A DNA stretch of 64,000 nucleotides from NCBI GenBank assembly GCA_020152595.1, contig JAIGNY010001179.1, positions 496,501-560,500 on the forward strand, read 5' to 3'. The number at the start of each line of letters is the position of its first letter. The first letter of the stretch is position 1. The notes under the pieces were generated by a model. The model was not told where the DNA came from. It ran no database searches and worked only from the letters and a program-made list of their open reading frames with translations. Positions 1 to 64,000 of the stretch are shown here, piece after piece. Source of the stretch: Chiridota heheva. Its lineage: Eukaryota > Echinodermata > Holothuroidea > Apodida > Chiridotidae. Both the position numbers and the translations under genes were made by a program.

Positions 1-118
1 TCAAAATTTTCGAGATTTTTCCTCAAGATGTCCGACTACCCGACTTATTTCCTTAAAAATTCCCAAGATTTTCCTCAAATTATCAAACTTTTCCTTACAA
101 AATATCCGACTTTTCCAA

Positions 119-382
119 TCTACTGTGGTGTAGCGGTTATCATACCTGTATACAGACACAAGGCCCCGGGTTCAAACTTGGTTCGAGGTAGATACACCAG
201 TGCACCACAACCAGACAACTGCAGGTTATCAAAACGCCGTGGACATTGACATGGTTGTCGATGCTAGGGTGTCAGTATTATGTTCTCGTCTGGGTGGCGT
301 TAAGCGTTACATGGATGAATGATTATCTATCGATGACCTACGCAGGTAGCGACCCAGTCATTGTAATTGTGTTCATTCGTCT
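119..382 (+). mobile_element. tRNA-derived SINE, family A, copy 1
   Basis: The head 'tactgtggtgtagcggttat' resembles an RNA polymerase III A box of a Val-like tRNA, and 'gggttcaaacttgg' is a B box about 45 bases on. The body ('caccagtgcaccacaacc', 'gtggacattgacatggttgt') and the 3' end ('ttgtaattgtgttcattcgt') are shared with a second copy at 62670-62930, which fixes both ends. It is non-coding and would depend on a partner LINE. It sits inside the T-rich array. Confidence 0.82.
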
Positions 383-740
383 TCCAAATTTCGAGGTTTT
401 TTCACAAAATATGTTACTTTTTCCTCAAAATACCCGACTTCCTTTTTTAGAGAATTTCCAGAGTCAAATTATTCGACTCATCCTTCAAAATATCCGACTT
501 TTCCGCGAAATTTCCAAAGTTTTTTTTTACAAGTATGTTACTTTTTTCTAAAAATACCCTACTTCTTTTCGTCAAAATTTACAAGATTTTCCTGAGTCAA
601 AATATCCGGCTCTTCCTTTCAAAATATCCGCCTCCTCTTCGAAATTTCTGAGGTTTTTCCTAAAAATACCCGTCTTCAATTTTCTTCAAAATTCCCAAAA
701 TTTTCGTCAAATTATCCAAACATTCCTTTTTTTCCCTTCA

Positions 741-1162
741 ACTGAGATGCTGGAGGTCCTGGGTTCAAACCTCGGTCAGGTCTAACTCGATTTTTTCACA
801 GCTAGACGGGCAGGTACGCTGAACATGGAAGCGGAAGCATTTCTTCTGCAGCTCATAATCCTCATTCAGCTGTTGAGAGAAGTGGCAATGGATGAATGGT
901 GCACATTGTCCTTCGGAGAGGACGTTAAGCTGTCGGTCCCGACGCCAGGACAGTCAACCCCTGCCTGGTTCTCTATACACTATTCGAGAAAAGAAGCGTG
1001 ATAACGCGGTATTCATTCACTTTCCGTCCTGGCCCAGTCAAGTCAAAGTTCATGTGCACCGATTCGATGGAAACCGGAGAACTTCTGGAGGCGCTGTGGT
1101 CTTAATGGAATGGCGCGGTATAAAAGCCTATGAACAGATAAACAACAAACAAACAAACAAAC
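741..1162 (+). mobile_element. tRNA-derived SINE, family B, longest copy (5' truncated)
   Basis: The copy starts within the tRNA-like head: the B-box region 'gggttcaaacctcgg' is present but the A box is missing. The body has 'gacgttaagctgtcggtccc' and 'ctctatacactattcgagaa', then a tail region with 'cttaatggaatggcgcggta', and ends in an (AAAC)n tail at 1139-1162. The minus-strand copy at 57645-57963 supplies the missing head, and a fragment at 56593-56684 confirms the tail. Non-coding. Confidence 0.85.
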
Positions 1163-1534
1163 TGTTCAACATATCCGACTTTTCCTCAAAATTTTCGAGG
1201 TTTTTCCTCAAAATATGTTAGTTTTTTCTTAAAATACACTTCCTTTTAAATTATGGCAACTTTTCCCTTCAAAATATGCGACTTTTCTTGAAATTTTCGA
1301 GGATTATCCTCTAAATATGTTAATTTTTCCTCAACTTTTTTTTCTTCTTATAAGTTCCAAAGTTTTTCCTCTTATACGACTTTTCGCTTCAAAATATGCG
1401 ACTTCTCTCTGAACTGCTGAAAATATCTGAACATTCCGGCTTTATAATATACAGGTGGTGGCGGTTTTCGGAATTTTATATGGTTGCAAAAAAGTCTTGC
1501 AAAAAAAGAGTCTATACGCCACTGCGTCCAGCCT

Positions 1535-1712
1535 TTAGGAGAAGTGAACACTGAATGGTTGAATGGCGTTCACCGTCCCTCGGATGAGGACGTTAAATGG
1601 CGGTCACGGTGGCAGGAGAGGCTCCCCCATGTTTGGTTCTCTGAACATTATTCGAGAAGAAAAGCGTACAAACGTGGTGTTCATTCACTTCCTGTTCTGG
1701 CTTGAACATTCA
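1535..1712 (+). mobile_element. SINE family B, internal fragment
   Basis: Matches the middle of the 741-1162 element: 'gaatggttgaatggcgttca', 'gaggacgttaaatggcggtc', 'ggttctctgaacattattcg' and 'gtgttcattcacttcctgtt'. Both the tRNA head and the 3' tail are missing, so this is a decayed partial copy. Confidence 0.78.
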
Positions 1713-2330
1713 AGTTCCATTTTTCCTGTTGATGTTTGAAACATATATCGGATGAAGAAGAACTTCAGTTTCCTTTAAGCAGTTTAGATGCAAAATTAAA
1801 TCCTATTTTATTGATACTTATTGATTTTCGCTTTATTGTAAACTTAAATTGAAAGCTGCATTGGTGGGGTAGGTGCAGGTGGGATGTAGCTTAACCTAGT
1901 ATCATATTATTGTAATTACTTTTTTCTTTTTCAAAGTATACCTTTTAATTACAATTTGTAAAACTTCTCAGTTGTTTTCATTCTTTCCCTTAATTTTTTT
2001 CTTTGTTACAATCGTGTTGCACACAGTACTTTGTAAATTGATCGCTTTAATGTATATTATGTGAAGAAACAAATAAATTGAATTGCAATTGAATGTTCAC
2101 AATAGTTTGCAATTTTACCACCTAACCGGATAGAAAGCACGTAACCATGCACGAATCAGGGGCGAACTGGCCCGACGATCAACCGATCCTGGATCGATGG
2201 GCCGGTGGCCCCCGAAGCGGGCCGAGTCCGGCCGCATAGGCAGTTAAAACAAGTGCAGCATATAATGTGGGCCGGTCTTCATTTCAAAATTGGAGGCTGG
2301 TGTAAAAGTAAATCACCCCCACCCGCCCCC
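1713..2330. other. No gene seen
   Basis: AT-rich non-coding sequence. It holds scattered short runs but no convincing open frame, inverted repeat or copy of the other families in the window. Confidence 0.5.
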
Positions 2331-2334
2331 CCCC

Positions 2335-2905
2335 CCTCCACCCTTTCCCACCCTTCAGTAAATTTTGGCCCCCGGCCCTTATTTCCTAGGAAATTTGGGC
2401 CCTGGCCTTTATTTCCTAGGAAATTTGGGCCCCCAAAGAAGTAAGCCGTAGTCATCCAGTAAATTCGGTCCCCTCCCCTTTCCCCCCTCCTCCCTCCTCC
2501 CTTTCCACCCTTATAGTAAAAACGGTCCGCTAGGAAATTTGGGCCCCGGTCCTTCTTTCCTGTAAAATTTGGAGACAACAACTTGTCTACCTTTTGCAAG
2601 AAAAAACCCTTCTTCTCCCTTCACATTAAATCTCACTGCCGATTTGCATTAAGCACGCCTTTGTTTTCTTGAGTGTATTAAGCTTACCACTTCTTATCAC
2701 TTTTAAGCTTATCACTTCAGTACACAAAATTAATTGAAGGAACCGTACAGACACACCAGTAAATTACCTAGTAAAATCAATCCGGAGGGAACCAAATTCA
2801 CTAGGCATTCCTTAGGAAATAAGGTCCAGGCCCAAATTTACTGGAAGGGGGATGGGGAAAAACCCTTCTTCTCCTTTTAAATCATCACACGCCTTTGTTT
2901 TCTTG
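2335..2905. repeat. Local duplications built on 'aaatttgggccc'
   Basis: At about 2355-2440 a unit near 30 bases ('ggcccttatttcctaggaaa' plus 'tttgggccc') is repeated two to three times; it contains the palindromes TTTCCTAGGAAA and GGGCCC. A longer diverged duplication follows: 'aaaacccttcttctccctt' to 'cacgcctttgttttcttg' at about 2585-2672 reappears at about 2860-2905, with related 'taggaaat', 'ggccc' text before each. The opposing open frames here come from the repeats. Confidence 0.6.
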
Positions 2906-3097
2906 GTCCTCCACCTGAATCGGTGAAATTATTTTGGCCAGTCCGCCCTGTGTGGAATTTTGTCAGGGGACAGTTTGTAATTGTTAAAAATTGTCTGAGA
3001 ATACTGGAATAATATGATCAAACAATGATAAGAACAATAGGTTAGGTGCTGGTAAAATGAATTGGGAATTGGGAAGATAGTATTGTCCTTTGGACCC

Positions 3098-3432
<335 letters not shown>

Positions 3433-5640
3433 CACGCTCACGTTTTCTTTTAGTGTACTCTTGTTTGCGCTTGGAAAATTTAGATGAAGCAAACTTAAAG
3501 CTTTGACTGACGGACGGGCCGGGGGACTATTTTTTTTTTCCCAAACAGGATAGCAATTGCTCTCATTTAAGCTAAGCTAGGATAAGAAACGGTTGGGGTC
3601 CAGAATTTAAGCCAATCAGAGAAGAGAAAGTTTGTGCCATTGCTCTCCTATTTGGAAAACAAAATATTTGCGGGCGGAGAGGGAGAGAACAAACCCAATT
3701 GTTAAGGTGCCACCATCCCCTGCAGGTCTGAAATACCTTGCAACTGTTCCCACAAACATAAAGAAGTAATGGCCGCTGTTCCCGTTACTTGTTTGAGCCA
3801 TAACGGCGTGGGTGCAGGGGCCCGCGTGAGGTCCGGCGAGTCAAGGTGTAGAAGCCTGTGTGGGGATTCCATGGGGCAAAGCCCCAGGGAAATTTGAGGG
3901 TTTTTCATGCTTTTTAGCTTTCAAAATGCATGTAATTCATATTGTAGAAACAATTTTTTCACATTTGATTTTTCTTCATTATTCATTTTGTCATTATTAT
4001 TATTATAGTAATTTTCTTATGATCGATTGTTCCCGCTGAGATGAAAGGCGTTCCCGCGAACGGGGTTCGCGCTATTCGCAAGGTTTCCCAACCTTGTCTC
4101 TGTTTGATGATGAATACAGCGCACTGACATAAAAAAAAAAGTGCTCATATTTCTGCAGTATTCATTTAATAAAAGAAAATTTAAAAGTCGGAAAATAATA
4201 TAAATTGTTGTGCATGTCTGTCTGTAATCCAATATTTTCGCGCATGCTTTTAATTCCTTAGCAACATCGTATATACGTCAGTCATTCAATTTAGATGATA
4301 AATGAATTTAAGGCACCTGCAGGGACTTTTGATCTGTTTGATTGTTCGATACTTTCTAGGCTATTTCATTCATCAATTCAGCATCATTCATCTGCCAGCT
4401 TACATCAGGTGAGCTGTACATTTTTATCCACATGGTAAGCCGAACACATCAACAGATCAAGATGACTTAGTGGAATTAAGATTTCATCTGAATTATTGTG
4501 CATCCGTTTCTTCCCGACAATTGAAAAATCTTCCTTTCAATAAAATCGTCAACAAAATATTATACCCTTTTAATCGATTAAATTTCCGATCGTGACTGTA
4601 TAAAGTCAGGAGTTTCTGTATAATGGCAAGGATTATCCAATGATTGAATGAGCTTTTACTACATTTCCTCTCAAATGAAGAGAAAAAAAAAATCTTTTTA
4701 GCCAAATCGATTTTGAAATTGCAAAGGAAATGGAAACGGTAACGTCAGCTTCTATACCAATGTCTGCAAACGATGCATCTTCAGTTTTTGTAATGGAGAT
4801 ATTTTCTTTTAATTTCAAGAATAATTCAACAAATTTTACACGCAATTGCGCTGTGGTTTGTTTTTAGTACAGTATAAGAATACTCATGACCAGGGTAAAA
4901 TAAGTGTGTGTGTAGGGGGAGGAGGTAAAACGTGTGGGGGCGGTAACAAATTAGGGATTAAATATTTACATATCTTTTAACAAAATCTATATTGGCATTT
5001 CTGTAGACCATGTGAAGTGCGCGCCCGCGCTAGTGTGTGTGTGTAGGGAGGGGGATGGGTGGGGGTGGCTGGGAAGTAGACCAAAGTGGGGGAATATATG
5101 GTCCCTTGGACCCCGCTTTCGGCGCCATTGAATGAACTTGGTTTAAATGACTACGCGATAGCTATGGTTATGATGTAATTCAACTATTCAATTGCATGAT
5201 TTCGTTCCTTTATATCTCTTCATTTAAGATTTCTAATGAGGATTTGAACCTAAGTCTTTAGTTTCATGTCAATGGCTGAATGGTGACGGAATATCTTTGG
5301 AAAATTTATCAACTTTTATCGGTCAGAATATTACTGATAAACTTTTTGCCTTTTCTTCTTATATTCACAGCCACGAAAATTTGTGAAATTTAGATCAAGA
5401 TATTCGAAAGTACAGGAAAAGAGGAAAATTATATACCAAGATCTACAAGAATTAGGAAATTAATAGATCATAAGTCTCGAAAATCGGACATATTTACATC
5501 TCGATTAGTCAATTGTAATTTGTGTAATTTGTGTACGGTTAATGTAGATGATTCATTGAAAGTTGAACAAGCCTGGGTTTACAAGTGGGAGGGGAACAAT
5601 TTATCAGATATTCACATTAACTGATCAAGAAACATAATAG
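3433..5640. other. No gene seen; G-rich and GC-rich patches
   Basis: No supportable coding region. There is a GC-richer stretch at about 3700-3900, including 'atggggcaaagccccaggg', a text style common in dispersed repeats of marine genomes, and a G-rich (GT)n-containing patch at 4900-5110 ('gtgtgtgtgtagggaggggg'). The small open frames are short and unlike known proteins. Confidence 0.5.
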
Positions 5641-7146
5641 AAGTATCTAAACTTTGTTGATTTTACAAAGGCTTTCGACAGTCAGTCCGGAAGCATGCCT
5701 TCTAAAAGGAATATTTAAAACACACGAGAAAATTGAAGTCATGCAGCCATATTGTTCAGATGTTGCGATAAAATGTCATAGTTTCTCATTTATGTACTTG
5801 AAATATTAAAAATCATTGTGTTGAAAAACATTTGAAATTTCAAAATGGCCGTTTTGCGCCTAAAAGCCTATAGCTCTATTGTCTATTTGATCTAATATTT
5901 CGAAAACGGCGTGGTGAACATATCAAATGGGAGTAGAAAAGTTGTAGCCATGACAGTAATGAAGGTATTTTCATGAGTTTTAAGTTTCCCCTAGCAAAGA
6001 TATTCTACCCAGACGTATTTCAAATTTAAAATATGTAACATTGCATAAGGCATTAAGATTAGGATAGCAAAGGATCATGGAAAATATCACAAAATGGCGG
6101 CTTCCATGTAGCAAAATGACGGTTCCTATTAAGAGGAACATTTATTTTCCCATTAATAGGCATGCTGCCGAACTGACAGTGTCAACAGAAATATTTTATG
6201 GAAAATAATGAAAGATATGGAATCCCATATATACAATAACATAACATAATACAATAACAACTAAACAATACAATAACATATACAGGATTGGTATGAAGAA
6301 AGTGTAAAGGCATTGGATTTTGATGAAAACTGATCTGACTGGTTCATTATCAACACTGGAGTCAGGCAAGATGTGCAATGTCAGGATTCCTCTTCATCCT
6401 AGCACTGGACTGAATTATGAGGCAACCACAGACAACCATAGAATTGGAATCAGATGGAACATGTACACAACATTAGAAGATCTGGTTTATGCTGATGATA
6501 TTGTTTTAATTTCAAACACAAAGGGAAATCTACTGAAGAAAACCCATCTCGACTTCATGAAATTGAAACATATGTTGGGCTGAAAAAGAATGAAAAGAAG
6601 ACAAAGACAATGAGGATGAACAATAACAGTGGAAGAGCAATAACTGTATCAGATAACGAGCTTGAAGATGTAGACAAGTTTGTATGTGGGCACAACATTG
6701 TCTAAAGATGGAGGCACCGAAGATGACATAAGAAGGGGAATCTCCCTAGCACTGACCACATTTAAACAACTTAGCAAAATGGAATTCAAACATATACAAG
6801 AGAAAAACCAAACTTGGAATTTTTCACACCAATGTTATATCAGTGTTATTTTATGGCTCTGAAACCTGGAAGTTCACCAATTAGCAAGACAATTTATGCA
6901 AGAAAATGGAGATAGATTGGACATGTGCTAAGGAGAGAAAATGATTATTTTGCGAAAATCACATTGTCGTGGGCCCAGGAGGGAAGCAGCAAAAGAGGAA
7001 GACCAAAAACATATTGGAGAAGGACAGTTGAGAAAGAGAGGAAGGAGCTTGGGTGGAATAGTTAGAAGGGAGGCAATATAATTTGCAAGAGACAGTAAGA
7101 AACGGAAGAAGCGAGAGGAGAGCGGTAAGGTAAGGTAAGGTAAGTC
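5620..7146 (+). pseudogene. Degenerate non-LTR retrotransposon, reverse transcriptase and C-terminus
   Basis: This is a decayed LINE of the endonuclease-reverse transcriptase kind. Palm motif A reads as FVDFTKAFD at 5650-5679. After an inserted element (5683-6175) the frame continues as SVNRNILWKIM, then a shifted YGIP near 6212. IRWNMYTTLEDLVYADDIVL at 6444-6503 holds the YADD catalytic motif. 'DKFVCVGTTLSKDGG' follows near 6670-6715, then SVLFYGSETWKF near 6840-6875, and a C-terminal RWIGHVL...SKRGRPKTYWRRTVE near 6905-7035. Several frameshifts break it. It ends in a short (GGTAA)n tail at 7123-7146, as expected for the 3' end of some LINE clades. The upstream endonuclease is absent. Clade not resolved by eye. 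Confidence 0.85.
5683..6175. mobile_element. Non-autonomous TIR element inserted in the LINE reverse transcriptase
   Basis: About 493 bp bounded by imperfect inverted repeats: left 'cagtccggaagcatgccttc', right end reverse-complements to 'cagttcggcagcatgcctat'. ACAGT lies on both sides (5678-5682 and 6176-6180) as a 5-base target duplication. Removing the insert plus one ACAGT rejoins the LINE motif A aspartate-serine region with its continuation, which fixes the borders. No protein is encoded. I cannot assign the superfamily. Confidence 0.8.
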
Positions 7147-8265
7147 AATTGTATTGATAATGATTCGGAATATTTAATGTTCAAACAATGTGAAAAGCGG
7201 ATATGGGTCTTAAAATAATTTAGAAGGTTTTTCATCATTTTCTCAGTTGCATAAAATTAATTAAACTCGGTATATCAGTTTTTATTTGACATGATTCAAA
7301 ATCAAGTCTGCATAATCCAAATTCACACCCAGTCTTGTGTTCAGCGAGTCAGTGGCAAGGGCCCCATTGTTTTGTTTTTTCCCCGGACAAATCAAAGGTG
7401 TCCCACTGTTGAAACTTATAGCTTGCAAATGCATATCAACTTTTTGTGTTATTTTCTTCAATCTGTCAGCTAAAAGATCAGTTATGGTAACAGGACTTGT
7501 CTTAAATGTTTGAAAGAACACTCAAGTTGTATTTTTGTAAACGGGAACTACGTTCACTTTGCAAACAAGGTAGATGAGGCCACATTAATTGAGGGGCTGA
7601 GTATATGCCTACATCATAAGTTTTCCCAGGGCCCCATTTCAAAGATGCGCCACTAATGAAATTTGGAGTCGGCTCGCACTTCCTAGCAAAGATTATTATT
7701 AAGGTTGGCAGATGCGAATGCCTTGCTTTTTACAGTATGAAAAAGTCCAATGCAGGGTTGTTTGTCACGAGCGTAACTTTAGAGAAATTTGTGGGGCATG
7801 TACCCACAGTGTCTCCCGGTTCCTCCACCTCTGGTTCCAGTATAATTTAGTGTTAGAAGCCTGCATGCATGGTGGGTGGTTCTAAGCTATGAACAATTTG
7901 TTCTGTAATAATCTAATTTAAAAGGGCACCTCCTGATCCGTCCTTACCTCTTTCTCAAGGGGAAGGGGAGAGGGGGCCCTCTGCCCCCGTATAGTTCCGA
8001 CATCGCTGGTCTTATATACTCGAAACAGCTTGGAATGTACGGTGTTTCAGCTCACTCGTGATAAATTCATGACAGGAAAGGAAGAAGTTTTTACTTCTTT
8101 GGAAAAAAAAAGAGACAAATCAGAGCATGGACAGATGGAGGTTATCATGGTTATGGTGGACCTAAAACTTTCTTTCTGATTTTCGTGGCCACAAATCTCG
8201 GAAAGCTAACCTAAATCCATCTGAGCCATTAGGCTCATAGAGCCGGTGCTTATCCCCGGATTCAA
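7147..8265. other. No gene seen
   Basis: Non-coding. Two loosely similar segments, 'agggccccattgttttg' near 7358 and 'agggccccatttcaaag' near 7629, hint at an old duplication. A GC-rich patch at 7960-7990 is low complexity. Confidence 0.45.
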
Positions 8266-8269
8266 AGGC

Positions 8270-8515
8270 GCAAGCGGATGAGATACCTGACTCCCCCTGG
8301 ACTTGACGCCAGTCCATCGCAGATTAATTCTCCAGAAGTGCTGGTACTCATTTTACAGCTGAGCGTACTGAAGCAAGTAGAGTAATGTGTCTTGAACAAG
8401 GACACAATGCAGCGATCACGGTATCTTTCGATACGAGCATGACGCTGCATCAAAATCATCCTGGCTACACCAATGCACACACACTTGTAGTGGTGTGAAG
8501 TGCACTTGAACTCCA
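8270..8515 (-). mobile_element. SINE-like remnant with a conserved 'tccttg-caagacac' core
   Basis: Read on the minus strand it contains 'attgtgtccttgttcaagac' followed by 'attactctacttgcttcagt', 'ctcagctgtaaaatgagtac' and 'atctgcgatggactggcgtc'. This string of phrases is familiar from tRNA-derived SINEs of many marine invertebrates. The head, expected near 8460-8515 on this strand, is too eroded to show clear A and B boxes. Family name not assigned. Confidence 0.6.
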
Positions 8516-9620
8516 ATACATATAATCAATCAATAACGTTTTTTACAAGTGTGTTCGTTCTCTATCATGTAAAATTCCCATGTTTGACCATTATAAGGGC
8601 CATAATAAGTCATTCATGGCATGAGGGGAGTTGTCCCCCACATATTCCGGCAGAATAAAAAATACATAAGGTTTTGGAAAACACTGCCTCCTATTCCTTG
8701 CAGGAAAAGTTTGACCGCTCTATGTCCCCTATCTCCCCACTTTGTATGTTGTGAAGGAGGATTATGGCCTTGGACCATCCTATAATCCTGATTATGTAGT
8801 TGAATTTGAAAGAAAACTTTTTATCAATTTTCCCGCAGATTTTTTAAGCAAATTATGGGTGCCGTGTGCCGTGTCGTAAACATCCGACTGCCCGACATTT
8901 CAAGTCCTTTGGGAAATATTAAAGCGGTCTTGATTTTAATAACGACAACATCGCCCTCATTTTTAAATCACGGGGGATCTGGGTTCTCTTACAGGACGAG
9001 CAATATATAGGCCTATAATTCATCTAAAATGACATGAAAACATTAAAATCGTATTAAGCCACGATTTTCAGATGTCAAATAATGTGCATATGCGTCAGAA
9101 GTCGCGTGATGTAGGAGAGTGGTGGGGTGGGGAGGAGCTGAGGTAGTTACAAAGTGACTGAGACCACTTAATCGCGCGAATCTGATTGTCATACGATCTG
9201 ACATTCTCTTTATTAGTTTGCCAAGCATTATACTGCCGCTCTTGTTTCAAAAACAAGTTTACGTACGGATAAAATATTGCACATGTGTCTTTTAGGGATA
9301 GGTGGGGCAGGACGTGCAGTTGTCAGATCATATAAAATCAACATTTTAGTGGATTGAGTATAACACTTGGCAATGCTTTCATTATCATAATCAAATAATG
9401 GGAAACCAGCTGCTTGATAAATCTCACTCAAAAATCTTTTCTTTCAACATCCCACCCCACCTCCACATGTTCCCCGAATAACTTTTTGTTTGTTTTTGTG
9501 ACGAATATGCCTATGTCACCCCTAAAAAAAAAAGGAAGCCTTATATTAAGCCAATATGCTGGCTACTAGTTCAACACTCTTTATAGGTTCGTCCCCCAAT
9601 TTTGAAAAGAAAACGCCACC
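8516..9620. other. No gene seen
   Basis: Non-coding sequence with no repeat family or convincing open frame recognised. Confidence 0.45.
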
Positions 9621-9636
9621 AATGCCTTCAGCATTT

Positions 9637-9700
9637 CGTGTGTGTGTGTGTGTGTGTGGGGAGGGGAGGGAGGGGAGGGGAGGAGGGGGAGGGGGTATTA
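9637..9700. repeat. (GT)n followed by a G-rich tract
   Basis: A run of about eleven GT units passes into GGGGAGG-type purine-rich sequence to about 9695. It is a potential G-quadruplex on the + strand. The opposing open frames here are low-complexity. Confidence 0.85.
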
Positions 9701-9742
9701 ATACTCCCAAAATTTCCCAAGCGGAAAAATTGCACTGATAAA

Positions 9743-10245
9743 TTAAAGGGTCACTATAAGCCAAAAAGTGAGGGCGTAATTTTAGGGGTCCCCCAAATCA
9801 AATGCTTATCTAGCACGCAACGGTATAGCACTTTTTGGTTAATACGAATATTCGATCCGCCCCTTGAACACTACTCCATCCTGGTCTTCTGTGCCTGTGA
9901 CATTCTAGTAACCGCATGAACTATTACTGTCACTGACATGCGGTCAATGAAATGTTTCAAGTTTCGTTTTTAATTTCCACGTTACTCCACTTCGTATTAT
10001 AACAAAATTTGTGGTCAAATGATTGCGTAATATACATGGCCAATTCGTTGAGGGAATGTCCATGAAACGGGATGAAAATGACAGTGACAGTTTCATCCCG
10101 TCCGTGTTTCAAGTTGGGTAATTGCTTCAAATTGCGGCCCTCACGTCGTCTGTGGGCTATGGAGTTTATCGATCTGTTGTAAATACTAAATCTGTGAAAT
10201 TCGCAAAAAACGAGCGCCTTGATTATTGGTGTAGTGCTCCTTTAA
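9743..10245. mobile_element. TTAA-flanked MITE, long copy
   Basis: Left end 'ttaaagggtcactataag', right end 'gtagtgctcctttaa'. Its right 110 bases ('ctgtgggctatggagtttat', 'aaaaaacgagcgccttgatt') match the reverse complement of the left part of the shorter element at 61946-62173. Both copies carry TTAA at the outer edges and 'gtgagggcg' just inside one end. Non-coding. Confidence 0.72.
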
Positions 10246-10439
10246 GCTTGTATCAAGGTTCAAGTTGCTGCTAATCCAGAAATCTCCAATTTTCTAGAAA
10301 TATTCTTTAAATAAATTTCGGAAAATCTTCCTTAATTTTCAGAAAATTTCCGGACAATTTTCTTTAATTTTGCTCACATTTTCTTCCCTTTTCTTACCAA
10401 TTCTTGCCAAGGTTGAGGTAAGTAAGTCACGTAGACTTG

Positions 10440-11255
10440 TTGCCTTCCTTCTACAGATCATGGCTTATAGTCTTGCTGACAAATTATTCGGTAAGAGCCA
10501 GCAGTTACAGGCAGTCATGCTTGAACTTTAACGAGTGATCATTCCAAAACACATTTAGCCTTGACTTAAAACTGTTAATTGATGGGGCACTAATAACATG
10601 AACATTCAACCTGTTTTAAGTATTGATGGTGCAAAAAGCCAAAGTATATAGGTGTCGTGTTGTCCTGCATCTAGCTTTTTTAATTTCCAAGTGTGACCTC
10701 TTGTCCTGGAATCTTTATCTTGTCAAGAAAGGTCTCAAAATTAATGTCTTCCAAACCATGTACAATTTTATACACTTGTATCATATCATTTCTGATCTGT
10801 CTATACTGAAGTGAAGATATGCCAATAATTCTTAAACGGTCACAATACGGAAGATCTTGAATAGAAAGAATAAATTTGGTTGCTCTTTTCTGTACTTTTT
10901 TCAATTTTCATGGCATCTTGCTTCATATACAGATTCCAAACTGGTCTGCAATATTCTAAAACTAGTCTCACTAAAGCTGTGTAAATAACTCGGAGCATAT
11001 CTACATCCATACACTGAAAATATTTCTTAATAAGGCCAAGGATCCTATTTGCTTTTGCTGAAATATTGGCAATATGCTTCGAAAAAGAAAGATTATCTTG
11101 AAATGTCACGCCAAGATCTCACTCCTCAGAAACAACCATAAGTTGGAATAAACTCCATCATTACACATGTGATTAATTCATACAGGGATTGTTCCTTCCA
11201 AGATGCATCACTTTACAGTAGAATTAAACTGCAGTTGCCATTTACTGGACCAGCA
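10440..11255 (-). pseudogene. CR1-like LINE, 3' part of the reverse transcriptase, antisense
   Basis: Read on the minus strand from 11255 down, the pieces are: 'QLQFNSTVKC' and 'MHLGRNNPC' (thumb region before the D-L-G-V-T-F motif); VTFQDNLSFSKHIANISAKA with RILGLIKKYF at about 11109-11030; LRVIYTALVRLVLEYCRPVW near 11000-10940; then in another frame KVQKRATKFILSIQDLPYCD with RLRIIGISSLQYRQIRNDMI and KIVHGLEDI at 10900-10700. An eroded C-terminus follows to about 10440, with 'INSFKS'-like and 'FWND' text. Order and motifs fit the CR1/L2 group. Frameshifts and stops show it is dead. Confidence 0.85.
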
Positions 11256-11450
11256 ATTGGACCAGCTTTTCGGAAAACTCCGTTCATTTTCGGCCAGTTT
11301 TTTCAATTTTCTAGAAATGTGGCTAGTTTTCGCTGAATTTTGTCAATTATCAGGAAGTTTTCTGCAACTTTTGAAAAATGTTGCCAAACTTTTAATAATT
11401 TTACCAAATTTTTCACCAATTTGATCTCCCTACCAAGCAAGAAGCATGCA
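11256..11450. repeat. T-rich 'ttttcgg/ttttgaaaa' low-complexity segment
   Basis: Short phrases such as 'ttttcggccagttttttcaa' repeat loosely, like the array at 1-1455 and the segment at 10270-10410. The LINE fragment between 10440 and 11255 therefore seems to sit inside an older T-rich block. Confidence 0.5.
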
Positions 11451-12049
11451 ACCGGGAAAAATCCTCAGGGAAAGAATTTCCCCGGGTACCTATTTCCCTC
11501 CCCCCCCTCTGCTTCCCCTGCTTCCTAGGCTTCTGGGAAGCAGGTTTTGTATAAGCGCAAATGGAACAATACTTGTCCTTCTGTCACGTAATTTTTAAGT
11601 AAATTCAGGGAGATTTATATTGTTATGAGAAGCATATGAACAGGTAAATGTGCGGTTCATAATAGACAATGGGAGAGACATATCAACCTTTTTTAAATTC
11701 TAATGAAAGAATAATGACAAAAAATTAAATAAAAGTATCCTTTGTAAGTAAAATTGTTCCTCCAATCATATACAAATTGGCATTGAGAATTTGCTAAAAA
11801 CAAACTACACAAGAAAGAAGATGGAAATTATAAAACACATATATGGTTTGCCTAATTGCAAAATACACCACATCTGCATGCAGTTTTTTCAAAGATATGA
11901 TTAAATTTCTTTTCGAAAATTATTTGAATTATGAATATTGCCCTACTATTAGATCCCTGGAGGTCACGGTGAACACGTATATTATTAAACAAAACAAGAG
12001 TACCCAGCTATCGGGAAAGTAGAACCCCGAGATCATTCAACCTGTTGTA
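11451..12049. other. No gene seen; upstream flank of the putative promoter
   Basis: AT-rich, non-coding, no repeat recognised apart from a C/T-rich run at 11495-11525. Confidence 0.45.
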
Positions 12050-12260
12050 TTTGCCGCGTGTGCATGTGACGTACGTGGTGCGAAAGCGCAGCAGCAGTGC
12101 TTTTTAGTAGCCTAGTCAGTTATAGTGCTCGACTTCAAGGTAGTCATTTTCGTGCGAAATATTGAATCGACACGAGCAAGCGTTCTTTCTCTCTCTTCTA
12201 AATCTTCGACTTCTTTTCTCTGCGTTTCCTTTGCAACGAATTCTCACCCTCTTTCCTGTT
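12050..12260 (+). promoter_or_regulatory. Putative promoter and 5' untranslated region
   Basis: A CpG-containing island in otherwise CpG-poor DNA. It has a CRE-like 'gtgacgtacgtgg' at 12067-12079 and a TCAGTT initiator-like word at 12116-12121. A pyrimidine-rich leader follows ('ttctttctctctcttct', 'ctttcctgtt'). No TATA box is evident. There is no ATG between about 12118 and the proposed start at 12261, which fits a clean leader. The transcription start is inferred only. Confidence 0.45.
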
Positions 12261-12268
12261 ATGGAAGG
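12261..12268 (+). CDS. PTBP: Putative first coding exon of a PTB-like RNA-binding protein
   Basis: ATG GAA GG followed at once by a consensus donor (gtaagt at 12269-12274). The start context has G at -3 and G at +4, and no ATG precedes it in the leader. The exon ends after two bases of a codon. Joined to the micro-exon at 31831-31867 it reads MEGLTATEINGSGTK. From memory, vertebrate polypyrimidine-tract-binding proteins begin M-D-G, with the first coding exon also ending after the GG of codon 3, and the small second exon ending in G-T-K. Those proteins are nuclear splicing regulators with four RRM domains. No RRM is visible here, so the family assignment rests on exon structure and a few residues. 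Confidence 0.5.
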
Positions 12269-12274
12269 GTAAGT

Positions 12275-13595
12275 TACCGATTTATTTTGCTTTGAAATGA
12301 TATCTTTCTCGCTGTCATGTCTTTTTGGAGGTTAGAATTATCAATGTTTGAAACTTTAGTCTTGTTCGTAACAAAGCTGTGTTGTAATCGCTTGCATAGG
12401 CTAGGTCATTCATGATTCAGTAACGTTAGGCCCAAGTAGATTTCATTGACATACATTATTGTAACCTTAGGCCTATGCTAGTAGACTCCCGCCGCCTAAC
12501 GTTAGGCTAAGTACCTTCGGACTGATGCCAGCCGTGTAATTGGTAGTAGCCTATGGCTGGCCGCCCGAGGGTACTACAAGTATAGGCCTAGGGCCTACTC
12601 TGTTGTGCTGTTATTGTGTTAAATAAAGTCTTGTGTTAAAACATAGGAAAATCTCAGTCTTAAGAATTTGTGAAAACGAACCCAGCCCACATTGCTTAAG
12701 TTAGGGGCCTAGGCCTATTCATGATGTTTGAATCCATCCTTATCTGCAAACAATTTTACGGTGATTTTAGTTACTTTTATCAAAGTATTTACTGGGCTAC
12801 TTTTCATTTCGTAAAAATCGTATGACGAGTTCTCCAAATTAGGTTAAAAAGTTCAAAACACCTCTTATCGGGCCTAGGCCTATAACATTTAACAGGGGTA
12901 GGCTTAATTAGTAATATATTTAGATTATTTGAGGAAAAAAAGAAGAAATTAATCCCTACTTAGTAAGTACAATTATATAATCTAAACATTTCTTGGTGTT
13001 ATATTTATTATATGAACCAAAACATGTCAGCGAAAAATCAAGCTGCAGTTTCATGGAACATCTTAAGCTTATTTGTGGACGTTTGAATAGTTGATCACAA
13101 ACGTGTGGTGACTAGTAAGAAAGATGGCGACCAAAACATAGAATCGGATAACTTTATCCCATCGTGGTGCTAAATAGGTAAAGATTTTGGAAAGGATTTT
13201 TTGGAAAAGTGTATTATTTAGACTAATTGGTCTTAAGTAAGTTATTTTTCAAACATCAATTTTCTACAACGTGTGAATTTAAAAAAAACCCATAGGAATT
13301 GTATACAATCTATAACAATCCACCTACAGCAATCGCAATGTCAACAATAATGAGGGATGTGTATAATAAGTAGGTCTACTGTGTGAAACTTACTAAAGAT
13401 TGTAAGAACATTTCACATATTTGATTTGTGCATAGAAACGTACTGTTATAAAAGACTAGTTTTATATAGTGGGAGAGAGATACACTGTATCCCACTTTGC
13501 TGTCCCAGAACAGTGCTTTTAATGCACTTGTCAATTGTGTGACGCACCCCACATCCCGGACAAGGTGAGTCATTGCACCAAAGTAGGTGGACAAC
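12275..13595. other. GGCCTA-rich intronic sequence, no gene
   Basis: Contains many AGGCCTA or TAGGCCT words (for example near 12472, 12585, 12710 and 12872) and 'taacgttaggc'. No element boundaries or coding potential recognised. Confidence 0.5.
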
Positions 13596-13765
13596 ATGTA
13601 CATTGACACACCCCTCAGTCACTTAGGTGACTGACAACTTTTTGTGAAATGACTTACCCCAAATTAATCACCTGTACAAAGTCAATGGATCTAAAGTAAA
13701 TTGACCCACCCCAGAGTCACTCTAGTGACTGACAATTTGGTACAATGACGCACAGATGAGTCACT
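13560..13765. repeat. Diverged ~98-bp tandem duplication with GTCACT palindromes and AP-1-like words
   Basis: Two diverged units begin 'attgacacaccc' at about 13602 and 'attgacccaccc' at about 13700. Each carries a palindrome: CAGTCACTTAGGTGACTG at 13616-13633 and AGTCACTCTAGTGACT at 13715-13730. Exact TGAGTCA words occur at 13566-13572 and 13757-13763. It lies 1.3 kb downstream of the putative start, so an intronic enhancer is possible but unproven. Confidence 0.55.
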
Positions 13766-14377
13766 ATTTCAAACGTCAATTACTCACATTTGACTGACAT
13801 TGCCGGGGTTAGTAGGTAGGGGTGAATCATACAAGTGCATTATGCAGGAATAGTGAATTTTCAAACATCACTGTTCCAGTGAAACAGTGTTCTTTCACAA
13901 GCATGTGGCATTAATGATCAATAACTTACTTTCTGCTCCAAAAAATATATAATTTTTATTAAGTAAATGTTTTTCCCACCTTGCCTGCAATTGTTATCAC
14001 AATGAATGAACATATGCAAGGCTGCTTGCACATGTACGACTGTATGCAACTGGATATTACATCATGTAAATAATTTTAATTACCGACATACAGTACATAT
14101 TTGCACATATTATTAACCAATAAAGTTGTTGTAAATTTCTCCATTTTTAATTGTGGAATTTGTCCTGTTATCAGCAAAATAGTTGGAGCATAAGAAATCT
14201 GATCTGGAACAGTATTATTCAAGAAAATTATGTTCCGTGGATTAGTGACAAAAAATTCAGTTTCTACTCATGAACAGTGCAACAAACATTTTGCAAGTGA
14301 GGCAGTTTTACCATGCCAGATTGCACTGGGAAATTTGGGAATGGGATAGGGCCTACTTACTAAGGAATAGTTGGCCT

Positions 14378-14427
14378 ACCTGTAAGTAGTTACAGGTCAA
14401 ATACCTGTAACTAGTGACAGGTCAAAT
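14378..14427. repeat. 25-bp tandem duplication
   Basis: Two 25-base units, 'acctgtaagtagttacaggt' plus 'caaat' and 'acctgtaactagtgacaggt' plus 'caaat', differ at a few bases. Each unit is itself nearly palindromic (CCTGTAAC...GTTACAGG). Confidence 0.85.
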
Positions 14428-14929
14428 GCTTATTGTACATATTACAGTTGTAGTAATTGTTTTTCTTTTGTTTTGACACACAAATTGCATTTAAGCCTAG
14501 GCCTACCTAGGCATATGATATTGATATTTCACATAAAGAAAAAATAAAATAATGGTAATGTTCTACCTATGACTACTGTACCTGTGCCTGTAACATTACT
14601 AACTAGGCTTTAATATGACTTAAAATAAAACATCTTTTGTATCTGGCAGCATTGGTTTCAACCTGTATTGAAGCTAAAGTAAGGCCTGTGTCAAAAAGAG
14701 AAATAAAAAAATGTATCTTTAGAGAAAGTCATGTACTTCCAGTGGAATTTGAACTTTCTTCATTTCATTATCATTAATTTAACCAAACTTGTTATTGCTG
14801 TATTTAAACCCAGCTTCAATTGTTTTGTACAAAATTAAATCAACATGATTTTTAGTTACTATTTTGGTTTTAGAAAATAAATACTTCTATAATTTTAGCT
14901 ATGTTCTCTTCTTGTTCTTTTTCTGCTAT

Positions 14930-15950
14930 TAGAACTGTGACCATTTACTGTATACATGCTAAACGTTCGCAAATGCACTAAATGTTTACTAATTATCGAA
15001 TTGCGAGTTTTTCATTGTCAAGTCTTGCCTTTGAAAATCATTCAAACCACACATATTCGACTGACAAAATTCCAATCAATGTCTTTTACAAATTGTAAAC
15101 CCGATTAGCAGAATTCTCTTTAAATGCAAGAATCACAAATGCGTAGTAATCACTTATGAATAGGGATATTTTGCACTTTGATTTTGCCAAAATCTGAGTA
15201 ACGTGTGATATGCACCGCGAATGTGCAGCAGTAAACAGTCTGACAGTGAAAGTAACAATAAAATAACATGCTTTGATCCCACTCAATCAAGACCCATTTT
15301 ACAAGCTGTTAAATTGACCACAATTTACACGATCAAAATACTTAAAATCGTAGCGATCAGTACATCTACATGTAAACATTACCTGATAAGTCAAATAAAT
15401 TTTGCAAGAAAGAAAAAAATAGCAAAATAAACAAACAAATACAGGTTTAATCAGAGCTGAAATTCTGTATGCTTCGCAAACATTGTGGCCATTTTGCCAG
15501 AGGATATAATATGAACAGTACTTCTGGGTGATGGTGTAGTTTTCTAATTTTTTACGGCGAGGTATCACACTATGTAAGATTTTCACTGAAAGCCCGAGTT
15601 AGTACGTTACGGGATATTACGCAAAAGTTACACGATATTGAGATTAAATGACATTTAAGAGAACTTTTCTGTTCTTTCTAAACCAAATTTCCTTGCACAT
15701 TTTTCATAAAAATAATGTTTCATAGTGTAAAAATAATTTGGAAAGCAAAAATTCAGTATTTATTTGGGCAATGGGGTCAATATTTTTGCCACACTGGTTG
15801 TGCGATTGTTTTACTTGGCATTGTAAATTGGACCAACTTTGGTGTACTTCTGAAAATTACGGTACTAAACGCTAAGTACGCTAAGTATAAATGCTAAACG
15901 CTCGTATTTACTGTATGTGTGTACACGTTTAGTATACGTTCACAGCTCTA
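14930..15950. mobile_element. hAT-type non-autonomous element, family 1, copy 1
   Basis: 1021 bp. Ends are 'tagaactgtgacc' and 'cgttcacagctcta', an inverted repeat of TAGAGCTGTGAACG type. The flanks are tctgctat (14922-14929) and tctgctac (15951-15958), a 7/8 target duplication of the 8-base length typical of hAT. The interior ('ttttcattgtcaagtcttgc', 'tgtaaacccgattagc', 'gaatgtgcagcagtaaac') is colinear with the element at 45701-46777. No transposase is encoded. Confidence 0.88.
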
Positions 15951-15958
15951 TCTGCTAC

Positions 15959-17110
15959 AGCTTGCCTGAACCTGCACCATATATTTTGCATACTAATATT
16001 TTTGCTGTCTGAAATACAGTTGATGATAATGCCCTCCTTGATAAATGTGCTCCCTCAAGAAATGGAGCATCCAGGGTAATGTAAACAAACTGTTTGTTGC
16101 TTTCCTCAAGGGTTGCGCATCAAAAAGTGAGCATAGGATACGTTAATAGAATTCTATTTTTGGTGTCGAGTAACATGGTACAGTGTAGGTCCGAATCTAA
16201 ACTACTTAAGGCACAAATTTGTGATTTTTCTCTTAATGAAAACAAGATATTTACTATATTGCCTATATCAGCATTTACACTAGGGTTAAAATTTGGGGGA
16301 TTTTTCCCCTTGTGAATGTTTTTGGGGGTTGGGGGGTTGGAGGGGGATTTTGAAAAAAGGTGGAAACTTGAAATGATAAAATCTCCCAAGATACAAAGTT
16401 TTCTTTGACGTCATTACGTATTGCTAAGCAATTCCTTCACTCTGCAATGTTTGTTGCTTAAATCTGAAAAGTAACCATCATTGGTAAAAACAGGTTTACA
16501 GTTAATACATGTATCATGCAAATGAGAAAGAAAAGTTAAATAAATGCACAAATCTAAAGGTTTATGTAAGTACTGCTTGTGTGTCTTTTTATAGTAGATC
16601 GATAAGAATAGATTAACATTTAAAAAAAAACACTAAAAAAAAAGATAAACTAGACTAATTGTTCTTTAATCAGATGCAGCAGAGGCATTCCTCCCTTGTT
16701 GCCTTCTTTTTATTGTGTCTTTTTATTGTTGTAACTGATAGACTTGTTATTTAGTAAAGTTCAACTTAGCTGCAGTACATGTTTTATGTAAGTCACGTCA
16801 TTCCTATCATTGTATACCATACATCACATGCACTACACAATATAAAATTTCTACACGTAGCAGATGGCATGATCGTGTTACAATTACGTGTTGTATTTCA
16901 TCACAATCATTGCATATTTCGTAACACCAATGGAAGAGACTTGTTCAGGTGGGTTTCAAACTTCAGGTACATTTCAGCCGAAAATTTACCCATTTGTGAA
17001 GGAAAATATTAAAAGAAAATTTGATGGCTACTTATAAAGAAACATAACATGTATTTGTTTTAGTAGAATTTAGGGTGTAAAATCAATAGAAAAAAGTTAC
17101 CAAAACAGTG
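15959..17110. other. No gene seen
   Basis: Non-coding AT-rich DNA. A G-rich patch at 16315-16350 ('ttgggggttggggggttgg') could fold as a G-quadruplex. The two opposing open frames at 16094-16389 overlap it and are unlike known proteins. Confidence 0.45.
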
Positions 17111-17172
17111 TAGAGCTGTGAACGTTTAGGGATTTTTGTAAACGTGTACATGCCAAAAATTCTGAGGTCCCA
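17111..17172 (+). mobile_element. Single end of hAT family 1
   Basis: 'tagagctgtgaacgtttagg' and 'gtaaacgtgtacatgcc' match the terminal 45 bases of the 45701-46777 element. No matching second end follows; the sequence runs into a LINE tail, so this is a truncated remnant. Confidence 0.65.
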
Positions 17173-17174
17173 AA

Positions 17175-17380
17175 TTATTATCCCTAACATTTACGTACCC
17201 CTTTCTTTTTACCAAAAGTGTTTTTTCTTCTTCTTCTGCTTTTACCTTTTATTTCCCTTACAAACCTTTCATCTCCTCACTATCCTAACTCTTACACCAT
17301 TATTTATAACACCCTCTTGGCACATTTGATGCTGACTGTCTGGTGCCGTTAAACATCAACAAACCAACCAAACCCAAATT
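17175..17380 (+). mobile_element. I-group LINE 3' untranslated tail
   Basis: C/T-rich sequence ending 'ccctcttggcacatttgatg' ... 'gtgccgttaaacatcaacaa' and an (ACCA/AACC)-like tail. The same tail, 'ccctcttggcacatttgact' and 'accgttaaacatcaacaaac', ends the coding copy at 24993-26312. Only the untranslated part survives. Confidence 0.75.
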
Positions 17381-17744
17381 ACTGCATAATTTACTCTAAC
17401 TAGGTATCTAAGTTTTTAAATGCTGTAGGATGGTCAAAATTGAACCCGATTTTGATTTTTGATGGAACTTATTGCTGTTTGCATGGTTTTTAGTACTGTA
17501 TATTTAACACCATTTCAGCTGATATTGTTGCTACCTTAAAACTGTAACCGAGAAATGACAAGAGTATGTTTTGATTAGATCTTTAAGTTGTTGAATTTAA
17601 CAGCTTTGATCTGTATCCATACATAATTACTTCCTGAAATCTACCTAGCAAGAGGTGACATCACTGCCATACAGTCTACTAAAAAAGCATTTTGAGTCCT
17701 TCAGGCTATATGCTGTGAGTACTGTACAGGCGATGGCAAACCTC

Positions 17745-18405
17745 AGGGGACTCCCAAATTGATAACAAACTCCATGTCATCCAGCCCACCATTCCGATCA
17801 ACCCACCATCCACAACCTCTCTCGTGTCAACAACATTTACATTACCCATCTTAGAATAGGTCACACCCACCTCACTCACTCCCACCTCCTTATTGGCTCC
17901 CCCAACCCCTTTGCAACAATTGCCATTGCACCCTCACAGTCCATCACGTTCTCCTTCCCCACAGCTCCCCACAGCTTCCCTCGCTCCCTACAGCTTCCCT
18001 CGCTCCCCACAGCTTCTCTCGCTCCCTACAGCTTCCCTCGCTCCCCACAGCTTCCCTTGCTCCCCACAGCTTCCCACGCTCCCCACAACTTCCTTCGCTG
18101 CCTACAAACTCAATAGCCAAGCTCTTCCAGAAAAACCCCCCGGATAAAATTATCTCCATTCTTCGTCTTGCTTCCCTCTACAACCATATTTAGTCCTTCT
18201 CTCCCACCCCCTCTGCTTTTTTTTTTCTTCACCCATGCACCTCTCCTGATCCCAGCTTTCTGGCTTTTAGTTCTCGTGTTTCTTTCAACCTCCCCCTGTT
18301 GTCTTTCCTTCCTACCTCTGGAATGATTCTAACCTCTCAGGCACAATTTAACCTTCGCTGTCATGGTGCCGTTAAAGCCCTCATCAAACAAACAAACAGG
18401 CGCTT
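17745..18405 (+). pseudogene. I-group LINE 3' end, C-terminal remnant plus tail
   Basis: Around 17820-17900 the frame reads RVNNIYITHLRIGHTHLTHS with HLLIGSPNP, the conserved stretch before the C-terminal zinc-knuckle of RNase-H-bearing I-group LINEs. After a few residues it dissolves into a 19-bp minisatellite. The end, 'ggtgccgttaaagccctcat' with an (AAAC)n tail near 18400, is the LINE 3' terminus. Same orientation as the other three copies in this intron. Confidence 0.75.
17965..18110. repeat. 19-bp minisatellite inside the LINE C-terminal region
   Basis: Seven to eight copies of 'ctcccyacagcttccctcg' with scattered substitutions. It begins exactly where the LINE coding text for the region after the zinc-knuckle should be. 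The opposing open frames across it are artefacts. Confidence 0.9.
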
Positions 18406-19561
18406 GTGAATCACAAAGTTAAATAATGGAAATATTCAGTATAGCTCCACCATAGGTTAAATATTATCAACATAAATCTTGAATTTTTTATTTTTTGAAA
18501 AGTTTTATTAGTGATGGTAAAGAACCTACCCAAACACATCATTCATAAAAGTATCATTTGATTAATGGAATAGGATATTAAAGTAATTTCTCCACCATTT
18601 TGTTTCTCTCTTTCATATAAGATAATCATGCTTGACCACTTGACCATTGAACTAATCCTCAGTGGTCAAATTGTTTTTGTGGGTAGTTTGTTGTTTCCTT
18701 CTCCCTTCCGTCAAAATTTTATTCAAGAACAAAACAACAAACCTCCTACCGTACCAGTAATATTATATATGTACAGTACCATGCATCGACATAGTACTGC
18801 TATGCATACTATTACTTCCTTCTTTATGAGGGAAGACCCTGAATATTACATTGTGATGGATGCTTGAATGACTTTCAAAAGGCTTTTATCGGCTGTTTAC
18901 AGATGAAGAACTCCAAATTTGTCATTTTATTCTGTCCTGGTTGAGCAGCCTTTCTTTGTATTAATGTCAACCCCTAGGGTATAAACTTGTCTTGTTCCGT
19001 CATTGATTGCTCATCTCAGCATTCCCATGTCACGAAAAAGAGCGAGTGTAGGATACTACTTTTCTTGTTGTACTGTACATATTCATGTATCGCATGCCTT
19101 ACTGTGCAATGTTTCATGTATCGCGTGCCTTACTGTGCAATGTATTTTGTCATTTCGTCAAAGCATTTCAGAGCTACTATTTGAGCTCCCAATTCATGAG
19201 GAAAGTTGTTGAATTTTAGCTGTCTCATTCTTGTTTAAACTTTTCAAAAAGGTCTTTGTGGTCTATTGACAGGTACTGTTTAGGCAACATTTAAGCGTTA
19301 ATCTATAATTCAAAGTGCATTGTCGCAGATTACTCATAGAAGCTATGGCACTGGATGAATATCATGGATTAACCATGGTCAGCTGATGCCTTTTAACCAA
19401 CGAAATTGTAGTATTCTTACCACATGTAAATGAATACATTAAAACTTTGCACACAAATTTGTACATGTGCTATATCATGACCTGGATATTAAAAGGCTGT
19501 GCAATAAATACAAGATTTGAAGCCAATTTGGGTAGGATATGTTTCGTGTCTTTAGTTAAAA
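18406..19561. other. No gene seen; one short duplication
   Basis: Non-coding. A 31-bp tandem duplication ('ttcatgtatcgcatgcctta' and on) occupies 19082-19143 with one difference. Confidence 0.5.
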
Positions 19562-20090
19562 GCAGAGTTGGAATTAAAAATTTCCCAAGGTTCTAGATAA
19601 AGATGTTGAAAATCTTCCCACGAACAATTGTGACAGAAATTATACTATTGTAGTGAATACATCTTTATCAGGGCACCAAATTAGCATTGGTTTTATTACT
19701 AGTCCATCAGTCTTTCTCACCTTACAATTCACTAGCCCAACTGAACTTTCCACAAGCCTGTTTCTTCATGTCTCACATAAACATACTGAATAAATCTAAT
19801 GATAGGACTAGCCAGATGGGCTTGAATTATTGCAATTTTGCTAACCAGAACGTAGAATCTACTAGTCCTGGACTAGCGGGCTTTGTCCTAATTTTGAGTC
19901 CTGATATTTTTATACTTCCCTCTTTTGCTGTTTAATGTACTTTTAATCGCACAATTTCATAGGGGAGGAATGTTTTTGAGCAAATATTTACCACATTATA
20001 CTGTTGTTTACTCAAGGAGAAAAAAAAGAAGAAGAAAATCATTTTTGTAATTTTTTTTGTTCCTCAATTTCCCCATTTCCCCGCTCGCCA
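19562..20090. repeat. Dispersed repeat, family D, copy 1 (interrupted)
   Basis: Colinear with 55891-56150: 'gcagagttggaattaaaaat', 'aatcttcccacgaacaattg', 'tgacagaaattatac', 'cttccctcttttgctg' and 'tttttgagcaaatatttacc'. The match is split by an inserted hAT-like element at 19669-19903. Class unknown; no coding. Confidence 0.7.
19669..19903. mobile_element. Small hAT-like MITE with an empty-site paralogue
   Basis: 235 bp from 'cagggcaccaaattagc' to a right end whose reverse complement is 'caggactcaaaattagg'. Flanks are atctttat (19661-19668) and atattttt (19904-19911), a diverged 8-base duplication. The uninterrupted paralogue has one 'atctttat' (55993-56000) followed directly by 'atgtttccctcttttgc', the empty site. 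No coding capacity. Confidence 0.8.
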
Positions 20091-20661
20091 GAACTAGATT
20101 TTTTTCCAGCTCTGGTTAAGAGATGATATTTTGAAATAATTTAAATCATGTTGCCCCCACCTGTCTGTTGATCTTGAAATTGATCCGAGCAATAGAAGTT
20201 CACAAAGAAATTTTTGCATGACATGTGGAAATATATTCCACTGGCATTTATTAACAGCGTGTACAGAATATTCTGAAACCATACTATACAACATAAACCA
20301 CTTGTTTTGCAGTCAGTCCCTATTAATCTTTGGTACCCTCAGTTTTAGGGACAAGGCTCGCATTTCATTGTCTCCCTATCTTAAGTTACATTTACAAAGA
20401 ATGTCATTAGAGAAAAAGCCATTTATTGGTATCTTGGATTACCTGAGACGTTATGTGGTTCCACCCAATTCGTATGAAATGCTGGTACATGCAGTGCTGT
20501 GAAGACACATGCCCATGTGCAGTATTCAACTCGGTCTCCGTATTTCCTTTTATTTTAAAGGTCTATGGACGGACATGTAGCCATTTCTATTTGGATAGAA
20601 TAGTTTGCTGCTATGATGGTTTTTGATATGTTTTAAAGCCTCTGCATATGTGTAATTACCT

Positions 20662-21921
20662 TAAAGGATTAGTTCAGTGGTCAAGCAAGTTAATCTTATT
20701 TGAAAGAGGACATAAAGAGAATCAACTTCTTTTTACTATTTTCGTGGAACTGGTATACAGTTTTTTTGTCAATGAAAACGGGCCAACTTTACCTTTGAAT
20801 GCTAGGTCCTGCTTGTTTTGAATTTCCTACTGAAAGTGCATCATTTTTGCACTCTTTTTTTTTAAAGACCTGGACATTCAGATTCAATAAATATTTATAG
20901 AAAATGTCCTCTGCTACTATAAATTGGACGAATGGGCTCAGAAATCTACATACACTGTTTGTACTTGTGCTGAAGCTTACAGTACAGGAAGTCTGACGTT
21001 GAACGGACAAATTAGTGGGAAATATCTTTTAGTCTTAAGGATGAAATCTTCTAGTTTTGATGATAAAATCTACTTTCAGGTGTCAATTAAGGGCTTTTTC
21101 ACATAAAATTGGGGATGCGGTATTCCTTTTAAGGAATTTAGTAGCGATGTTTAAGGATTTAATAGCGATGTTTAAGGATTTTAAATCACATTGATTGCAA
21201 TTGCTCAACTATCACAAATCATGAAAATTAACTTATATTATTGTGCAATGTCCATAGCAAATTACAAACTTTTTGTGGCTATACAGTGAGGAAAGGTGCA
21301 TGTTTGGTTGTCACGTTAACTTCATTATTAGTTTATTTATAGTGCAATACTGGTGGAAAACATCGATATGACCCTTCAACTCAATATTGACCATATTGAT
21401 ATGGGTCAATATCGAATAATATCGAAATATTGATATATTGCCCAAGCTTAATCACAACTAGTCTGATTTCAGTCGTTTCAACACAAATGATACCAAACTT
21501 TAAACTCAAATATCTCCCTAACTGAATAATATTTTTTGAATGCTTTCTCTTTTGAAAACCATTTTTGTTTCTTTTGAGATGATTTTGCTTGACCTCTGAA
21601 CAAATCCTTTTAGGCCCTTTATTGAATGCTTATTATTTTATGTTGTATGCAAATTTATTACATTTCCAATTATTTTTAGGCCACAAAATCGCAGGACAAA
21701 ATATGATAGAATAGGCCTACATAAAGACTGAGGAATCTGAGGATGTGATGTCACATGTCACAACTAGTCTGATGTCAGTCATTTCAAAACAAATGATACT
21801 AAACTTTACAAATTTTTCCTTAACAGAATAAGATTTTGTAATGCTTTTTGCACTATTTTGTTTCTTTTGAAATCCTCTTTCATTTATGATGGACTTGCTT
21901 GACCCCTGAACTAATCCTTTA
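20662..21921. mobile_element. Long-TIR MITE, family E, rearranged copy
   Basis: Left end 'taaaggattagttcagtggt' and 'caagcaagttaatctt'; right end 'gacttgcttgacccctgaac' and 'taatccttta'. It has two successive right halves (about 21447-21613 and 21745-21921), each with 'caactagtctgatntcagtc' and 'tttgtttcttttga', so one was duplicated or two copies merged. Shorter relatives: 60255-60817, 35286-35515 (left half) and 51693-51763 (right end). Confidence 0.7.
21130..21182. repeat. Short tandem duplication
   Basis: 'agtagcgatgtttaaggatt' is followed by 'aatagcgatgtttaaggatt', about 21 bases per unit. Confidence 0.8.
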
Positions 21922-23130
21922 AGGAAAAAAGGATATACAATTTCTTTCTTTTTCATAGTCTTAGAATATTCACTTTTGTTTGTCTTTTTTAGCTGTTGGA
22001 TTGTTTTAAAAATGAATGAAAAGGTTTAACTTATATGTAAAAGTTACTGTAGTACATAAAAATGATCATTATTGCTTTAAAATTGTTCATGTACTGCTTT
22101 AACTGTTTTTGTTACAGGTCCTAAAATACTAACATATTGTATGGAAAAACCTTACACCATCACCTTCCTGCTTGGGGAAAAGGTTTTATATACCCCAATT
22201 CGATTCTTCCTATAAACTAGCCACAAAGGTTGGTAGGCACAATAGGAAGGCTTTCGACCTCTGTACCCTACTACTCAATAAACCAGACTGTTTGGCTGTT
22301 TGCAGTTATTCAATTATTCTTTGCCCTCGGGCAAGGCATATTTCAGATCTGAATTGCTAAATTACCCAGAATTACACATGGAAAATAAGATTTGGAGGGT
22401 TTACGGAAGACTGATTAAATTGGATTTGTTCGTAGTGGTGTAGAAATTTCTTTGGAGAGGTTCGCCACCTGAAAGAAGAGTTTTTGCGCTTAGTTGTGGT
22501 TGTGAATCAACTGAGCATTGTGGTGTAAAATATGTTAGGTTTGGTTTTACTTGATTTTAGTATGAAATGGAATTATAATTCATGTTTTTTCATGAAATGA
22601 ATGAAGTATTGCAGCCTTCCTGTTGAATTGGCCATCTAATGTAACATTAGAGATGAAAGTAGAGGAATAGGTTTGATGAAATTAGTTGAAAGTTTGTGTT
22701 GTGAAATAACTGGTTAAGGGAATTACATGTCATTGTCTCTGGTATATTAACAGTATAGGAGCACAACACAGTTCAGTTCTTCAAACTACCTTTTCACCCT
22801 ACTCCATACCCAACATGGAAAATATTGTCATGAAGCTGCATGGGCAGCCTCTAAAATGTGGGGCTCCATTGCTTTAACTGGCTTTAGATATGAACATCCA
22901 AATGTGTGTGGGGAGGGGAGAGGGGGTCCAAGGTCTGTCACAATGTTAATTTGGAAAATAGGGGGTGTGCTGATGTTGAACACTCACATTGTTCAAAACA
23001 ATGTTTAGTATGCATGTGACTGGTAGAGTTTAATATTCATAAATATTATGAGGCTCCATTCAGGCAAAGTGTGTTTGATTATTCTAGCAACCCCAGAATA
23101 ACATGCCTACGCTTTTGGAGTGGTTCTCCT
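21922..23130. other. No gene seen
   Basis: Non-coding DNA with no recognised family. A short G-rich patch lies at 22900-22930. Confidence 0.45.
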
Positions 23131-23402
23131 TTAAAGGAAAGTTATTATCCCATAAATGCATTCAGAAGTAAACGCTGCTGTGCTAGTAACGTCACTTTCG
23201 GTTTTCAAATTTTCCTATTTATGACATGAAATCTGTGATGTTATCGATTACACATCTGCGGACCGAACATAGGGGCCTACATGTGTTATCGACAACATCA
23301 TACATTTCTCTCGATTAATAAGAAAAATTGAAAACTGCAAGTGATGTTACCATGGTGGCGTTCACTTCTGAATTAATTGATGGCATGATACCTTTCCTTT
23401 AA
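23131..23402. mobile_element. Foldback MITE with TTAA edges
   Basis: 272 bp, almost entirely an imperfect palindrome. The left arm 'ttaaaggaaagttattatcc' ... 'cagaagtaaacgctgc' ... 'gttatcgattacacat' pairs with the right arm (reverse complement 'ttaaaggaaaggtatcatgc' ... 'cagaagtgaacgccac' ... 'gttgtcgataacacat'). TTAA lies at both edges (23131-23134 and 23399-23402). No coding. Confidence 0.85.
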
Positions 23403-23494
23403 GTGTTGATTCAACATCAATATATACTTTATCATAAACTGATACCTTTCCTTTAAGTGTTGATTCAACATCAATATATACTTTATCATAAACT
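23387..23494. repeat. Perfect 54-bp tandem duplication
   Basis: 'gatacctttcctttaagtgt' to 'atactttatcataaact' occurs at 23387-23440 and again, identical, at 23441-23494. The unit includes the last 16 bases of the foldback MITE plus its flank, so it arose after the insertion and recently. Confidence 0.97.
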
Positions 23495-24992
23495 AGCTGT
23501 AGTAAGATATAGTCATTATTCTGTTAAACTCTTTAAAAGCAAAACTTCATTTTAGGAGAAAGTGAACCCTTGCATGGCCTTATCTAAAACCAAATTGTGG
23601 AAGCTGAAAAAAAGATTTTTTTTTATTTTTTAAAAGAAACAAAATCGTATGTCTTTCACTGATAATTAAGCTTTTATTGATAACATTGCAAATTTGCTGT
23701 TCAAGTTCGTTTATAATTTGCCAATGTCTGAGCTGTATTTATCTTGTCTGAAATTTTCAAGTAGTTTTTTTAGCCCATTATTAGAATGTAATAGACAAAA
23801 TGAAGAGCACTCGTAGGAGTCATTATTGAATTATTCTATTCACGAAAGCTCGCTCGTTTGATTTTTTGGCCACCGTAAGCTTCTGCACTAACTAAGAATT
23901 AATAAAAAAGATGCAGCCCAGAGCTATTTTTGATAATCGAAAAAAGTAACCTTATTCCCGCGTTCAATTACTCTAGAATTTCATTTGATTGATCTTAGGC
24001 GGGTGACAGGAAACACTTTGAGGGGCAGCCTGTCGGATTTTTTTTATTCATTCTGCGGAGAAATGATGACATTAATCTTGAGCATACCGTAGTTTAAACT
24101 ATACAGTTATGGCATTATCAGAATGGGTTACGGAACAATCTGAAGTGTCAAGCTTATAATGTATATGCATTATTCAGGAGGAGCTATTCTGCTCCCTTGA
24201 GGCATCTAAAGCTATCACTTTATCTGCATGAATGAAAACAGTATTTCACTTTTTAATTATTCAGATTAATATGCAACTTATTCCCAGAAAGGTTTTATTC
24301 TCCAGTACATGTGTTTTGTCTGTACTCTAGCATGGGGTTACTTGGTGTTATTAATTAGATATCATTTACATAAAAGTGAATATTGCACATATATATTCAA
24401 ATTATTCAAATGAACTACAGGCTGCTGGCCTTTGTCACAAAGTACAACACATTAATATAGTGCACAGTGGTAGGTTAACACAAATATCATACACAAAATT
24501 GAAGCAAAAACATGAAAATGATAACAAAAACAATTTCTCAATATGGTTTTCACAATGTTTCTTAGTCGGGCATAGAACTCTGTTTGTCTACTTTAATACC
24601 ATGCAAAATAAATAAAGAAACAGAAATACAGAATTAATAAGGTTTTCAGAGTCTGATGACAAAAACGTTGGATATACTGTATATAGATATTGTTGGATAT
24701 ATGGTGTTGTAAAAGTACATTATGTGCAGTATTTTACACTCAAATATTTTCCATCTTAAGCTTGAAATATTCAAGAAATTGTTATGTGAAACATTAATAA
24801 AAACAGAGGAATAATCTTTCCTGTGATGTGTACAGGTTTGTTAAGACTTTGTTTTATTCACCCTTTCCTCGTACACACTTGTTAGTAAAATGTGAACATA
24901 ATACTATCGTTTAATGTGTATGCTGCAAACAGCTGCACTAATAGGGGCACTGTGTGCTTTGTGCTATGGAGACTTACTTTCAGAAGTATTAT
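23495..24992. other. No gene seen
   Basis: AT-rich non-coding DNA. The 79-residue open frame at 24376-24615 has no features I recognise. Confidence 0.45.
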
Positions 24993-25720
24993 TTGTTTTA
25001 TTAGCCTCCATCTACTGTGCTAAAGCAAAGGCTATCCTCCTAGCTCTAAACTTTGCAGAACTCTCCTTCTGCCTCTGCTTCGTCTTCTTCTCTGACTCAA
25101 AATCAGTTCTTACTGGCATCCTCACCATGCACTGGTCTAATCCATTCTTCTTACAAATCCTAACAACTCCATGCTCTCTCTTCCTTAGGGAAGAAAATAT
25201 TTTTTTCTGGATCCACAGCCACTTCGGCATCCCCGGCAATAAGAGGGCCGACAGAGCCACCAACATTGCTCTGTTGAACCACATTTCACCTATCCATATT
25301 CCGCATTCTGACTTCCGCTTCACCATTTCTAGCTACTGTATGTACATGCACCTCGGGGAGACCTGGCAGGACTTCTGGAATCTTGAGACCAGTAACAAAC
25401 TTCACACTCTCAATCCCAAAGTAGGGACCAACCCTCCTTTGCACAGTCGCAATCGTAGGGAGGACGTTGTTGTCACCCGCATCTGCCTCAGTCACTCCTT
25501 TCTCACCCACTCCTTCCTCCTTTCTGGCTCTCCTACACTTGTCTGCCCTACTTGCAACACTGATCTTTCGATTAATCATATCCTCCTAACCTGTCTCTTA
25601 ATCTGGAACTCCAGATTTCTTCTCTCCTACTCCACTTCCATTTCTAATCTCTTCAAGAACAACCCCTCCTCCGACATCATCACCTTCCTCTGCAATTGTA
25701 ACTTATTCCACCTGATCTAA
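24993..25720 (+). pseudogene. I-group LINE, RNase H and C-terminal zinc-knuckle
   Basis: An uninterrupted frame of about 240 codons. It starts inside an RNase H domain (AKAKAILLALNFAE, FFSDSKSVLTGI, WIHSHFGIPGNKRADRA) and continues to TRICLSHSFLTHS and the C-X2-C-X7-H-X4-C knuckle (CPTCNTDLSINHILLTC near 25549-25599), ending LCNCNLFHLI and a stop at 25718-25720. These domains follow the reverse transcriptase in I-group non-LTR elements. The RT and endonuclease are missing (5' truncated), and the first acidic RNase H position appears as Lys (AKAKA where AEAKA is usual). Lack of stops suggests a fairly young copy. The upstream part of the frame (24914-24990) is unrelated flank. Confidence 0.88.
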
Positions 25721-25742
25721 CCCTTACCCACCAAACCCCTAG

Positions 25743-26162
25743 CTTTGCTGTTTTACAGGGGCAGCCCGCCCTGCCTCTCTGTGGGCCAGCCCTGCCCCCT
25801 GGGGATTCGTGGTCCGTCCTGCCCCCCTGGGGTCCGCCCTGCCCTTAATGAGAATTTGAAGAAAAAAAAAAAAAGATTTATTTTTATTTTATAAACTTAA
25901 TAATCTTAAATAACCTCATAAATGAATACCTTATAGGATACAGAACACAGAATGATAGCATAGTAAGCAATTGTCCTGTTTGGCTCATGAATGGTCCTTA
26001 TCAATCAAAATAGTTTCATTCTGAGGTATGATTATAGCTAAAATCCCAGACCTTCTCCATGATATTTAGTCTTAAGAGGGCCCAGGACGCCATGCCGAAA
26101 AGACGCAGTGCTTCGCGCACGCATTATTGTACCCTTCAACAAGTCCAGCACCGTGCCAGGGG
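25743..26162 (+). mobile_element. Dispersed repeat F inserted in the LINE 3' region
   Basis: First a GC-rich block of 'gccctgcccccctggggtcc'-like repeats (25755-25848) and an A-run, then at about 25917-26160 a segment shared with 51465-51690: 'ggatacagaacacag', 'gtaagcaattgtcctgtttg', 'gaggtatgattatagctaaa', 'cagtgcttcgcgcacgcatt' and 'aacaagtccagcacc'. LINE 3' text resumes after it. A third, inverted piece is at 49205-49333. Class unknown. Confidence 0.65.
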
Positions 26163-26312
26163 TCTGTCCACACTCCCTTTTTATCCTACCATTCTATTCC
26201 TCCCCTTTTCTTACCTCTTTTATTATTCATAGTGTCCTTACTGTCCTCTTGCACCTTAGGATTTTTAATACCCTCTTGGCACATTTGACTGTTAAACCGT
26301 TAAACATCAACA
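26163..26312 (+). mobile_element. 3' tail of the LINE at 24993
   Basis: 'ctttttatcctaccattcta' to 'ccctcttggcacatttgact' and 'accgttaaacatcaacaaac' followed by an AAC-rich tail. It matches the tail at 17175-17380 and completes the LINE interrupted by repeat F. Confidence 0.75.
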
Positions 26313-27756
26313 AACAACAACAATTAGTGTTATCCCCCCTCCCACCCCCTGTCGAAAGAATGGCTGAGGGTTTAAAGAAATGTGTTTTGCTTTCATTCAT
26401 AGTTTTAATTATATTTTCTTCCTTGAAATTCACTTGAAAGTTTTTAGAAATATAATTGGGATTTTGTTTATAGTCTGAAAATTAATTTTCAAACTTTTGT
26501 ATGGTTCAGTACCTGTGATAAGATCTCTTCATGAGATACAAGCATACAAGCTTTGTTCTCCCAGTTTAGCAGATGGAAAGTGATTTACAATATCTACTGT
26601 TAATGGTCTGCAGTGATTTATAACTTTGTGGGTAGGCTATTGATCATTTGCGACTTCTATTATACACGGTTTCAAATGAAGTACGCTACACATTACTGTA
26701 ACATTTAAAGGTGGACGTTAAATGGTGAAATATATCTATCTTATAAGACAAAACACGAGGGGAATGATATGATTTCAGAGAAAATATTGTACTTAAAGTT
26801 AAGGATATACTGAATTTTTAAGCTTTTGAAATTTTAAAGACAAATGGTCAAGTATGTTCATTTTACGTGTCAATGAAAGAACTCAATTTGGTAAAGAAGA
26901 TATTTTTGAATGTTAAGAAAAAAAAAATTGTATTAAAGAGATACAGTATGTCGCTTAAATTACGGGCAGGTTTTAAACTAGAAATAACGTAGCATCTTTT
27001 GTTTCACAGTTCTCAAAAATCTTTGAATTGTCCTTTCGAAACTTGGGGTTTAAAACAATGGGTAGGCAAGCAGATGAGCTGAAGATTTATCCAGTAATGT
27101 TGAGTTACTTACCATCTGAAGAAATTTTGAATAGATAGGAAAGTTTTGAAGATTTGAGAAACAGGTCTTGAGATGCTTGTGACAAATATATGAGAAGATG
27201 GATCAGATCATCAATAGAATTGTCTGAATTTTTTTGTACATTGTTAGAAGTGCTTTTGATACTGATAGCATTTTCACAAGCATAAAACAAGCTGAACATA
27301 TATACCCACACAGATTTATATGAGAAAGTTTTAAATTACAGAAGCCGGATTGTCGCCTTTTGGGTACCTCAAGTTGGAAAGTTCTTACGGGTGTTAAGGA
27401 ATAGATATTGTATGTATAGTTCTATTGCAAAGGTTCATGATCTGAATATATTATCTGAATTGTTTGCTCTTGGGAGAGGTATTCTGAATTGAACACTGTC
27501 TGATCGAAAATGTACATCTGCAGAGGTAATTCACTGGAGTGGTCATGTAATATTGTATCTGGTCGATAAGAATATGACTCCAGTCTCCTGGTTGTTGATA
27601 GAAAATTAAATATAAGATTTCATTGGGATTGACAAGTTTTGTATATTTGGCTGGGTGGTGGTTGAAAGAATGTAAGATGCAAACACAAATTTGACAAATT
27701 TATTACTCTTCAAGTTCAAGTACAGCACTTTTGATCAATTGTTTTTTTGAGCAGAT
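26313..27756. other. No gene seen
   Basis: AT-rich non-coding DNA with no recognised element. The 68-residue minus-strand open frame at 27105-27311 is unlike known proteins. Confidence 0.45.
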
Positions 27757-28866
27757 TGTTTCCACCCTTGGCGTCCCTCGCCCTCTTTCCTCCAACTGTA
27801 ACACAACAGTCCACCCCCACAATCCACCCCAACAATTCACCCCAACAATCCACCCCAACAATCCACCCCAACAATCCACCCCAACAGTCCACCCCAACAA
27901 TCCACCCCAACAATCCACCCCAACAATCCACCCCAACAATCCACCCCAACAGTCCACCCCAACAGTCCACCCCAACAATCCACCCCAACAATCCACCCCA
28001 ACAGTCCACCCCAACAATCCACCCCAACAGTCCACCCCAACAATCCACCCCAACAATCCACCCCAACAATCCACCCCAACAATCCACCCCAACAGTCCAC
28101 CCCAACAATCCACCCCAACAATCCACCCCAACAATCCACCCCAACAATCCACCCCAACAATCCACCCCAACAATCCACCCCAACAGTCCACCCCAACAGT
28201 CCACCCCAGCAGTCCACCCCAACAATCCACCCCAACAGTCCACCCCAACAGTCCACCCCAACAGTCCACCCCAACAGTCCACCCCAACAATCCACCCCAA
28301 CAATCCACCCCAACAATCCACCCCAACAATCCACCCCAACAATCCACCCCAACAGTCCACCCCAACAATCCACCCCAACAATCCACCCCAACAGTCCACC
28401 CCAACAATCCACCCCAACAATCCACCCCAACAATCCACCCCAACAATCCACCCCAACAGTCCACCCCAACAGTCCACCCCAGCAGTCCACCCCAACAGTT
28501 CACCCCAACAGTCCACCCCAACAGTCCACCCCAACAGTCCACCCCAACAGTCCACCCCAACAGTCCACCCCAACAGTCCACCCCAACAGTCCACCCCAAC
28601 AATCCACCCCAACAATCCACCCCAACAATCCACCCCAACAGTCCACCCCAACAGTCCACCCCAACAATCCACCTCAACAATTCACCCCAAACTCATGTTT
28701 TACCTCCAACACATGTCAATTGCATGTGACACATGACAACCCCACCACTCCCCCTCCCCCTTTAGCCACAGCTTCTTCAACTACCATGCATATCTTTACT
28801 ATTTCAACCAATTGTGGCCCAATTTGACCAATGCTGTGAAGGTGCCATTTAACCCCACTAACCAAC
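27757..28866 (+). pseudogene. I-group LINE 3' end swollen by a minisatellite
   Basis: It begins with a frame reading LGVPRPLSSNCNTTVHP, the degraded counterpart of the SGSPTLVCPTCNTDLSINH segment of the copy at 24993. It then runs straight into the 13-bp array (27807-28691), and ends with 'gctgtgaaggtgccatttaa' and 'ccccactaaccaacc', the counterpart of the 'ggtgccgttaaa' LINE terminus. Only the last few residues and the tail remain. Confidence 0.65.
27807..28691. repeat. 13-bp minisatellite, about 68 units
   Basis: Unit 'ccaccccaacaat' or 'ccaccccaacagt', with two common variants (A or G) and rare ones (cagcag, ttcacc). Because 13 is not a multiple of three and neither strand of the unit contains a stop, frames of 217-332 codons open on both strands (13-residue repeats such as NNPPQQSTPTIHP and WGGLLGWIVGVDC). 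None is a gene. Confidence 0.98.
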
Positions 28867-28912
28867 CATTAATTCCATTGCAACTGTCGCGATACTTCTT
28901 TTAACTGGCGCA

Positions 28913-28970
28913 TTTAATCAAGAAGGTACCACTTAAGACTTTCTAAAGTGGTACCTCCTTTTGATTTAAT
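28913..28970. other. Hairpin with two paired blocks
   Basis: 'tttaatcaa' pairs with 'ttgatttaa', and 'aggtaccactt' with 'aagtggtacct', around a loop of about ten bases with a small asymmetric bulge. It is 58 nt long, directly after the LINE tail. It could be a tiny foldback element or a pre-miRNA-like hairpin; nothing here separates these. Confidence 0.6.
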
Positions 28971-30276
28971 GATGAACGCATCAGATTAGCCTACGTTGTC
29001 TACGCAAGCTAGTGGAAGGAGTATTGATTTTTGCAGTCGGAGATCATTCCAGTCACCACCACTTCCTCTTTCTTCCATTAACTTCAAGAATCTTCTCAGA
29101 GAAGATTGAGATCTTTGGGTGGAAAATGACAAAAATAGGATTGGAAAAAAATACAGAAACCTTGTTGTACTGTACAGTGTGTTTGATATGCATGTGAGCT
29201 CCAGTGCATGTACATGGATTTTATCAATACGGTTGTTTCATTGTAATATTTCAAGGGTCAAAATTTACTTTTTTTGCCACTGTTTCTCAAATAATACTAC
29301 TGGATAAGATTTCACTGTTCTAACTTTTTTTGCCGATATAAGGACAAATTTCTTTCTTCAAAGTTGGCTTAATTTGCAACTACTTGATTGCTTAATATGT
29401 GCCAATATGTATGTCAGTATTTGCATGTACAGTACATGGTGTAGCGTCCAGTTGCATACAGTCGTACATGTTCAAGCAGCCTTGCACATGTACATGCATT
29501 CATGATAGATTGCGCTGACACTTCAATCAAGGTGGGATATGATTTTTCTTATCCAGGACCTGATTTTATATCATATTTGAAACTGGAAGTACTGGGAATT
29601 GCATCTCTTTCTGCTGAATGCCATATTTATTTGTAGATAAACAGTCACTTTCCTTGTAAACAATATTTGTATACATACTGAAATAAGGAGTCAGCACAAT
29701 GTGTGTTGTTACATAGTCTGGGCAATCAATTGTCAATGTAAATCTTAAAAAACGTCTTTCAATTATTGAAGCTTTTCTGTTAGTTATAGAATGTGTAGCT
29801 TTCGGGCCATTATCTGTTACATTATATGTGTGACCAGCCAGAGAATGGCCCAAATGGATCCCTGGGATCCACTGGGGCCATTCTCTGTTACGTTATGTGT
29901 GTAACCAGCCAGAGAATGACCCTTTAGTAGAATTAATTGAATATGTTTACAGTTCAATATTCTGAAAGCCTTATTGTATTTACAGTACAGTTTTTGATAA
30001 TTTTTCCTGATGTTTAACCCTTGTGGGAATTGAATTGAGTGAAAATGCGGATCCATTCCCCAGGCATGCTCTGATTTAGAGTTATATTTGGGTGAACTTG
30101 AAGGGTAGAACTTACTTAGCTGGAAAAAATAAACAGTTCTCTTATTTGTAAATGCAGGAAAATTGGGAAATCGAGGGAAGGAAAAAAAAAAACTTTGTGG
30201 GAAGAGTTTTGACACCTTTATTCAGAACCATGAGAAGTTGTATAATTAATTCCAGCTCAGAGAACTCATTTCCAGA
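28971..30276. other. No gene seen; an internal near-repeat
   Basis: Non-coding. A diverged direct repeat, 'cattatctgttacattatat' with 'gtgtgaccagccagagaatg' at about 29810-29848 and 'cattctctgttacgttatgt' with 'gtgtaaccagccagagaatg' at about 29879-29918, flanks 'atggatccctgggatccact'. Confidence 0.5.
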
Positions 30277-30885
30277 TAGTGCTGTCACGACATGGCTCTA
30301 TTACGTATCAATTATCCTAGAGAAAAATATCACAATATATTGTATATCGTGATACTTTTCAAGAAAACTGACTCACGACACAAATTGTTAATATCACTAA
30401 AGTTATATGATTATGGAGTTACAATTTACTCCATGATATGATGAACGCAAGAAGAAATGATTTGCAGATCTAGCAGACGACACAATCATGTGACTATTAC
30501 GTTCGTCACGCATCCGCACGTGTTTGGTAATTCAGCCAACGTGACCGTGAATCATTGAAGTGAGAGCCTGAGTGGCACATTCTGAACCAATTTTTTGTTC
30601 TCTTGCCAACTTACATCTGCGCGTGCCGGTGTGTGGTGACAGAGCGCGATTTTTAATTGGCTGTTTTTATGTTTCATGATTATTTCGCACGTTTGTAATG
30701 GCGTAAACTTGACTTTTAGATTTAGTATCATAACGTTAGAATTGTAATGTACGAAGTAATCTGGCCTAGTTGCACGAACATTTCTTAGTTGAATATTAGT
30801 TTTTGGTATCGCGATATGTCGCGAGAGGCATATTTCATGTCGTGGGACGAGTTATCGCGATAATCGATATGTAATGACAGCACTA
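30277..30885. mobile_element. hAT-like MITE, family 2 (TAGTGCTGTCA ends)
   Basis: 609 bp with perfect 11-base ends TAGTGCTGTCA / TGACAGCACTA and inner text rich in 'atatcgtgata'/'tatcgcgata'. I see no clear 8-base target duplication, so the superfamily is tentative. Relatives: 49730-50028 and the right border of the 18-bp minisatellite at 54253-55055. Confidence 0.7.
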
Positions 30886-31637
30886 GACATGGTCCAACCG
30901 ATGGTTACCATGATTCAAAGCTTTCTGTAATTGTCAGATACCAAAAATATAAAGGAGTCATGGCTCAAAATTTGACAGAATCGACCCTTTAGGGTAACAG
31001 TTGTTTACATGTCAAGGTTTGTTGCTGTTTAGGGTTTACACTTGAAAGTGTTAAAATGTGTTTGATGGTTAGTAAATGAAATACAGTATGTACACTTACA
31101 AAACATTTACCAAAAGACATGTATCCTGTACTTGCAGAGAATAATAATTGTACTTTTTTTGAACTGGATTTCAATCACAAATTAAGGAGCAAAAATTATG
31201 TTGATAACCAAATACAGATGTTCAGAGACAATGTCTTTAATCATTTTTTCATAAGTGATTTTTTTACTTTATACCTACTGTAAGGTTAAGGTGGATTAAA
31301 TGAAGTTTGGGTAAGAAGTTATTCATACAATTTCGCATCATTGACCATGTTCAACGGATTGGACGAGCGGCCATTTATCGTGTAAGAGGATAAGCCAAAG
31401 GTGTTAAACCTACATCAATTTTTTTTTTACAGTATTGACTGTCTATGAAGCAGTGTATTTGCGTGTGTGTATTTCATAATTGGTCTTTAAAAAGATAAGG
31501 TGACATTTTGCACAACATATATTCCTTTCAAATAAATCGATGCAAATTTATATGCCATTGAGGTCGTGCTAATGACATTAAAAAGTAGAAAGAGATTGAT
31601 AAATTTATCGATTCTTTTGATGTATCATATTGCTATT
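30886..31637. other. No gene seen
   Basis: Non-coding DNA upstream of the micro-exon, with no recognised repeat. Confidence 0.45.
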
Positions 31638-31685
31638 AAAAAGCCCCTTTCATGAAGCTCACAAGCATGAAAGGGAGAGGCTTTT
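31638..31685. other. Hairpin 145 bases upstream of the micro-exon
   Basis: 'aaaagcc' and 'cctttcatg' pair with 'catgaaagg' and 'ggctttt' around the loop 'aagctcacaag', with a 4-base bulge on the right arm. If transcribed as part of intron 1 it would fold shortly before the branch-point and polypyrimidine region of exon 2. Confidence 0.6.
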
Positions 31686-31830
31686 ACGAAAGTGTCAGCG
31701 CAAGCTTGTGCATTAACCGTATGATCAATATTCTGAGTGAAATCTTTTCTTCCTTTTCACAATTAGCACTTCCTTATTAAGTTACACATTCTATTCATAC
31801 TTCTTTCCATTTTTTGTTCTCCCTATTCAG

Positions 31831-31867
31831 ACTTACTGCGACAGAAATTAATGGATCAGGAACAAAG
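31831..31867 (+). CDS. PTBP: Putative coding micro-exon 2 of the PTB-like gene (37 nt)
   Basis: Preceded by a long pyrimidine tract and acceptor ('ccattttttgttctccctattcag', of which the last 17 bases are strongest) and followed by AAAG|gtacag. One base completes the Gly codon begun in exon 1, then L-T-A-T-E-I-N-G-S-G-T-K, ending on a codon boundary. As recalled, the vertebrate PTBP1 equivalent is 31 nt with the same phases and the same G-T-K end; this one is two codons longer. The next exon would be expected to begin R-G-S-D-E; I could not find it in the remaining 32 kb. An alternative reading from an internal ATG (31851) is possible but has a poor start context. Confidence 0.52.
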
Positions 31868-32684
31868 GTACAGTAATTTTCCGATATCTTTCATAAAAGA
31901 TTTGCACTTTTTTACATATTTGTGGCTCTTGATGGTAATTATTGATATTGAAGTCACCACTCCTCCATTAATACTCCTAGTTGCATATTAACAACAGTCT
32001 CAAGTGGGGCAGTCCCGATATGGGTAAATTAGATATGTACTATTACAGACAAAATATTGTGATATATTACCATATCGTGATATATTACCATATCACCCCA
32101 TCGCGATATCCAAGTTAGAAGAATACGTATTGCGAAATTGGTCACAAATATGGGATTTTCAGTGCTTAGCTCCTGCATGTTTAATGTTTCTTAATTTTTT
32201 TGTAATGGAGGGTTGAGATAGGTAGATAATTTATATGGGTGGTACCTGACACATACATGTAAGAAGTTAATGTTACATGTAGCTTGCCAGGTACGCATTG
32301 AAATAAATTAATGCTCTCTAATTTCTTTCGTCACTGGGACTTAAAAGGTCGGGAAATGTCTGACAATTTTGTCATGTTGATTGGGACATTAGCTGTCATG
32401 ATCGGAGACCTTTTGTGTTTTTATCTCTGGAAATTAGAATTGTATAAATTGTACTTGAAATATTTTTCTTTTTTTGTGCAATGTTTTACTTGAACTGTAC
32501 TGTGTCCAACAAGAATGCATCTCTTAATTGTGGAATATTATACTTTCCTCAAATTGTCTTGTGAATCAGATTAAAGTTTTCTTCTGTTTTGTCTGTATGT
32601 GTGTTTGAGATAGTAACATGTATTACAGCTACACTAGTAGTATATAGTTTACATACTGAGGAAATAGTTTATTTACTGAGGAAA
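31868..32684. other. No gene seen
   Basis: AT-rich. A short near-duplication 'tgatatattaccatatc' occurs twice at about 32070-32096. No coding or element boundary recognised. Confidence 0.45.
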
Positions 32685-32692
32685 TGCCTGAT

Positions 32693-33784
32693 TAGGCTTG
32701 GAAAAATCACTTGCCGACTCCCCATGTGCAAATATTTTTTTTTTGTGGGGAGTAAAAATATTATACTGTGTTTCTCGCCACACTTAATAGAGCCATGGCG
32801 AGTGAAAATCTTGCTTTGATAAATTGTTTTATTTCGCGTGAAACACTTACAATGCTGTCATGTGTTTTTTCTTTACTAAAAAATGCCTCGACACACACAA
32901 AAACAAGTAATATTTCCATTAAAATCCAAAACATGAATCAATATTTGCCGATAGCCATCAACTTTAATTGGCCAAAACACCATCTATTGTGTGTAGCCAT
33001 ATACATTGTTTGCATCCGGTGAACGGCATGGTATGAAGGCAATGGACGCACCTGGGGAAATGTGCAAGATCTTGTTGTTTTCAGTAAGTTACCGTGTGAC
33101 CCAGTAACACAGATAAATCTGATTGGCTCACGTAGTTTGCAGGATATGCATTAGAGTTAATATGGGTGGGAACGCTATATCCTTCTGAGTAATGTCTTTG
33201 CTTGATGGAAATGGAAAGTTTTAGACTCGCTATCTCTATCGCTATTTTATTTCTTTAAGTGGGTGGAGCTTCAGAGCTCTTCTTATTTATGCATAGAATA
33301 CTGTACTTTTCAAACTATATTCCTGAAACAAATTCACTGAGTTGCCACTGATATCAGACCAGTATGTACTACATACAGTACAGATATGCACACAGTATGT
33401 ATATATATGGGGCGAAGCGGCGACAGGCATTGAGGGGCCCACTTGTTTCTGCCAGTAGGTCTGAAATTAAAGTTAAAAAAATACAAGTAAATTTGTGCAT
33501 ATTGATTAAATTATTATTTTTTTTTTTAAGCCACCTACTTTATTTTATTGTGCGCTTGTGTAGTCTTGCTAAGTTTTTTGCGTACGTACAGTCATGAAGT
33601 CAGGCCCAGAAAAATGGCAATACAGAGGTATGCTAGATGCGCGAAAATTGTCAAATTTCAGTTGGAAGTGTTGGCGAGTAGTTGAAAATACTTGGCGAGT
33701 GGAAATACTGGTTTCATTGAATTTACTCGCCAAGCTGTATAAGAGGCTGGTGAGTGACTTTTTGTTGGTATTTTTTCAAGCCTG
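32693..33784. mobile_element. hAT-like non-autonomous element, family 3
   Basis: 1092 bp. Left end 'taggcttggaaaaatcactt'; the right end reverse-complements to 'caggcttgaaaaaatacc'. Flanks tgcctgat (32685-32692) and tgccagat (33785-33792) match at 7 of 8, as expected for hAT. 'Ctcgcca' and 'ggcgag' words recur near both ends as subterminal motifs. No transposase visible. Confidence 0.78.
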
Positions 33785-33792
33785 TGCCAGAT

Positions 33793-35125
33793 TGCCAATA
33801 GATATCACAAAAAAGAAGAATAAGTCATAATTAAAAAAAGGTTGGAAATGTGAATAAATTATTATGATGAAAAATGAGCAAAGTTTTAAAGAGTTTGTTA
33901 AATGATAAGGCCATGATTTTATTAGCTAAAGAAAAAAACGTTTTATTCAAATTTTGACTTTTTGAATATTTTGGTGAACAACATTTATTCTGGAAGTGAA
34001 CAAAGCTAGCAACTTTTGCCCGTAATAATGATTGTGTAGTTGACTTTGTTTATGGAACTTTGGAAGCTGCCTGCTTTTACTTGACACCTGCCTTATTAAA
34101 CAAAACGTAGAGCCAATTTTTAATATGCAAGTGTTACAATGCTGAAGCTTTCTACGATGAAAGAAAGTACAATTTTGTCTATTCGTCCTTATCACGAGGG
34201 GATTTTGTATGCATGTGAGTGCACCATTCAATTTCCTGCAGTATTACATAGCATTCTCTGGTGTATAAATAAGCTTTTAGCGCGGGTATTTTGGTTTCAT
34301 AACTTAACCTAATGATACAACCCGTCAAAATGCATTAGCCTCCACAGCTGAATGTATTCTCATCCTGGGAGTAAAATATTGGAGTTTATGTCACGTTTTG
34401 TTTCGGAGCTAATGTCTTGCATTGATGCAGATATTTTATGAGATGAGCCTACTTTCAGTTAAAAACACGCACCGAGTTACTTAGTGGTGTGGCTGGAAAC
34501 AGGTTTCTTGAGTAATGTAAAACACTTTCCTCGGTGGCCTGTAATGGTAATCTCAAAATGCATGACTATTTTGTGGTGATTGAATGCAGAATTTTTTGTT
34601 GATGTTTTTCCAATAATTTTTTTTCTTTTCAAATTAAGTGAACACCTTCATCTGGTTCATGGATGTTGTGTCATAAAAAATTAATCTTAGAAGAAATTTG
34701 TAATGCGATTTAACAAAGTTGTGAGAACTGAACTTGTGAAGTTGAAAGTTATGAAAATTATAAAAGCTGATAGAAAGTGCATCTGATAGGTCAAGTGTCC
34801 TTGGATAATCAAATTTATCCACTTTAAATGCAAAGTCATGGATCTGTATCTTACCACCCAGTTACAGTGTATATCAGTTGTGTGTTTTTAAGAGTATTTT
34901 CTCCCATTCTGGAATCTGCTAATGTACAGTGGTAGTCCTCTACAGATACCCACTCCACATCCTGCACCCCATGTATCCCTTGCCCCTTCCAAGGCAAAAC
35001 CTGTTTCGTTTATGAGCGTCTGTTGTAGACATGTTCTTAAAGATACATGGATATTGACAGGTAGAGGCAACATTTGTTCATGTTTGGAAAAATATGCAAA
35101 CTTTCCCAAACCGGATTCGAGAGAG
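33793..35125. other. No gene seen
   Basis: AT-rich non-coding DNA; short open frames on both strands show no recognisable features. Confidence 0.45.
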
Positions 35126-35185
35126 ATTGATAATTTTAGAGGGAAATTGATAATTTTAGAGGGAAATTAATAATTTCAGAGGGAA
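35126..35185. repeat. 20-bp tandem triplication
   Basis: 'attgataattttagagggaa' occurs twice exactly and a third time with two changes. Confidence 0.92.
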
Positions 35186-35285
35186 ATTTTAACTCTATAA
35201 TTTAGGAATACAGATTGAAAATGCATGGGCAGAATTGTCCTTTTTCAGTACACCACAAATTGCGGGGGCTCTTTAATTATCAATT

Positions 35286-35515
35286 GAAGGATTAATTCAG
35301 TGGTCAAGCAAGTTATCTTATATGAAAGAGGACTTTAGAAGAACGAAAATGGTGAAGAAACCGTTCAAAAATCTTATTCCGTTAAGGAGATTTCAAGTTT
35401 AAATTCGTCTTATCTTTGTAGAAATGACTGGTTTAGTAAGTCTACAATGGAAGGTTGGCACCTTTATTCTTACATACTTAACAATTCTTAATGTATTTTA
35501 AAGAAAATATATTTA
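35286..35515 (+). mobile_element. MITE family E, left half only
   Basis: Starts 'gaaggattaattcagtggtc' and continues 'ttatatgaaagaggac', 'ttattccgttaaggagattt' and 'agtctacaatggaaggttgg', colinear with 60257-60470. The right half is missing. Confidence 0.72.
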
Positions 35516-38500
35516 ACATCTTTTCCTATTTCAATTTTTTTCATTATTTTGTGCTTGTGGAAAGAACTGCAAAAATTTTCAACCATGAAGTTGTTAAATT
35601 TCTGATAAATTTCTTTGCGGTCAGTTCGAGTTATTCTTGATAGTATTTTGATAGGGGATTGAAACCTAAAGGATTTACATAAGGAAATAAAGAAGTCCTC
35701 ATTTTGTTTCAAATGTACATAAACATTTCCATAGTAATACATTGGATTTTGTTTAATGGCTTAGTTTTGAATGATTAAGTAGGATTGATATTTTCTTAGT
35801 ATTAAATAGATCTTAGAGCTAAATTTGCCTGTATGATTCTCTAGACTATAGATTCTCACTGACCACCCTGTACCAGACAAGATACAGTAGACTTGACAAA
35901 GGAAAATAATTGGTATTCAGGAGTTTGAATGATTCCAAGGTTGTTCGGCTGAAAAAATATTTAGACTAAGGTCTGATTTCTAGTGGCAACCAGCTTTTCT
36001 CCTGGCCTTGTGTGGTCTATTGATGTTAATCTCTTTGGGTGCAAATTGAATTTTAGAAGGGCTCGTCTCCCCAGATGTAAACTGCACACCTTTCTATTCT
36101 GGTTTCTGGTGAACAAGCAAAAATACTGATGCAAAATTTATACAAATGCAATGTTTGCTCTGCCATGGCAGGATGAGCCAGCCATAAAAGACTGAATTGG
36201 AGTCTACTGTTTGTTATGCTCGCTGAGATTTAAACAGCACCTTACACCCATTAAGAGGCCCTAGAAGTTACTGGTTTTTGGGATTTACAGTAGAGCTATT
36301 TATGCTTGTAGGAAGGAGTATGTTTACACATAATCTTAAGGATGTGTGGCGTGACATATTTGGGGTAAATATAGCTTTCTAGTAACCATAGTTAAAAGTC
36401 TGAAGATGCTAGAATTGCTTTGCTTAGATATTGACCTGGTAGTCGAGAGGTTTCTTTTTCATTTTTATTTTGTCTGCAGTTTTCGACCCTACTCTCATAA
36501 ACACACTCCTATAAATGTATATGAATTCCTGTTGTTAAACTTTATAGCAGTGTTTTGTACAATTTGTGATATATTGAGTGTACTGTAGTAAACAGGGTGT
36601 TACACCAGGGAGTTGGAATACATACATACATTAGGTTTTTGTGGCTACCCTCATATAAATGTAGACCCATACAAATATATAAATTATTGTTTTGAATGTT
36701 TGTACTTGGCTTTGTTTTTGTGATGTGCTGTACTAAACAGGGTAGTAACAGGTTATTTCAATAGGATAATTGTAGTAGATACTCTTGATAGTTAATGTGG
36801 CGAAAGCAAAGTGCACAGTCGCTGAGTAGCATGAATCTTAATTTCTTCTTGTACATGTAGATTACAAGTGCCATGTACAGTATCTATAGGATCTTAAAGG
36901 GAGTGAGCGGCTAAAAATTGAGAGAATATTTTCTGTAGTCTCAAGAATATTCAAACACACTTTGTGCACGTGATGCTACGGAATTTAACTTTTGATACCG
37001 ATGTTCAAATTAATCGTAATTGCTTATGTATACTTAAGTAACTTCTTTAACGACACGAGTATCAACAATTAGACCAGAGTTATTCCAAAATTCTCATTGA
37101 CTTGTCTCTGGACTAAAAAAGATGTCCGCACTTTTGCGACTGAGTTTCATTAATTATAAAGTATTGTACAATTAGTTAGTTGGTCTCATGAGATATACAG
37201 TAGGGGATGGGGGGGATCCTTCTGCCCTCAAATGATATTGATCAAATAAATGGCTGATTTATTTATTTAAAAGTGTTAATTTATGGTTATTATTTTTAAA
37301 ATTACATTTCCTCTCGAGCGTGCTTCCTCAATTTCCTTCATTAAGATGTGTGGATCCTCTGAAATGAACGGTGACTGGGGATACTAAATGAACAAGGTGG
37401 TTAAGCTAAGGAAGTGGAGCATAATTAATTTTTTGCTCCCCCTACCTTTTCATTTCTTTTGACCTTTTTGTATTTATGGGAATCTTAAGCCATTCACATT
37501 CCGTTTTGATTTCATTCATATTGATTGTATGGCAATGACAAGATTCCAAATATACTGTACATGCACAGTAGGTCTATATATAGGTTTGTGATATCAATTC
37601 AACTCAAAACTACATGTATGCTTCAAGCTTGAGAAAAAAGCAAGATTCAGAGGCTTTTTTATTGATCAAAGTTTGGAAGCTTGCAGTGTCATACTGTAAT
37701 ACCAGTTGCTGTGCCCCCAAATGTAATAATAACTGATTATCATAACCACCGATGCATGATCAGTGTAAAACAGCTTTAGCTCAAAAAGCCACAGACGACT
37801 AGTCACTCCTGCTCACATTGCACAACTTCATTCTCCAATTAGTCTTTTCAAATTACAATTTGGGAAGATGAAAAACAGTTACTGTCAGAGCTTGTGATCT
37901 CTACTTCACACAACCGCCTCTCAACCGTAGCCACGGTTATTACTTTCGGAAAAGACACTTTATCATTAGATGTCAATTTTTTTACGAAAACTTTCATCAA
38001 TCCGCACGCAACTGTGCCTAAACATTTCTTTCTTTTGTCACTTGGCTCTTTTAGGATCAATACTCATATGGTCTCGGCAAAAGCTTCATGCCAAGCAAGC
38101 ACAGACAGATCTTGCTGTAGGATTTTTTTATATATATATATTTTTTAAATTGAAAAGCGTTCAAAAAAACCATTGCAAAATTATTCATAAGAAGAATAAA
38201 TATTTGATAGTTTCTGTGAACGCTGTGTGACTCATAATATATCTTTGCATTCTTGGTTACATCAACAGTGTATAATGATGATATTATGGGATCTGTCTGA
38301 ATGTCTGAACATTATGGAATATCATTCATTAATTAAATCAATTATTTTGTGTGGAGCCTGAATGTAATTACTGGTATTTATTGTTCATGCTCACAAACAA
38401 TAAATAAAATGTTTCATGACATTTAAGTCTTGTTTGTTATTATTCCAGGGTATTATAATACTTCCTTCACTTGAAAATTGTTTTAGATATTATACCAGTG

Positions 38501-40024
38501 TGTTTCTTATAGGATTTTTTTCAGTTCGAGTTCGGAGTGATTATAGAATGAGACCAAATAAACACTACATACTTTTACAAATGATGGAGTTGTACATAAT
38601 TCAACGAAATCTTGCCAAATGTAGTCTGGAGCTACAGTAGTTCCTTGGGTATCATAACTGTTCAGTTACAATGTCTTTGATGTCCTATGTAAGGACGACA
38701 ATGCTTTTTAAAGTAGTGACATCCTATTGTTTTTTATCTTGTAATTTAAGATATTCAAATAAAGTAGCTTACAAACCATTCTGTTTCATTAATTGTGGCT
38801 GGCAATTTCTGGTAGGTGACAACAGTTTGTTATACCATAGAACTATCCTTTCTAATGTGTATTTACTCGAACAATCGATCAGTAATTTTTGGTATTATAT
38901 TTGGTATAGTTGGTATTAAATATTCAGTCATGTCAAAGATTTGTTCAGAACTCACCTCACCTCACCTTTCCTCCGCATGCCTCCACTAAACTTCTCTATT
39001 TTTTCCTGTCAGTTGCCGTAACCCGTGCTTTAACCTATGCTTCTATCCATGTCCTTCATGCTGTCTCTATTCTTTATTTTCACTGTGCTCCACCTTGTAG
39101 TTTTGGCCCTCCCATGCTTCCTACACCCTTCAGGTGGCCACATCAATGCTGTGTTGCAATGATTGCTTAGGTTTTGGCTGAGTATGTGCCCAATGAATTT
39201 GTTCTGAAATGTTTGGAGAATAAGACACTCTCGTAACTCCTTTATTATTGTTTGGAGAAATTGCTTATTTGAAAGAATATTAATAAGAAGAAAGGGAAAA
39301 AAAGTTGTTTAGTTGAGCTTTACAGTTATTTCCAACAATTTTTGCAAAAGTTACTTTGCATAATATTCCCGGAAGTGTACTGTATTGATTTATCGCTCGA
39401 GCAGACAAAGGCTTTCACAAAGTACGCTATTTATTGTCCTTGCCTGTAGAAAAAATGCTGGTTGAGAAGTTGATTGTTCGGAAGTCAAATTATTTTCTTG
39501 GGGTTATCAAGGGCAATGTGTAATCCAGGTAGAGTATTTGCATATAAAATGCTCATTATAAGTCATTGCATACACTGTCAATGGGGTGTTAAGTGATACA
39601 GTAATATAAGTTTAAGGGATAATGTTATTTTTGTTGATAAAACAATTTAGGGTTTGTGAAATTGAAAGCTGGAATAAATATGGTTTCAAATCTTTTCATA
39701 TTTCTTGCTAATTTCTTTCCTCCCCTTACCATTCTTTTCTCTCCTAAGCTCTTGCATACAACTGTTATGTATGAAGTAGTTGCACGAAAAATATCGTGAG
39801 GACTGTATTTTACTTTTGGGTCATTCAGTTTTCTTGGCGGGAATTTCCCCTCCTACAATTATTATTATTATTATTTTTTTTTTTGGAGGGGGAGGAGTTA
39901 ATTATTTTTGGCAGGAATCCCGCAATCCAGGCATGTGAGACTTCAACTATTTAGCTGATTTCAGCTATTTTTCAAACTAATTTCGCCAATTTTCTGCATA
40001 ATTGACAAAACTTCACTATTTTGA
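35516..40024. other. Long stretch with no gene recognised
   Basis: AT-rich non-coding sequence. I looked for acceptor-donor pairs; 38446 has an acceptor-like 'gtttgttattattccag' followed by an open frame to 38640 but no good donor and no known domain. A C/T-rich segment at 38950-39150 resembles LINE 3' untranslated text but cannot be assigned. An (ATT)n/T run lies at 39858-39885. Confidence 0.45.
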
Positions 40025-40050
40025 TATATAGATAGATAGATAGACATACA
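40025..40050. repeat. (GATA)n microsatellite
   Basis: 'gatatatagatagatagata' followed by 'gacatacat'; about four GATA units. Confidence 0.85.
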
Positions 40051-40483
40051 TCTACATACCCACATACATCACTTGTCACCACCCACTTCAGCACCACCCA
40101 CCTACTTCCGGCACCACATCCACCCAATCCCACGTTAAAGTATTCGGTACACCTGCCTTATTTGAATAGTGTTTTTAAGCACCAAGCTAGGATAACCTAC
40201 ACAATAGCTGCACTAGCTGAATTGCGAAATTGAATTACGAGTTCCTTGGAGGGACAGAACAAAACAGATCGGTGTCTGATGTGTACATAGCATACAGATT
40301 CAAGCAGTTGCCAAACATATTTCATATCCTCTGTGTGGAACCAAGAAAATCCTGTGGACAATATATAGCAATGATGATCTGAACAGTGTTTACCTGAAAC
40401 AAACAATTGTTGAGTTGATATGAATATTGGTAATATCAGGAGAGGAGTGTTTGATTCTTTTATCTTTTCCCACTTGATCTAAT

Positions 40484-40643
40484 ATTGTGCCGTGTAGTAG
40501 TGTGCAGTACATACTCATACTGTACTCTAATGGCGGCCGGGAAGTGAGGGCGTATTTGGTTGTATTGTGCCGTGTAGTAGTGTGCAGTACATACTCGTAC
40601 TGTACTCTAATGGCGGCCGGGAAGTGATGGGGTATTTGGTCGT
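40484..40643. repeat. 80-bp tandem duplication
   Basis: Two units of exactly 80 bases, beginning 'attgtgccgtgtagtagtgt' at 40484 and 40564 and containing 'ctaatggcggccgggaagtg'. They differ at only a few positions, so the duplication is recent. Confidence 0.96.
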
Positions 40644-41049
40644 GAGCTGCTTTGGGGTGATGTTCATATACAGTACATGTTGTAGCAACTCTAAGCTTGG
40701 TCCAGTAATGGGTCGTGTGCTAGTAACAGGCATTGATCAAATACAGTAGCAAGGGTCAGACAACATGAAGTTTCCAGTATACATTTAAAATATAAATTAA
40801 AAAGGAATCAATTGCAGCAAGTAGTGTACCTGCATCCCTATGTATTGGGAGAGTATTGTATACATTAAATACATTTAAACAGCTTGCAAATAGCAGAAAT
40901 ACTTAAACATACACACAAATGTACAAACATACATTTCAGTGAGTTGCAAATTCCAGACAAATGTTGTACCTCTTTTTTCTTCTGTTTTCCTGAAAATTGT
41001 TTATATTTGATCTACTAAAATGTGTTTTCTCTTTAGATAAATTTGGTTT

Positions 41050-41086
41050 AAAAAAAAAAAAAAAAAAAAAAAAACCCACCCACCCA
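41050..41086. repeat. A-run followed by (CCCA)n
   Basis: About 25 A residues and then 'cccacccacccacatcc'. Confidence 0.9.
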
Positions 41087-42153
41087 CATCCTAAGCTATT
41101 ATAAATCTGTTTAACCCTTTTATTGTCAATTTAAGTTGGTTTAAAACTTTCAGCAAAAGCCCTGAAATATTTCAGGTCAACATAAGGTCAATCTAATAGG
41201 CTGGAATTGATTCACTGTGCAGTCAACTTAAGTGCTACTTTTGATCAAATCAGCCTCGGTTAAATTAACAAATGATGAAAGCATGGGAGCTTTACAGGTA
41301 CAGTATTATACAGTATACAGAGTAGCAGTAAATTGTATGTGATAATAGATTAATGATGGGTCACGAAGAGTTAGTCACCGCTTGGAAGAGTTGAGTGTTT
41401 AAAGAATTAGTGATGAACCATTAGGAAACCTTAAGTCATCTTTTTTCATAATGTATCGGAAAATATGATAATAAGTAAAACACCTTTCTGATATTAATAG
41501 AAGAATGATGAATGATCAATCCACTGCTTGAAAAAAAATTAAGTACTAACCTAATCCTTTTTCTACCATGCGCAGAGGTTGCATTATAATTTTTTGTCTG
41601 GCGTTTAGTATTTGGTTATGACAAGCCCTTGATTTTCGGTGTATTTTGTCAATTTGCCGTTTGTACAGGGCACTGCGTAATGTACAGGGCACTGAGCGCT
41701 AGCGAAGCTTGCAAGTATTGTATACACACACGCCTTGTGTAGGCCTGCCTTGATAAAGTGAATGCAAGTAGAATCCTAGCTAATGATATAGTTGACAATT
41801 GACAGCTTGCATTCAAAACAACCTTAAAAGTTTCATGTACAATGTACATGTATATTGACTATATATACTAGCCTATATGTGTGTATGTATAGTACTTGTA
41901 CGGACATGTTAAATCATTTGGCCATTAGTTGTCATAGTTGTGTCATTTTCCTTTTATTTCTGAGTAATTCAAAATCATTTTTGTGTGATATAAAACTTTC
42001 AATTGCATCAGAGAGGTAAGATTTTCATTTAAGTTATTGAAAAACTCTGGCGTAACATTTTACATGTTATATCTAAATTTTAAGATGCAGGTACAACATG
42101 TGTTGTAAGAAATTTCAGCCATAGCGTAATATGTGACAAATTTGTCGTTATCG
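41087..42153. other. No gene seen
   Basis: Non-coding AT-rich DNA. 'catgtacaatgtacatgtat' at about 41834 is a local palindrome-like word of a type common here. Confidence 0.45.
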
Positions 42154-43169
42154 CGAACCCTGACCACGTGGCGATATTATCACCGTTTTCAAATCACTTT
42201 TTTTTTTTCAAAATGAAATCAGGACCTTACCAAAGTCCTATATTAGTATCATTTTAAATTACTCACATATTTTTTTCAGAAACTTTTTTATAGGAGTCCT
42301 ATTACAGATTTTTAAGAAAAAGTAACTTGAAAATGTGTAAATCTCAAACATTGCTGAAAATATTTTTTTCCTTTTAAAGCTTACAAAAACTTCAAGATCA
42401 CATTTTTGCTTCAAAATCAAACATGCAAGTCATAAGAAATTATAGTATTGATTTCTGGTCTAATTTTTATAATCTTTATCTGCAAACTTTTGTTCTTTCA
42501 ATTTTTTTTTGGAATTTTTGCCAATTTGACCCCATTTTTTGAAAAAATTGTGTACCAAAATCGTTCTTCGCACATGCTTCATTGAAGTGCTGTTTAAAAC
42601 TGCTTGCAATTTCCTTTTATTTTATATATAGATAATGGCATACCCCCTCTATTTGGATCCACTGCTAAAAATAATAAAAAATCATCACAGCATTTTCAAT
42701 GATTACGTAGTGTAGTGGATATGAACGCGACTAGTTCGTGGGCACGCCAGGTTTGAGTCCCGTTGGGACCATTGCACTTTAATTTTTCTGCTGAAGTTTG
42801 ACTCAAATCATTTTTAGTGCTTTTTCATCTTTTCCTTTTTGTTAAAAATCTTAGATAAGCATCATTGGAAAAGAAATTTAAAAAAGAATCTAAATATGTA
42901 ACACAAATCTCTGTTTTCAAAATTCACAAGAAATTTTACTCATGCAAAATTGACCTATGTGTTGACCAAAATTACCCAGAAATTGCTTAATTTGCATATT
43001 TTTGTCCAATTTTTCGTAATTTAGCTTTCATTACTTTAAAAGCTCAATATCTTAGCTTTCATTCAAACCAAACTTATAATGAAAGGAAAGTTGTCAAAAA
43101 TGCACATGCATTTTTTTAATACTTAAATTGGGCTCACATTTTTTAAACCCCTGGTAGAGTAAGGGTTAA
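42154..43169. mobile_element. piggyBac-like TTAA element, long decayed copy
   Basis: The right end 'tggtagagtaagggttaa' (43152-43169) is identical to the ends of the short elements at 58780-58797 and 59041-59058. The left end 'aaccctgaccacgtggcgat' (42156 on) with 'attatcaccgtttt' is the diverged counterpart of the reverse complement of the 59058 end. About 1 kb. It contains a tRNA-like segment at 42710-42772 but no recognisable transposase. Confidence 0.6.
42708..42775 (+). other. tRNA-like (SINE head) segment
   Basis: 'tagtgtagtggatatgaacg' resembles an A box and 'caggtttgagtcccgttggg' a B box. The stems do not pair well enough for a functional tRNA, so I treat it as a decayed tRNA-derived promoter. 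Confidence 0.45.
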
Positions 43170-43347
43170 GATGCTGCAAATTAATACCTTCATTGGAAAA
43201 GTTTTCTCTTAAAAGTCTCATATTTATTTTTTATTTTTTGAGATATAATGTTCTTGAAATTTGGCCAGTTGAAAAGACAGTAAAAGAATTTACAATTTTA
43301 TAGAATATTTGATGATAGATTAAATGAATGAAATTGCTTGAATACAT

Positions 43348-44290
43348 CAGCGTTCGACAAATTGCCCCAAAATTCACTTGCCCGCCTGGCAGATACATGC
43401 ACAGAAATGCTTGCCCAGAAGCAAAATCCACTTGTCCGACAATAATCACAATAATATTGGACGAGGCGATGCATGTTATGGTAAAATATTTCTTACGGCA
43501 ATATTTACTGAGAATGCTGTATAAATAATAAAAGACTTACACTTAACAAAAAAACATTGGAAATTGTAATCCATATATCCTCTACAAATATAAAGCAATA
43601 ACAGGCTCCATAAAATCAAAAAAGAAACATGAAAGTTCAATAAACGTTTGCGTAAACAAGTGGCATGGCAAAGGCAGGTCAAGTTCGCCAGCGAACGGTA
43701 TGCCCTGTACGATACTGTATGTGTACATGGAACGGGTATTGGACCCATTGCGTGTGGTGCATTAACACAGCACAGCATGACAGACCTCTGCAAGAAACAG
43801 CGACTAGATATAAATATGCATGAGATTTTTTATGCGAGATATAACTGGTTAAAAGAAGCAAGCCTTGTTAGTAATACAGCATGCATTGCACACATGTTCA
43901 ACAAGCTTTGGTGGCCTGGATCATATATCTGTACCTTTTATGTTTTGTGTGTGTGCGATATATAATGACATCTTATTTATTGGTGCATATATGATGTTGT
44001 TATAGCGAGGTTTAAGATAATTTTTATAACATAACAAAATATTTTGGCTTCCAAATAAATGGAATATAAGTCTTGATTTAATTTATTTTCTGGGCATTTC
44101 CATCAGTTATATTGTAGCAAGTATAATCTGTGTAATGAATTAAGTTTTGAAAGAGAAATTCACTCTATTAGTTTGGATCAATTTATGGTTGCTTAGTGGG
44201 CATATTAACTTGTAAATCAACTTGCCTGGACATAAATATTAGTTCCCCCCCCCCCTCCCCCTGGGCGGACAGGCAATTTGTCGAATGCTG
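43348..44290. mobile_element. hAT-type non-autonomous element, family 4
   Basis: 943 bp with 19-base ends: left CAGCGTTCGACAAATTGCC, right end reverse-complementing to CAGCATTCGACAAATTGCC (one difference). Perfect 8-base flanks gaatacat at 43340-43347 and 44291-44298. Inside, a C-run (44245-44265) lies close to the right end. The open frames at 43476-43965 overlap on both strands and resemble nothing I know, so it is non-autonomous. Confidence 0.92.
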
Positions 44291-44298
44291 GAATACAT

Positions 44299-45692
44299 CT
44301 GTGTTTTAGTAGTCAAAAGTGTCAGCTTTAGGTACATGGGTTTGATCCCTGAGGCCCTCAAACCAATATTCCACAACAGTGTACATCATCTTGATGTAGA
44401 TTTATTCAACGTGTACAGTATTTCAGTAGTACAGTAAGTTTATTGGGATGTGAAACCTCTTACTAGAGAACCAGCAATTCCAGAACTTCCCTGAGTTTTG
44501 TATTGACAGATCTTTGATATAAAACACGTTGTTTATACCTCAATGACCTTTGACCTTTATTCAGACGGAGCTTTCTTGAATGAAGTGACTGTCAAATTGG
44601 TAGGCACTGTACATCCAGTAGCTGCCAATATAACCATTTCGTTGGGTGATGCAGCACAAAACAACATTTTCTCCCCCTTTGGTTGATCCAGGAATGTTTT
44701 TATTCATTTTTGTGCACTTGTGCAAACTTCAGTTAATGTGAGATGGTAGTTTGTCTGATTTTGAACCTGTAAAGTATAAAATTTTCCCCCAAGTAGAATA
44801 AAGCCATGTTTAGGATGTCCAATAGATACTACATATGTAAGTTCATCTTGAGTTCATTGGAGGTTTCTAAATGCCAGGGGCTAGATTTGACTTTCTTAAG
44901 CAAGTTTGTTTTCCCATGTTGTTAGAGCTATTCCTTTTTTGAGCTAGAGGCAAACATTCAAAATAGATGAACATATTTTGCTTATCATTGATTTTTTTTT
45001 GAAGGCTGATAAACAAACAGACAGACTCACAGATATAGGACACACTCGGGACAGATCCAGATTTTTCAAACAGGGTTTCTAACCCTTACAAGTAGGGCCT
45101 AACTATTTTTTTTTACCATCGAGAATGACATAATTATCACTGAAAAAGAGGGAGGGGGCTTCATTCAGGAACCCCAATCCACTCGTGACTCGCCTGTGGA
45201 ACACACATACTCAAAGAATGGTATAAAACATTACAATTTCCATTTGATATAAACGTACAACCTTGTTTTTGGAGTCACTTTATTGCATTAACAGAGCACA
45301 CTATTAGTCAAGTGGAATTCATTAGACAAGTGGATCTTGGGTGTTAAGATGAATTACTGAAAATGTCACTCGGGGAGAAAAAGAGGCAAATTCCCAACTC
45401 AGCGTCATATTTTTTACCCTTTTGGTGTCATTTTTGGTGATGTCATTTTTGTTTAGAGGCCTCTGCCATTTTCCCTTGATTGGGTTGCCTGTATAAAATG
45501 GAAAGTTTGAATTTGTTGAATGTTACATCTAATTGATGGATATATCTAATTGATGCTGAATTTTAAGTAGAAAGGCTTCAATAAGCAAAAATTGATTTTT
45601 TTTTTTTTTTTTTTTTGGCAGAAAGATGGTCATGGATGAGAAAGTGACCTTTTTTACATTGTTTAGTGTCGCAGTGATGTTTAATAAGTACA
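44299..45692. other. No gene seen
   Basis: Non-coding. An acceptor-like 'ctttgacctttattcag' at 44563 precedes a 35-base segment with a donor-like gtaggc, but it has a stop in the only compatible frame. A T-run lies at 45597-45617. Confidence 0.45.
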
Positions 45693-45700
45693 GTCAGTAT

Positions 45701-46777
45701 TAGAGCTGTGACGGTTTAGCGTGTACACGCTACACCCTCGCAAATCTTGTAAACGTTAATTAAATACTTTTTGCGAGTGATTGTTTTTCATAGTCAAGTC
45801 TTGCCGTTGAAAATCAATATGATCATTCATGATTCAATCACACACACATTCGGCTGACAAAATTTCCAGTCAATGACTTTTTAAAACTGTAAACCAGATT
45901 AGCATAATCCTTTTTAAATGTGCGAATCACAAATGCTCAGTAAACACCAATGAATACGGATATTATGCACTTTGATTTCGCTGAAATCTGAGTTAGGCTA
46001 GCTTGTGAAATGCACCACGAATGTGCAGCAGTAAACGTGAAACTTAAGAATAGGCCTAACGTTAGGCCATCAGGCTTTAATTCCCACGCAATCAAGGCCC
46101 GTTTTACAAGCTGTTAAATTGACCAAAAAATACTTGAAAAATACTTGAAAATACTTGAAATCAATCAGTACATTTACATGTAGATATTACCTAATGAGTC
46201 AAATACATTTTGCAAGAAAGAAAAATATTGCAAAATAAACAAACAGAAAAGGGTTTTAAAGAGCTGAAATTCTGCATTCGTCGCAAAGATGGCAGCCATT
46301 TTTTCGAGAGGACTGATATTTTAGAACTGCCTTTGGTGGTGGCGGCGGCATAGTTTTGAAATGTTTTACAGTGAGGTATATCATAGGCCTAGTATGCAAG
46401 ATTTTCACAGAAGAACTTTGAAAGCCGTATCGAATAGGACAACAAAGTTACGATGTTAAGTTTAAATGACATTGAAAGGAAGTTATCTGTTCTTTCTAAA
46501 CTGAATTTCCATGCATATTTTCCATTAAAATGATGATTTATACTGTAGAAGTAAACTTTTTACGATTTGAAAAGCAAAACTAAGCGTCTATTTGGGCAAT
46601 GGAGTCAGTACTTTTGCCATACTGGATGTGCGATTTTTTTTTTTACTTCGCCTCGTAGTTTTGGAGCAATTTTGGGGTATTTCCGAAAATTACGGTACTA
46701 AACGCGTGTACACGATACACGCTCGCTTTTTTTGGCGTGTACATGTATACTAAAATCCCTAAACGTTTACAGCTCTA
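45701..46777. mobile_element. hAT-type non-autonomous element, family 1, copy 2
   Basis: 1077 bp with ends TAGAGCTGTGACGG and a right end whose reverse complement is TAGAGCTGTAAACG, and perfect flanking gtcagtat at 45693-45700 and 46778-46785. Colinear with 14930-15950 throughout. No transposase. The perfect target duplication suggests it is younger than copy 1. Confidence 0.93.
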
Positions 46778-46785
46778 GTCAGTAT

Positions 46786-47518
46786 TCTGTTGTATTTATT
46801 CATACAAATGATTAGAGACCAAATTCAGAAAGTTTATTTTACTTTGATTGTGTAGTCCCCATCAATGCATGATCTCAAGTCTTGAAAGGAAATTGATAAT
46901 TGATGTAAAGGAATATTCCCATGGTTTTTTGTAAAAATATATTTGAAAGAGCATACTTTTAGAGCCCATTTGGTACAAAAATCAGGTTGATATCATATTC
47001 TATTCAGGGGATATGGATTTTTAAAGATTTCCCAATTGCATTTTAAAGATTTCCCCATTGCATTTTAAAGTTTTTTTTACAGTATGGTGAATTCAAGTTT
47101 GATGATGTCATAGAGGCAATTCCATTGCAAATGTTTATGTATTTCTTTGATGTTAAGTAGTTGTTTCTGTATGATTAGAAACAATTTTTAAAAGTTATCG
47201 AAGCAGGGTATATTTGGCAATGTATATAAAAACCTGACTTTCATAAAAAAGGATGATAGATTTTAATGAAATATATAAACTTTGTAAGAGAATATGTTGC
47301 TGTGATGTTATACTGAGCCTTTTCCTATTCGTTTATTGGCATTTTTTGTGAACCTTAAAATTTGAATATTTCCTAGTAGGAATAACATATTAACATGATT
47401 TTTGTAATAAATTGTTTCTAAAATTGTTCTCTTTCTTATGAAAGCTTAGAGAAAATGTGGGAAAATTCCTTTAAGAACACTATGCCATCTTTTGTTTTAT
47501 ACAGAAATGATGTCCATC
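46786..47518. other. No gene seen; one short duplication
   Basis: Non-coding. A 22-bp unit 'ttttaaagatttcccaattg' plus 'ca' is duplicated at 47019-47070. Confidence 0.5.
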
Positions 47519-47520
47519 TT

Positions 47521-48016
47521 CCCAATGTCTTAACCCCAGCCCTCTTAACCCCAGCCCTCTTAACCCCCATCCCTCTTAACCTCACAACTCTTAACCCCCA
47601 GCCCTCTTAACCCCAGCGCTCTTAACCCCCAGCCCTCTTAACCCCCAGCCCTCTTAACCCCCAGCCCTCTTAACCCCAGCCCTTGTAACCCCAGCGCCTT
47701 AACCCCAGCCCTCTTAACCCCAGCCCTCTTAACCCCAGCCCTCTTAACCCCAGCCCTCTTAACCCCAGCCCTCTTAACCCCAGCGCTCTTAACCCCCAGC
47801 CCTCTTAACCCCAGCCCTCTTAACCCCAGCCCTTGTAACCCCAGTCCTCTTAAGTTCTTAACCCCCATCCAGCCCTTTAACCTCCATCTAGCCCTTTAAC
47901 CCCCATACAGCCTCTTAAACCCCATCTAGCCCTCTTAACCCCCATCCAGCCCTCTTAATCCCCATCCAGTCCTCTTAATCCCCATCCAGCCCTCTTAATC
48001 CCCTGCTGCCCTTAAC
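47521..48016. repeat. 15-17-bp C-rich/G-rich minisatellite, telomere-like on the minus strand
   Basis: About 30 units of 'cttaaccccagccct' with length variants (cccc/ccccc, 'catccagccct', 'catctagccct') that change in blocks toward the right. On the minus strand the unit reads 'ggggttaagagggctggggt', with regularly spaced runs of three to five G and a TTAAGAGGG phrase. Confidence 0.95.
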
Positions 48017-48232
48017 CCCCTTCATATACACAAAAGTTTGCTAAAAATAATTGCAAACATCATTCCCATCAGTGACAAGCTTTATAAAACATATTGCCCA
48101 ATATGACTGAAGATATCCCCTGAGTATCGCTTATTGAGGAACAGAAAACCTTTCCAGACAAAAATTGTCAAATGTCAGTATCTCCTTCAGTAGTAGCTGT
48201 ATGAAATTACAGAACATACTGCAAAGGAGATT

Positions 48233-48313
48233 TTATATATATATATATATATAAATATGTATATATATATAAATATAAATATGTATATATATATATATAT
48301 ATATATAAATATA

Positions 48314-48404
<91 letters not shown>

Positions 48405-48449
48405 CTATATATATCTATATATATCTATATATATCTCTATATCTATATA
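48233..48449. repeat. (TA)n microsatellite with TAAATA and TATC interruptions
   Basis: AT dinucleotides with 'aaatatgtatat' interruptions at the left end and 'tatatctatata' at the right end. Confidence 0.97.
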
Positions 48450-49204
48450 ATTTTAGCAATCCAGCTTGAATATCTTGTTGAAAAATTTACTAAGCCATGG
48501 CAGGTGTGAAGCCGTAATTGGATTAAAGTATCATGGCTGTCAATGCTAATTGGATAAAAGTATGTTTAGCTTAGGCCAATCAAATGGTCTGTAATTGAGA
48601 ACAGGTTTTGTGGATACAGTTGTTGATGTTAAGATAACTGGCTATTTAGGAGTTCACTTTTAGGGTGCTGAGAAGATCAAGTAAGTGAATACTTATTACA
48701 TTTTTTTTTGACAGACTTGCTTTTTTTCTCAGAGTGGGAGGGGGTAAGAGTTGAAGCCAGTGTCCAAAAGTGGAGATCAAACTTGATTTCTGATATTAAT
48801 GTTTAGAGACCTAAATAAGTTTTAAGATATAAAGATTCATGTGGATAAACAAAATTATGACTAAATATTGATCATCTTCGTCATCATCAATCGGCTGCTG
48901 CACAAGCGACCACAAATTTCTTCCAATTACCATGATCCTGTGCAAGATCAGCAATATTGAGCTTGCCAACTAAAGATTTACAGACACAATTATAATTAAG
49001 ATATAGACTAGTGAAAACTTTTTTAGAGCAAAATAAAGAGATGAGAGAAATGCTAAAGTTTATTGCACTTGCATGAATCGGAAAGAGGATACACATTTAA
49101 ATGATTTATCCGCAAGTGTTCGTGTGTATGAAGTGAGCTCCTTAGTTTGGGACAAAACTCATGACGGAGAAATTAGATGGTACTGGGCTTTTTGTTGAAT
49201 TAAT
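48450..49204. other. No gene seen
   Basis: Non-coding AT-rich DNA. Confidence 0.45.
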
Positions 49205-49333
49205 CACATAACAAGCAGACCACCTAGCTTGATTTAAAAGGGGCAGGGTGCTAGACTCTTTTTGGCATGAGGGTCCAGGGGCCCCCGTAAGGCTCAATCA
49301 GGTGAAGAAGCTCCGGGATTTTAGCTATCATAC
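49205..49333 (-). mobile_element. Dispersed repeat F, inverted fragment
   Basis: The reverse complement ('gatagctaaaatcccggagc', 'ttcttcacc', 'agcaccctgccccttttaaa', 'tcaagctagg') matches 51540-51690. About 40 bases of the middle are missing relative to that copy. Confidence 0.68.
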
Positions 49334-49729
49334 ATGTACATCTCAGAATAAATATTCTGACTGATAAGGACCAGTCATTAAGCTTTGGCCATATTATGCA
49401 ATATCGATGACGCCAGAAAAATATCGATATTATCGAAATATCAATATGCAAATTATAGGACTTCACGTCTGTTGTCAAGTTGTTGCCGACCAACGTATAC
49501 TGCGGGTTGTGTGTTCGCATGAGGTGTACAAATTAATACATGAATGTTCAGCTTGAAAATCGAACAATGACAGTTAATGTAGGCCGATTGCCGAAAATAG
49601 GGAGGACTTGTAAAGAATTATACGAGCCTTACTAACCATTTTAAGTAGGCAAAACAATGAACTACAAAATCAATGTCATAAAATTCCTAACTGCTAACAC
49701 AATAAACACAAAAACTAAAAAAAAAATTG

Positions 49730-50028
49730 TAGGGCTGTTATGTTATGGGTAAATTTAATATTGATTATCGTGGATAAAAATATCATGATATATGGTATAA
49801 TTATTAATAAGTTTAAAAAGCTGCTTGGGGTTTCAGCATTCTTATCTACGTTTTCCCTCAATTTAGTATCTATGGAAAGGAATCGTAAAAGAATCAGATT
49901 TACTGCAGATATTCTGTTAGAATATAATTTACTTGAAATTTTTCTCAAATTGTTGTTATAATTTGCAGTTTATACATCAAAATGACATATCACGATATTG
50001 CAATAATTAACACTTCGTGACAGCACTA
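49730..50028. mobile_element. hAT-like MITE, family 2, short copy
   Basis: 299 bp from 'tagggctgttatgttatggg' to 'cgtgacagcacta', with 'atatcatgatatatgg' and 'catatcacgatattg' inside. The ends match the 30277-30885 element. The flanks are A/T-rich, so the target duplication cannot be judged. Confidence 0.65.
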
Positions 50029-51451
<1,423 letters not shown>

Positions 51452-51464
51452 TTAATAAGTGAAG

Positions 51465-51690
51465 TATCTTACATGGATACAGAACACAGATTGATACCAT
51501 AGTAAGCAATTGTCCTGTTTGGCATTCGAGGTATGATTATAGCTAAAATCCTAGAGCTTCTTCACCAGGGGCTTAAGCCTTAAGGGGCGCCCTTGGACTT
51601 CACACTGAAAGGACACAGCGCTTCGCGCACGCATTAATGTGCCCTTAACAAGTTCAGCACCCTGCCCCTTTTTAAATCAAGCTAGGGGTC
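51465..51690 (+). mobile_element. Dispersed repeat F
   Basis: 'ggatacagaacacagattga', 'gtaagcaattgtcctgtttg', 'gaggtatgattatagctaaa', 'gcgcttcgcgcacgcattaa' and 'agcaccctgccccttttt'; colinear with 25917-26160. It abuts a right end of MITE family E. Confidence 0.7.
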
Positions 51691-51692
51691 TG

Positions 51693-51763
51693 AACCATTT
51701 TGTTTCCTTTTAAGTCCTCTTTCATATAAAATGGACTTGCTTGACCCCTGAACTAATCCTTTA
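51693..51763. mobile_element. MITE family E, right end only
   Basis: 'tttcatataaaatggacttg' and 'cttgacccctgaactaatcc' then 'tttaa', matching the right end at 21921. Confidence 0.7.
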
Positions 51764-54250
51764 AACTATAAACATGACATCTGCTATTTTTTAAGACAGA
51801 AAATAAATCATCAAGGAATGCTTTTAAATTAATTATCATGCATACTATTGCAAGTTGAAACATTGTCAATTTTGATATATAAATCAGTCTATCAGCTATG
51901 CTTTCCAAAAAAAAAAAAAAAAAAACTATACAGATGGTGGCAAATGAATTATCAAGATAATATGAAATACATCATCATATAATTAGCATATTGTTTGAGT
52001 GTAGAATTTCAGTGCTGGAGACTGGAAAATGGATGGGTCTGTTTTGACTCATGTCAGTTACTCAGTTTCTAATTTTTTTTTACAGTAGGTGATTTTGAGG
52101 AGTATATTTTGATGCTAGAAATTCCTCCATTCATTCTGCATTGATATAAATGTAGGCTGGGGTATAAAAGCGATGTCACTAATTTCCCCCTTGTTTCTTT
52201 CATACAAAATCACTTCTAGATTTGATACAATATGACATGCTTTCTGTGTCGTGCAAGACAAATGTATTTGTTTGTCTCTACTTTCCATTAATCCGTGTTC
52301 ATCATTTATGTTATATCATGTGGGAACTTTTGTATTTCGATGATGTATTCGATTTCACCCGTTAGTAACTTGCTGTATGATTGCCTGATGTTTCAATGTG
52401 TAATAAAAGATGATCAGGAAATTATTTATGGCACCATCTGAATTTTCAAGTGGGTGTTGCTTCAACAACCTGTTAAACTGATATGGCAGATCATCATGAA
52501 TGTATGTTTCTACAGGCCTATTTTGTTTCAAATGACGAATGTTTTGGAGTGAGTAGTGGACTTGAATCGTTATACCTGATGTTTAGATGTTTGAAAACAT
52601 GCTTTAAACACATTACAAATTGTGATAGATGCTATTTAATAGGGACTGTTTATGAACTGCCAAGTGGACGTAAAACACCGTTTTAGGATGTAAAAGTTCT
52701 GAAAACGTGCCTCCAATTTAGTTAATATGACAGGCATACTTCATGATGTTCGATCTCTGTTTAGCCTAAATTATCATTTGGGCCAGAATGGGGAATTGCA
52801 GATGAAAAATTGTAATTTATCTCCACTAAGCAGCTTGTCAGAAAACGTTCTATAGAAAATTAAAAATTTGTTTAAATTTAAGGAAGATAAATGGAGATGG
52901 GAATACTTTTCCTCCCAATGAACTTCTCAGCAACTTGTCAGTCCAGCACGTTTTCCAAATTGGGAGATCTCATAAATCTCCTCTTTGGGAGATCAAGACT
53001 TGCATCATATCTCCTTTCTTATACCTACACCATGCACATTTATGTATTCTGTGAGTTATTTCTTGACCACCTCACTGTGACTGTCGACGTGACAACTTTT
53101 TTGGCGACGTTAATAAATAACTTACATCAAGCAGCCTAAATACCCTGTCAACAGAAGCATATGAAGATCTTCCTTTTCTCATCTATCATAAATTTTGTCT
53201 CAAGATTGAAAAATTCAATTTGTCAGCTGGCAATCTGCTTCTTATTCATGTGAAAGTAAGAAGGAGATCAAAAGCTTAATGTTTACAATGTTAAACATTC
53301 TATCACCACTAGTGTGCAGTTATTCATTTCAAGCTACCTGATTGGCTGACAAGCCTCATTTGTATAATCCTACTGTCCGGTTATTACTCAATGAACGGAC
53401 AGTGGCTGAAAAAATGACTAATGACAGCACTCCCAGTCAATAACTGGGCAGTTACATATTCATTGGATTGACAGTTTCTAATATGGGTGACTCCTACATT
53501 CATCATGGCAACCACCCCTAGCAACCATGGATTAACCTGTCAAAGTTCAGTAATAATTCAACGCACAAAAATAAATAATGATTAAAATACTCAATTTCAG
53601 TTTTAGCAGGGACAAACTTCTTGCTGACAAGCTGATTATGCCAGATTTAAATTGAGCAACAACATAGTTTAATGAGCACTGCTTAAATTAAGTATTATAT
53701 TTTATAAATGGGCCTATCCATCATGGGAAACAGCATTATTATTCTGTTGGGAGGTAGTACAGTAGCAAATCATGAATCAAATGAACAAAAAATGGGACTC
53801 TTGGATCAACCACATATTGTTGTGATGGATCAAAATATGATGATATACTGTATCACTACTAATTACTAAATGAGGGATAACTGTTCACATACAGTACATA
53901 GATTTGCAGGATGTGAATTTCTAGTTGCTTTGATTCGATTTGGATTTCTGTACATGTATAACTCAGGCTTTTACATGTAACAGATAAAGAACACAAAGGG
54001 GAAATAGATACTAAAAACCAAGCTCCATAAAATATTTTTTTTTCTCTTAAGACTCAAGAGGTGTTCTATTTTCTTGAAAAAAGATTATATCTCAAAGAAA
54101 AGGAAGTTCTGTATTAAATGCCACGATGACGAAAGTAAAGTGTAAAGCAATAATATTTTCATTCGTTTGTAATATCTTTCAAATTTTGATTATACTGTAC
54201 ATATAGTAATAATGACATATCACAATATGTTAGTCTGGTTATTTTTGATA
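51764..54250. other. No gene seen
   Basis: AT-rich non-coding DNA. A 7-bp inverted pair 'ctgtccg ... cggacag' sits at about 53374-53403, and an A-run at 51908-51926. Confidence 0.45.
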
Positions 54251-54252
54251 TC

Positions 54253-55055
54253 ATGTAAAGAGCAATATCATGATAATCAACAATATTATGATAATCAACC
54301 ATAATATCATGATAATCAACAATATATCATGATAATCATCATGATAATTATCATGATAATCAACAATATCATGATAATTAATAATATCATGATAATCGAC
54401 AATATGATAATCGACAATATGATAATCAACAATATCATTATGATCAACAATATCATGACCAACATGATACATGATAATCAACAATATGATAATCAACAAT
54501 ATCATGATCAACATTATGATGGTGATCAACAATATCATGATGCAATATTATGATAACATTATGATAATGAATACATTTTCATGATAATCAACAAATAAAA
54601 TTGATAACAACAATATGATAATCAACTAAAATATTATGATAATCAACTAAAATAAGATATTATGATAATCAACAATAATTATGATAATCAACAATATTAT
54701 GATAATCAACAATATTATGATAATCATGATAACATTATGATAATTAACAATATTATGATAATCAACAATATTATGATAATCAACAATATTATGATAATCA
54801 ACAATATTATGATAATCAACAATAATTATGATAATCAACAATATTATGATAATCAACAATATTATGATAATCAACAATATTATGATAATCAACAATATTA
54901 TGATAATCAACAATATTATGATAATCAACAATATTATGATAATCAACAATATTATGATAATCAATATTATGATAACAATATTATGATAATCAACAATATT
55001 ATGATAATCAACAATATTATGATAATCAACAATATTATGATAATCAACATATCAT
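54253..55055. repeat. 18-bp minisatellite 'atgataatcaacaatatt'
   Basis: Irregular on the left (54253-54660), regular from about 54760 to 55050 with near-identical 18-base units. Since 18 is a multiple of three, each strand gives a six-residue repeat (YDNQQY on the + strand) that looks like an open frame. The right border 'catatcatgacaacacta' resembles the end of hAT-like family 2. Confidence 0.95.
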
Positions 55056-55065
55056 GACAACACTA

Positions 55066-55890
55066 ATATAATTTTTTTTTAAAACTTGGTTTGATATAGA
55101 TGATTGTGTTATACTATAATAGGCAAAAAGAAACCCTGGCTAAACATCCGTTGTCTGATGTTTCCTGTTTAAAACACCATGCGACCATATTAAAAGCCAT
55201 CTGTGCAACTATAGATCGATACACACTTAATTTATTCACTGTGGTCTAATGGTGCATGATTACAGATACACGTTGCTTACTAATCAAACTTGCAATATTT
55301 TATTGCCATGCAATATTCAATGGAGAAATAAAATAAAGAATTATTGCTGGCCAATAACGCTGAAAATCATACAACAAAAGAATTGTGTTAGGGTAACCAG
55401 GAATGACGTCATGGTCTTTTGTTGTTGTGCGGTTACGTGAACTGCGTTATGACCAGGGGTAGATATGTGCTTGCCGCATATGGACAATAAGGATAGTATT
55501 TTACTTTTATGAAAATGATTATGAAAACCTTTTTTTTGCTGTGTTTGCATAAGTCTGGTGATAGATAGTGATTATCTGTATTGTGCATGGTCTTTGTAAG
55601 AGAGAGTTTGGTTATGAGAAGAAACTTAGTAGCGTGCAATCCTGTAATTCAATACATGCTGCAGCTATAATATTATTCATAGAATTTGAATGCAGCTGCC
55701 TCGAATAACACAGTGTATGTTGTTTTGTTGGTAGATTAGTTTAAAAGATGATATGCCTTTCTTGGAATTATTGTTTTAACGGAAAATAATATTTAGGAAG
55801 GGAAATTAATATTCGCCTTGCAATTGAGAAGATACTGGAAGCCGTAGTCATAATTGGTGGGGTTTGTAATATGTTTCCCGTAAGGATTTT
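55066..55890. other. No gene seen
   Basis: Non-coding. The two overlapping minus-strand open frames at 55341-55639 have no recognisable domain. Confidence 0.45.
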
Positions 55891-56150
55891 GCAGAGTTGA
55901 AATTCATTATAAAATTTCCCACAAGTTCTGAATAAAGGTCTTAAAAATCTTACCACAAAAAATTGTGACAGAAATATTAATGTAGTAAATACATCTTTAT
56001 ATGTTTCCCTCTTTTGCAATGTGATGTACTATTCACCGCACAATTACACGGGATGTTTTTAGAACACATATTTACCATATATACTGTTGCTTACTGAAGA
56101 AATCTAAAAAGAAAAAAATTGAATTATCATTTTCCCCGCGATTATAACCG
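55891..56150. repeat. Dispersed repeat, family D, copy 2 (empty site)
   Basis: Colinear with 19562-20090 but without the 235-bp insert. At 55993-56000 a single 'atctttat' marks the pre-insertion site. Confidence 0.7.
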
Positions 56151-56373
56151 CTGAAACTGTAGATTAATTATTTCCAGGTCTATGATTTTGTACATTACAT
56201 TTGAGGTGTAGGACATGTCCTGTGTCAGATTGCCTGTAGGCTGTAGAAACAACTTTTGTTTTATATAAATTATTTTTAAATTGTACTAAAAATCTTCTAA
56301 AGAGCAAAAGCTACTTTGAGATTGGTTAAATATAAGCCATTTAACAGAATTGTCAGGTCTAGCTTGTTATTAA

Positions 56374-56470
56374 AATGTTAAAATTTTATGCAAATATATA
56401 CTAAATGTTAAAAGTTTTATGCAAATATATACTAAATGTTAAATTTGTATGCAATGTATACTAAATGTAT
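56374..56470. repeat. 30-bp tandem repeat, three units
   Basis: 'aatgttaaaattttatgcaa' plus 'atatatacta' repeated three times with small length changes. Confidence 0.9.
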
Positions 56471-56592
56471 GATTGGGCTGACATCTCTGTTTACATAATT
56501 ACCCTGTTTTTTATCCTTTGGCAAATGCAGTTTGATAAATCATTTGAATCCTTACCCTATCCCCAAGCAATATCTTACTCGAAAATAATTTG

Positions 56593-56684
56593 TATTGGTC
56601 AAGTTCCTGTGCGTTGACTCTGACGGCAGCCATGACTGGAAGCATTGTGGTCTTCATGGAATGGTGCGGTATAAAAGCCTATTG
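56593..56684 (+). mobile_element. SINE family B, 3' tail fragment
   Basis: 'ggtcaagttcctgtgc' and 'gcattgtggtcttcatggaa' with 'tggtgcggtataaaagccta' match 1043-1131 of the full copy. Confidence 0.78.
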
Positions 56685-57644
56685 TTTGCATTGATGTTCT
56701 AACAGATGAAACAACCAAAATTACATTAGGTTCTTGACATCCAATAAAAAGTGAACTTTTTTGTTAAAAAATCTTCAGATTTTCTATACAACTAATAAAC
56801 ATGCTTTTATAAAGCCCATACTCTCATTTTAATATGCCATTATTTAAGATTGTACCTTTTAGAATATTCAGTAATTTTTGAAAAAAAACTGAAAGAACGC
56901 CGATTCCTCTGAAGGTTCTCTTCACTAGATCGCTAATATTATTTATACACCTGTTCTGCAGTCACCCCAGCCACTTTCACTTTCCATGTCTGTCTTCCTC
57001 CCTCCTTTCAGAGCGTTTATCCCAAATTGATTGGAGCAATAAAGCATATCCCAATGCTTCTCTTCATTGACTTGACGCTATATCCAATATCATATTTTGT
57101 TCCGCTGGCAGTTTCTGGTGTCTTCAGTTTCATTTTGGCAATTTTGACAGATTATATTCTGTCACTTGAAATTTGCTCCGTTTATTTTTTGCTCCGCCAT
57201 AATTCATGTGAAAATGAATGGCTGTTATAACATTATTTTTGTAGCGTGTAAGGTATCATGTTTAATTTGATAAAATATTGCTTTTTCACTTCCTGTGCAT
57301 GTTTACATCATGACTGGTCCCTCCTGTCAAAACAATATAATTTGATGATGTTCTTGATATCAAAATTTAAATGGGAAACTTGGCAAATTTATTTTGGATT
57401 GTTTGGGCATATTACAAGACTGTGTTGAGATGATTCTCTTTGCTAGTCTTTGCTTTTTGTTTATAGTAACAATTCATGTCTATTTTTTGTCAATTTTTTC
57501 AAAAGGCTTTACATTCCAAGAACTGTAATAGTAATTATTTTATATAGCACTCTTTCTATACAAGTATATTCAGGAGCGCTTTACAAACATCGAAGCTTTA
57601 GTATAGGGGAGAGCTGCCCAAACAGTGCATCATTTATACATTAG
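56685..57644. other. No gene supported; strong acceptor-like tract at 56985-57011
   Basis: 'tgtctgtcttcctccctcct' plus 'ttcag' is a textbook pyrimidine tract and acceptor, and the following frame is open to 57230 (hydrophobic residues, 'LLFIDLTLYP'). No donor follows and no domain is recognisable, so I do not call an exon. An isolated UCUU-rich tract is also the kind of site PTB proteins bind. Confidence 0.35.
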
Positions 57645-57963
57645 CTCAGGGAAGTGAATGAACACCGCGTTTTCATGGTTCTCTTCTCAAATAGTGTTCA
57701 GAGAACCAGGTAGGATGTGACTGTCCTACCATCGGGACCGACGGCTTAACGTCCCCTTCGAAGGAAAGCGAGCGCCATTCAACCATTGCCACTTCTCAAC
57801 AGCTGAATGGGGTGCAGGAGCTGCAAATGACATATATCCGCTTTGATGATGGGCGTATCTGTCTGCATAGCTGTGGGAAAATGGGTTAGACCTAACGGGG
57901 GGGGGGCTTAAACCCGGTACCTCCAACATCTTAGTCGTGCGCTCTACCAACTGAGCTACCTGT
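57645..57963 (-). mobile_element. SINE family B with complete tRNA-like head
   Basis: On the minus strand it starts 'caggtagctcagttggtaga' with 'gcgcacgac' (A box) and 'ggtaccgggtttaagccc' (B box), then a G-run and the body 'cagctgttgagaagtggcaa', 'ggggacgttaagccgtcggt' and 'ggttctctgaacactatttg'. It ends near 'gtgttcattcacttccctga' without the 'tataaaagcc' tail. This is the copy that shows the tRNA origin of the family. Confidence 0.88.
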
Positions 57964-58688
57964 GTAAATTATGCATGTCCCAGCTTTTTACTGAATTTTG
58001 TAACATTCAAAATTGAGCTACATGTAATATTGTTTTAAGCTGAATTTGAGCCGTAAGGCACTTAATAATCATGTGAATCTGTCAATCATCTTTTTTTTTT
58101 TAAACTATCAGTATTCAATGGGTATGAAGGAAATGATTTTGAAGTATAATTTTTTGGCCAAATTATTTGTTTGTAATTAAAATACACAATGCTTTGTTTC
58201 ATATCTTTTTTGTGTGCGTCTTTTGTCAAAGTAGATCATGAATACAGTAAAGCAGGGATCCTTGAGCCAGCTGGGTTACTTCAGACAACACAGATCTTTT
58301 CTAAGAAACTTCTTCATTTTAATTACTATCTACTTTTTAAATGCACTGAAACAATTTCTTCTTCTCTCAAAGCTTAATTGGGTAGTTTAAAGCCTTTTTT
58401 CATAGAGTGAAATTACTTTGACCTCCAGCAACAGACATTTTCACAACCTTTAAGCTTTGACAAGAAAATAAGACACAGAAAAACTTTGGATGGTTTGTTC
58501 ATAAGAAAGTAGTGTTGGGGCTATTTATATTGCTGGTATCTTTAATGATAAGAGACTAATAAGCAATAGTGCTCTCTTTAATAAATGTTTTTGGATTCTT
58601 CCATTTTTCTAAAAGGTAAAAAAAAAAAAAAAAAAACTGGAAACATGTGCTTTCAAAGAGGTGCCAAACTCCTTATTGATATTAAAGC
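57964..58688. other. No gene seen
   Basis: AT-rich non-coding DNA with an A-run at 58618-58637. Confidence 0.45.
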
Positions 58689-58797
58689 TTAACCCTTACT
58701 CTACCAGCACTTTTTTGAAAACTTGCGTGGTAGGCGGGGTCAAAGACAGGGTACCCCAAACTGTGATAATATAGCCGTGTGGTAGAGTAAGGGTTAA
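58689..58797. mobile_element. piggyBac-like MITE, 109 bp, perfect 18-base TIRs
   Basis: Ends TTAACCCTTACTCTACCA and TGGTAGAGTAAGGGTTAA are exact reverse complements. TTAA is the target site of the piggyBac superfamily, whose ends typically start CCC. It is far too short to encode a protein. Confidence 0.88.
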
Positions 58798-58931
58798 GCA
58801 CAGGATGATTATTGAAGGGTCCTCTGTTTTCCGAGCAGCAGAGTTGGGTTCGTTCCACTTCAGTGACCTAGTGGGCAACCCACTAGGACCATGCTCATAT
58901 AGCTTCAAGTTGGCACACTTGTCACAGTTTG

Positions 58932-59058
58932 ATTATTCCTTTCTCTACTAGCACCTTTTTTTTTAAATGCGCTTGGGAAGCGGGATAAAAGACAGGGCAC
59001 CCAAAACTGCGATAATATTGCTGGCGATGATATTGCCACGTGGTAGAGTAAGGGTTAA
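58932..59058. mobile_element. piggyBac-like MITE, second copy
   Basis: The right end TGGTAGAGTAAGGGTTAA is intact; the left end 'ttattcctttctctactagc' is a mutated form. The interior 'gacagggcacccaaaactgc' and 'gataatattg' matches 58746-58771. It has about 15 extra bases ('ctggcgatgatattgcc'). Confidence 0.85.
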
Positions 59059-60254
59059 AGTTGGTAACTCTAAACCTTGAGCTAATGTTGACTGTTTTAT
59101 AAAGTTAACATCTGAAGTCATATTTCAATATTTTCTGTTGTTGTAATTCTTCAAGATGTTTTATTATTGTATGCCATGTGTGCTTTCAAAGAGGTCCCAA
59201 ACAAAGTTTAATAATTTTGACCGTGTAAGTTTTGTTCTTGGTGTTTTTTTTAAATGTAAGAATTGTCTCATGTCACCCCTCAACCTCCTTAAATTGCTCA
59301 GTTACTGAAATTTCAGTTTTTGCCTGAAGTAAACCGAAGTAAGGGTAACGTAAGACACTTTTCAATTAAAAAAAGATATATACTTTGGTCAAGCAGAAGT
59401 TAATGATGTGCCACATACAAACTACCTTGCTGTAAATGTTAGCCTCCCTTGAAATAAAAAGGTAGGTCACAGTCTAGATTAAACAAAATATTTAAAAAGT
59501 GTCAAGTATCCCCGATTTATGGTACGGCGAAAGTAAAAACTTACTGTTGTGATTTTTACATAGTTAGGCCTTGACTACAGTAGCTCAATAAATCAAAGCA
59601 AAATTTTTTTTTTTTTTTAGATGACATAATTAACCTGTCTCAGTTTGACAGCTTTTTCAACCAATCACCGCATGAATTGATCTAGCAACAAAATCTGCAT
59701 AACTAAGTGGGGCAAACATCCTATGCGGTACTGGTACAGTACAGCTAGCTAGTGGTGCGTGCTCATGTAGTTGATGGAGTTTACTGCACAAAACAAATTT
59801 CTGCATACACGGACTGAGTGATGGCAAATTGGTGAACAAAAATTGCGCTGCGGGCTTTGTAAATCTTATTTTCTGTTATCCAGAACAGTTAGCAAACTGA
59901 ATTCTGTTCATCCCTTTTGCTAAAAACTATAAAGATCCGGAGAAGTGCCATAAATGAATCAAAGCTTGCGGCAGGCTTCGCGAACATATAAATGTCAATG
60001 CATTGGTAATGCATGAATGTGGATTTAAGGTTTGTTTGCTCCACCTAGTTACTGTGTTGCTATGGTGGGTGTGGCTTATTTCTTAACTCAGAGACATAAA
60101 TTTAGAGCCACATGTGTTACTTTTCCGATGGACACTGTATTTTTTGTAATTCTCTTGTCACTGTATGTTTGAAAGTATGGAGTGAGCCTAAATTCAATGT
60201 GGTAGGATAATATGTCCCCTTACTCAAAGAAAGTAAATCCAAATTTAGGCAGAA
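59059..60254. other. No gene seen
   Basis: AT-rich non-coding DNA. Confidence 0.45.
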
Positions 60255-60817
60255 TTAAAGGATTAGTTTAGGGGTCAAGCTAGTCCATCTTATATGAAAG
60301 AGGACATTAAAGAAACTAATATAGTAAAGAAAGCATTCAAAAAATTATTCCATGAAGGAGATTTTATGATGAAAGCTCTTTTCTTATCTGTATAGAAATG
60401 ACTTGTGTAGTAAGTCTATTATGGAAGGTTGACACCCTAATCCTTGCATTCTTAACAATTGTTAATGTATTTATAAAAATAGAACAATTACATTTTTTAC
60501 TTTTTTGAATTATACTTCCTTCAGGTCTTAATTTAGAATTCCCCTTATTAGTAGTAAAACATACTTTCTTGACATATCCCATGGTTTGTAAGCCACGAAA
60601 CTACAGTACAAAATATGATATAATACATAAAGACTTTGAGTAATCTGAGACTGATGTCACAACTAGTCTGATTTCAGTCGTTTCTACAAAAATGGTAAAA
60701 TTATCTTTATACCTAAATATCTCCTTAACGGAATAAGATACTTTAATTTTTTTTCCACCATTTTTTTTCTTTCGAAGTCTTCTTTTCGTGTAAGATAAAC
60801 TGGCTTGACCACTGATG
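60255..60817. mobile_element. MITE family E, most complete copy
   Basis: Left 'ttaaaggattagtttagggg' and 'tcaagctagtccatct'; right end reverse-complements to 'agtggtcaagccagtttatc'. The two arms are inverted copies over about 120 bases (for example 'ttattccatgaaggagattt' and the complement of 'aaatatctccttaacggaat'), with a unique middle. About 560 bp, non-coding. Confidence 0.75.
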
Positions 60818-61945
60818 GATGTGTGTGGGAAAGAAAGTCAGTCCACATGAGTCAAATCAGAGAGTTAAAAGTGACACCTCCCCGGTCAAATTGTCCAAAA
60901 AGCATACATTTTTAGATAGGTCATTAGCATAATTGCATTGCTGACAATTTGTCAATTGTCATATCAAAATATTAAGAAAATGGACAAAAATTTCACCAAA
61001 AGGAAGAAAAAATCAGACAACACTCACGGAGAATTACAACTTGAATTCCATCACATTTATGAGTTATTGCTCATATTGCCAAAATTTACCCTCAGTACTT
61101 TCTAAGAGCTGCACTCTTTGCCTTTTCTAGGAGCTGCACTCTGCCTTTTCAGGTATTCCACAATAGTCCAGATGATATTAATTTGATTAGAGCATTTGAA
61201 CCTGCATTTGATGATCCAAAAAACGTAGGTGTATCCCAGTTACTTTCAGATTCATGTTTCGGCATCTGATACAAAACAAAATTATGGAAATTAAGAGTGA
61301 AATTAAAGCTTAATTGGGGCTTGCCATAGCTTTTTTATTACATTTATTTTGTCTGTTTGGTCGAAGGAAATCAATTCGCAGCAATCGAAGCCTTAATTGT
61401 TCATATCAGGCCATCTTTTGTGAATAGATGTACAGACCTATTTTGCTTTGTAAGCGATGTGTGTGCTTGCAATTTTGTTTTTGTCATCGGTTCGGAGATT
61501 ATGAGTGCTGTACTAGCGCTATTTTAAATTTAATGCATATTACATACATGCGTATTTGATTTTGAAAATATGAATTTAAAACGAGTAGGGAATGGTTTGT
61601 TTACACTGCATGTGTACTTCAAACAAACAATAGAGGTGTGTTAATACCGGGAATTTACTTTGTATTTCTTCAAAGAATTGCTTAATTAGAATCCTGCCCT
61701 TGTTTGCTGGTTGATATTGCTTTCTGATTTGATAGTTATAATTTTCTTATCTTTTAATGGGATTTACTTATTATTCAACAATGTCTGAGCTATTAATTGT
61801 TGGTTGAAGGAGTAACAATCAAAGAATTTCTGTCCACATCAAACAGTATGATCTACTTTGGAAGTTGAATTACAGTTCATTATTCATCAACTGTTTACTT
61901 GTTAATGGTCAACCATTTATTTGTCCAAAGGTTTAAAAATGCAGT
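60818..61945. other. Mostly no gene; a candidate alternative exon at 61153-61224
   Basis: Non-coding except for one exon-like segment. At 61102-61152 a 26-base tandem duplication ('agagctgcactctttgcctt' / 'ggagctgcactctgcctttt') creates two acceptor-like ends (tttctag, ttttcag). After the second, 72 bases are open only in phase 0 and end at AAC|gtaggt. Confidence 0.4.
61153..61224 (+). CDS. Weak candidate cassette exon (72 nt)
   Basis: Acceptor 'ctctgccttttcag' and donor gtaggt bound a segment reading VFHNSPDDINLIRAFEPAFD plus DPKN. The other two frames have stops. Length is a multiple of three and the phase fits after exon 2. I do not recognise the peptide; it is not part of the PTB proteins as I know them. 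Seventy-two open bases with splice-like edges can arise by chance. Confidence 0.15.
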
Positions 61946-62173
61946 TTAAAGGTGCACTAGACCGAATAGTGAGGGCGCTCGTTTTTGCAAATGTCACTGA
62001 TATATTATCCACAACATATCGATAAACTTTATGCCTCCATAGCCCACAGACAATAGAAGGGCAAAGGTCACTTGAATATTCATATAAACCAGAAAATTAC
62101 TGCACTGTTGATGCAAAATAAGCTAAAAATAAGCTAAAATTTGTCATCAGTTTTCAGTTTAGTGCTCCTTTAA
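61946..62173. mobile_element. TTAA-flanked MITE, short copy
   Basis: 'ttaaaggtgcactagacc' to 'cagtttagtgctcctttaa', 228 bp, TTAA on both sides; inverted relative to 9743-10245 ('atagcccacagacaatagaa', 'gagggcgctcgtttttgcaa'). Confidence 0.82.
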
Positions 62174-62669
62174 CAAATCTATGCTCCATAATGCCATATT
62201 TTTGCAACATTTTAAGCAGATGCTGACTGACACTGCTGGATGTAAACAGTTTTTTTGTACAAGCAGTTTTGATTAAGTGTCCAGACACTACTAACAACCA
62301 TCCTCTTATTCTCTTAAATTAAAGACCACTTAAATAGTTTCCTATTCATTTTGTGCACACACCAAAACAGTTTGGTTCAGAGTTTGAGCAATATCCTTTC
62401 TTACCTTGTATTGTAAGTGTGATTAGCATAACAAATGCTTACATGAAAAGCTTGTATCCTTGGCAGGTGGGTAGTTGTTAGGTGAGATGCACAATAGGGG
62501 ATCAATTATTTAGAGGAACATCTCATTGATAAAGGGGATAGAATTTGATGTACAGTAGCATGTATGTTGTGCAATGTAATTCATTTTATAATGCAAGTGT
62601 TGTGCAAGTTACAGTATCACAAGCATATTGTACATGTATACTGTTGAAGAATTTTAAATTCTGATCTAG
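62174..62669. other. No gene seen
   Basis: Non-coding AT-rich DNA. Confidence 0.45.
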
Positions 62670-62930
62670 CTACTGTGGTGTAGCGGTTTTCATACCTGTC
62701 TACAGACCACGAGGCCCTGGTTCAAGCCTGGGTTGGGTAGACACGCCAGTGCACCACAACTGGTTATCAAAGGCTGTGGACATTGACTTGGTTGTCGATG
62801 TTATGTCTGTCCGTACGTCGTACCTGTGTTCTCATCTGGGTCGTATTAAGCATTTGGTGATAGCATTGTTACTATTATAATCGAATACGCAGGTGATGAC
62901 CCTGAAATTGTAATTGTGTGTTCACTCGTC
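62670..62930 (+). mobile_element. tRNA-derived SINE, family A, copy 2
   Basis: 'ctactgtggtgtagcggttt' (A box), 'ccctggttcaagcctggg' (B box), 'gacacgccagtgcaccacaa' and 'gtggacattgacttggttgt', and a 3' end 'attgtaattgtgtgttcact' with 'cgtc'. Full-length relative to copy 1. Confidence 0.85.
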
Positions 62931-64000
62931 GGCGTTCAAACCCATCATTGGAATTGGGAAGAGAGATATCATTTCTCTAGGCCTACTTGTCCCCAGCTCC
63001 CCTTTTTGTGAGACATAATGTGTAAAAGTAACCTTTGTTGGTATGCATGCATATACATAATTTTAATTTGTGTGATTATTTCCATGTACAGTATGTGTTC
63101 CCTCTCCTCAACCTGCACATGTACACACACAAACATTTGTAGTAGTGTCTCTCTGTGTTTAAATAAGCGTGAGTGATGATGTGGAATGGGTTACCATTGA
63201 TGAGTATAATCCAGGATGTTATTCAATGATATGTTCTACATTGGTAGCACATCAGTAATCTGAGATATACATACTATACATATCCACCTCTGCTTTAAAG
63301 CGTGCGTACACAACAGTAAACAGATACAATGTCACATCAATCGCCGTTCAGAATTTCCCATAAACACTTGAGTTTGCAGTGTTTTTACGTGAGAATGTGA
63401 CAGCCGAAACAACCTGTAGGTGATTAACCTATCCATTTATTCCAAAGTGCTTGAAAACTATTAAGAAAATTTCCATATTTACCGTCGGCATCGCGAAGAA
63501 TTTGTTGTATTAAGCACTTTGCTAGTTTCCTTTCTTAAGGCATTTTTATTCCACATTTTATCGATGAGGCATCATTTTATTTTGTGCATTTTCTTGTGTG
63601 TGTGTGTTGTTGTTTTTTGCTTCGTTGTAGAAAGTTGTTTTGTGAAATATGCAAATGAGATACTGAGAAAGTTGTTTATTTTTAGGTTTGAGAATCGGTA
63701 AACTGTTAAGATATGATGCTTTGGAAAAGTAAAGGTTGAGTTTCTTTATGTGGATTGATAACGTGTTATCATTGTAATTAGAAGTTTTCCTTTTGTGGTT
63801 TAAAATAGGTCTTATGTTTGGGATTTGCATGTAAATTTTGAGAAGAAGAAAAGGTAGAAGATGTTACAAATTCTGACTAACATAAGTGTATACACTGTAT
63901 GTAACATTGTACTTTTCATAGTATTTAATTTAATATGACGCTGTACATGTATTGTTGATCAGTTACAGTTTGTATGTCAATATTTACATGAAGATGTCAT
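62931..64000. other. No gene seen to the right edge
   Basis: AT-rich non-coding DNA. The overlapping open frames at 63519-63830 lie on opposite strands and show no recognisable domain. Confidence 0.45.

Follow-up and report, generated by a model that had tools for sequence, protein, structure and literature searches.

In the vertebrate genes for polypyrimidine tract-binding protein (PTB, hnRNP I), a regulator of RNA splicing, the first two exons end in phases 2 and then 0, and exon 2 of PTBP1 and PTBP2 is 31 nt long. In vertebrate PTBP3, as described in PMC4477659, the first AUG lies in exon 1, exon 2 measures 34 nt and the nuclear localisation signal (NLS) includes K14R15; the start contexts in Table 1 of that paper give AUG GAU GGU G, which reads M-D-G. 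Literature searches on PTB gene structure, or on PTB in sea urchins and other echinoderms, returned nothing useful; within the excerpted text of PMC4379411, PTB occurs only in the reference list.

Here we describe a locus that places the tiny exons 1 and 2, together with the K-R junction splitting the NLS, in an apparent invertebrate. An earlier note had recognised a 15-residue, two-exon PTB N-terminus spread over 19.6 kb of raw sequence, and the exon 3 that it forecast was found 20 kb beyond the DNA it covered. We conclude, with a probability of about 0.94, that the pair constitutes coding exons 1 and 2 of an animal PTB gene, which runs on the + strand from ~12.1 kb in the analysed stretch to a stop codon past its end.

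Results

The examined DNA comprised a 64-kb stretch (C1177:496501-560500 of a 1.1-Gb assembly; hereafter the window) and the next 220 kb downstream, or 284 kb in total. Exons, junctions and the transcription start were read from genomic DNA alone. Splice signals were scored in bits with approximate matrices, and human PTBP1 and human PTBP1/2/3 served as the PTB sequences for comparison.

The coding part of exon 1, noted earlier as ATG GAA GG at a gtaagt donor, is present on the + strand at 12261-12268 as ATGGAAGG followed immediately by GTAAGT. It ends in phase 2, has an in-frame stop upstream at 12141 and carries a G at both -3 and +4. Its donor scored 6.35 bits, a value reached or exceeded by 10 of the 3570 GTs on the + strand of the window, itself counted. 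The predicted intron 1 (12269-31830, + strand, 19,562 nt, GTAAGT...CAG) leads to exon 2 (31831-31867, + strand), a 37-nt segment reading ACTTAC...ACAAAG between CAG and GTACAG, which completes G3, encodes LTATEINGSGTK and ends in phase 0. Joined, the 8 nt and 37 nt give 45 nt reading MEGLTATEINGSGTK, so the proposed continuity of frame was borne out. The same segment had been credited with a strong acceptor and a strong donor. The acceptor was strong (6.44 bits, with 23 of 3306 AGs on the window's + strand scoring as high), whereas that description is wrong for the donor because GTACAG scored just 0.38 bits and 280 of the 3570 + strand GTs in the window were as high. Splice signals do not make exon 2 stand out: it ranks 12th among 21 frame-compatible candidates in the window, 11 of which score higher. 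Intron 2 would occupy the remainder of the window (31868-64000, + strand) and end beyond it, for a total of 52,051 nt. As had been supposed, most of the window is intronic, made up of intron 1 and the opening 32 kb of intron 2.

The feature that exceeds chance is a PTB-shaped pair, which we defined as M-D/E-G in 8 nt ending in phase 2, then 9-13 codons ending G-x-K in phase 0. The window contains one such pair on the + strand and none on the - strand. Of 4000 order-3 Markov simulations of 64 kb, each examined on one strand, 2 contained the pair when splice cut-offs were loose and 0 did when they were set just under the observed scores. Because this template was fixed after seeing the candidate, its chance rate is a guide only, and it is the downstream exons that decide. 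Apart from MxG and GTK, exons 1 and 2 share little with the vertebrate PTB N-termini.

Several searches of the window and assembly returned little. Rfam and tRNA scans of the 64-kb window had no matches, and Pfam applied to 10 of the 34 window ORFs gave three weak matches, none above cut-off. A hybrid-query search of the PDB gave bacterial PII proteins (E 0.49 or worse) and led nowhere. Searching the assembly with PF00076 gave 123 matches, with 150 of 258 candidates scored and none on C1177; this search missed the PTB gene's own RRMs and is uninformative on paralogues.

The earlier note anticipated an exon 3 beginning near R-G-S-D-E and followed by RRM1. Such an exon starts at contig position 580419 on the same strand, 52 kb past exon 2, where AG precedes RGSEDM in phase 0. 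It encodes RGSEDMLYQT...DAKK (AG, then AGGGGTTCAGAGGAC...AAAAAG, then GTAACC; phase 0 to 0), is in phase with exon 2 and has a weak acceptor (1.2 bits). Apart from its start, no + strand AG in the 284 kb agrees with R/K-G-STAN-DE-DE-LMIV at five or more of the six positions, while two on the - strand reach five. Next comes an exon for the first half of RRM1 (VKLDKVAPSKVVHIRNL...LMLKGKNQ), after which RRM2, RRM3, RRM4 and the stop codon follow in order on the + strand. No exon encoding the second half of RRM1 turned up in the downstream DNA; the interval where it would lie contains a run of 5000 N. In all, 15 exons were found, with RRM4 spread over four of them, and 13 of 13 observed junctions were GT-AG and in frame. 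The coding span is 184,753 bp, the stop codon lies 133 kb past the window end, and the first three introns are long (19.6, 52.1 and 40.2 kb). Human PTBP1, run by tblastn against the downstream DNA, gave 10 matches at E 0.12 or lower; their order followed that of the protein and every one was on the + strand. Five matches with E 2.4 to 9.4 were discarded as chance; a weak match (E 2.4, window-extended position 182849) was retained because it is the in-phase RRM3 exon.

With PTB exon 3, further PTB exons and the stop codon found downstream on the same strand, the proposal that the window holds the 5' end of an invertebrate PTB gene was upheld. We regard it as highly improbable that the two segments belong to another gene, or to none, and that the PTB gene starts elsewhere. 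The window does contain several short, unrelated candidates whose splice quality is comparable, but a PTB gene with an in-phase exon 3 follows immediately on that strand, and the 284 kb holds no second + strand exon start of the RGS type.

Membership of the PTB family was evident from the C-terminal part of the predicted protein. A C-terminal model of 403 residues was identical to human PTBP1 at 229 of 381 aligned residues (60%) and scored 455.9 bits against TIGR01649 (hnRNP-L/PTB/hephaestus), for which the curated cut-off is 287.4. Its best PDB matches were PTBP2 (E 3.2e-85) and PTBP1 (E 3.5e-85). A 100-residue N-terminal model scored 46.2 bits against TIGR01649, which is below cut-off, and matched from residue 61 only. 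Residues 49-100 of this model matched PTBP1 in the PDB (E 2.7e-13) and residues 1-48 had no PDB match; the hnRNP-L/PTB family profile itself begins at RRM1. Aligned to human PTBP1/2/3, the N-terminal model shares the MxG start, the K-R-G-S spanning the junction and the KKxK that precedes RRM1. It displays a putative two-part NLS pattern, in which K15-R16 straddles the exon 2/3 junction and KKVK occupies 52-55. Although hnRNP L/LL fall under the same NCBIfam model (TIGR01649), their PDB matches were far weaker (E 2.6e-20 or weaker versus ~3e-85 for PTBP1/2), and the gene is nearer PTB than hnRNP L.

The region upstream of exon 1 has candidate features of a 5' end. A pattern match to an initiator (TCAGTT, 12116-12121, + strand) suggests a transcription start near 12118; two further Inr-like matches occur at 12033 and 12144, and no TATA[AT]A was found within 11901-12262. 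The putative 5' UTR (12118-12260, + strand) is pyrimidine-rich and ATG-free. The nearest ATG upstream of the start codon is at 12064, and only 1.6% of + strand ATGs are preceded by such a gap. Overlapping 300-bp windows at 11951, 12001 and 12051 contain 19, 18 and 17 CpGs, counts beaten by 1, 2 and 4 of 1274 windows, respectively. At 12161-12260 (+ strand), a dense cluster of UCUU, CUCU and UUCU may be a PTB-binding site; with 16 motifs per 90 nt, it is the maximum on the window's + strand and the fourth-highest distinct peak in the 284 kb.

The downstream PTB gene could be real while its main transcript uses another first exon, with the segments in the window serving as a minor, alternative 5' end or matching by chance. 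The weak donor of exon 2 would fit this arrangement, as would another patch rich in CpG that precedes exon 2 at ~30.4-30.9 kb, has the top single-window CpG count (21 per 300) and could be a promoter. Between 30300 and 31500 there are five donors scoring more than 2 bits, led by one of 5.1 bits at 30628. Yet the frame of exons 1 and 2 closes on K at the very point from which exon 3 continues with R-G-S in the right phase. Exon 1 combines a CpG peak with a good start context and a long leader free of ATG, and the chance rate of such pairs is low. We therefore consider another main first exon unlikely and retain the two segments as exons 1 and 2.

We also considered regulation of individual exons. 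Exon 2 was rejected as a regulated exon of the PTBP3 (ROD1) type, with an AG exclusion zone of 47 nt and no more than 8 motifs per 90 nt in the 250 nt preceding it. Motif density upstream of exon 2 was unremarkable, given that 17 of 74 acceptors scoring at least 5 bits on both window strands have at least 7 motifs. Within RRM3 is a 34-nt exon (LITPQDLFTLFG). If it is skipped, the next exon would be read to a stop at its codon 9, 66 nt short of that exon's end. The AG exclusion zone of the 34-nt exon spans 143 nt, with a single YTNAY at -137, ahead of a CU tract, and its 18 PTB motifs per 90 nt form the second-highest peak in the 284 kb. The distant branch point and PTB sites upstream of this exon are sequence predictions only. 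Exon 3 is frame-neutral; it shows a CU tract as well as an AG exclusion zone of 152 nt. An AG exclusion zone of 328 nt, in front of the exon at window-extended position 191549, lies in a tandem repeat and was set aside.

Discussion

Exons 1 and 2 would encode the first 15 residues of PTB. The last residue of exon 2 (K15) and the first of exon 3 (R16) would form the first half of the NLS, with the second half starting at KK 52-53, where exon 3 ends. The analogy with vertebrate PTB suggests that this N-terminus may direct an RNA-binding splicing repressor into and out of the nucleus. Loss of exon 3 by skipping would delete residues 16-53 without shifting the frame, taking out most of the NLS, and might leave more PTB in the cytoplasm.

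The PTB gene itself is ordinary, apart from its apparent self-regulation exon. It seems to carry the exon of vertebrate NMD self-regulation, judging by a layout like that of PTBP1 exon 11 and PTBP2 exon 10. In such a loop, PTB would bind upstream of the 34-nt RRM3 exon with its distant branch point, causing the exon to be skipped and the mRNA to be destroyed. If this reading is true, then the loop is present in an invertebrate PTB gene and therefore predates the PTBP1/2/3 duplications. We give about even odds to a PTBP1-type autoregulation loop of this age, with the CU-rich 5' UTR and exon 3 maybe serving as further points of self-binding. With the 34-nt exon and its distant-branch-point layout, one can test directly whether autoregulation of PTB through splicing-linked decay arose before the vertebrate paralogues.

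Compared with vertebrate PTBP1/2/3, the gene has a similarly tiny coding part of exon 1 (8 nt), a small exon 2 (37 nt versus 34 in PTBP3), an R-G-S start to exon 3 after K, KKxK ahead of RRM1, a 34-nt RRM3 exon and the C-terminus LRVSFSKxTI. It differs in having MEG in place of MDG, RGSED in place of RGSDE, a longer exon 2, long 5' introns, a weak exon 2 donor and a weak exon 3 acceptor. AG exclusion zones are shorter here, both before the 34-nt exon (143 nt versus 381 in human PTB and 438 in nPTB) and before exon 2 (47 nt versus 168 nt in ROD1).

Exon 3 and the remainder of the PTB gene

The window was placed at positions 496501-560500 (+) of contig JAIGNY010001179.1, in an assembly of 1.10 Gb and 3744 contigs, and 220 kb past its end and 40 kb before its start were added. 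We compared the window and its downstream sequence (284 kb) to a human PTBP1 sequence with tblastn. Ten matches with E up to 0.12 all lay on the + strand and followed the order of the protein: RRM1 was matched at 124244 and the C-terminus at 196998, in window-extended coordinates that continue the window's numbering downstream. Six matches were weaker, one being a 34-nt exon in RRM3 and five judged to be chance.

Exon 3 begins at 83919 (window-extended; contig positions 580419-580532) and consists of RGSEDMLYQTPTNGSPATNVLSSITGDEMSLLASDAKK between an AG and the donor GTAACC, phase 0 to 0. It is frame-neutral, with a weak acceptor, a 152-nt AG exclusion zone and a CU tract. Its AG is the sole one between exon 2 and RRM1 to precede at least five of the six residues of an R-G-S-D-E-L-type start; no other + strand AG in the 284 kb does so, and two on the - strand reach five. 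An exon 3 beyond the window, reading near R-G-S-D-E and followed by RRM1, is what the earlier note had forecast, and the forecast was borne out.

Joined together, the first four exons read MEGLTATEINGSGTKRGSEDMLYQTPTNGSPATNVLSSITGDEMSLLASDAKKVKLDKVAPSKVVHIRNLSDDASEAEVVNLGVPFGHVTNLLMLKGKNQ. Like human PTBP1-3, this sequence has MxG, the K-R-G-S junction, and KKxK ahead of RRM1. Residues 49-100 of this N-terminal model matched PTBP1 in the PDB (E 2.7e-13), and residues 1-48 matched no PTB chain there, the best chain for human PTBP1 starting at its residue 41. A further 11 exons lie between 158896 and 197013 (window-extended) and can be joined in frame across GT-AG borders. Some of these borders were picked by phase, notably at the linker exon whose end is at 165957 (donor GTTTGT). 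The 11 exons encode 403 residues, the last of them LRVSFSKATISPGS before a stop codon. At 229 of 381 aligned positions the residue is the same as in human PTBP1, and PTBP2 and PTBP1 are the best PDB matches. Against a cut-off of 287.4 bits, NCBIfam TIGR01649 scored 455.9 bits on the 403-residue part and 46.2 on the N-terminal part. Neither tblastn, an exon search nor a motif scan turned up the exon that would encode RRM1's second half, in an interval containing a run of 5000 N. The gene model has 15 exons and 13 observed junctions supported, with at least one exon missing, and its first two introns span 19,562 and 52,051 nt. The in-phase exon 3, the downstream RRM exons and the TIGR01649 score above cut-off make it very probable that the two small segments in the window belong to a PTB gene. 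The original observation is real and its PTB interpretation is right.

Signals and surroundings of exons 1 and 2

The letters, coordinates and reading of exon 1 (12261-12268, 8 nt) and exon 2 (31831-31867, 37 nt) agreed with the earlier note. Its account of the splice signals held for exon 1's donor and exon 2's acceptor, both strong, but not for the exon 2 donor (AAG/GTACAG), which is weak under approximate matrices. The start codon at 12261 is the first ATG after a 194-nt ATG-free stretch, a gap of a size preceding 1.6% of + strand ATGs in the window. Positions -3 and +4 relative to it are both G, and upstream its frame runs into a TAG stop at 12141.

By splice score, exon 2 ranked 12th of the 21 open, frame-compatible second-exon candidates in the window. 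Under a template drawn up after the candidate had been seen, which qualifies all of these figures, a pair with PTB-like phases and residues occurred once on the window's + strand, never on its - strand, in 2 of 4000 simulated 64-kb sequences at loose cut-offs, in 0 of 4000 at cut-offs just under the observed scores, and in 0 of 600 at both settings in a smaller run. It is this pair, rather than splice score, that singles out exon 2.

By its sequence composition, the region around exon 1 resembles a promoter with a leader. The overlapping windows of 300 bp at 11951, 12001 and 12051 contain 19, 18 and 17 CpGs (mean 5.0) and are surpassed by 1, 2 and 4 of 1274 windows, respectively. UCUU/CUCU/UUCU motifs reach 16 per 90-nt window around 12161-12260, the + strand maximum in 64 kb. 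The highest single CpG window (21 per 300 bp) falls in a patch at 30401-30900, before exon 2, which is possibly a second promoter or an unrelated element.

The introns are rich in TAGGCCTA (10 copies), which may hint at an echinoderm; the gene itself points to an animal, probably an invertebrate. Intron 1 also holds a 272-residue open frame (24902-25720) with RNase H-like wording (IHSHFGIPGNKRADRATN) and no Pfam match, which we take to be a decayed retrotransposon from its appearance. A 13-bp CAACAATCCACCC tandem array at 27804-28690 (~68 copies) is open in several frames. Upstream of the gene, open frames at contig positions 467918-470771 and 491761-495509 resemble, by eye, reverse transcriptase and further proteins of mobile elements.

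Predicted consequences of exon skipping

PTB, a splicing regulator that binds RNA, is described as moving back and forth between nucleus and cytoplasm by means of overlapping N-terminal import and export signals, and losing the first AUG or altering R14 of human PTBP1 lowers its nuclear share (PMC12618068). Here, the window exons would supply residues 1-15 and with them the K in the first half of the NLS, and exon 3 would supply the R of that half and the KK opening the second. Skipping exon 2 is predicted to shift the frame and create a stop shortly after the start of exon 4, at codon 42. Skipping exon 3 would delete residues 16-53 in frame, and with them the greater part of the NLS. The vertebrate PTBP3 counterpart of exon 2 has 34 nt and is reported to be skipped under PTB control (PMC4477659; PMC1940037). 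However, its AG exclusion zone is 168 nt versus 47 nt at exon 2 here, and because the extended zone is absent we do not claim PTBP3-type regulation.

A candidate autoregulation exon

The gene is of interest for the confirmed forecast of exon 3 and for its hint that the autoregulation exon is old. Located at contig positions 679346-679379, 118.8 kb past the window end, the RRM3 exon reads LITPQDLFTLFG. At 34 nt it is as long as PTB exon 11, nPTB exon 10 and ROD1 exon 2 are reported to be (PMC1940037). Its AG exclusion zone spans 143 nt and contains a single YTNAY, at -137, then a long CU tract, and its PTB-motif peak ranks second in the 284 kb. Losing this exon would bring a stop into the following one, at codon 9, 66 nt short of that exon's end.

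With a motif set and thresholds selected after the exons had been seen, a zone of at least 143 nt combined with a density of 12 or more motifs per 90 nt in the 250 nt upstream was found at 3 of 15,001 + strand AGs and 0 of 15,226 - strand AGs in the 284 kb. Two of the three belong to the RRM3 exon and to exon 3, whose zone is 152 nt; the third, at 133943, lies in no model exon. Among 14 acceptors checked, upstream motif maxima were 8 for exon 2, 12 for exon 3 and 18 for the RRM3 exon. Among the papers that one open library returned on PTB autoregulation, exon 11 and distant branch points, none mentioned invertebrates or sea urchins, and among those on PTB with sea urchin, Strongylocentrotus or echinoderm, no title named an invertebrate PTB gene, which is not proof of unpublished status.

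Human PTB is reported to have a 381-nt AG exclusion zone whose branch point, at -351, was tested (PMC1431707), and skipping of its exon to lead to NMD (PMC6153489). PTB is described as binding the introns on both sides of the human exon (PMC6153489), whereas the motif cluster here is upstream only, with no cluster downstream of the RRM3 exon (at most 1 motif per 90 nt). Judged by its sequence features, the candidate RRM3 exon has the layout of the autoregulation exon of vertebrates, PTBP1 exon 11 or PTBP2 exon 10.
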